A DNA stretch of 37,647 nucleotides from Candidatus Gastranaerophilales bacterium (GTDB taxonomy: Bacteria > Cyanobacteriota > Vampirovibrionia > Gastranaerophilales > Gastranaerophilaceae), in contig CALVBB010000019.1 of NCBI GenBank assembly GCA_944325705.1, positions 1-37,647 of the forward strand, written 5' to 3'. The notes under the pieces are model-generated. The model saw nothing but the letters and a program-made list of their open reading frames with translations. It was not told the origin of the DNA and made no database searches. Made by a program: the position numbers and the translations under genes. This document shows positions 1 through 37,647 of the stretch, one piece after another. Position 1 is the first letter of the stretch; each line of letters begins with the position of its first letter.

Positions 1-60
1 AAAAGATATTGAAACTATCAATAATAATGCAATAGTTATTTGCATAAGTATTTTCTTCAT
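1..60 (-). CDS. 5' end of a leftward gene with a signal peptide (partial)
   Basis: Reading leftward from an ATG at 60-58 gives 20 codons to the window edge with no stop. They begin MKKILMQITIALLLIVSISF. Lysines at the N-terminus followed by an uninterrupted hydrophobic stretch look like a Sec signal peptide or membrane anchor, so the product is probably exported or a lipoprotein. The body of the gene lies outside the window, so its function cannot be named. There is no convincing Shine-Dalgarno just upstream. A purine-rich AAGGCGGTGA sits about 40 bases further up, before an ATG-TAA start-stop pair at 97-92. Confidence 0.5.
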   Translation of the reverse strand, partial: MKKILMQITIALLLIVSISF

Positions 61-119
61 AAATTTATTTTACCATAGAATATATAAGTTTTTACATAAT
101 TCACCGCCTTTCGTATTTT

Positions 120-180
120 TAATAAAAAAAAGAGTAAGGCAGAAATTTAAATCCTAAAAATTATCTTACCTTACTCTTTT
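120..180 (-). terminator. Rho-independent-type terminator, leftward
   Basis: A perfect 12-base inverted repeat pairs AAAAGAGTAAGG at 128-139 with CCTTACTCTTTT at 169-180 around a 29-base loop. On the minus strand the stem runs into a T-rich tail at 131-120, so it should stop leftward transcription. It starts ten bases after the stop codon at 190-192 of the small leftward frame described next. Confidence 0.6.
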
Positions 181-189
181 GTATAATAT

Positions 190-321
190 TTACTTGCGAA
201 ATCCGTCAATATTAAATCGAATTTTCATTTCTGGAAATTTTACAGAAATTTTGTAATTTTTTTTAATATAATTGTGTCCTAATGATACAAGAGGTGTAAA
301 TATACTTGATATTATTGACAT
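190..321 (-). pseudogene. Possible small or decayed leftward reading frame
   Basis: The minus strand reads 43 codons from an ATG at 321-319 to a TAA at 192-190. The product begins MSIISSIFTPLVSLGHNYIK and ends FNIDGFRK, and the frame stays open upstream to about 378 with a hydrophobic stretch. A second frame just upstream, near 340-420, also stays open. This could mean an older gene broken by an indel. The only support beyond the open frame is the leftward terminator placed immediately after the stop. No ribosome-binding site or known family was recognised. The rest of 181-548 shows nothing else I can support. Confidence 0.28.
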
Positions 322-548
322 TAAGAGTAATACTTGACATAGGATGATAAAATGGAATAAATCTTTCTTTCGGGTTTAAATCTACTTTTCTCCGTTTTTT
401 ATAAATATAGCATCTTAAGTGAAAAATTTATATAAACGCCCAAAATTGGACCTTTGTTGGTATTCTGTCAGGATTACCTGTTTAACGACTTAAAATACCT
501 GTATTTATTAAACTAACAAATTTTTTTTTTAGCGGTTTTGTATAGAAT

Positions 549-1304
549 ATGCAGATTACACCGATTACAAATCCATATTATAACACATACAGGCCGGCTT
601 TTGGCACGAATACCCGCTGCGTCAAAAACAAAACCGGTCAAATTTTATACAGAAACACAACCAATTTTTTCAGAAAGGATCTTAAATGGGATATGTTTGG
701 AAAATTTCTTAAAGCAAAATACAAAAATACTGCATATGTTAACGTAATTAATTACGCCTGCTCTGACGGCTCAGAGCCTTTGTCAGTAGCAATTTTATTA
801 AATGAAATTTTCGGAAAGGAAGCTAAAAAATTCTTTCCTTTAATTGCAAAAGACTTTGACCGCAGTGTAATATGTATGGCAAAAGGCGATTATGTCAATA
901 TGGATTACTACGATTATGAGGCAATAAACAGGTTTACAAACGGGAAGTTCAACAAATATTTCAAATATACGACCGGCGGGATAGGCTTTAAAAATCACTA
1001 TCCGGTCAGAGTTAATCCTTATTTGAAAAAATTGATAAATTTTTCAGTTGCAGATATTCGCACTGACACACAAAATATTCCGTCAAGAAATACCGTACTT
1101 TTCTGCAGAAACTTCTGGCCGTATATTAAAACAAAGGAAGAAAGGGCACAGCTTGTGCGCAACCTTGCTTTAAGGTTACAGGTTAACTGCACTTTGATTA
1201 CCGGAAATTACGATAACATTGTTGACATTTCCAAAATGCTTATTGAAAACGGGTTTAAGCATGTAAAAGACCTGCCAAATGTATATGAAAAAGTTAATAA
1301 GTAA
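549..1304 (+). CDS. CheR-like SAM-dependent methyltransferase domain protein
   Basis: The 251-residue protein carries the marks of the CheR methyltransferase fold in order. TNFFR (near residue 37) corresponds to the CheR T-x-FFR motif. NYACSDGSEPLSVAILL (near 68-84) corresponds to the SAM-binding motif usually written CSTGEEPYSIA. FCRNFWPYI (near 185) corresponds to CRNVLIYF. CheR enzymes methylate chemoreceptor glutamates, but no chemotaxis gene is nearby and several signature residues are changed (S-DGSEP for STGEEP), so the substrate is unknown. The first 20 residues (MQITPITNPYYNTYRPAFG) are an unusual short extension with no signal peptide. The ATG at 549 has only a weak purine-rich site upstream. 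Confidence 0.6.
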   Translation: MQITPITNPYYNTYRPAFGTNTRCVKNKTGQILYRNTTNFFRKDLKWDMFGKFLKAKYKNTAYVNVINYACSDGSEPLSVAILLNEIFGKEAKKFFPLIAKDFDRSVICMAKGDYVNMDYYDYEAINRFTNGKFNKYFKYTTGGIGFKNHYPVRVNPYLKKLINFSVADIRTDTQNIPSRNTVLFCRNFWPYIKTKEERAQLVRNLALRLQVNCTLITGNYDNIVDISKMLIENGFKHVKDLPNVYEKVNK

Positions 1305-1329
1305 ATATTTTACGTCATTCGTGCTCACT

Positions 1330-1402
1330 GACGGCTGGGAGTTTTTGTCCTGTAGGCCCTACCGGATTACCACGGATAATCCTTCTTAAACTCTCAGCCG
1401 TC
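1330..1402. repeat. Nested inverted repeat that can fold as a three-way junction
   Basis: An outer 15-base stem pairs 1330-1344 (GACGGCTGGGAGTTT) with 1388-1402 (AAACTCTCAGCCGTC), with one G-T wobble. Inside its loop sit two more perfect inverted repeats: GTAGG-C-CCTAC at 1352-1362, and GGATTA at 1364-1369 with TAATCC at 1377-1382. The element lies between the convergent methyltransferase and pilin-like genes and overlaps the last three codons of the latter. There is no T-run directly after the outer stem in either direction, so it is not an ordinary terminator. It could be a REP/MITE-like palindromic element or a structured 3' end. Confidence 0.6.
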
Positions 1403-2100
1403 ATACATCAAAAGACAGCAGCAGGTCTGGGGATCTGTTTTGCAGGCTGAAACAAGTTTCTCTCTTTTATCTGTCATATAAACAGTACCACCTGTTAAAG
1501 ACTTATGATCATCACAGGTCATATAATGAAATTTATCATTTATATTCAGACGGAATGAAAATATATCCTGCCCGTAGGTATTAGGTTTTTTATATCCGTT
1601 TGTGTCAAATCGAACATGCAGGGTCAACGAGTTTGCAAGTCCTGTTTCTTCATCATATCCGCCGCCGGTTAGAGATGTTACCATACTCCCGTCACCGAAA
1701 ATATATAAAACGGAACTTGAAGAGATAACATTACTGCTTACACATTTGCTAGGAGTTATACAGAATTTATAATCCCCAATACATGAAACATTTGCATCCT
1801 TACATCTTTTTAGCACAACCATATACTTCATTATGTATTTATCAAACCAGTCGTACAAAGTACCTGGGTCATGATATACCAGAGTTTCAACCCAGTAACG
1901 GGACTCGCCGTTATCGACGGTAGACCTGTTAATCGCCTGTTCATAGCACTGTAAAAATTTTTCAACCTTGCTGCAGTATCCCTCTTTTGAATTTTATTCA
2001 TCAAAGACGGAAGTGTCATGGCTGCAACAACACTGATAATTCCAAGAGTTATCAGAACTTCTGCCAGAGTAAACCCCGAAAATCTTGACTGATTTAACAT
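1394..2100 (-). pseudogene. Type IV pilin-like protein, broken by a one-base frameshift
   Basis: The N-terminus has a class III (type IV) signal: a short leader MLNQSRFSG, the prepilin-peptidase Gly-Phe junction, then FTLAEVLITLGIISVVAAMT as the hydrophobic helix. The ATG at 2100 is preferred because GAGG lies 6 bases upstream. Near 1938-1941 the reading frame shifts. The downstream frame continues as NQAINRSTVDNGESRYWVET, joins the stretch starting YDWFDKY, and ends at a TGA at 1396-1394. Adding one base to the CCTGTT run at 1936-1941 restores one protein of about 235 residues with a Cys-rich C-terminal half, as in pseudopilin-like surface proteins. The break is a real null mutation or a sequencing error; the sequence alone cannot say which. 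Confidence 0.75.
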
Positions 2101-2227
2101 ATTATACCTCAAAACATTGCTCATCAATCAATATATTATGATTTATAGGCATTTTTATCAATAGAAATCATGATAAATAATCTATTATTTTAAGTTTAAT
2201 AAAAAGTTATTATGTTTTAGAGGCTTT

Positions 2228-2527
2228 ATGGAAAATTTAAAAACAAAACTAGGGAAAAGAATAAAAAGTTTAAGAAAATCCAGAAATATTACACAGGAAC
2301 GGCTTGCTGAAATTATTAACATGGATATTACAAGTCTGAGTAAAATTGAAACAGGAAGGAATTATCCGCAGCCCGAAACTCTCGAAAAAATTTCAAAGGC
2401 TTTGAATTTAGATATATCCCGTATGTTTACATTTAAAACCCCGGCAACTAATCAGGATTACGTTGAAGCAATAAAACAAAATATTCAGGCTATGGAAAAC
2501 GATACCCAAAAGCTGGAAATGTTATAA
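2228..2527 (+). CDS. Small Xre/Cro-type helix-turn-helix regulator
   Basis: The 99-residue protein has a classical HTH_3 domain at about residues 8-66. KLGKRIKSLRKSRNITQERL is the first half, and DITSLSKIETGRNYPQPE contains the recognition helix and the conserved S-x-x-E-x-G-x-x-x-P pattern. The last 30 residues are polar and helical, possibly for dimerisation. The start is supported by AGAGG seven bases upstream of the ATG. The roughly 100-base divergent gap to the pilin-like gene is very AT-rich and holds an inverted repeat (ATGATTT at 2138-2144, AAATCAT at 2165-2171) that could be its operator. No toxin partner is visible. Confidence 0.85.
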   Translation: MENLKTKLGKRIKSLRKSRNITQERLAEIINMDITSLSKIETGRNYPQPETLEKISKALNLDISRMFTFKTPATNQDYVEAIKQNIQAMENDTQKLEML

Positions 2528-2558
2528 TTACGTCTGCAATGATTTAAAACATTTATTG

Positions 2559-5500
2559 TTAAACTGTTTCCATATTGCAAAAATCTCTGTATCCGCACCA
2601 CCTGCAGGCTTCTTCTTTATATGAAGGTTCAAATTTGTAAGCCCGAATATCTTCAATTGCGGAATGGAATTTTTCTTTAATTTTTTCACATTCCTCATCG
2701 GTCAAATTAAGCGGCAAGTTTCCGGTAAATTCTTCCGGGAAAATAAAGGTTGTTTCCCTGACAGTTCCGCCGGTCTGCTGCTCAAAGTAATACTTATAAA
2801 GTCCTATCTGGTTGTAATAATCTTCATGTTCTCCATCCGGACAGATAACTTTATCTGTCTTGGCACTGCCTGTTTTATAATCGTAAATTGTATATGTGCC
2901 GTCATCATTTTTGTCAATTCTGTCTATAATACCCTTGAATGTTACACCATCTAGTTCCAAAACTACACGCTTTTCAACGGCAAACAGATTTTTCACGGGA
3001 GTATTGCAAAGCTGAACATAATATTTATCAAGAGCCAGTTCGCCTCTCTCCTCATGAATTGTCCTCTGCTGCATTGAGGACATCGGCAGTGAATTTAATT
3101 CTTTTTTAAATTCGTTGATGAAATCTTCCTTAGACGGATAACTGCCGTTTTTTATTGCATAGTTAACAGCAAACTCGCAGGCCGCATGCACTGCTCTTCC
3201 GTAATTCATGGCATCCGGACTTCCGTCTTTTGCACCTAATTCCAGAATATTATCGTACAAATACTGCCGCGGACATTTTAAGTATGTATTAATAGAGGTC
3301 GGTGAAAAAGACCTGCCCTCAAGTTTTTTATCTACAAGTGCACAGAAATCCTTTTTGTAATCATAATCCCGTTTCAGGAGGGATTTTGTTCTTTCATGCC
3401 AGAAAGAATTTATATCGTATGTAAAAGGTTCCAGCTCGGTTTCGCAAAAATCTTCAAAACCGTCGAGAAAAGCGGTTGGGGTCTGTGCTTTCCCGCCGAT
3501 TGATTTTGGATAGGAAAGTCTTAATGTATGTTTTGCCCTTGTCATACCAACATACAGAAGTTTTATTGCGTCAGAGCGTTTCAATTCTTTTAACTCTGCA
3601 TCGGTTTTATATTCCGAAATATCAAGAGGAACAACCGGCTTTACTGAACGGGTGCTGCTTTCCCAGCTCTGTCTCAAAAGCGACGGCATATACACATATT
3701 CAAATTCTCTGCCTTTAGCGGAATGATATGTTGAAAGCTGGACAGCATTCAAAGTAAGAGGAGCCTTGTCTGTTTTAATTGCAATCTCATCATTAAGACA
3801 CATATCAAGATATTCCACAAAATCTTCAAGGCTGATTTTTTTATAATCAGCAGAAAAATCAACAGCTTCGTCAATGATTTTTTTAAGCCCTGCAATATTT
3901 TCTATTCTGTTGACCTCTGAATTTATGTAATAGTCAAAAATGCCTGTTTTGCCGCCGATTTCCAGAACTACGTTTTTCAAGGTTTCATTCGTTTTATAAG
4001 CCTGAAGATGTTCAAAGACTTTCAGGATATTTTCAATTTTTTCAGGCTCTTTTAAGGAAGTTCTGTCAACCGCTTTAATCATATCGACAAAAGATTTATA
4101 ATGTGAGTATTGTTCATAGAGAACCTCAAAATCTTTCGGATGAATACTGAACGGACGGGAAAGCATAAGTTTAAAAAACTTATCCGAATGCAATTCAGGA
4201 TTAACAAGCAGCTGCATATAATAATAAAAAATAACTGAAGATTTTATTTCAAAAATACTTTTGCCCTCTTTGAGTTCAGAGGGAATATTTCTCTCCTTAA
4301 GCATTTCCGCAAACTGTGACAGTTCATCATTGCTTCTTGTGAGAATTGCAATCTCAGAAAGTTTTTTCTCTCCGTTCTCATCAACAGGACAGTCCTGTGA
4401 ATTTACAAGTTTTTCAATCTCATCAACAATTTCCTGATATTCCTGCAATATATCAGCGTAGCGGTACAGCCGGACTTTTTTATCTTTTACCGTAACTTTC
4501 TCATTCATTGCGGCAAGCATTTTATTAATATTGTACCGGCTGAATTCCGGATTACTTTCAAGCCTTCTGTCATCAAGTTCCGCAACCCGTCTTGCCGCAT
4601 CCAAAATACTCTGTGTGGAGCGCATATTTTCAGTCAGACAGATAACCTTTGTATCAGGAAACTTTTCCAGAAATCTTTCTATAGTATCAAGCCTTGCACC
4701 CTGAAACGTATAAATTATCTGGTCATCGTCGCCAACTACAAAAACATTTTTGCTCTCCTGCGCGCCTGCCAGCTGAAAGACTATTTCGTTCTGGTTTCTG
4801 TTCGTATCCTGATACTCGTCAACGAGAATATAGTCATATTTGTTTGCAATCTGCGACAGAAATCCGGCATCCTCCTCAAACTTGTCCAGCACGAGGTTAA
4901 TCATATCGTTAAAATCAACATAGTGCTGTTCTTCCATTTTTGAGCGGTAGAGTTCGTAAAACTTCCAGAGTTCTTCTGCACGCGCAATATTCTTTTTAAC
5001 ATTTTCTATACCGTTCGGGATCCTCTGCGGAATATTTTTTCCCTGTTCAGTTTTCTCTTTTAATTCCTTCTCCAAAGCTGCAAGCTGAGGTTTCCAGTCC
5101 GGATTTACATCAATATTATGTTTGAACTTTTCTCCGGTAAGCCTGTTCATTTTAATTGCATCAATACCTTTTGCAATCCTTGAAATAAAATGATAAGGAT
5201 CGTTGCGTTTTGTCCTGTAGGCAACAGGATTAATCTCGTCAACGCATTCTTTAAGGAATATTGTTGATACGGCAGGCGGGATAACTTTGAAATTTTCAGG
5301 AAGTTCAAAGTCGATAAGATTGTCTGTGATAATTCCGTTACAGAAACCGTGGTATGTATAAACATTTACACCGGTGTCAGCTTTTTGAAGCTCTTTTTCT
5401 AACCTTGTTCTGACCTCATTTGCTGCAGCGTCGGAAAATGTCAAACAGAGAATTTTTTCAGGATTTATACCCTGCTCTAACATATATTTTATTCTCTGAA

Positions 5501-5612
5501 TCATTGTAAAGGTTTTACCGGTTCCGGGGCCTGCCAGCACAAGGTAGCGTCCTTCTATATTTTCTATACATTCCTGCTGTTTTTTATTAGGCAAAATCTC
5601 TGCTGTTATCAT
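2559..5612 (-). CDS. UvrD/PcrA-like superfamily 1 helicase with C-terminal PD-(D/E)XK Fe-S nuclease
   Basis: This 1017-residue protein couples ATP-driven DNA unwinding to a nuclease. Helicase motifs appear in order: Walker A AGPGTGKT at residues 27-34, motif II ILVDEYQDTNR, motif III VVGDDDQIIYTFQGA, motif V STYHSAKGREFEYVY and motif VI LLYVGMTRAKHTLRLSYP. The last 250 residues are a RecB/AddB/Cas4-type nuclease with GIIDRID and IYDYKTG as the catalytic D and D-x-K. A cysteine in YLKCPRQYL and a terminal C-x2-C-x5-C (CRWCGYRDFC) would hold a 4Fe-4S cluster. The ATG at 5612 follows AGGAGAG, nine bases after the WYL gene stop, so the two are co-transcribed. The likely role is recombinational repair or defence against foreign DNA. 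Confidence 0.9.
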   Translation of the reverse strand: MITAEILPNKKQQECIENIEGRYLVLAGPGTGKTFTMIQRIKYMLEQGINPEKILCLTFSDAAANEVRTRLEKELQKADTGVNVYTYHGFCNGIITDNLIDFELPENFKVIPPAVSTIFLKECVDEINPVAYRTKRNDPYHFISRIAKGIDAIKMNRLTGEKFKHNIDVNPDWKPQLAALEKELKEKTEQGKNIPQRIPNGIENVKKNIARAEELWKFYELYRSKMEEQHYVDFNDMINLVLDKFEEDAGFLSQIANKYDYILVDEYQDTNRNQNEIVFQLAGAQESKNVFVVGDDDQIIYTFQGARLDTIERFLEKFPDTKVICLTENMRSTQSILDAARRVAELDDRRLESNPEFSRYNINKMLAAMNEKVTVKDKKVRLYRYADILQEYQEIVDEIEKLVNSQDCPVDENGEKKLSEIAILTRSNDELSQFAEMLKERNIPSELKEGKSIFEIKSSVIFYYYMQLLVNPELHSDKFFKLMLSRPFSIHPKDFEVLYEQYSHYKSFVDMIKAVDRTSLKEPEKIENILKVFEHLQAYKTNETLKNVVLEIGGKTGIFDYYINSEVNRIENIAGLKKIIDEAVDFSADYKKISLEDFVEYLDMCLNDEIAIKTDKAPLTLNAVQLSTYHSAKGREFEYVYMPSLLRQSWESSTRSVKPVVPLDISEYKTDAELKELKRSDAIKLLYVGMTRAKHTLRLSYPKSIGGKAQTPTAFLDGFEDFCETELEPFTYDINSFWHERTKSLLKRDYDYKKDFCALVDKKLEGRSFSPTSINTYLKCPRQYLYDNILELGAKDGSPDAMNYGRAVHAACEFAVNYAIKNGSYPSKEDFINEFKKELNSLPMSSMQQRTIHEERGELALDKYYVQLCNTPVKNLFAVEKRVVLELDGVTFKGIIDRIDKNDDGTYTIYDYKTGSAKTDKVICPDGEHEDYYNQIGLYKYYFEQQTGGTVRETTFIFPEEFTGNLPLNLTDEECEKIKEKFHSAIEDIRAYKFEPSYKEEACRWCGYRDFCNMETV

Positions 5613-5621
5613 AATACTCTC

Positions 5622-6581
5622 CTAAATTGCCGCTAAGACTTCTTTTAAATATTCTCTGTAATCCTCTTTCAAGTGCTGCGGCTCCAGAATTTCCACTGCA
5701 GGCCCCCATTTAAAAAGGTGCCACATAATGTGTTTGCTGCCGCTTGCCTTGAAAGTTACAATTATACTTCCGTCCGGCTGCTTTACTACTTCCTGCGTCG
5801 GATGAAAGTTATAGTGCAGAACATCTTCTGCAGCATCTGCACTTAATCGCAGCTTCACCTCATAAATCTCACCTTGATAAACACCGAATGAGCGTTTTGC
5901 AAACTCCTTAATATTAAACCCGCCATCTTCAAAATATTCGCGGGTCAGTGAAACATTTTTAATTTTATGCAGAAGGTAGTTGTACTCTCCTTTGCCTTTT
6001 CCTTCTTCGCGTGCTATAAGATGAATTTTTTCACCGTAAATCAGTCCGAGCGGTGACAGAATTTTATTTTTACCGTTATAAACCGCTTTTACTTTTAACT
6101 TTTCCCTGATTGCCTGACGGATTATTGAAACTGTATTCAAATCAATCTTATACACAGGCGCCTGCCTGATTGCACATCCCTCGCTCCGGAGAAGAAATTC
6201 TACTTCATCTTCCATACTGTTGATACGTCTGCGGTTAAGGGTTTTTATTTTGTTAATAACGCTCTGTAAATCTCTGCCGGTAATTTCATCGCAATCCGTC
6301 TTTATTTTTTCAATAGCTGCCACCTCATCCGGCGTAAATGACACAAATTCATCCAGCGAAAAATGTCTAAAGCCCCAGCGCTTGCACCTGTCATCAGTTT
6401 CTATTTCTTCAATCTGCGGCATGATATTCAAAATGCTGTCGCGCATCCTCTCGGCTGTTCTTCTGGATACGTGAAACTCCTCCTGAATATCAGCAAGCGA
6501 TACGCCGTTTAATTTTGACTGCATTAAAAGCAAAAGAGAAATTATATCTGAAACTCTTGAATATCTCGGTTTTTCTTCCAT
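5622..6581 (-). CDS. WYL-domain transcriptional regulator (DeoR-like HTH, WYL, WCX)
   Basis: The protein has an N-terminal winged HTH (VSLADIQEEFHVSRRTAERM), a central WYL domain (KILSPLGLIYGEKIHLIARE) and a C-terminal WCX-type region ending near WHLFKWGPAVEILEP. WYL proteins often sense nucleic acid or nucleotide ligands and control DNA-damage or phage-defence genes (PafBC, CapW, BrxR). Here the eponymous W-Y-L is replaced by I-H-L, so ligand binding may differ. The ATG at 6581 (MEEKPRYSRV) is chosen because GGAG lies eight bases upstream. Longer in-frame starts up to a TTG at 6662 lack good spacing. It lies nine bases before the helicase gene and 119 bases after the AAA+ gene. Confidence 0.85.
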   Translation of the reverse strand: MEEKPRYSRVSDIISLLLLMQSKLNGVSLADIQEEFHVSRRTAERMRDSILNIMPQIEEIETDDRCKRWGFRHFSLDEFVSFTPDEVAAIEKIKTDCDEITGRDLQSVINKIKTLNRRRINSMEDEVEFLLRSEGCAIRQAPVYKIDLNTVSIIRQAIREKLKVKAVYNGKNKILSPLGLIYGEKIHLIAREEGKGKGEYNYLLHKIKNVSLTREYFEDGGFNIKEFAKRSFGVYQGEIYEVKLRLSADAAEDVLHYNFHPTQEVVKQPDGSIIVTFKASGSKHIMWHLFKWGPAVEILEPQHLKEDYREYLKEVLAAI

Positions 6582-6700
6582 TTGCATAACTCCATTATAA
6601 AAATAAGAATTGCCATTTCCGGACGTATTAATATTCATACAATATAATTTCTCTTTTTTCAATCGTTCGTGCTATTTACCTTTCAAAAATCTGCCGGAGA

Positions 6701-8701
6701 CTAAAATCCAACAACATTTTTAAGTGAAGTTGATTTTTTAATTTTGACTTCATCCTCAAGCATCTTTGAAAGTTCGGCCGCAGAAGTTATCCCGAGGAAA
6801 TCCGCTTTCTTTTTAACCGTCGAAAAATCACCGGCGGTCAAACCTTTTATATTTACATCAGCATTCTTTATGCCGAAAAAGTGTTCAAACGCGTTTTCTA
6901 CCTGTTCTTTTTTCATAAAGTCAAATTTAATTTTAAACGTAAATCTCCTAAGACTTGCCTCATCAAGTGTATCAAGAAGGTTAGTCGTACACACAAACGG
7001 ATACTCGTGAGCTTCCATCCAGGTAAGCATCTCATTAACCTGCGAGACTTCCCACCTGCGCTGGGCTGAATTTCTTGTATGCAAAAAAGAATCCGCCTCA
7101 TCGATAATCAGCATAGCTCTTTTGACTTTAGCTTCAGCAAAGGCTTCCGCTATATTATGTTCAGTTTCTCCTACATACATTGACATCAAATCGCTTGCCC
7201 GTTTCAGAATAACCTCAATTCCTAATTCTTTTGCAAGATACCTTGCATAAAGACTCTTGCCTGTTCCGGGTTCTCCGTAAAGGCAGAGTGAAAAATTCAG
7301 CCGGCCGCATGATTTTATTTTTGAGGTCAAATCTTTTATATCTATATCTGTATTAACTAAATTATCGTTATATTCGGTCATTTCAAACTCTTTCTTCTTT
7401 TTTACATTCTTCTTTTTAGTGACAACTCTGGCAACATTCTCTACAAAAATCTCAAAGTCCTCCTGATTTCCGTCAATAAGTCTTGTGGCTTTTACAGCAT
7501 TTGTAATCAATGACGGCGGAATATCGTAGGTTTTATTAAGTTCAACAAGTTTTGTATTATCTATCTTGAACTTATTTTTCTTTATAACCCTCTTCCAGAT
7601 ATTTAATCTTATATCATCGGTCAGCCTTTCAAATTCTATAGAATAAGTCATTCTGCGCAAAAAAGCCGGATCAACATCATAAATATTATTTGTTGTCCAG
7701 AAAACAGGCACCGGAGTTTCTTCCAGAATAGAATTCAGATAAGCCTTTGAAGCAGAACCATACTCAGTAAACCCTCTGTTCATAACATCTTCCGCCTCAT
7801 CAAACAGAATACATGAGTTTCCGAGTTTTGAGAGAATTGTCTGTTTTGACTTCAAATCCCCCAATCTGCCGCGCCTGTCAGCCTCCTGCGAATTTATCTG
7901 CATTTTGACAGAATACATATTAATGCCGGCTTTATTCGCAATAAGCTTGCACAGCTGGGTTTTCCCGGTTCCTACATCACCATACAGCAGAATATTTACC
8001 CCTTTTGTCTGATTTTTTACGGCGGATAATAGAATACTAAGCGTCAAATTTCTTTCCTGCTCAAGATATTCAAAATCGCTCCAGCAAAGTTCAGATTTTT
8101 GATGTTTGCCGAGAAGAAGTTCCATAATTTGCTTTTCTGTTTTTATATCAGGATTTTGAAAAATCTCGTATATAAGCGAATTCATTTCGTACTCAAAACG
8201 GGAATATGTATGTTTTGTCAAAAGGCCTTTCTGCACAAGACTTTTTAGCGAACGTAGTACGAAAAATGATTTCATATTCAAAACATTCTGGCATACGGCT
8301 CTCGAATTTGACTCGTCTATATTCGTGCTTTTCAGCATATTGCTGAAAATAGCCTCATTTAATGACTTTACAAGATAATAAATAAATATTTGATACTCTG
8401 TATGTGAAAGAGAGTATGTTTTTGCCACAAGTTCACACTTCTTCTCAATTGATGAATGCGACTTTTTAGACGTTAATTTTTCTTTTAAATACTTTTTAAG
8501 CAGACGATTATTTTTTCTTACAATAGCGTCGAGTTTCTTCTGGGAAAGTTCCTTGCCCTTTGTCGGCACAATATCGGGAATGTTCTTAAACTCTTTTATA
8601 AGTTCGTCCAGCAGTTCATCATAAGAATAGCGCTCATAAAAGAAAAATCCTTCAATGTTAAAATAGTAAGTTAAAAATACTTTCTTTTCAAAATTATCCA
8701 T
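6701..8701 (-). CDS. Tandem AAA+ ATPase
   Basis: The 666-residue protein has a helical N-terminal third of unknown function, then two AAA+ modules. Module 1 has Walker A YGDVGTGKTQ, Walker B ILFDEAED and FLRRMT, a likely arginine-finger region. Module 2 has YGEPGTGKSL, LIIDEADSF and SLRRFT. The sensor-1 polar residues are TTNN and TTN. The double-ATPase layout is like Cdc48-type remodelling proteins, but no N-domain or peptidase was recognised. The ATG at 8701 is preferred because AAAGGA lies nine bases upstream; a GTG at 8707 is too close to it. It is the first gene of the leftward unit with the WYL regulator and helicase-nuclease. Its substrate is unknown. Confidence 0.85.
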   Translation of the reverse strand: MDNFEKKVFLTYYFNIEGFFFYERYSYDELLDELIKEFKNIPDIVPTKGKELSQKKLDAIVRKNNRLLKKYLKEKLTSKKSHSSIEKKCELVAKTYSLSHTEYQIFIYYLVKSLNEAIFSNMLKSTNIDESNSRAVCQNVLNMKSFFVLRSLKSLVQKGLLTKHTYSRFEYEMNSLIYEIFQNPDIKTEKQIMELLLGKHQKSELCWSDFEYLEQERNLTLSILLSAVKNQTKGVNILLYGDVGTGKTQLCKLIANKAGINMYSVKMQINSQEADRRGRLGDLKSKQTILSKLGNSCILFDEAEDVMNRGFTEYGSASKAYLNSILEETPVPVFWTTNNIYDVDPAFLRRMTYSIEFERLTDDIRLNIWKRVIKKNKFKIDNTKLVELNKTYDIPPSLITNAVKATRLIDGNQEDFEIFVENVARVVTKKKNVKKKKEFEMTEYNDNLVNTDIDIKDLTSKIKSCGRLNFSLCLYGEPGTGKSLYARYLAKELGIEVILKRASDLMSMYVGETEHNIAEAFAEAKVKRAMLIIDEADSFLHTRNSAQRRWEVSQVNEMLTWMEAHEYPFVCTTNLLDTLDEASLRRFTFKIKFDFMKKEQVENAFEHFFGIKNADVNIKGLTAGDFSTVKKKADFLGITSAAELSKMLEDEVKIKKSTSLKNVVGF

Positions 8702-8719
8702 ATACACAAATCCTTTCTA

Positions 8720-8758
8720 TTTATATTTTAAGAAAGGAGTATGTCAGATACGGTGACA
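8720..8758 (-). promoter_or_regulatory. Candidate promoter with overlapping inverted repeat for the AAA+/WYL/helicase unit
   Basis: On the minus strand, CTGACA (8747-8742) and TATAAA (8725-8720) are 16 bases apart, which fits a -35/-10 pair. A TGTCA-N7-TGACA inverted repeat at 8742-8758 overlaps the -35 box and could be an operator, perhaps for the WYL protein of the same unit. The predicted transcript start falls very close to the Shine-Dalgarno, which weakens the call. Confidence 0.35.
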
Positions 8759-8777
8759 CTAAAAAATATTTTATTTT

Positions 8778-9095
8778 TTAATTTGAAATAAGTTTCAGTC
8801 CGGTAATTCCGCAGAGAATTAACGCAATACAAAATAGCCTCACCGCAGTAACGGGTTCTTTAAAAAGAATAATTCCAAGAATAACCGTTCCAAGGGTGCC
8901 AATTCCTGTCCATACGGCATAAGCAGTTCCAAGAGGCAGACTTTTGAGCGCCAGCGCAAGGAAATAAAAACTAGCTATCATGCAAATTACAGTCAGGATA
9001 GATGGTACAATCTGCGAAAACCCGTGCGAATATTTTAACCCTATTGCCCAGCTTATTTCAAAACATCCTGCAATTAATAAAATAATCCATTCCAT
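8778..9095 (-). CDS. sugE: SugE/Gdx guanidinium exporter (SMR family)
   Basis: The 105-residue, four-helix membrane protein matches SugE of E. coli in length and sequence. MEWIILLIAGCFEISWAIGL carries the essential Glu13, followed by KYSHGF and LPLGTAYAVWTGIG. SugE/Gdx proteins work as dual-topology dimers exchanging guanidinium for protons. A guanidine-I riboswitch lies just upstream and independently supports this substrate. The start at 9095 is set by AAAGGAG upstream and by the family length; a longer frame reaching 9245 runs through the riboswitch and is not coding. Confidence 0.95.
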   Translation of the reverse strand: MEWIILLIAGCFEISWAIGLKYSHGFSQIVPSILTVICMIASFYFLALALKSLPLGTAYAVWTGIGTLGTVILGIILFKEPVTAVRLFCIALILCGITGLKLISN

Positions 9096-9124
9096 AAGAT
9101 TTTTCTCCTTTCTTTTTATTATAT

Positions 9125-9163
9125 AAAAAAGCCCGCGAGATAAGTTTCGATTATCTCCCGGGC
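9125..9163 (-). terminator. Riboswitch-controlled terminator before sugE
   Basis: A stem pairs GCCCGGGAGATAA (9163-9151 on the minus strand) with TTATCTCGCGGGC (9143-9131), with one mismatch and a seven-base loop. Six T residues at 9130-9125 follow. The 5' arm is also the 3' end of the guanidine aptamer, so ligand binding and terminator formation exclude each other. Confidence 0.92.
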
Positions 9164-9240
9164 TTTTATCCCTCCGTGTACACCTTTTTATAAGTGAGTT
9201 TTCTCTCGGACCAGCCGGCAGCAACCGCGGAACCCTAGAA
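9154..9240 (-). promoter_or_regulatory. Guanidine-I riboswitch (ykkC class)
   Basis: The minus strand carries the hallmark conserved segments in order: CTAGGGTTCCG (from 9238), CTGGTCCGAGAG, ACACGGAGGGATAAAAG and CCCGGGAGA. These are the invariant parts of the ykkC/guanidine-I aptamer. It sits between the flavoprotein stop at 9254 and the sugE terminator, so guanidine should turn on the exporter by preventing termination. No separate promoter could be identified in the 14 bases between the flavoprotein stop and the aptamer, so read-through from the upstream gene is possible. Confidence 0.95.
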
Positions 9241-9253
9241 AACATTCAAATAA

Positions 9254-9784
9254 CTAAATATTTTTTCCTAGTTCATAAGCCTTCTGCGGGTATGGTGTAT
9301 GATTTACATCTCCAGCAGTCCAGACGCCTGAAGCGATAACTTTTCCGGCATCAGTCCATCCAAGATACCTTAATAATGTTTCGTAATGACTGATTATAGG
9401 CTGAGCTTCCCGTTCTGAGGTATCAGCGTAAGTCATGAGAAGAACAGATTTTTTAGAAACGTGAATTTTACCGTTAATAGCATAGAAGCGGTCAATTACA
9501 GCTTTAATCTGGGCAGAAATTCCAAAATAATACATAGGAGTAGCAAAGACAACACAATCTGCATCCACGATATTGGCTTTAACAAACTCAAAATCATCTT
9601 TAAAAACGCACTCACCGTTCATTCCGCATTTGTTGCAGGCAACGCAGGGGTGAACATTTTTAAACGCAGCATCAAACCGGACAACTGAATGGCCGGCTTC
9701 TTCCGCCCCTTTTATAAAATTATCCGCGAGAGTATTTGAATTTCCATTCTTTCTCGGACTTCCGGTAATAACAAGTATCTTCAT
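9254..9784 (-). CDS. Flavodoxin-like NAD(P)H-dependent / iron-sulfur-type flavoprotein
   Basis: This 176-residue protein has the FMN phosphate loop TGSPRKNGNS at residues 7-16. A compact cysteine motif follows (CVACNKCGMNGEC, C-x2-C-x2-C-x5-C), then ATPMYYFGISAQIKAVIDRF, typical of the NADPH-dependent FMN reductase/ISF family. It likely transfers electrons through FMN; the cysteines may hold a 4Fe-4S cluster or may simply be a conserved feature of this subfamily. The ATG at 9784 follows AGGAGGG with good spacing. It lies 15 bases after the stop of a Tat-signal-like peptide and 14 bases ahead of the guanidine riboswitch, so all may share one transcript. The physiological substrate is unknown. 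Confidence 0.85.
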   Translation of the reverse strand: MKILVITGSPRKNGNSNTLADNFIKGAEEAGHSVVRFDAAFKNVHPCVACNKCGMNGECVFKDDFEFVKANIVDADCVVFATPMYYFGISAQIKAVIDRFYAINGKIHVSKKSVLLMTYADTSEREAQPIISHYETLLRYLGWTDAGKVIASGVWTAGDVNHTPYPQKAYELGKNI

Positions 9785-9799
9785 CTTTTTCCCTCCTGT

Positions 9800-9889
9800 T
9801 TAATTCGATTCAAAACCGATGGCCGTACCGATAACTGCAACTCCTGCCGCCACAATAACGGTACTTTTGATAAAATTCCTTCTGTCCAT
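9800..9889 (-). CDS. 29-residue Tat-signal-like peptide
   Basis: A short leftward frame from the ATG at 9889 to the TAA at 9802-9800 encodes MDRRNFIK, then a hydrophobic alanine/valine stretch, ending GFESN. RRNFIK matches the twin-arginine consensus RRxFxK, and the rest looks like a Tat h-region with no mature protein behind it. It ends just before the flavoprotein Shine-Dalgarno. It may be the remnant signal peptide of a lost Tat-exported redox protein or a genuine small membrane peptide. The site upstream (AAAGT) is a weak ribosome-binding site. Confidence 0.5.
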   Translation of the reverse strand: MDRRNFIKSTVIVAAGVAVIGTAIGFESN

Positions 9890-9895
9890 TACTTT

Positions 9896-9926
9896 ATATT
9901 AACACTTTAGAGCCGCTCTCAGTCAA
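9896..9926 (-). promoter_or_regulatory. Candidate promoter for the Tat-peptide/flavoprotein/sugE transcript
   Basis: On the minus strand TTGACT (9926-9921) and TAATAT (9901-9896) resemble -35 and -10 boxes, although the 19-base spacer is long. The spacer contains a perfect palindrome AGAGC-C-GCTCT (9909-9919) that could be an operator. Confidence 0.35.
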
Positions 9927-10056
9927 GTTTTTAAATATACTAATTTTAATCTTGCATAACTTTAAATATTACAAAAAATATATATACTTTTATTAAAAAA
10001 TATCCCTTGTCTGTGACATGAGTAACAATATTTATATAGTAAAGGAGGATAAACGA

Positions 10057-11208
10057 ATGAAAGACAAAACATTTTTGATGATTCCAGGACCTACACCTGT
10101 ACCAGAATCTGTATTACTTGAAATTGCAAAACACCCGATAGGACATAGAAGCTCGGAATTTTCCTCCATACTTGAAGAAGTTTACGCAAACCTTAAATAC
10201 GTTTTTCAAACAAAAAATGATGTGTTTATGTTCACCTCTAGCGGAACAGGTGCCATGTGCGCAGCACTCGAAAACCTTGTGAATGAAGGCGACAGAGTTC
10301 TCTGCCTAGTTATAGGAAATTTCGGGAACAGGTGGGCAAAAATTGCAGAATCCCGCGGCGCCTTAGTTGAAAAAATTGAGGTACAAGCCGGAGAAGTTAT
10401 TGCCCCTGAAGTTCTGAAAAAACGGCTGGATGAAGATACAAATAAAGAAATTAAAATTGTAACACTGACACATAGCGAAACCTCAACAGGTGCTGCTAAT
10501 GATGTTAAAACTCTCTGTTCAATAATCAAAGAACACGGGGCAGTTTCTGTTGTGGACGGAGTAACAAGTGTATGCGCAATGCCTTGCAAACCTGATGAGT
10601 GGGGAATAGATGTGCTTATTTCAGGTTCGCAGAAAGGCTTTATGATACCTCCGGGGCTTGCGTTCCTGACTGCAAATGAAAAAGCATGGAAACTTTATGA
10701 GCAGTGCAAACATCCGTCATTTTATTTTGACTGGGCGGCTCACAGAAAATCCGTCCGTGCAAACTCTACCCCGTTCACGCCTGCAGTTAATCTGATTGCC
10801 GGTCTGAATGTGGCGCTGAAAATGATTAAAGAAGAAGGTATCGATAATGTGAATGCCCGCCACAAACGCCATGCAATGGCACTTAGAAAAGCATTAAAGG
10901 CAATTAATTTAAAACTTCTTGTTGAAAATGATGAAAATGCAAGCTATGCAATAACCTCAATTCTTCCGCCCGACGGGATTTCCGTACCGGATATTAGAAA
11001 AACACTCAAGGAAGATTATGATATAGTCGTTGCAAACGGTCAGAACCAGCTTAAAGATAAAATTTTCAGAATGGGCACGCTCGGGTTTGTCTGCGACAGA
11101 GATTTAATAGCGGCAGTAGGTGCGCTGGAAGCTTCGCTAAAGAAACTCGGACACAAATTTAACACCGGAGACGGCGTAAAAACACTTCTTGAAGAATTAA
11201 GCAAATAA
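10057..11208 (+). CDS. Class V PLP aminotransferase, probable phosphoserine aminotransferase role
   Basis: The 383-residue enzyme belongs to the serine-pyruvate/alanine-glyoxylate aminotransferase branch of fold type I. It has MIPGPTPVPESV at the start, FTSSGTGAMCAALENL, and DVLISGSQKGFMIPPGLAF with the PLP lysine at residue 193. It directly precedes serA and serB, and no canonical serC is present, so it probably converts 3-phosphohydroxypyruvate to phosphoserine. A similar aminotransferase beside a PGDH gene is known from Thermotoga. Glyoxylate or pyruvate as acceptor cannot be excluded. The ATG at 10057 is chosen because AAAGGAGG lies nine bases upstream; an in-frame ATG at 10018 has no such site. 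Confidence 0.85.
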   Translation: MKDKTFLMIPGPTPVPESVLLEIAKHPIGHRSSEFSSILEEVYANLKYVFQTKNDVFMFTSSGTGAMCAALENLVNEGDRVLCLVIGNFGNRWAKIAESRGALVEKIEVQAGEVIAPEVLKKRLDEDTNKEIKIVTLTHSETSTGAANDVKTLCSIIKEHGAVSVVDGVTSVCAMPCKPDEWGIDVLISGSQKGFMIPPGLAFLTANEKAWKLYEQCKHPSFYFDWAAHRKSVRANSTPFTPAVNLIAGLNVALKMIKEEGIDNVNARHKRHAMALRKALKAINLKLLVENDENASYAITSILPPDGISVPDIRKTLKEDYDIVVANGQNQLKDKIFRMGTLGFVCDRDLIAAVGALEASLKKLGHKFNTGDGVKTLLEELSK

Positions 11209-11220
11209 TTTTTCAATTAT

Positions 11221-11247
11221 ACTCCCGATAATTTTCCGGGAGTTTTT
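11221..11247 (+). terminator. Intergenic terminator or attenuator between the aminotransferase gene and serA
   Basis: ACTCCCG (11221-11227) pairs perfectly with CGGGAGT (11237-11243) around a nine-base loop, followed by five T residues. It should reduce read-through from the aminotransferase gene into serA, so the two may be expressed at different levels. Confidence 0.75.
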
Positions 11248-11277
11248 CAGAACAAGAATTAACAGGAAAGGTGCATA

Positions 11278-12873
11278 ATGAAAGTTTTAATAACAGATAA
11301 AATTAATGAAGCTGCAGGAAAAATTATTGAGGCTGCGGCAGAAGCTGACTTTCTTCCGACAATGCCAGAAGAGGAACTTATAAAAGTTATTCCGCAGTAT
11401 GATGCTCTTATGGTAAGAAGCCAGACAAAAGTTACAGCAAAAGTAATTGAAGCCGGCAAAAACTTAAAAATAATCGGCCGTGCAGGCGTTGGCGTTGATA
11501 ATATTGATGTGGATGCCGCAACACAAAAAGGAATTATTGTTGTAAATTCTCCTGACGGAAACACCATGGCTGCTGCAGAACACACTATTGCGCTTATGCT
11601 TGCAATGGCAAGAAACATTGCCCCTGCTGCCGCTTCCACAAAAGCAGGCAGGTGGGACAGGTCAAAATTTACAGGATGTGAACTCTACAAAAAAACGCTC
11701 GGCATAATAGGCCTCGGGAAAATAGGTTCGCATGTAGCTGAAGTTGCGCTGGCTCTCGGTATGAAGGTCGTTGTTTATGACCCTTACGCATCAAAAGAAA
11801 CCGTTGAAAAAAACGGGGCTGAATATGTTCCGGATATTGACGATTTTTGGGGAAAATGCGACTTTATAACAGTCCACGTTCCAAAGACTAAAGAAACAGT
11901 AAATTTAATCAATAAAGACACAATTGCAAAAATGAAAAGAGGAGTAAGACTTGTAAACTGTGCAAGGGGCGGAATTATTAACGAGCAGGATTTGAAAGAC
12001 GCAATTGAAGCAGGACAGGTCGCAGGAGCAGCAATTGATGTTTACGAAAACGAACCGAATATTGCAGAATGCCCGCTTATCCACTGTGAAGGGAATATTG
12101 TTCTTACCCCGCATTTAGGCGCCAGCACACAGGAAGCCCAGATGAATGTCGCAATTGATGTAGCAGAACAGATTAAAGAAGTTCTCTCAGGCGGATCTGC
12201 TTCATCTGCAGTGAATATTCCATCCCTCAGACCAGACAGGCTTGAGCCTGTCAAAGATTACATGCAGATTGCAGAAAACTCCGGCGAACTTGCTATGCAA
12301 ATGTGCAGCGGACAAATTAAGAAAATTGAAATTACCGCACAGGGAGACCTTGCTGAACTTGATATTCAGCCGCTTGAAGTTGCAGTTTTGAAAGGTGTTT
12401 TATCCTCTATGCTTGAAGGCGTGAATTACGTCAATGCACCTTTCCTTGCAAAAAAACGCGGGATTGATATTATATCTTCACGCTCAAAAGTTAAATGCAA
12501 CTTTGCAGGACTTCTGACAATAAAACTTACAACAGATAAAGGGACTTGCACAGTAGCAGGCGCACTTGTGGCAAAAGATATTCCGCGTATCGTAAAAATT
12601 AACGATTACGAAACAAGCATCCGCCCGCAAAAGCACATGCTTCTTGTCCCTCATATCAACAAGCCTTCAATGATTGCGAAAGTGGCAAAAGTTATCGGAG
12701 AAAACAATATCAATATAGGTTCGATGAACGTTGTTCAGAAAAACGACAGACACGAAACCGAATCTATTATGGTTATTAACGTCGATTCAGAAGTTGACGG
12801 GAACGTACTTTCTGAAATCGAAAAAATTGACGGGGTTCATAATCCGAAATACGTTAATCTGAGCGCACAATAA
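11278..12873 (+). CDS. serA: D-3-phosphoglycerate dehydrogenase (long, type I with ASB and ACT domains)
   Basis: At 531 residues this matches the long form of PGDH, which oxidises 3-phosphoglycerate to 3-phosphohydroxypyruvate at the start of serine synthesis. The NAD-binding motif GLGKIG lies at residues 145-150. Catalytic-region motifs are VNCARGGIINEQDL and VLTPHLGAST. The substrate-binding (ASB) region spans roughly 325-450. A C-terminal ACT domain begins near HMLLVPHINKPSMIAKVAKV and would sense serine for feedback inhibition. The start is supported by AGGAAAGG upstream. serB follows after 16 bases, so they form one operon. Confidence 0.96.
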   Translation: MKVLITDKINEAAGKIIEAAAEADFLPTMPEEELIKVIPQYDALMVRSQTKVTAKVIEAGKNLKIIGRAGVGVDNIDVDAATQKGIIVVNSPDGNTMAAAEHTIALMLAMARNIAPAAASTKAGRWDRSKFTGCELYKKTLGIIGLGKIGSHVAEVALALGMKVVVYDPYASKETVEKNGAEYVPDIDDFWGKCDFITVHVPKTKETVNLINKDTIAKMKRGVRLVNCARGGIINEQDLKDAIEAGQVAGAAIDVYENEPNIAECPLIHCEGNIVLTPHLGASTQEAQMNVAIDVAEQIKEVLSGGSASSAVNIPSLRPDRLEPVKDYMQIAENSGELAMQMCSGQIKKIEITAQGDLAELDIQPLEVAVLKGVLSSMLEGVNYVNAPFLAKKRGIDIISSRSKVKCNFAGLLTIKLTTDKGTCTVAGALVAKDIPRIVKINDYETSIRPQKHMLLVPHINKPSMIAKVAKVIGENNINIGSMNVVQKNDRHETESIMVINVDSEVDGNVLSEIEKIDGVHNPKYVNLSAQ

Positions 12874-12889
12874 CAGAGGATAGATACAA

Positions 12890-13510
12890 ATGAAGTTAGC
12901 AGTTTTTGACTTTGATTCAACTTTGATGGACGGGGAAACCTTAGAATTTCTCGCCCGTGAAACAGGTATAGAAAAAGAAGTAAAAGAAATTACCGGAAAA
13001 GCAATGCGCGGAGAAATTGACTTTTTTGAAAGCCTGCAAAAAAGAGTTTCCCTCTTAAAAGGATTAAAAGTCGAAACTGTTAACAGAATTTGCACCAGTC
13101 TGCCCGTTATGAAAGGTGCAGCGGAAGCTATCGGCGGACTAAAACAAGCAGGATATAAAGTCGTATGTTTTTCTGGCGGATTTACAAATGCAACAGTTCC
13201 TTTTAAAGAAAAACTCGGGCTTAATGCGGAATTTGCAAATACGCTCCATTCAAAAGACGGACTTTTGACAGGAGAATTAGGCGGAGAGATGATGTTTGGC
13301 GACAGCAAAGGCAGAATGCTGAAAAAACTGCAGGAACTTCTCGGAATACCGCCGGAGAATACGCTTGTTACAGGCGACGGGGCAAACGATTTGAGCATGT
13401 TTAAATATGCCGCAAAGCGCTGCGCATTCTGCGCTAAACCTGTATTAAAAGAACAGGCTAACATAATTATTGAAGAAAAAAATCTGGCGCTCTTGTTAAA
13501 TAAAATTTAA
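12890..13510 (+). CDS. serB: Phosphoserine phosphatase (HAD superfamily)
   Basis: This 206-residue HAD phosphatase removes the phosphate from L-phosphoserine, the last step of serine synthesis. Motif I is DFDST at residues 7-11 with both aspartates. Motif II is CFSGGFT with the usual serine. The later motifs are the lysine in GDSKGRML and GDGANDLSMFKYA with its acidic pair. The C1-cap region between motifs I and II is helical, as expected. It lies 16 bases after serA. Some other HAD phosphatases share these motifs, but SGGFT and the neighbours make SerB the best call. Confidence 0.93.
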   Translation: MKLAVFDFDSTLMDGETLEFLARETGIEKEVKEITGKAMRGEIDFFESLQKRVSLLKGLKVETVNRICTSLPVMKGAAEAIGGLKQAGYKVVCFSGGFTNATVPFKEKLGLNAEFANTLHSKDGLLTGELGGEMMFGDSKGRMLKKLQELLGIPPENTLVTGDGANDLSMFKYAAKRCAFCAKPVLKEQANIIIEEKNLALLLNKI

Positions 13511-13550
13511 CGGTTTAAAATAATAAAGCGGAATAAATGCTGGTTTACAC

Positions 13551-15122
13551 ATGCAAAAAATAAGGGCTTTAATATTAATAGCATTGTTAATGTGGTACGG
13601 AACTTCCGTCGCCGCAATAGAGGATACATATCCCGTCAAAAAAGGAGAAATGCTTACACTTGAGGATTGCGTAGGCATTGCAATCAACCACAGCCCGAAT
13701 ATAAAAAAATATGAGTATAATCTTGAAGTAGCCAGAAGCAATGTAGGGATAGCGAAAGCCAATTATTTTCCAACACTGGGTGCCGGTGCCGGAATTTACC
13801 AGGATTACAATTCCAATAAAGACTACGATGGCTCATCTAACAGAAATCTTCCATCTGTAGATGTTTATATAAACCAACTTATCTGGAACTTCGGCAAGAC
13901 AAGCGCACTTATAAAAATGGAAAAGTTCTATCAGCTTGCGGCAGAATACCAGTTTATGGATAGCATCTGCAACACTATTTATGATGTAAAAACAAAATAC
14001 TATAACGCTCTGAAAGCTCAGGCAATAAGAGATATTGAATATAACAATACATTAATCTGTATTAAAAATTACTGGAGAGCAAAACAGTTTTACGAATCAG
14101 GAAAAAAGCCAAAAATCGATTTTGTAAACGCGGAAGTATTTCTGACAGAAGCCAAAATGAGGTTAACTGATGCACAGATGGCTTACGATGTCGCTATGGC
14201 AGATCTTGCTAATTCTCTTTATATTGCGTTTTCTCCGGATTTCAGAATAAAAAAAATCAAAACCTTTAACTTCCATGACATTTACACCCCGAAAGAACTC
14301 TACGACAAATCAAAATATACAAAAGAAAACAAAATTCCTGAAACCTTACAGGACAAAAATATAAAAAACATAGCATACCGCACCCGAATAGAAAAAAATA
14401 ATGTGTCGGAAATTGTCACATCAGAACTTCTTGAACTGCCGTTTTCCGTTGACAGCGCTTACAATCTGGCATATAAAAACAGTCCTGACTTATGGGTTCT
14501 TGATGCAACACTTGAGGCAATGAAACAATCGCTTTTATACATAAAAAGAGAATACTATCCTGATATTACAGGCTCTGTTGGCTACGGCTTCAATAACACC
14601 CGAACACTTGCAAACAACAATCTTAACATGGCGGTTAATATGACCACCGCAATCAACTTTAAACAGCTTAAGCACGAAATTGACAGGGGCAAAGCTCAGG
14701 TTGAACTCGCAGAAAATGACATTGATTTGTTCAAACAAAATTTATATTTTGAGGTAAAAAGATGTTTCATTAACGTTAACAAAGGCGAACAGCAGGTAAT
14801 TAATGTTCAGGAAAAAGTTGAGGAAGCTCTAGAGAATTACCAGCTTGCAGATGAGCGCTACGAAAAAATGGAAAATGATTATATTGCACTCCAGCAGGCA
14901 AGAAATAATTATAATGAAGCAAAAATTTTATATGTAAACACACTTTATGACTACAATATGTCACTTGCAAACCTTGAGATTGCAATGCACTACCATCTTG
15001 ATGACCTTCATCACAAGGCGCAGCACGCGCTGCAGTATCACTACCGCGAAATATTTGACCAGCTTGAATCCGCACTTCATTGTGAATACATAGATAAAGA
15101 GGAAAACCACCCGAAACACTAA
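13551..15122 (+). CDS. TolC-type outer membrane efflux protein
   Basis: The 523-residue protein has a signal peptide (MQKIRALILIALLMWYGTSV, cleavage near VAA) and two OEP repeats. The first contains LTLEDCVGIAINHSPNIKKY and a long helical stretch ending near 220. The second starts at LPFSVDSAYNLAYKNSPDLW near 305. Such proteins trimerise into an outer-membrane channel with a periplasmic tunnel for type I secretion or drug efflux. No inner-membrane transporter or adaptor gene is adjacent. It lies 40 bases after serB without a clear terminator or a strong ribosome-binding site. The 3' end overlaps the converging acetyltransferase gene by four bases. A charged insert sits at about residues 240-305, between the two repeats. 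Confidence 0.88.
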   Translation: MQKIRALILIALLMWYGTSVAAIEDTYPVKKGEMLTLEDCVGIAINHSPNIKKYEYNLEVARSNVGIAKANYFPTLGAGAGIYQDYNSNKDYDGSSNRNLPSVDVYINQLIWNFGKTSALIKMEKFYQLAAEYQFMDSICNTIYDVKTKYYNALKAQAIRDIEYNNTLICIKNYWRAKQFYESGKKPKIDFVNAEVFLTEAKMRLTDAQMAYDVAMADLANSLYIAFSPDFRIKKIKTFNFHDIYTPKELYDKSKYTKENKIPETLQDKNIKNIAYRTRIEKNNVSEIVTSELLELPFSVDSAYNLAYKNSPDLWVLDATLEAMKQSLLYIKREYYPDITGSVGYGFNNTRTLANNNLNMAVNMTTAINFKQLKHEIDRGKAQVELAENDIDLFKQNLYFEVKRCFINVNKGEQQVINVQEKVEEALENYQLADERYEKMENDYIALQQARNNYNEAKILYVNTLYDYNMSLANLEIAMHYHLDDLHHKAQHALQYHYREIFDQLESALHCEYIDKEENHPKH

Positions 15123-15673
15123 TCAGGTACAACAAGCGTTTTCATAACCCTGCAAGGAACACCGCAAGCAAGCGAATTTGGAGGAATATCTTTAGTAACA
15201 AGACTTCCTGCGCCGATAACGCTGTTATCGCCTATAGTAACCCCCGCAAGCACGGTGACATGCCCGCCAATCCAGACATTATTTCCAACCTTTACCGGCT
15301 TTGAATAGTTAATCCCGCAGCGGCGTAAATTAGCCTCTACCGGATGATTAAGAGTATAAAAAGAACAGTCCGGCCCGATTAACACATTATCCCCGAAAGT
15401 TACTTCATCCGCATCAAGGATTAGCAAATTATGGTTTGAATAAAAATTATCGCCTATTTTAATATTATAGCCGTAATCGCATATAAAAGGCTGCTCTATC
15501 AGAAAAGCACTTCCTATGCTGCCAAGAATTGTTTTTATCAAGGAGTGCCTTGCAGGCAGCATATCCGGAGATAGGTTATTATACTTATAACAAAGTTTTT
15601 TACATTTCACCCGTTCATAAAATAATGCCATATCCTGCCCGAGGTTAAACTGTCCTTTTTTAAAGCTTTTCAT
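15119..15673 (-). CDS. Hexapeptide-repeat O-acetyltransferase (maltose/galactoside acetyltransferase type)
   Basis: The 184-residue protein has the left-handed beta-helix pattern of the LacA/Maa/NodL family. YGYNIKIGDNFYSNHNLLIL is followed by FGDNVLIGPDCSFYTLNHPV, with the catalytic-type histidine in LNHP, then KVGNNVWIGGHVTVLAGVTI and GAGSLVTKDIPPNSLACGVP. It should transfer acetyl groups from acetyl-CoA to a sugar or similar hydroxyl. The start at 15673 gives the usual family length with its helical N-terminus, although no strong ribosome-binding site is seen. It converges with the TolC-type gene, overlapping by four bases. The 155 bases to the next gene hold no supported feature. Confidence 0.9.
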   Translation of the reverse strand: MKSFKKGQFNLGQDMALFYERVKCKKLCYKYNNLSPDMLPARHSLIKTILGSIGSAFLIEQPFICDYGYNIKIGDNFYSNHNLLILDADEVTFGDNVLIGPDCSFYTLNHPVEANLRRCGINYSKPVKVGNNVWIGGHVTVLAGVTIGDNSVIGAGSLVTKDIPPNSLACGVPCRVMKTLVVPD

Positions 15674-15828
15674 AACAAAAGCTTATACCGAACACCGAAA
15701 TAACACGTTAACAATGCAGTGATATACAGTTAAACAACTTTATCCTGATTAAAATTATAACCGTCAGCGCAAATCTATGATAAATAGAAAATTTGTTAAC
15801 ATAATGACCGTAAAATGTAATGTATATT

Positions 15829-17694
15829 CTATAACGACTTAATCTTAGCCGGATCTTTTTTGACCTTTTCTTTATTATCTTCTTTAGGGTGTCTGAGCTT
15901 CAGCAATGCGTCATAATCAGGAGTTAAGACTATATCAAAATGAAATCTTCCTGCATGCTGAACAGCTTCGTGTGAGTTTCTAATCATAGGGAAGCCCCAG
16001 TAAAGTCTTGCGGTTAAGTCCTTAGGCAGTGTAACTCTCAAGCCGAGCCCAATACCGAGCAGTACATCGTTTGAATCAATACCGGAAGCCCCCGGCCCTT
16101 CGCCTTTAAACGGGAATACCATGGCATGATCTACAAACGCCACCCCTTTAACATATTTACCCAAGAACGGGATTTCTTTTTTCTTGTCTTTAGATTTAAT
16201 AGCAGACGGTGCAATAGGGAACAAAAGTTCACCGCTTAACAAATAGCCGCTTCTGCCTATCAAAAGACCTTCCGAGTAGCCTCTGACAGAAGAAAGTCCC
16301 CCTGCCTGAAACTGATCAATATAAGGAACAACATCTTCTTTTGGAATAGCCTGATATGCACCTCTAAACTGACCTACAATTCCATGTCCGAAATCATGCA
16401 GTCTGATAAGTCCGCCTTCTAGTTTTACGTAATTTGAATTATTATCAAAAATCGGCATTGCATAAGACACATACTGGTTAGCATACCATATACCGCGTTT
16501 GGTGTCGTAACGCATGTTAAAACCGGTTCTGGCACTTGTAATTTTATCAGTGTATAAATCATAACCGTCAAAAGATGTGGTCGCCTGCTTATAATCAACG
16601 GAACTGAAACTTGATAATTCGAAATAAGGCTTTCTAATCAACGGTTGATTGAAGTAGAGTGAGTACACATAAGAGCGGCTGCGGATGTTGAACATTTTAT
16701 AATCCCCCTGAGCAATATGAGCATAGCTTGAGGAGAAGGAGAAGCCGACACGCCCGTCTTTTTTGTTAACAGGAATATTATAGTCCGCAAACGGAGTATT
16801 TGAGTGGCTGCTTACATAAGCACCTAAAGTCAGTTTGTCACGGTATCCGAACAAACTGTCATGCGTCAATGCAATACCGCCGCGGAGATTACCGATTGTG
16901 GATCTGCCGGCGTTATCAAAAATAAAGCTTGTATGGAACGGGAGTTTTTCTCTGGCAGCAAGTTCTATATCAGTTGTTCCCATTCTTTTTTCACCGGGTT
17001 TTAAGTTTGCGCTCAATTCAATCCCGGGAGTATATTTATTAAAATTCAAAACATCCTGTTCAAGTTCAACTATATCAAACAGTTTGTAAGGTTTGGCCGA
17101 AATTCTTTTCTTGATATAAGATTCTTTTGTCCATTTATTATCAACAACAGACACCTCGCCGACTTTGCCTTCAAAAAGGTCAATATACAAAGAACCGTCT
17201 ACAATATCCTGTTCAGGTACAAATGCCTTGGCTGTCACAAAACCTTTTTCAAGGTAGAGAGTATTTATACGGTTAATAATTTCTTTTACCTTATCAAAAG
17301 TGAGGTTTTCACCCTGATAATCACTAATAATATTTTCGATTTCTTCCTGTGTTAAAATCTCACTCGGGGCAACTCTGATTTTATCAATATAAACCCCTTT
17401 TGTAGCATATTCTTCGGCTCGCGCTTTTATAACATCTTTCTTTTTTTCTTTTTTTGATTTTACTTTATCAGGACTTTCTTTTTGTTCTTTCTGGCGTCTT
17501 TTTAAATCCTGCCAATCTTGCTCCTGTTCCTCGCGTCTTTGAAGATCTTTAAGCCTGTCCATGTCATGCACGTTCAAGTTTTGAACCCCGCCAACAGCAT
17601 CCATCGCTCCTGTTGGAATTTCACCGATAGCAAATGACGCATTATTCATGCAGGAACAGCATATTGCCAGTAATAAAATCTTTTTCCAATCCAT
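15829..17694 (-). CDS. TpsB two-partner secretion transporter (FhaC/ShlB/Omp85 family)
   Basis: This 621-residue outer-membrane protein should export the adhesin encoded divergently next to it. A signal peptide (WKKILLLAICCSC, cleaved near SFA) is followed by a strongly charged helical stretch at about residues 46-97 rich in Arg, Lys, Glu and Gln. Two POTRA regions come next, starting at VYIDKIRVAPSEIL and VGEVSVVDNKW. The last 370 residues form a beta-barrel with LSSVRGYSEGLL near residue 470, the conserved VRGY/F tip of the L6 loop in Omp85 proteins. The ATG at 17694 is preferred over an in-frame GTG at 17709. The charged stretch corresponds in position to the FhaC plug helix and linker but is longer and more charged than I would expect. 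Confidence 0.93.
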   Translation of the reverse strand: MDWKKILLLAICCSCMNNASFAIGEIPTGAMDAVGGVQNLNVHDMDRLKDLQRREEQEQDWQDLKRRQKEQKESPDKVKSKKEKKKDVIKARAEEYATKGVYIDKIRVAPSEILTQEEIENIISDYQGENLTFDKVKEIINRINTLYLEKGFVTAKAFVPEQDIVDGSLYIDLFEGKVGEVSVVDNKWTKESYIKKRISAKPYKLFDIVELEQDVLNFNKYTPGIELSANLKPGEKRMGTTDIELAAREKLPFHTSFIFDNAGRSTIGNLRGGIALTHDSLFGYRDKLTLGAYVSSHSNTPFADYNIPVNKKDGRVGFSFSSSYAHIAQGDYKMFNIRSRSYVYSLYFNQPLIRKPYFELSSFSSVDYKQATTSFDGYDLYTDKITSARTGFNMRYDTKRGIWYANQYVSYAMPIFDNNSNYVKLEGGLIRLHDFGHGIVGQFRGAYQAIPKEDVVPYIDQFQAGGLSSVRGYSEGLLIGRSGYLLSGELLFPIAPSAIKSKDKKKEIPFLGKYVKGVAFVDHAMVFPFKGEGPGASGIDSNDVLLGIGLGLRVTLPKDLTARLYWGFPMIRNSHEAVQHAGRFHFDIVLTPDYDALLKLRHPKEDNKEKVKKDPAKIKSL

Positions 17695-17751
17695 CTTAAA
17701 ATAAATCACCTTTTTTTCAGGATACTAAAGATATAAAAAATATGCACAGCT

Positions 17752-17777
17752 TGTAATATTATTTTACAAAACTGTAA
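17752..17777. promoter_or_regulatory. Candidate operator in the tpsB-tpsA divergent region
   Basis: Three alternating half-sites occur in 26 bases: TGTAA at 17752-17756, TTACA at 17764-17768 and TGTAA at 17773-17777. Neighbouring pairs form inverted repeats with spacers of seven and four bases. Their place between two divergent genes fits a shared regulator, but no regulator gene is adjacent and AT-richness makes chance occurrence possible. The tpsA start is preceded by AAGGGG. Confidence 0.3.
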
Positions 17778-17870
17778 CATAACTTTAGTTTTAGTAGAAA
17801 AATTTTTGTATTTTTGTACATGATTAAGAAAACTATCCAAATTCGATGATGATTAAGGGGAAAATTAAAT

Positions 17871-20800
17871 ATGAAAAAGGTTAAATCGTTTAAAAGATTT
17901 GTGACTAAAGCATTTTCTGTGTTTTTAGCATTGAGCTTTATAATGCAGCAATCGCTTCTGGTACCGGTTATTGCCAGTGAAATAACAGCGGCGCCTGACA
18001 GTAATATTGGAGCCGGTATAACACCGAATGGCAACATCTACGATATTACGCCGGGGCAAATTCACGGAAACACCGGATTTGCACACTTCGAAGATTTTAA
18101 CCTTTCTCAGGGCGATATTGCAAACCTTATCTATACAATGGGTTACGACAAATTTGTAAACCTTGTAAACAACGGAGTTAACATCAACGGTATCCTCAAT
18201 ACTATGATGAATAATAATTTCTACAACGGTCATGCCATATTCGTATCCCCGGGCGGAGTTGTAATCGGGGCATCCGGCGTTCTGAACGTTGGTTCACTTT
18301 CTTTAATTACCCCTTCTCAGAATTCCTATAACAATTTCATAAACAATATTGCGACAAGTCAGGATTTATCTGCATTGAAAGCTGATTCTCAGGGAAATAT
18401 TACCATCAACGGTAAGATTATTTCACGCGGAGATGTAGACCTTTACGGCAAAAATATTACAATTGCAAAAGCTGACGGGCAAAACACCGCAGCAGGAATT
18501 GTTGCCGGTGTTCAGGGACAGGATAACCTTGTATTTAACGGTGCAAACGGTGAAACAAATGATGCCATGCTTGCACGTGCTGAAACCCTTTTTAACCAGC
18601 TTGTTTCAAATGATATTACAGCAGGCAGCGGTTATGCGTTGAATAACGGGAAAGTTTCTATTGTTGCAAATGCCTCTAATACAGCTACATTCAACAGCGA
18701 TTCGGCAAATGAAGCTTCAAAAACAGATGCGGTAACGGCTTCCGTAAAAATTGAAAACGCTAAAATTGCCGGTTCAGAAGTAGAGATAAAGGCTACAGCC
18801 TCAGACAAACTTGAGGCATCCGCTGACAAAGTGGCGTCTGTAACATCTGACGCAATAACCGGTTATGACAAATATTTTAATATGTCGGATGACGGTGCTT
18901 ACGACGATTTCACAGGGGCAAGAGCACATGCCGTTATTGATATTATTAATTCCGAAATAAATTCATCCGGCAACGTAACAATTGCCTCAAACGCTTCTGC
19001 CGATACTGAAATTAATTCAGACGGCATAGCTGACGGCAAGGCTCTTGTTTTTGCCCTCGGAAATGAAACAAATTCTAAAGTAAATATCACAGGTTCAACA
19101 ATCAATGCAGGTGGAAATGTCACCGCAGCAGCAATTTCTAAAAACGTTTCCAACATAGAGATTTCGAACAAAAGTCTTGTTGAAGAAAAAGAAGAAGAAG
19201 CCAACGCCTATCAGCTTATGGCTTTAAACCACACCTCAAAGTCCGATACTCAGGTAGTAATCGATAACACTTCAACAATTAATGCAGAAAGCCTTGATGC
19301 AGGGGCTGTTAACAACACTCAAAACAGTGTAAAAATTGACAATTCCGTAAAATATCAGGCAGAAGGCGAAGATAAAGGCTCTGCTGCCGGAATTTCACTT
19401 TTAATTAAAAATGACAGAGTTAACACAAAAGCTTCTGTGAACGGAACTGTAAATACTACAGGCGATGTTAATGTTACGGCACAGAATTTACATGTTTCAG
19501 AAACCGAAGTATCAACATCCGGCAGTGAATACAAACCTGATGAAGATAGCGATGCAAACAAAAGCGAGGGAACTACCGATGAAGAATCCGGCGGTTTTAT
19601 AAGCAAAGTTCAGGGCATGCTCGGGTCACTCACAGGAAGCAGCGAAAACAAAGACAACCCGACAGAAACAGACAATTCTGCGCCTGCAGTTGAAATGTCC
19701 GGCGTTGTAAATCTTAATAAAAGTATCATTAACACAAGTGCAGAAATCGGAAATAGCGCCAATCTAAAAGCTGGGGGGGGGGTAGAAATCTCCTCGAACA
19801 CTGTGGACTATACGAAAAACAATGCCTCCGCAGAATCTACAGACGGCGCAAGATTTGCTCCGGGTGCGGCTGTTGTTGTTAATTTACAGACAAATAACAC
19901 AAATGCACTTATCGGTGAATATGCAAATGTTACAGCCGATGGGGATGTTAAAGTTAATGCAACAACAGAACTTCCAACAGATGAACTCGGAAGCCTCAAA
20001 CTTGACATAAAAGTCGGAGGAATAAGCATTAACGACGGATTCTCGGTTACGCCAAACTCTGACGGAAGCTGGGATTTCAGCAGGTTCCAGAATGATGATG
20101 ACACTGCAGGCAGCGAGGACAGCTATGCTGGAGTTGATCTTTCTGATACGGAATTCAACATTGACAAAAATATCCCGGAATATTCAGACATATTCAATAA
20201 CATTGCCTCTGCTAAAGCCGAAGGTGAAACTGCAGGCGCTTCAGGAGCTGTTGTATATAATACAATTACAAACAACACAACCGCTAAAATTTCAAATAAT
20301 GCTGAGGTTACCTCAAATAATGGCAGCGTACTTCTCAATGCTGTAAACTCTGTTGTCAGCTACAACGGCGCAGGGGATCTTACACAGTTGTTTAAAGATC
20401 AGACAACCGGCGGGAAAGCCGGCATCGGCGGTTCTGTCTTAATAAATGAATTTACAAATAATGCAGAAGCCCTTATCGGGAATAATGCAGTTGTAAATGC
20501 TGTTAACGGGGACGTAGGCCTGTATTCTGCCAATGAAGCCGCTTACCTTTCGGCTATAGGAACAGGTGCAAAATCAGATAAGTTTGCACTTGCTGGTTCA
20601 GTACTTGTTCATGATATTTCAGGGAATACTACTTCGCAAATCGGAAACAATGCAAAAGTCAGTGCTAAAAATGTCAATGTAAAAGCCGGCGAAGGTAAAA
20701 TTGCCGCAGTAAACGACAAATCAGACTTAACTGACGATAACAAAATTTCACTGGATACAGAAAGAAACGCTTCAGACAAAACTTCCATCATCAATATAGG

Positions 20801-23800
20801 AGGTTCATTATCCAAACAGAGTGAAACAACAGAGGGTGGCGGTTCTCAGGCATCCTCCGGAGGCGGTGTAGGTGCAACTGTAATTGTAAACAGTGTCAAC
20901 AAAAATGTGAATGCTAAAGTTCTGGATGGGGCAACCGTTACTGCCGCAGAAAATGCTTCTATTACGGCCGCTACCAAATCTCAGACTATGAATATCGGAT
21001 TTGCCGGAGCTTTTGCAGGCGGTGTTACTGTTGATAAATCTAAAGAAACCGGCGATAACCAATCCACAAATGGTTTTGGCGGATGGCAGGATAAAATTTC
21101 ATCTATTGTTGAAAAAATAAAGGGTAAAACTTCTGATACTGATGAAACTGTTGCAGATGCGTCAGGAAGTTCTGTTACTGATAACTTAAAGGATGAAGAT
21201 GTTCAAGGTTCATTGAACAGCACAAATGACCAGAACCAGACAGATAATAAAGACGGTGTGACAAGTACAACTTCACAGGGGCAGACGCTTGCAGGATCTG
21301 ATAAGCTTTCAACAACAGCAAAGGGCTCAACCGCATCAAACAATTTCTCTGCTGCGGCAGCTGGTGTTGTAACCGTTGAATCAAACGACACTGCGGTTGA
21401 GGCTTCTGTCGGAAACGGAACAATCAATGTCGGTAAAAATCTTGATGTAAAAGCTTCTCAAAATAATCAGACCCTGAATATAGCAACAGGTGTGTCTAAA
21501 GCCGGAAATCTCGGAGCCGGTGCAGCTGTAAACGTGTCATCGCGCGGCGGTTCAACTCATGCTCTTTTGAATGGTACAAACGTAAATTTCACCTCTGACG
21601 GCGATAAAAAATTAAATGTTGAAGCTAATGAAGATAACAATAATATAGATGTTGCGCTCGGGGTAGGAGCAGCATCAAATTCACAGAGCGGCACAAAAGC
21701 TGCTGTCGGCGGTTCATTCAATGCAACAGTGATTGATAACGATGTAAAAGCTTCCGTATCAAATGCAACAATTAAAAATGCGGAAGGGAAAACCGGAAAT
21801 GCTGAAGTTAATATAATTGCAAACAATTACTCAAAAGGCTACAAAGGTGCCGGCGGAGTTTCTTACACAAAAGGCTCCAATACAAATATAGGTGCCGGAA
21901 TTGCAGGTAATATCAATATTCTTGATAAATCAACAACAGCTGAAATCACAGGGGCAAACCTTGCCGGCGCGTCTGACGTAAACGTAAAAGCAAACAACCG
22001 CGGCGGAAAAACTGATGACATAATTTCATTCGGTGCAGCAGGTTCTGTAATTTCAGGCGGTTCTTCGTCTTATACTTTTGACGGCGCAATCGGGGTTGAT
22101 GTTATTACAAACACAATTACAGCTTCAATCAATAATTCAACTATTGATGCCGCAGGAGATATAAACGCTGCAGCATACTCGCAAATAAGAAATTCAAACA
22201 TTGCAGGAGCAGCACAATTCTCATCATCAACAAGCGGCTTAGGTGTCGGGCTTGGAACCGTTGTAAATGTTATTAATAATGCAGTAAAAGCTGAAATTGC
22301 TGAAAGTACAATTTCAAATTCAGCGTCTGTATCGCTAAATGCTGATGAAATTGAGGTTTTGAAATTCTTAGCTGTAAATATGGGACTTACTACAAGCGGT
22401 GCAAGTTCAGCTATGGCAAACGCCATTGTTAACGTTCTGAACAGCGATATTTACTCATACATTACCGGTGGCTCAATTACCTCCTCCGGTGCAGTATCAA
22501 ATATTGCAAACTACAAAAACGATATTCAGGGAATTACTGCCGTTGCAGGGCTTGCCCTTGGTAAAGGCAATACTCTTGGTGGAAACATCATTACTAATGT
22601 TTATACAAATGACACTCAATCAAAAGTTAATTCTACAGTTACTGCCGGCGGTAAGGTGAGTGCAAAAGCTCAGTCTTATGAAAATCTTAATATAATTCCG
22701 GCAGCGGCCACTATATCTACGGGTAAATTCGCGGCAGCGGCAAATGTCGCGGCAAACGTACTTACTAACAGCACACTTGCAGAAGCCGGCGGAAGAATAA
22801 CTTCAAATGGACTTGATGTAATCGCTTACGATAATTCCGATATGGTATCAAGAGGCGGAACTCTTGCAGGAAGTTCTAAAGTTGGTGTAGGCGGCTCTAT
22901 TGCTGTCGATGTACTTAATAAAACAGTAGGCGCAAAAATTAATGACGGCACAATTGTAAATTCAAAAAATGGGGCTGTTACAGTAAGCGCAACTGCACAA
23001 AACGCATCAGGCGGCAAAAAAGACGATAACGGAAACTATATAATAACAGATATTGCCGATATTGCAAAATTGATTGATGATAATAATGTCTCATCTCTTG
23101 ACGGCTGGCAGATGTCTTATGACCTTGCTGGCGGCGGAACAGCAGGTGTCAGCGGATCTATTATCACAAAGGTTATAAATAATAATGTGACAGCTTCAAT
23201 CGGCAATAATACAGAAATTATTGCAAGTGCGGTTGACGTTCTGGCAGATGATTATGTAATTATAAATGCAATTGTCGGAAGCTTAACCGCTGGCGGAACA
23301 GCAGCTGTCGGAGGTTCTGCATTCGTAAATGTTGTAACAGGTACAACTTCAGCGTCTATCGGCGATAATGCCGTTATAAAATCATCAGGTGATGTTATTG
23401 TAAACGCTGCAAATAAAGAAGTTATAAGAACTATTATGGTAATCGGAGGCGGCGCAGGTAATGTTGCTGTTAACGGTTCTGCTAATGTTAATACAGTTGT
23501 GAATACAACCTCAGCCTCAATAGGCGATAATGTAAAAATCAGCGGAATAAGTGAAAATTCAAAAGCCGGTGATGTAAAAGTTGTTGCAACAGAAACAGTT
23601 GATTCTCAATCTGATAATCTTGCAGTTTCAGGTTCAGGCACAGCATCTGTCGGCGGTGTTGCTTTTGTTAATACATTTGACAATAACGTAAACGCAAATG
23701 TGGGCAAAGAAACTTCCACAAACAAAACAAATATAAAAGCAAACAGTTTTGAAGTAAACGCTCGCTCGGAAGAATCTGTCGGCGCAATTACGGCTCTTGT

Positions 23801-26800
23801 GTCTGCTGCAGGTACTGCAGGTGTTGCAGGACTCGGAATTGTGAATGTTATAAATTCACACGTAAACGCATCTGTTGATAATGCTATTCTTGATGTGACC
23901 GGAAATATTGATGTAAAAGCTTCTCAGGATTACAATAAAACTAAATACGGGGATAAAGCGGGACTTTACACAACTTTACTCGGTTTAGATCCAGGCGCTT
24001 CTGATAAAATTGATATTTCTGGGTATACTCCTATAATTTCGGCACTTAACGTAACAGCAGCCGGAACAGCTGCTGTCAGCGGCTCGGCTGTTGTTAATAC
24101 TATAATAAACGATGTTAACGCAAACGTTAAAAATTCCGTTATAGAAAATTCAAGTAATGTAAATATTCTTGCCACCTCGGATACAGTGACTTATGACGCT
24201 GTCGGAAGCGTTGCAGCCTCCGGTACTGCGGCAGTTTCAGGAACAGCACTTGTAAATGTCGTAAGGGGCGATACAAACGCTTTACTTGATAATACAACAG
24301 TTAAAAACGGTAATGTATCTATTAAAGCTCAGGATACAAATACCCTTAACGGAATTTTAGGCGGGATTACTGCATCAGGTATAGCTGCAGCTACAGGCTA
24401 TGTTAATGAAAACAGTACAGTAAATACCACAAGTGCTAAAATTACAAATTCAACAATCGGCAGTGAAGATAAGCGTACAGGTGATGTTGACGTGGAAGCT
24501 TCAAGCACAAATAATATCGCCTCAATGAGTGCTTCTGTCGGTGTTGCAGGAACAGGCGCAAACGTTCAGGGACTTGCTATCACAAACCAGAATTCCGCAA
24601 ACACAGAAGCCAAAATTGAAAACTCAAATATTACAGCAGAATCTTTAGATGTTGCCGCAAAAAATACATTTAATGTATTTGACTTAATTGCGGCAGCAGG
24701 CGTTTCCGGAGTCGGAGGCCAGGTTGGCGGAAATGTTATTTCAAATGTGGTTAATAATGACTTAACCGCAGCTATTACCGGTACACAGAATAACATTATT
24801 GATATAACCGGGACATCCAATGTTAACTCTGAATCTTCCATAACAATGGGGAATGCGCTTGCATCTGCCGGAATTTCCGGTGCCGGTGCAGCTATCGGAT
24901 TGGCAGTAATCGCAAACATTATGGACAACGATATTCTTTCATACATCGACGGAGTAACTATCAACGGCGGCACTTGGAAGGTTAATGCACAGCAGATTGA
25001 TAAAATGACAGGCGGGCTTGCCGGTGCAAACTTTGGCGGGCTTAGTGTAGGTGCAAACGCAAACGGGGTTACCAATGTTATTCAAGATAGAACAAAGGCT
25101 TATATTGATAATGCTGTTCTTAATGAGGTAACATCACTCACGGTTAACGCAAAATCTGACCAGACGCTTGATTTCAATGCACTCTCAGTTGCAATCTCAG
25201 GGCTTGCAGGGGTAAATGTGTCCGCACTTGTTAACACTGTTAAAAATGAACTCTATGCAGGGGTTTCAGATTCAACAGTTTCAAGCAGCGGGGATGTTAA
25301 AGTTACAACAGATCAGGATACAACAGTTAAGGCAGTTTACGCTAACGTATCAGCAGGCGGTGCTGCTGCAGGAACAGGTTCTATCGTTAATGTTCTGACA
25401 AACAAAAACACAGCAGAAATCAATACTACAGAAGTTGCAAAAAGTTCATCGATTACCGTTGATGCAGAGAATAAAACTGCTGTTACTTCTGATAACTATA
25501 CAGCAGCAGGCGGCGGCTTTGCAGGCGGATTGTCAGTTAACGTAAATGTTATAGAAAATGAAGTTAAAGCACAGATAAATAACAGCGGTAAAGAAATTTC
25601 GACAAACGGAGTATTAAAAGTCAACGCTTATGAAGATTTTGATTTAACTGCACGTGCCGGTGTTATGACAGGAGGAGGGGTTTCTGCAGCTGGTTCTTCA
25701 AATGTAAATATCATAAATAATGCAGTGCTTGCGGGAATCTATTCCACTAGTGCCGTAAACGTGGGATCTCTGGATGTTGATGCTGTATCAGATTTAAATT
25801 TAGATATATTAACAGCCTCAGCTTCTGCAGGACTGTATGGAATGGCAGGTTCTGTTGCCGTTACCTCAATAGGTTCTAAATTCTCAGACAGTGAAACAGG
25901 AGATTATCTTGTTGCAGATAATGGTTCAAACGCTGTTGTTCAAACTCAAGATACTGCAAATTCTACAATCCAAGGGAACGATTCTGTATTAAACAATCTT
26001 GAAATTATTGATAAAAACGGGAATAAAGTAAGTGCCGGCTATAATTCAGATTCAGTTGAACTTGCAGGAACTGGTTCAAAAGGCGGAACTTCCGCAAATG
26101 TAAATGCAAACGTAACTTCAAACGGGACAGTTGAGGTTAACGCTTCAAACAATCTTCAATTCAATAAAACAAATGCAAATGCTTCAATCGGCGGCGCCGG
26201 TGCTCTTGCTGCAAATGTTCTTGTTACAAATATGAACTATAAAACTAACGCTTCACTGGGCGGTAATGTTGCTGCCGGAAGCAATAAAGTTTCAGTTAAA
26301 GCTTCAAATAATATTAATGCTAATACAAGTGCCAATCAGGCATCTTTAAGCGGCGTGTCCGTCGGCGGAAATGTTGCATATTTCAGAAACAATGCGCAGA
26401 CTACCGCTCAAATCAACGGCGGGAAAGTTCAGGCAGGTAATATTGATGTAATTGCTGAATCAACAGATAATATTTCCGCAAAAGCATTCGGTGCCGGAAT
26501 TTCCGGAGCAAGCGTGAATGCTGTTGTTGCGGATGTAAAAACAACTAACAATACAAAAGCTCTTGTGACCGGAACTGTTGATATAGATGCAGATAATATG
26601 AACGTAAATGCAAATAATACAAGCTCTTTAAATTCTGAAATGCAGGCATATCAGGCATCAGGTATTTCAGTCGGAATTCTTGTAAATTCTGCTGTTTCCA
26701 ACGCCGTAACCAATGCGATAATAGATGCCTCAGGCGATATTGCATTAAATAACGACTTAAATATAGTAGCTGCTACAAACGGTATAACTACGGGTACTAC

Positions 26801-29800
26801 AATGTATCTCGGATCATTAACCGCAATCGGCGTCAGCGGCAGCGAGCAAAATTCCGAAGCCTCTGCCCGATTCGGAGCTTCCATTAATAATTCAAATCTT
26901 ACTATTTCTAAAGCTGGTAATATTAGTGTGCTTTCAGGGGTTAATACCGATAATAACGCTCTTGCAGGTTCAATAACCGCGGAAGTATTCTCAAAAGAAG
27001 CACAGGCAGGATTTGTTACTATTTCATCAACAACACAGAATGCAACAGTAAATACAAATTCTGAGGTAAATGTTAACGCTCAAAATATTAAAGCAGATAA
27101 CCTGAAACTTGCATCAAACCTTAATAAAACAGCAAAAACCGGTTCTACACGTGGTACTATAGGTGCTGTTTCAGTCGATACACTTAACTTAAATTCAACA
27201 GTCGGCGGAACTTCATCTATCACACTCGCCGGCGGAAGCGAAATTGCAAATGCTATTTCTATTGAAATGAACGATACTTCAAATGCTCATAATGAAATGG
27301 TTAGTGCAAATCTATCAATTGTTGGAGCTTCTGTTAATAAATCAAATGCAAAAGTTAATTCAAATTCATCTGTAAATCTTGACGGAAATATTTCCGCTGA
27401 CAGCGTGAATGTTTCCTCAAATGTAAACAGAAACGCATATTCTACAATGAATGCAAAAAGCGGAGGACTGGTTACTGTCGGAACATATAATATTTTAACC
27501 GAAACAACAGGTAGTTCAGGTATTAATACTCCCGGCAAAGTAGGGGTTAAAAACAACTTCGACATTACATCCAAAGCAGTGAATCAGACAGAAACTTATT
27601 TGAGTGAAAATTCAGCAGCCCTTGCCGCAATTGCGAAAGGCAGTGCTAAAAACAACATTAACACTTCAAATAATATATCTGTCAATAACGCTGAATTAAA
27701 ATCAGAAAATGGCAATGTAAATCTGAAAGTTGACAGCAGCAACCTCATTGCTATGGAAAAAACCTCAAACTCAGCCGGATTTACAACAATTAACGGCGGA
27801 ACTTTGAGTAACAATATTAAATACAATGACAACAGCGAAGCAATTGAAATATCAGATTCAACCATCAATGCTAACAACATAAAAATTGAATCTGACGTAG
27901 ATTTTGGCTCACTGGGACTTATAGAATATGATGACGGGGCATCAGGGTTTGCAACAGAAGCCGGTGCTACTATCAACAACACAATTACGCAAAATAACAA
28001 AATAAAAATAAATAATTCTAAACTACAGGCTGCAAACAGACTGGATATTAGACAAAATACAGACAGTGAGTTCCACCAGTTTGTTCAAACAGACCATTCA
28101 GGTTTTGTAAACAGAAACAGAGCATACTCATATCTGACAGTAAACAATAACAACACTCTTGATATTCTTGGAGCAAACTCTATTCTTTCCGGTGATTATG
28201 TAACAATAGCACAGGATTCTTCAAATGATTTAAGTTCGGAAACTGATACTGAAGCAAACCACTTCGGCGGTCGGGATCCTATGTCTAAATCTTATCTGGA
28301 TTTAACTATAAATAATGCTATTACTCTTGAAGGAGAGATTAAGGGCGGGGAAGCTGTTCAGATTGACTTTATGAAAAATTCAGACAATAAGCTTGTCCAG
28401 AAAGCTGATTTATACATTGAAGCAGCCGTTGCAACAGGAGAGGCTGACGGACATCTTAACTACACAACAAACAACGCACTCAACGTAAAATCGGGTGCTA
28501 AAATATCATCAGGCAGAGATGTTCTGGTGAACTACTCCAACGGCAACAACAACCTGACTTCGGAAATCAACTCCAAAAAAATCAGCAGATTGTTGTTCGG
28601 TATTCCTATCACCAAAACCAGCAAAAGTTCAAATATTAACCAGCAAATAAATAACTCTCTTGCATTAGACGGAGAGGTTACTGCCGGTGAAAATTACAAC
28701 AAATACATGCTGATCGACGAAAACGGTAATGTTAATGAAGCAACACTTGAAGGTTTCATCAAAAATCAGGACTATCAGATTGTTGAAGGCGGAACTATTG
28801 ACGGTGCAGAGTTAACAGAGGATGCAATAGATGAAATCAAGAACCAGATTGAGTATCTAACAGAGCAGAAAGATCGTCTTGAAACAACTGAACAAACCAA
28901 CAAAGAACAGCTTGCTTTATATGAAACACAGCTTGAACAGCTTCAGGGTATCCTTGATGACCTAAATAACAATACAGATACAATCACATCTGCTGATGTT
29001 GCAGCACAATCCAAAAATAATATCCAAAGTACAGTTGTCGGGGATGGAGAAAATCAGATTTCACAGGAAAAATTTGATGAAGTCTACAGCAAATTAACCG
29101 ATGCAGATCTTACTGATGAAGAAATAAATAACTATTTACAAAATGAATCCGGCCTCACAGATGCTCAGATTACGCTGTTGAACAATGCAATCGACACAGA
29201 AAGTGCTAAGATGACAACTACTACTATCGGTGGAGTTGAAACCTCTGTATATGACGGTAAACTGGTATTTGATGCAGAAGATCAGACATTTATAAATCAG
29301 GTTCAAGCCAGCTACGACAGTATAAATACCGCATATTCAGATTTAAACAAAATAAACGAAAGCATTTCCAAAAATGTTTCTGATATAGACAGCAAAATAT
29401 CTTCCCTTAATGAGCAGATAGACTATCTTACTCAAAACCCGCTCCCTAGCATAACTACAGATAAAGCCTCCATAAAATTTGAAAACATTGCGGCAGAACC
29501 TTCAAAAATCGAGTTGAACGGAATTTTGAGAGAAGATATTACCGGAAACGGACAGTTCAAGATTTTTGGCTCAAGTGTCTTTATCGAAAATTATTCTGAT
29601 TATGATCTAATATTCAATAACATAGCGCTCAGCTACGGGAATACAGGCTTTATTGTAAACGGAGAAAATCTTGATAAACTTGCTGTTACCGGAGAAAAAG
29701 TCAACGATAACGTTAGTCTTGTAAAAGAATACGGCAACGATAAGATTAAAGATTCCATTACAATAAACAACTACCATGACAGTAAAAATCCGCTTATCTC

Positions 29801-32800
29801 AAATGCGATAAATTCAAACATAATCTTTAACGGTGTCATAACCAACGCAAACGGAGGGTTCAATGTATTAAACGAAAGCGGAGATATTACATTCAAAAAC
29901 CTTATCAACGCGGGCTCAACAGATATTGTTGCGGCGCAGGGGAATGTTACATTCGATGTTCCGGCAGGAGAGCTTACACTGAATGAAGGCGACCGGATAC
30001 TTGCCGGCAAAAATGTTACCGTAAATGCAAACTCTATTGTCAATAACGGTAAAGTTCAGGCAGGTTACGGAGATAGAAACATTACAATTACAGATGATAT
30101 GTTAACGCATTTCGTCAAAGACTCTGCCGGAAATGACACAGAAGTTATTGACCTTCAGGGTACTGATGTTTCGGATTACCTGAGCGAAAACAACAATATC
30201 AAAATTCTCTACACTGATGCAGACGGCGATGGAATAAAAGAAATCGTAGTGTTTAACACTTCAACCGAAGGCGGAAATGTAACCTTTAACGGTACAGTTT
30301 CCGGCGAAGGCGAAGTCAGATACACAGACGGTTACAGCAATATTACAATTACAAATAATACTGATAACAAACTTGTTGTAAATAACCTTGCAAACAACAG
30401 AATGGACGGCAGTTACACAATTAACGGAACCATTCAACAAGAAAGCGACAAGGTTATTAATCAGGGACATGATTTTGCAAACACAACAATCACTTCAAAC
30501 GGCACTGTTGATGTCAAAGGCCTGATTGAAAATGCCAAAGGCAAAAAAGAGGAGGACAGCACAGGTTTATTGAATATTACATCGCAAAACGGTGTAAATA
30601 TTCTGAACAAACTTGATGAAAAAGGTGTTCAGACTGCAACAATTGACGCGCTCGGCAATACAACAATTAAAAACGAAACCGCAGGCGGTATTGTTGTCGA
30701 AGGCTTGATGCAGACAGAAGGCACCTCAAACCTTACAAATGATGCAGAAGGCGGTATAACAATTAAAGATACCGGTATTGTATCCAACACTAACGGCGGA
30801 GAACTTAACATTACAAATAACGCCGGAGATTTGACAATAACTGAAAAAGGACAGGTTATTGCAGACGGCACAAGCGGCATTATAAATGTTAAAAATACAG
30901 AAAATGCCGGTAAATTCTCTATTGCAGGATTGATTAAACATTCCGGTAAAGGAGATGTAAACGTTACAGCCCAGAGTGCCTCAGGACTTGATATTACCTC
31001 AACCGGTAAGGTTGCGGCAACAGAGGGTAATATTAAGATTACTAATGAAAAGGCAAAACTTAATATTGAAGGTACTGTTGAAAATGCTAAAGGAACAACA
31101 GACATCACAAATAATGGCGATGGAGGCTTATTAATTGCCGAAAGCGGACTTGTAACAAACAAAAACGGCACCAATAACATTACAAACAATAACGGCAGTG
31201 CTACAATTTCAGGTACTGTACATAATGATAACGGTGCTAACGTATTAACAAATAACAGTCAGGATGGAATGACAGTAACATCTACAGGTCTTGTTAACAA
31301 CAACAATGGCACCACAACAGTTTCCAACACTGCAGGCAAATTGACTGTTGAAAATGGCGGTCAGATTGTAAATAACAACGGAGAGACTACAGTTACAAAC
31401 AGCGGTGACGGCGGCATGGAAATTGCCGGGTTAATCAACAACAAAAGCGGTGCTACAAAAGTTGAAAACACCAATGCAGTCTTGAAGGTTACAGAAACCG
31501 GGAAAATTCAAAACGACAACGGCGAACTTGAAGTTAAAAACACAGGCGCCGGTGGTATGGATATAGACGGAAAAGTCGTAACAACAAATGCAAGCAATAT
31601 AACACTTACAAGCAGCGGGACTGATATAGTAATCGGTCACGACAATACAGATAATAATGTTCAGTCTGGCGGAAGCATTACAATAAACCAGACAGACGGG
31701 GATGTTCTAAATTACGGCGGGAACAACAGCACTGATAAGACAATGCTCGCAGCATCTTCTAACCTTATTATGAACGTTATCGACGGAAATATCGGGGCAA
31801 CTGGTGATTCAAACCCTGGTTTCAGCGTTAACGCGCCGACTAGAAACTACACAGAAACACTTAATATTAATATAGGCGGATCTGTTACTGCAAACGCAAT
31901 TAACAGTGAAGCTAATCCTGACGGTGTCAGATTAGTCAACCTGAGAAGCAAAGATTCTGATATGAAGGTTAACCACATAAAAGCCGACGGCAATGTAATC
32001 CTTACAGCCGCTGACTGGAGACAGCCTGATCAGAACCCGACACCTGATAATGAAGAGTATTTCAGAGGCTATTCAATTACCAATGCTGCAACAGACGGCG
32101 GCGCAAATATTGAAGGGCAGAATATTTCTGTTATTTCCAGCAATGAAATAGGCGGTGAAAAGGCATTAACATACAAACAGAGGACTGATGTAAATCCTGA
32201 TTCTTGGGTAAGTTTTGAAGCTGAAAATGATATTAAGCTAGAAAATGTTAAATCTGATAACCCTACAAACATCTGGCAGCTTATATCAAAACGCGGCTCA
32301 ATTGATTTTACTCTCGGCTCGGAAGCAACAATCAACGAGATTACGTCAGGAAATCACCTGCACCTGTTAAGCAAGGCAAAAGATTTAACAATCTATAATA
32401 TTGGAAAGACCACAAGCTTTGAAGATCCGATGGATGATCTGCTTTATCCGCATGATTTAATCAGTCTTGGAAGCGGTGAAGATAGCGTTGTACCTCAAAC
32501 CGTTGCAATTGAGGTTCTCGACCTTAACGGCGGTGCCGATGCAAATTCCACACTGAGAATTTATAACGCCTATGTCCGCGGAGCAAACAACGGACAAGGT
32601 GCATACGAAACCTATCTTGACCAGACATTCCAGAAAGCCGATGTTTCACTGATGGCTGATAACGTCTACGCTAATGCTTATGAAGCTGCAGCCTCAGATG
32701 TAAGCACAGTTCATCACCCTGACGGATTTGATCCAAAAGAGAACGGTTCTTACGAAATTGACGGAGAAACACACTATGCAACAGGCTTTAATACAGTCGG

Positions 32801-33770
32801 AGAAGGAGTAAAACTTTCATTTGATATTGAAGGCGTTAACAAAGACTATGTTGCACAGGTAAACGGCGGCGATACCTCAACAAGAGATTATCAGGAAAGA
32901 CCAACGTCTGATACTATTGAAATTTTCAATAATAAATATCAAATACCGGGTGACAATGTTTATCTTGCAAATGATGTAACACTTTCTCTGAATTCAGGAG
33001 AAGGAACTGCCGAAACAGGCAATAATCGAGGTATGAATATCAACAAAATCTACGCAAACGATGCTTACGTTGATACAAAAGACCTCAACCTTACCATCAG
33101 AGATGCTATTATAAATAACTATGCCGAATTCAGAAACGGCAACAGAGATGGAGAAGGCAACTACGGCAGTGATTACGATTACAGATGGCTGGCGGTTGTC
33201 GATAATGATTTCCGCAGGCTGGTTGATTCTACCGTACAGATGTACACTCAAAAAACCGGCTCATTCGGGCTTGATATGGGCAATCTTGTAGTTCTTAAAA
33301 CTCAGGCTCCTATTGTCCATTACAATCCTTACGAGGTTGCAAACCTCTTCAGAAATGAAAACAGCTTCTACAGACTGACATATAAAGACGACAAAATCCA
33401 GTATAATACAACAACACCTGACTTTAAGGATATAGATAAAGCTACTTACAAGGCAACAAAACGTGTATCTATGAGATTCCCGACAAAAGGTCAGGAGATT
33501 CAATCTGATGTTCCTATTTATGATATTTCTAAAACAGGTGCTCTGATTGACAACAAAAAGAAAAAATTAAAAGTCGGAGAACGCGCACAGGTAAAAATTA
33601 TCTATGAAGATATGGTAATAGATGTTGAAGTTGAAGTTGTCCGCCTCACAGATGATGAACTGGCAGGGGTCAAATTTATAAACCTCAGCAAGGCAACAGC
33701 GAACAAAATTCTTTACCTGAACCTGCGCAGAGCAAATTCAATGAAAGAAAGTTATACAAGCCAGTTATAA
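17871..33770 (+). CDS. Giant TpsA filamentous adhesin, LktA-like, with C-terminal PilZ-like domain
   Basis: The 5299-residue exported adhesin is secreted by the neighbouring TpsB. An extended signal peptide covers residues 1-36 (basic start, then FSVFLALSFIMQQSLLVPVI). The TPS/haemagglutination domain at about 40-200 has FVNLVNNGVNINGIL and AIFVSPGGVVIGASGVLNVG. From about 250 to 3640 it is an Asn/Ala/Gly/Ser-rich beta-helical shaft with repeating units such as GTAAVSGSAVVNT and NVNAN, as in LktA-family adhesins. Residues 3645-3855 are a charged helical insert (EQKDRLETT, LALYETQLEQLQGILDDLN). Short tandem repeats fill 4230-4573. A non-repetitive region leads to a PilZ-like domain at 5197-5290. 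I noticed no cysteine on reading through. A G10 tract at codons 635-638 suggests phase variation. AAGGGG precedes the ATG. Confidence 0.95.
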   Translation: MKKVKSFKRFVTKAFSVFLALSFIMQQSLLVPVIASEITAAPDSNIGAGITPNGNIYDITPGQIHGNTGFAHFEDFNLSQGDIANLIYTMGYDKFVNLVNNGVNINGILNTMMNNNFYNGHAIFVSPGGVVIGASGVLNVGSLSLITPSQNSYNNFINNIATSQDLSALKADSQGNITINGKIISRGDVDLYGKNITIAKADGQNTAAGIVAGVQGQDNLVFNGANGETNDAMLARAETLFNQLVSNDITAGSGYALNNGKVSIVANASNTATFNSDSANEASKTDAVTASVKIENAKIAGSEVEIKATASDKLEASADKVASVTSDAITGYDKYFNMSDDGAYDDFTGARAHAVIDIINSEINSSGNVTIASNASADTEINSDGIADGKALVFALGNETNSKVNITGSTINAGGNVTAAAISKNVSNIEISNKSLVEEKEEEANAYQLMALNHTSKSDTQVVIDNTSTINAESLDAGAVNNTQNSVKIDNSVKYQAEGEDKGSAAGISLLIKNDRVNTKASVNGTVNTTGDVNVTAQNLHVSETEVSTSGSEYKPDEDSDANKSEGTTDEESGGFISKVQGMLGSLTGSSENKDNPTETDNSAPAVEMSGVVNLNKSIINTSAEIGNSANLKAGGGVEISSNTVDYTKNNASAESTDGARFAPGAAVVVNLQTNNTNALIGEYANVTADGDVKVNATTELPTDELGSLKLDIKVGGISINDGFSVTPNSDGSWDFSRFQNDDDTAGSEDSYAGVDLSDTEFNIDKNIPEYSDIFNNIASAKAEGETAGASGAVVYNTITNNTTAKISNNAEVTSNNGSVLLNAVNSVVSYNGAGDLTQLFKDQTTGGKAGIGGSVLINEFTNNAEALIGNNAVVNAVNGDVGLYSANEAAYLSAIGTGAKSDKFALAGSVLVHDISGNTTSQIGNNAKVSAKNVNVKAGEGKIAAVNDKSDLTDDNKISLDTERNASDKTSIINIGGSLSKQSETTEGGGSQASSGGGVGATVIVNSVNKNVNAKVLDGATVTAAENASITAATKSQTMNIGFAGAFAGGVTVDKSKETGDNQSTNGFGGWQDKISSIVEKIKGKTSDTDETVADASGSSVTDNLKDEDVQGSLNSTNDQNQTDNKDGVTSTTSQGQTLAGSDKLSTTAKGSTASNNFSAAAAGVVTVESNDTAVEASVGNGTINVGKNLDVKASQNNQTLNIATGVSKAGNLGAGAAVNVSSRGGSTHALLNGTNVNFTSDGDKKLNVEANEDNNNIDVALGVGAASNSQSGTKAAVGGSFNATVIDNDVKASVSNATIKNAEGKTGNAEVNIIANNYSKGYKGAGGVSYTKGSNTNIGAGIAGNINILDKSTTAEITGANLAGASDVNVKANNRGGKTDDIISFGAAGSVISGGSSSYTFDGAIGVDVITNTITASINNSTIDAAGDINAAAYSQIRNSNIAGAAQFSSSTSGLGVGLGTVVNVINNAVKAEIAESTISNSASVSLNADEIEVLKFLAVNMGLTTSGASSAMANAIVNVLNSDIYSYITGGSITSSGAVSNIANYKNDIQGITAVAGLALGKGNTLGGNIITNVYTNDTQSKVNSTVTAGGKVSAKAQSYENLNIIPAAATISTGKFAAAANVAANVLTNSTLAEAGGRITSNGLDVIAYDNSDMVSRGGTLAGSSKVGVGGSIAVDVLNKTVGAKINDGTIVNSKNGAVTVSATAQNASGGKKDDNGNYIITDIADIAKLIDDNNVSSLDGWQMSYDLAGGGTAGVSGSIITKVINNNVTASIGNNTEIIASAVDVLADDYVIINAIVGSLTAGGTAAVGGSAFVNVVTGTTSASIGDNAVIKSSGDVIVNAANKEVIRTIMVIGGGAGNVAVNGSANVNTVVNTTSASIGDNVKISGISENSKAGDVKVVATETVDSQSDNLAVSGSGTASVGGVAFVNTFDNNVNANVGKETSTNKTNIKANSFEVNARSEESVGAITALVSAAGTAGVAGLGIVNVINSHVNASVDNAILDVTGNIDVKASQDYNKTKYGDKAGLYTTLLGLDPGASDKIDISGYTPIISALNVTAAGTAAVSGSAVVNTIINDVNANVKNSVIENSSNVNILATSDTVTYDAVGSVAASGTAAVSGTALVNVVRGDTNALLDNTTVKNGNVSIKAQDTNTLNGILGGITASGIAAATGYVNENSTVNTTSAKITNSTIGSEDKRTGDVDVEASSTNNIASMSASVGVAGTGANVQGLAITNQNSANTEAKIENSNITAESLDVAAKNTFNVFDLIAAAGVSGVGGQVGGNVISNVVNNDLTAAITGTQNNIIDITGTSNVNSESSITMGNALASAGISGAGAAIGLAVIANIMDNDILSYIDGVTINGGTWKVNAQQIDKMTGGLAGANFGGLSVGANANGVTNVIQDRTKAYIDNAVLNEVTSLTVNAKSDQTLDFNALSVAISGLAGVNVSALVNTVKNELYAGVSDSTVSSSGDVKVTTDQDTTVKAVYANVSAGGAAAGTGSIVNVLTNKNTAEINTTEVAKSSSITVDAENKTAVTSDNYTAAGGGFAGGLSVNVNVIENEVKAQINNSGKEISTNGVLKVNAYEDFDLTARAGVMTGGGVSAAGSSNVNIINNAVLAGIYSTSAVNVGSLDVDAVSDLNLDILTASASAGLYGMAGSVAVTSIGSKFSDSETGDYLVADNGSNAVVQTQDTANSTIQGNDSVLNNLEIIDKNGNKVSAGYNSDSVELAGTGSKGGTSANVNANVTSNGTVEVNASNNLQFNKTNANASIGGAGALAANVLVTNMNYKTNASLGGNVAAGSNKVSVKASNNINANTSANQASLSGVSVGGNVAYFRNNAQTTAQINGGKVQAGNIDVIAESTDNISAKAFGAGISGASVNAVVADVKTTNNTKALVTGTVDIDADNMNVNANNTSSLNSEMQAYQASGISVGILVNSAVSNAVTNAIIDASGDIALNNDLNIVAATNGITTGTTMYLGSLTAIGVSGSEQNSEASARFGASINNSNLTISKAGNISVLSGVNTDNNALAGSITAEVFSKEAQAGFVTISSTTQNATVNTNSEVNVNAQNIKADNLKLASNLNKTAKTGSTRGTIGAVSVDTLNLNSTVGGTSSITLAGGSEIANAISIEMNDTSNAHNEMVSANLSIVGASVNKSNAKVNSNSSVNLDGNISADSVNVSSNVNRNAYSTMNAKSGGLVTVGTYNILTETTGSSGINTPGKVGVKNNFDITSKAVNQTETYLSENSAALAAIAKGSAKNNINTSNNISVNNAELKSENGNVNLKVDSSNLIAMEKTSNSAGFTTINGGTLSNNIKYNDNSEAIEISDSTINANNIKIESDVDFGSLGLIEYDDGASGFATEAGATINNTITQNNKIKINNSKLQAANRLDIRQNTDSEFHQFVQTDHSGFVNRNRAYSYLTVNNNNTLDILGANSILSGDYVTIAQDSSNDLSSETDTEANHFGGRDPMSKSYLDLTINNAITLEGEIKGGEAVQIDFMKNSDNKLVQKADLYIEAAVATGEADGHLNYTTNNALNVKSGAKISSGRDVLVNYSNGNNNLTSEINSKKISRLLFGIPITKTSKSSNINQQINNSLALDGEVTAGENYNKYMLIDENGNVNEATLEGFIKNQDYQIVEGGTIDGAELTEDAIDEIKNQIEYLTEQKDRLETTEQTNKEQLALYETQLEQLQGILDDLNNNTDTITSADVAAQSKNNIQSTVVGDGENQISQEKFDEVYSKLTDADLTDEEINNYLQNESGLTDAQITLLNNAIDTESAKMTTTTIGGVETSVYDGKLVFDAEDQTFINQVQASYDSINTAYSDLNKINESISKNVSDIDSKISSLNEQIDYLTQNPLPSITTDKASIKFENIAAEPSKIELNGILREDITGNGQFKIFGSSVFIENYSDYDLIFNNIALSYGNTGFIVNGENLDKLAVTGEKVNDNVSLVKEYGNDKIKDSITINNYHDSKNPLISNAINSNIIFNGVITNANGGFNVLNESGDITFKNLINAGSTDIVAAQGNVTFDVPAGELTLNEGDRILAGKNVTVNANSIVNNGKVQAGYGDRNITITDDMLTHFVKDSAGNDTEVIDLQGTDVSDYLSENNNIKILYTDADGDGIKEIVVFNTSTEGGNVTFNGTVSGEGEVRYTDGYSNITITNNTDNKLVVNNLANNRMDGSYTINGTIQQESDKVINQGHDFANTTITSNGTVDVKGLIENAKGKKEEDSTGLLNITSQNGVNILNKLDEKGVQTATIDALGNTTIKNETAGGIVVEGLMQTEGTSNLTNDAEGGITIKDTGIVSNTNGGELNITNNAGDLTITEKGQVIADGTSGIINVKNTENAGKFSIAGLIKHSGKGDVNVTAQSASGLDITSTGKVAATEGNIKITNEKAKLNIEGTVENAKGTTDITNNGDGGLLIAESGLVTNKNGTNNITNNNGSATISGTVHNDNGANVLTNNSQDGMTVTSTGLVNNNNGTTTVSNTAGKLTVENGGQIVNNNGETTVTNSGDGGMEIAGLINNKSGATKVENTNAVLKVTETGKIQNDNGELEVKNTGAGGMDIDGKVVTTNASNITLTSSGTDIVIGHDNTDNNVQSGGSITINQTDGDVLNYGGNNSTDKTMLAASSNLIMNVIDGNIGATGDSNPGFSVNAPTRNYTETLNINIGGSVTANAINSEANPDGVRLVNLRSKDSDMKVNHIKADGNVILTAADWRQPDQNPTPDNEEYFRGYSITNAATDGGANIEGQNISVISSNEIGGEKALTYKQRTDVNPDSWVSFEAENDIKLENVKSDNPTNIWQLISKRGSIDFTLGSEATINEITSGNHLHLLSKAKDLTIYNIGKTTSFEDPMDDLLYPHDLISLGSGEDSVVPQTVAIEVLDLNGGADANSTLRIYNAYVRGANNGQGAYETYLDQTFQKADVSLMADNVYANAYEAAASDVSTVHHPDGFDPKENGSYEIDGETHYATGFNTVGEGVKLSFDIEGVNKDYVAQVNGGDTSTRDYQERPTSDTIEIFNNKYQIPGDNVYLANDVTLSLNSGEGTAETGNNRGMNINKIYANDAYVDTKDLNLTIRDAIINNYAEFRNGNRDGEGNYGSDYDYRWLAVVDNDFRRLVDSTVQMYTQKTGSFGLDMGNLVVLKTQAPIVHYNPYEVANLFRNENSFYRLTYKDDKIQYNTTTPDFKDIDKATYKATKRVSMRFPTKGQEIQSDVPIYDISKTGALIDNKKKKLKVGERAQVKIIYEDMVIDVEVEVVRLTDDELAGVKFINLSKATANKILYLNLRRANSMKESYTSQL
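19773..19782 (+). repeat. G10 homopolymer inside tpsA (candidate phase-variation tract)
   Basis: Ten consecutive G residues encode Gly635-637 and the first base of Val638. With nine G the next codon is TAG at once. With eleven the frame ends at a TAA about 100 bases on. Only ten (or plus/minus three) keeps the 5299-residue frame open, the classical layout of a slipped-strand contingency locus. Confidence 0.8.
28803..29435 (+). other. Encoded helical/coiled-coil insert of the adhesin (residues about 3645-3855)
   Basis: Here the beta-strand-rich, glycine/asparagine pattern gives way to about 210 residues rich in Glu, Gln, Lys, Leu and Asp. Heptad-like stretches include IDEIKNQIEYLTEQKDRLE, YETQLEQLQGILDDL and ISSLNEQIDYLTQNP. 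It is a domain boundary within one open frame, not a separate gene. Confidence 0.7.
30560..31590 (+). repeat. Block of short degenerate tandem repeats in tpsA (residues about 4230-4573)
   Basis: Roughly 20-25-residue units recur with the pattern TNITNN-x-G-x-L-x-I-x-x-x-G-x-V-x-N-x-NG, for example DITNNGDGGLLIAESGLVTN and TVTNSGDGGMEIAGLINN. The units are too diverged at DNA level for perfect repeats but would stack as successive beta-helix coils. Confidence 0.65.
33459..33740 (+). other. Encoded PilZ-like domain at the adhesin C-terminus
   Basis: Residues 5197-5290 match the PilZ pattern. RVSMR at 5198-5202 gives the RxxxR c-di-GMP motif, and DISKTG at 5218-5223 gives DxSxxG. A strand-rich stretch (KVGERAQVKIIYEDMVIDVE) follows, then LAGVKFINLSKATANKILYL, which resembles the usual GVxFxxLsxxxxxxL end of PilZ domains. 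The two motifs are 15 residues apart, the normal spacing. Confidence 0.8.
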
Positions 33771-33776
33771 TAAACA

Positions 33777-33821
33777 AAACAAAAAGAGTCGTTTTTACAT
33801 AAAAAAACGGCTCTTTTTGTT
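33777..33821. terminator. Bidirectional terminator between tpsA and the ybaK-type gene
   Basis: A 20-base near-perfect inverted repeat pairs 33777-33796 with 33802-33821, with one wobble and a five-base loop. A-rich and T-rich flanks provide U-tracts on both strands. It begins seven bases after the tpsA stop and touches the stop codon of the converging gene, so it should end both transcripts. Confidence 0.88.
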
Positions 33822-34290
33822 AAACGGATATTTCAGCCATATTAAATTTTATAACATGACTTAAGTCATCGAGGCTCATTTCAACCTGATAGCCTATTTT
33901 GCCGGCACTGAATATAATTGTGTCAAAATTCTTAGCAGAAGAATCAATTACAGTTGTAAAAAACTTTTTCATTCCGATAGGAGAACAGCCGCCGTGTATA
34001 TAACCGGTGAGCGGTAACAGTTCTTTTGATTTAAGCATTTCAACAGATTTTTCGCCTGCTGCGTGTGCAGCTTTTTTTAAATCCAGCTCTTTTTCAACAG
34101 GCAGCATAAATACGTAATACTTGTTTGATTTTGCAACAGTCACAAGAGTTTTAAAGACCTGCAGAGGATTTTGTTTTAAAACAGCCGCGACTTCAACCCC
34201 GCTTACAGCACCTGTGCCCTCGTAACAGTATTTTTTATAAGAAATTTTATGCTTATCCAGCATTCTCATAACATTTGTTTTATATTCCAT
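33820..34290 (-). CDS. YbaK/EbsC-type aminoacyl-tRNA deacylase
   Basis: The 156-residue protein belongs to the YbaK/ProX trans-editing family, which hydrolyses mischarged Cys-tRNA(Pro) or related species. Family marks include TNVMRMLDKHKISY at the N-terminus, FKTLVTVAKSNKYYVFMLPV with the conserved lysine and VP-like strand, and GYIHGGCSPIGMKKFFTTVI with the GGxSPxG-type loop. The ATG at 34290 (MEYKTNVM) has AGGA upstream and starts two bases after the stop of the DUF4186 gene, implying translational coupling. A longer frame reaching 34395 would overlap that gene and is not favoured. Which amino acid is removed cannot be decided from sequence. Confidence 0.9.
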   Translation of the reverse strand: MEYKTNVMRMLDKHKISYKKYCYEGTGAVSGVEVAAVLKQNPLQVFKTLVTVAKSNKYYVFMLPVEKELDLKKAAHAAGEKSVEMLKSKELLPLTGYIHGGCSPIGMKKFFTTVIDSSAKNFDTIIFSAGKIGYQVEMSLDDLSHVIKFNMAEISV

Positions 34291-34292
34291 AA

Positions 34293-34646
34293 TCAATCCT
34301 GCTCTGTCTGACGTCTTAACCATTCCATAATTAGATTTACCAGATATTCCTGCTGGTCTGCTGAAAGCACAACACCTTTCGGGAACTTGTGCCATTTACA
34401 GATACAGCCTCTGCAGCAGGTAGCTGTGGCGTGCTGTGCAGTAAAGACAGGATGCCCTTTAGTCGGGGTTTGTTTGCCGTCATTTGGAATTTCAGCAGGC
34501 GCAATCCTCTTTGCAATAAAATCTCTTGCATGAGATTTTATTATATCAAAACCTTTTTGTTCAAGGTAAAGCCTGTCTTTTTCTTTAAGTTTAAACCGGC
34601 TTCTAAACTCTGATTTTGCTAACCTTTCAAAAACTTCATCATACAT
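34293..34646 (-). CDS. DUF4186 family protein
   Basis: The 117-residue protein carries the strongly conserved core of DUF4186: FRSRFKLKEKDRLYLEQKG, HARDFIAKRIAPAEIPNDGK, TPTKGHPVFTAQHATATCCR and GCICKWHKFPKG. The His and Cys residues in QHATATCCRGC-x-x-KWH look like a metal-binding site, but the function of the family is not known to me. It overlaps the hydrolase gene by eight bases and ends two bases before the ybaK-type start, so it is inside a compact leftward operon. Confidence 0.9.
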   Translation of the reverse strand: MYDEVFERLAKSEFRSRFKLKEKDRLYLEQKGFDIIKSHARDFIAKRIAPAEIPNDGKQTPTKGHPVFTAQHATATCCRGCICKWHKFPKGVVLSADQQEYLVNLIMEWLRRQTEQD

Positions 34647-35385
34647 ATTCGCACACTTTCACACCGAGCCAGTCAAGGCAAATTGTCATAAACCTTTCTT
34701 TTTCATCCATGAACAAATCCTCTGCATGCCTGCCGTTTTCAAAAAGCTCATAATGTTTCGGGCAGACAGCGCAGTTAAACAGCGTTCTGGTATGCCACTC
34801 AAAGACGGTAGGGTCATTCTTGCCTGCAACAAAAAGTACAGGACAGACAATTTTATTTACAATATCTACAGGCTTTAATTTTTTGCGAAGAAGCGGCTCC
34901 GGTCTGACTGAAACCCAGCGCTTAGGTTCAAACTTTTTAAAAAGTGTAGGTATCCACGCATCAGGATGCCACATACGATTTTCAATCCTGTAAAAATCAG
35001 CTGGCGCAGAAACGGCAATAACCTTATCAACATTGTTCTCCTGCGCAGAATGAATTAATACAAGACCGCCGCCGAGAGAAAACCCAAGCAGATATACTTT
35101 TTTGTAATTCTTACGTGCAAAATCAACGACAGCCCTCAAATCCTTTGTTTCTTTACTCATAAATGTATAAAATCCACTGCTTCTGCCATGTCCGCGAAAA
35201 TCCATTGCCAGAACATCCATATACATTGAAAACTCTACAGACATCTCTTTAAAAGCCCTACTGTCCTTTGTCATAAACCATCCTGGACAAATTATCAAAA
35301 CTTCCTCAAAATTATTTCTGTAATGGTTAATTCCGATTTTAATATTGTCATCTGTAACTAAAAAAATTTCCTGCATTTCAATCAC
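34639..35385 (-). CDS. Alpha/beta hydrolase (serine hydrolase, S33-like)
   Basis: This protein of about 248 residues has a complete alpha/beta-hydrolase triad. The nucleophile elbow is GFSLGGG, the acid is in VAGKNDPTVF and the histidine is in ENGRHAEDLF. The oxyanion-hole region is ICPGWFMTKDS, and FRGHGRSSGFYTF is typical of small esterases, lipases and peroxidase-like hydrolases. No signal peptide is seen, so it acts in the cytoplasm. The start is either a GTG at 35385, overlapping the stop of the upstream gene by four bases, or an ATG at 35376. The substrate is unknown. Confidence 0.85.
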   Translation of the reverse strand: MIEMQEIFLVTDDNIKIGINHYRNNFEEVLIICPGWFMTKDSRAFKEMSVEFSMYMDVLAMDFRGHGRSSGFYTFMSKETKDLRAVVDFARKNYKKVYLLGFSLGGGLVLIHSAQENNVDKVIAVSAPADFYRIENRMWHPDAWIPTLFKKFEPKRWVSVRPEPLLRKKLKPVDIVNKIVCPVLFVAGKNDPTVFEWHTRTLFNCAVCPKHYELFENGRHAEDLFMDEKERFMTICLDWLGVKVCEYV

Positions 35386-35972
35386 ATCCAGTCCAGAATT
35401 GTCTTTTCCTCACCAAAATCAAGCCCCATAGTTTCCTTTCCGACTTTTGTAATAAGAAATTTAAGACTCACATTAAATGCCAGAGGTTCCTGTGCGTAAC
35501 CTGTTTTCTGGTACATATCAACCGATATAGAATGATTTTCCATATCATAAACCTGATTATAATTCAGCCCTTCATATACACAGAACGGCACCTTTATCTT
35601 ATTTTCCTCATCATAATACGGCAGTCCGAATGTCCTGCAGATAAGAGGTCTGTAATTATACACAGAACACCTGTCATTTATCAAAAACGGACACTCGTAA
35701 TTAAAGACGTCGCCTTTGAATTTTTGTTTCTCCTCATTTATTTTTAAAACCTTTGAAACAATAAGTTTCTGGGTTTGCAAATCAAGTGCGGCATATCCGA
35801 TACGAAGGAAAGAAAATTCAAGCTCTGAACAGGGGTATTCCCCATGCCGGCAGCATTTTGAACAGCCTTCTTTACAGAATATATAAGGGGACTGGGATTG
35901 AAAATACTGATTTAACTTCTTTGTAATCAGGTGCAGGTATACACAATAATCTTCCAGTTGATTTTCTTTCAT
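35382..35972 (-). CDS. YkgJ-family cysteine-cluster protein
   Basis: The 196-residue protein has the cysteine pattern of the YkgJ/UPF0153 family. CKEGCSKCCRHGEYPC is followed by YECPFLINDRCSVYNYRPLI and CRTFGLPYY, then a further Cys in KVPFCVYEG. These cysteines are thought to bind zinc or an iron-sulfur cluster; the family's role is poorly defined. It is the first gene of the leftward operon that continues with the hydrolase, DUF4186 and ybaK-type genes, each overlapping or nearly touching the next. GGAAGGG lies upstream of the ATG at 35972. Confidence 0.88.
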   Translation of the reverse strand: MKENQLEDYCVYLHLITKKLNQYFQSQSPYIFCKEGCSKCCRHGEYPCSELEFSFLRIGYAALDLQTQKLIVSKVLKINEEKQKFKGDVFNYECPFLINDRCSVYNYRPLICRTFGLPYYDEENKIKVPFCVYEGLNYNQVYDMENHSISVDMYQKTGYAQEPLAFNVSLKFLITKVGKETMGLDFGEEKTILDWM

Positions 35973-36013
35973 ATAAAACCCTTCCGGCTATATAATAGCA
36001 TATCATTACAGGA

Positions 36014-36041
36014 TTGAAAAACTTTTTTCATACTGTAATAT
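36014..36041 (+). promoter_or_regulatory. Candidate sigma-70-type promoter of cutA
   Basis: TTGAAA at 36014-36019 and TAATAT at 36036-36041 are separated by 16 bases. A start point near 36048 would leave a short leader containing AAAGGAG before the cutA ATG at 36064. Confidence 0.55.
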
Positions 36042-36063
36042 TAAAGGAAAAAAGGAGCTTTAT

Positions 36064-36387
36064 ATGGAATATATTATTGTTTTATGCACAATTAACGACC
36101 TTGAAAAAGCAAAAGAAATTGCAAAAATTATTGTAGAAGAAAAGTTAGCAGCGTGTGCAAACATTCTGCCTAAAGGCACTTCAATATATTTTTGGAAGGA
36201 AGAAGTTGTTGAGGATGAAGAATATTTAATGATTTTTAAAACCAGAAAAATGCTGTTTGAAGAATTGAAATTTAAACTTCTTAAACTTCATCCTTATGAT
36301 ACACCGGAAGTTATTTCTGTAAAAATAGACGAAGGTTCAAAAAACTATCTGGACTGGATTAGTTCCTCCACAAGAGATATTTTATAA
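36064..36387 (+). CDS. cutA: CutA1 divalent-ion tolerance protein
   Basis: The 107-residue protein has the whole CutA1 signature: AKIIVEEKLAACANILPKG, SIYFWKEEVVEDEEYLMIFK, then LHPYDTPEVISVKIDEGSKN and a C-terminal YLDWISSSTR. CutA1 forms very stable trimers linked to copper and other divalent metals, although its exact role is unsettled. The start follows AAAGGAG at 36051-36057. It is transcribed divergently from the ykgJ-type operon. Confidence 0.95.
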   Translation: MEYIIVLCTINDLEKAKEIAKIIVEEKLAACANILPKGTSIYFWKEEVVEDEEYLMIFKTRKMLFEELKFKLLKLHPYDTPEVISVKIDEGSKNYLDWISSSTRDIL

Positions 36388-36504
36388 AATATTTCAAGGT
36401 GTAAAGATTGTTGAACATTTTTTAACATTTGGACAAATTTTGTTCTGTTTGTGATTTATTGTAGTAAAATTATAAAAAAGTTACGCAATAATAAGGATTT
36501 GAAA

Positions 36505-37389
36505 TTGCAAAATACTGTTAGCGAAAGTTTAAAAACTGCTCATAATGCTCAGTTTCAGACAAAAAGAAACGGCAATCTTATATTTCTTCAGTCTATAGAA
36601 AAAAGACTTAATAAAATTTTTGCAGATGAAATAGATTCGGCTGATTCTATATTCAAATTTGTTTCAAATAATGCCATTCATAAGATGGCATTGTTTTTAT
36701 CGGGTTGTAAAGGCCGCGCATGCGCAATAGGAATTGCCGGAGAAACAGCAAGCGGCAAATCAACCATTACACTGGATATTATTAATACAATTGGAGTTTT
36801 CGCACAGGAATACTGCATTGAAAATGCAATAACACGTATTAATACTGACGATTATTACTACGACCGCTCAGATATGGTTAAAGCAGCAGGAAGCTTTGCA
36901 GAGTTTGCAAAACATTACGATTTAGATGTTCCTGAGGCGCTTGAACTTGAATTAATGAAACAACATATAAAATCACTCCTCCATGGAAAAACTGTTTATC
37001 TTCCTAAATATGATATGTCCGGCACTGCTATCAGACAGGATAACGTCACAAAAGCTGTTCCGTCAAAAATCATCATATCAGAAGGTTTGTTCACTCTGAC
37101 AGAAAAAGTTGCAGATGCGTTTGATTTTAAAATTTATGTAGATGTTTCAAGAGATGTTCAAAAAGAAAGATTTTACAGACGTGCAGCAGAAAGAAGTCTC
37201 GGTTCCTCAGGTGATGATGTTTACAAAAATGCGCTTAACAAAGCAAAAACTCATATTCATCCGACAATGTCAAAAGCTGACATTATTCTTTCGGGAGAAG
37301 CAGACAGGGAAGCCTACAAACTATTCATCAAAAAAATTATTGCACTTGTAAAAGAACTCTACTACAGCAATATCCTGATTTACTCATAA
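36505..37389 (+). CDS. Uridine kinase/phosphoribulokinase-like P-loop kinase
   Basis: This kinase-like protein of about 294 residues has the P-loop GIAGETASGKSTIT near residues 76-89. NTDDYYYDRSDM follows, as in the uridine-kinase TDDFY region. VYLPKYDMSG corresponds to the YD substrate motif, IIISEGLFTL to the EG motif, and VDVSRDVQKERFYRRAAERS to the R-rich lid. It should phosphorylate a small substrate such as a nucleoside, but the first 70 residues are extra compared with a plain uridine kinase and match nothing I know. A TTG at 36505 with AAGGA seven bases upstream is the preferred start. An upstream GTG at 36451 sits in a likely promoter (TTGTGA, then TATAAA). Confidence 0.8.
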   Translation: MQNTVSESLKTAHNAQFQTKRNGNLIFLQSIEKRLNKIFADEIDSADSIFKFVSNNAIHKMALFLSGCKGRACAIGIAGETASGKSTITLDIINTIGVFAQEYCIENAITRINTDDYYYDRSDMVKAAGSFAEFAKHYDLDVPEALELELMKQHIKSLLHGKTVYLPKYDMSGTAIRQDNVTKAVPSKIIISEGLFTLTEKVADAFDFKIYVDVSRDVQKERFYRRAAERSLGSSGDDVYKNALNKAKTHIHPTMSKADIILSGEADREAYKLFIKKIIALVKELYYSNILIYS

Positions 37390-37397
37390 CAAATAAT

Positions 37398-37545
37398 ACT
37401 GCCGGCAGTGCAGAGGCATTGTTAACATTTCATTGCAATACATTTTAATATTATTGTCCTCCAATTGAGACCCTGCCGCCTGCCCCGCAAATGGCGGGAA
37501 CTATTAAGTATATTTTTGTGAGAGGTGCCAGAAATCTCTGATTTC
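37398..37545. repeat. Cluster of small inverted repeats after the kinase gene
   Basis: Three palindromic elements follow the last gene: ACTGCCGGCAGT at 37398-37409, CCCGC/GCGGG at 37484-37498 with a five-base loop, and GAAATC-TCT-GATTTC at 37531-37545. Just after them GAGGAGGGG and an ATG at 37561 form a perfect-looking ribosome-binding site and start, but the frame is only ATG-AAA-AAT-TAA. No gene is supported here; a dispersed intergenic repeat is possible. Confidence 0.4.
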
Positions 37546-37585
37546 GAGGAGGGGTTATCAATGAAAAATTAACAGACGCCAGTTC

Positions 37586-37609
37586 AAAAAAAAAAGGGGG
37601 GGGGGGGGG
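37586..37609. repeat. A10-G14 homopolymer tract near the window end
   Basis: Ten A residues run directly into fourteen G residues, followed by T-rich low-complexity sequence to the end. In such an AT-rich genome this looks more like a sequencing or assembly edge artefact than biology. Proline-rich frames across it are not believable. Confidence 0.7.
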
Positions 37610-37647
37610 TTTCTTCGGTTTTTTTGTTTTTTTTTTAAACAATTTTT

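What the first reader, a model, noticed from the sequence alone, without database searches (positions are those of the whole stretch)
33459..33740. PilZ (c-di-GMP-binding) domain at the C-terminus of a secreted TpsA adhesin
The sequence shows RVSMR and DISKTG, both halves of the PilZ c-di-GMP site at normal spacing, in the last 103 residues of a 5299-residue exported adhesin. PilZ domains act in the cytoplasm where c-di-GMP is made. In two-partner secretion the N-terminus leaves first, so this domain is the last part to reach the Sec channel. Inference: c-di-GMP binding could fold the domain and stall it inside, leaving the adhesin threaded through both membranes and anchored at the surface, while low c-di-GMP lets it be released. 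That would do the job of the FhaB prodomain, the CdrA Cys-hook or LapA retention by a different route. I noticed no cysteine in the protein, so a Cys-hook seems unavailable. I know of no described TpsA-PilZ fusion.
Basis: partly seen in the sequence, partly recalled or inferred. Interest (0 to 1): 0.92.

Follow-up and report, generated by a model that had tools for sequence, protein, structure and literature searches.

The report
c-di-GMP receptor domain on exported adhesins
Gut bacteria of the order Gastranaerophilales end many of their giant secreted adhesins with a PilZ domain, normally a receptor for the internal signal molecule c-di-GMP, and keep its binding site intact, which suggests that an internal signal acts directly on whether the adhesin stays on the cell.

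Summary
The last ~110 residues of the 5299-aa TpsA adhesin are a real PilZ domain: Pfam E=6e-9, AF2 pLDDT ~94, best structural matches c-di-GMP-bound PilZ domains, RxxxR and DxSxxG both present. It is no one-off: PilZ-tailed LktA-family TpsA proteins (859 to >6200 aa) occur across the family (84 of 146 genomes matched), often several per genome, and were found only within this order. Among profile-sampled tails 65 of 72 keep the whole c-di-GMP site. In 61 of 80 complete PilZ-tailed TpsA a low-complexity stalk (DTDT, ADAD, PTEP, PEPE, GPGP...) lies directly before PilZ; in PilZ-less TpsA, 0 of 16. No tail could make a Cys-hook.

New here: thirteen small proteins made of a signal peptide, a linker and PilZ, all with the site intact; nine lie 42-189 bp downstream of a PilZ-tailed TpsA, two are divergent from a TpsB gene. 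Exported PilZ is thus a recurring module tied to two-partner secretion. The favoured mechanism is retention: stalk plus ligand-folded PilZ holds the adhesin on the cell. No binding or export was measured.

The parts
17871..33770 (+). tpsA: 5299-aa LktA-family two-partner-secretion adhesin ending in PilZ; no cysteine
17871..17975 (+). Sec signal peptide, probable cleavage after VIA (residue 35); read from sequence, not scored by a program
   Evidence: sequence; inference
18039..18470 (+). TPS domain, NCBIfam NF012204 (leukotoxin LktA family filamentous adhesin)
18471..33200 (+). repetitive beta-helix-like passenger (Asn/Ser/Thr/Gly-rich); extent inferred from composition
   Evidence: inference
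33201..33425 (+). conserved pre-PilZ segment of the long type (..NENSFYRLTYKDDKIQ..TTTP..); no low-complexity stalk in this long type; low confidence in the AF2 model
33426..33761 (+). PilZ domain (Pfam core 33504-33710)
33462..33476 (+). RVSMR, the RxxxR half of the c-di-GMP site
33522..33539 (+). DISKTG, the D/NxSxxG half of the c-di-GMP site
15829..17709 (-). tpsB: ShlB/FhaC-type outer-membrane transporter with POTRA_2, divergent from tpsA
   Evidence: ShlB 4.5e-22, POTRA_2 2.3e-17

Best explanation
The C-terminal PilZ is a retention module of the adhesin that responds to c-di-GMP. The TPS domain leads export through Sec and TpsB; beta-helix and stalk follow; PilZ comes last. When c-di-GMP is bound the domain is folded and locked and cannot follow the chain, so the adhesin stays tethered to the cell; without ligand it is weaker and the chain can be finished and released. 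Since the c-di-GMP enzymes read in this genome look cytosolic, the simplest place for binding is the cytoplasm, before or during Sec passage. Shown here: PilZ fold, conserved site, terminal position, stalk association, genetic tie to TpsA and TpsB. Inferred: binding, folding dependence, retention, and the compartment.
For: PilZ profile and fold with c-di-GMP-bound structures as nearest; both ligand motifs of the small exported relatives in register with Alg44 solved with c-di-GMP; all five ligand residues kept in 65/72 profile-sampled tails and in 152/161 overall, although tails are often only 30-40% identical to the window's; dN/dS of PilZ 0.03-0.18 where computable; low-complexity stalk just before PilZ in 61/80 PilZ-tailed TpsA and 0/16 PilZ-less TpsA (Fisher p 6e-9, not corrected for kinship); no tail has two cysteines in its last 200 residues (0/90); GGDEF in all 146 family genomes, with GGEEF cyclases and an HD-GYP-like domain in the own genome without evident signal peptides. 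Precedents for the same polarity: ExlA is held in the membrane at high c-di-GMP by an unknown route (PMC8472254); CdrA is freed by LapG at low c-di-GMP (PMC5422565).
Against: No binding, retention or topology was measured. Thirteen small signal-peptide-PilZ proteins suggest that PilZ may act after export. The FhaB prodomain and HxuA/HMW1 tails are held in the periplasm. Seven of 72 tails lost RxxxR but keep the domain, so some role may not need ligand. A lasting stall in SecYEG would occupy translocons. The long type, including the window protein, has no low-complexity stalk.
Confidence: 0.42

Rival explanations
1. Periplasmic PilZ lock. The whole chain crosses Sec; PilZ folds in the periplasm and plugs the TpsB pore, alone or by pairing with the small exported PilZ protein or with TpsB. 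The ligand site is used there, by c-di-GMP or a similar nucleotide present beyond the inner membrane, or in pairing.
For: Nine of 13 signal-peptide-PilZ proteins lie 42-189 bp downstream of a PilZ-tailed TpsA, same strand; in two genomes of another family of the order the signal-peptide-PilZ gene is divergent from a TpsB gene (ShlB E 4e-18), like tpsA in the window; their ligand residues are invariant at 19-51% identity. FhaB, HxuA and HMW1 tails are periplasmic.
Against: No periplasmic source of c-di-GMP was found; the GGDEF proteins of this genome look cytosolic. Most genomes with PilZ-tailed TpsA showed no small partner in the loci read.
Confidence: 0.32
2. Structural plug only. The PilZ barrel is a compact fold that cannot pass TpsB; the ligand motif is a relic or serves stability.
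For: 7 of 72 tails lost the arginine pair but kept the fold, Ser and Gly.
Against: RxxxR is the ligand-binding segment of known PilZ receptors and is kept in 65/72 tails and all 13 small exported proteins across deep divergence; a relic would not be kept so.
Confidence: 0.12
3. Outside sensor or sponge. PilZ is fully secreted and binds c-di-GMP released by neighbours or lysed cells in the gut.
For: The domain is on exported proteins, and small exported PilZ proteins exist.
Against: Position at the last-exported end after a stalk, as in an anchor; tie to TpsB.
Confidence: 0.06
4. A free cytoplasmic PilZ is made from the 3' end of tpsA by internal initiation or cleavage, so the exported chain never carries it.
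For: None direct.
Against: 73 of 140 tails have no Met in the 60 residues before RxxxR; PilZ has its own signal peptide in 13 small proteins.
Confidence: 0.05

Closest known systems
CdrA/CdrB with LapG/LapD, Pseudomonas aeruginosa (and LapA)
   Same: Large adhesin kept on the cell when c-di-GMP is high; TpsA in the case of CdrA
   Different: There c-di-GMP is read by separate inner-membrane LapD, which controls periplasmic LapG; retention by a C-terminal Cys-hook. Here the c-di-GMP-type domain is part of the adhesin and no Cys-hook is possible
ExlA/ExlB, Pseudomonas aeruginosa
   Same: TpsA stuck in its TpsB and released when c-di-GMP is lowered (PMC8472254)
   Different: No PilZ described in the protein; the link to c-di-GMP is called indirect and is unknown
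FhaB/FhaC, Bordetella
   Same: C-terminal part stops secretion and is kept inside the outer membrane
   Different: A ~1200-aa prodomain in the periplasm controlled by proteases (PMC8263021); no PilZ
HxuA / HMW1 anchor
   Same: Short C-terminal plug locks TpsA in TpsB
   Different: Disulfide-closed loop (PMC5422565); here a ~100-aa barrel without cysteine
Alg44, YcgR, PP4397 and other c-di-GMP-binding PilZ receptors
   Same: Same fold and ligand motifs
   Different: They work in the cytoplasm; none known to me is the tail of an exported protein
LktA-family filamentous adhesins (NCBIfam NF012204)
   Same: Same TPS domain
   Different: The domain model covers the N-terminus only; a PilZ tail is not part of its description
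Staphylococcal SD-repeat adhesins (ClfA, SdrC)
   Same: Adhesin, then acidic SD-type stalk, then cell anchor; NCBIfam scores the stalk of the second TpsA on these models, below their cut-offs
   Different: Unrelated proteins; anchor is LPXTG, not PilZ. Similarity is of composition only

Membership tests
c-di-GMP-binding PilZ domain (PF07238) | Significant profile match | tested here: met
   E 6.4e-9, 36.5 bits, cut-off 22.5
c-di-GMP-binding PilZ domain (PF07238) | PilZ beta-barrel fold | tested here: met
   AF2 pLDDT ~94 over residues ~90-180 of the model; VIA Z 11-12 to MotI, Alg44, YcgR
c-di-GMP-binding PilZ domain (PF07238) | RxxxR and D/NxSxxG | tested here: met
   window 33462-33476 and 33522-33539; 65/72 profile-sampled tails keep all five residues; profile of small exported relatives aligns both motifs to Alg44
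c-di-GMP-binding PilZ domain (PF07238) | Binds c-di-GMP | not testable with these tools
   needs ITC or similar
TpsA exoprotein (two-partner secretion) | N-terminal TPS domain | tested here: met
   NF012204 E 6e-43; no TPS family of Pfam reported at E<=1 for the same stretch
TpsA exoprotein (two-partner secretion) | Cognate TpsB nearby | tested here: met
   15829-17709 ShlB/POTRA_2
TpsA exoprotein (two-partner secretion) | Sec signal peptide | tested here: inconclusive
   reads as one by eye (MKKVKSFKRF...VIA/S); no predictor run
CdrA/LapA-type c-di-GMP-controlled adhesin | Retention by Cys-hook (CdrA) | tested here: not met
   0 Cys in the window protein; 0/90 relatives with two Cys in the last 200 aa
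CdrA/LapA-type c-di-GMP-controlled adhesin | LapD/LapG partners | not tested
   LapG/LapD not searched; no EAL domain found in the genome
CdrA/LapA-type c-di-GMP-controlled adhesin | Release depends on c-di-GMP | not testable with these tools
   needs experiment

The most novel reading that the evidence does not exclude
An order of gut bacteria has moved c-di-GMP receptor domains onto exported proteins. On giant adhesins the receptor is the tail, so the internal signal gates export and surface retention directly, with no relay across the envelope; small exported PilZ proteins next to them, or next to TpsB, show a wider class of PilZ domains that work at or beyond the inner membrane.
Probability: 0.4. 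Interest if true: 0.93.

Novelty: new variant of a known kind. Interest (0 to 1): 0.82.

Why it matters
If PilZ on the tail controls retention, an intracellular second messenger acts directly on a secreted adhesin, without a LapD/LapG-type relay or proteases. It would be a third kind of TpsA retention beside prodomains and Cys-hooks, would give a testable handle on how the signal reaches a TpsA held in its pore (the open question with ExlA), and would be a main surface system of a common but poorly understood gut lineage. The small exported PilZ proteins raise a plain question that can be tested at once: does a c-di-GMP receptor work outside the cytoplasm?

Tried and rejected
Misassembly or frameshift fusion: rejected, the same architecture recurs in tens of assemblies. 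Standalone PilZ genes as the source of the short hits: most short PilZ ORFs were TpsA fragments cut at contig ends. Loss of RxxxR explained by loss of c-di-GMP synthesis: rejected, all 146 genomes have several GGDEF. Periplasmic cyclase as ligand source: the GGDEF proteins of the own genome show no signal peptide by eye. Internal initiation: no general start site. A Cys-hook in relatives: none. Pfam did not recognise the TPS domain; NCBIfam did. Literature searches for PilZ with two-partner secretion, TpsA, filamentous hemagglutinin or Melainabacteria found no such fusion; most subscription papers and nearly all preprints are not held.
Full report
What is in the window. The ORF 17871-33770 (+) is one open frame of 5299 aa with no cysteine. 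Its N-terminus reads as a Sec signal peptide followed by a TPS domain that NCBIfam names leukotoxin LktA family filamentous adhesin (NF012204, E 6e-43). The name refers to a family domain; nothing here says the protein is a toxin. A TpsB gene (ShlB, POTRA_2) lies divergently at 15829-17709. The last ~110 residues are a PilZ domain: PF07238 E 6.4e-9, 36.5 bits against a cut-off of 22.5. RVSMR is at 33462-33476 and DISKTG at 33522-33539.

Is it really PilZ? AF2 on an alignment of 79 tails gives a barrel at pLDDT about 94. Foldseek and VIA-align 2 rank PilZ domains first, many solved with c-di-GMP: Alg44 (4xrn, 4rt0, 4rt1), YcgR (5y6f), PP4397 (3kyf), and MotI (5vx6), Z up to 12. A profile of the small exported relatives aligns both ligand motifs in register with Alg44.

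It is a family, not a single case. The C-terminal 189 aa find relatives in 84 of 146 genomes and 26 of 41 genera of the same family. When the DNA around the hits was read, the long ORFs whose start was held began with signal peptide and TPS domain and ended in PilZ. The own genome has a second one, 1566 aa, at G000:C7 (L034 7124-11821), and a third TpsA without PilZ (L080 3186-6725, 1180 aa). Order-wide, 126 of 192 genomes match the PilZ-tail profile at E 1e-8; phylum-wide (386 genomes, 142 genera) the matches listed were all in this order. Two genomes of another family (f3) have ORFs with beta-helix-like repeats ending in PilZ, cut at contig ends (L131, L132). A scan of one genome for each of 84,980 species gave 195 relatives; of the 80 kept, those with an informative title are mostly Candidatus Gastranaerophilales or Melainabacteria MAGs; a few other titles (Brachyspira, Muribaculaceae, Clostridiaceae, Fusobacterium CAG:439) are probably mislabelled bins, which was not tested.

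The ligand site is under selection. Among 72 tails sampled by profile, not by motif, 65 keep R, R, D/N, S and G. Over all 161 distinct domains 152 do, but many of those loci were fetched with a motif-based scan, so the 72 are the fair sample. Seven lost the arginine pair (L048, L053, L069, L090, L099, L107, L136; L049 by eye). Loss does not go with loss of cyclases: all 146 genomes have GGDEF proteins. dN/dS over PilZ is 0.03-0.18 where synonymous sites are not saturated.

Stalk and anchor. In 61 of 80 complete PilZ-tailed TpsA a low-complexity stretch of at least 30 and up to 559 residues lies before PilZ; in 16 complete PilZ-less TpsA there is none (Fisher p 6e-9, not corrected for kinship). 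The repeats differ (DTDT, ADAD/SD, PTEPPTEP, PEPE, GPGP, DTTPTG), so the property and not the sequence is kept. The ~5000-6000-aa type, to which the window protein belongs, has no such stretch but a conserved segment instead. Stalk plus PilZ looks like stalk plus anchor. No relative can form a Cys-hook (0 of 90 with two Cys in the last 200 residues).

Small exported PilZ proteins. Thirteen distinct proteins of about 150-240 aa consist of an N-terminal hydrophobic signal, a linker of low predicted order and PilZ; all thirteen match PF07238, and R, R, S and G are invariant among them at 19-51% identity to the first (in the larger alignment two of them were shifted). AF2 and Foldseek give the same fold and the same c-di-GMP-bound neighbours for one of them. 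Nine lie 42-189 bp downstream of a PilZ-tailed TpsA on the same strand. In two genomes of family f7 the gene is divergent from a TpsB (L129 5279-7039; ShlB 4e-18), the place that tpsA has in the window; the TPS profile finds no TpsA there, and NF012204 finds only weak matches elsewhere in those genomes. In two genomes of genus g9 it stands apart from TPS genes. The signal peptides were read by eye.

c-di-GMP in this cell. The genome has six GGDEF matches, no EAL, and three PilZ. Two cyclases carry GGEEF and look soluble (L074, L075); L076 carries GGEEF and a C-terminal domain that reads as HD-GYP-like; L078 carries a degenerate GGDEF and a clear HD-GYP motif (HHEHIDGSGYP). So c-di-GMP is probably made and broken down in the cytosol.

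Mechanism. The facts to be joined are: c-di-GMP-type PilZ, ligand site kept, last part of the chain to be exported, often behind a stalk, tied to TpsA and TpsB. Retention explains the position and the stalk. Ligand gating explains the conserved site. Against it stand the cost of occupied translocons, the periplasmic location of the studied TpsA tails (PMC8263021, PMC5422565) and the small exported PilZ proteins. The periplasmic version explains these but lacks a ligand source. I give ligand-gated retention with cytoplasmic binding 0.42 and the periplasmic lock 0.32. ExlA (PMC8472254), kept at the membrane when c-di-GMP is high by an unknown route, and CdrA show that the output itself is known biology; what is new is that the receptor is part of the adhesin.

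Limits. No binding, topology or secretion data; mostly MAGs; sampling of other families of the order is thin; the literature library holds only open-licence papers.

Noticed in passing
L137 (G177:C16) 2020-18822: Four PilZ-tailed TpsA genes in tandem in one genome (1188, 1709, 1214, 1299 aa) with different stalk repeats (DTDT, GPGP/KPDP, GPGPEP).
   Followed up: partly
L061 1970-2485; L133 961-1611; L135 5301-5993; L104 5255-5782; L134 3918-4427; L129 7092-7643; L130 7772-8311: Small signal-peptide-linker-PilZ proteins with intact ligand motifs; L134 has a lipobox-like LSAC.
   Followed up: partly
L080 3186-6725 (G000:C21); L113; L084: TpsA-like ~1180-aa proteins without stalk or PilZ, ending in beta-helix-like repeats; in G102 this gene lies about 8 kb from the long PilZ-tailed TpsA on the same contig, so C21 may adjoin the window contig.
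   Followed up: partly
L034 7124-11821, C-terminal third: About 500 residues of (D-A/S-D-A) repeats, similar in composition to staphylococcal SD-repeat stalks.
   Followed up: no
window 33780-33818: Inverted repeat AAAAAGAGTCGTTTTT...AAAAAACGGCTCTTTTTG just after the tpsA stop: likely an intrinsic terminator, read by eye.
   Followed up: no
L001 1471-2061 (G000:C10): A separate YcgR-like PilZ protein of 196 aa (RRRYTR, DISAGG) without signal peptide: possible cytosolic c-di-GMP receptor.
   Followed up: no
L069 (G142), L048, L049, L053, L099, L136: PilZ tails that have lost RxxxR while keeping the domain and its Ser/Gly: natural negative controls for a ligand role.
   Followed up: partly
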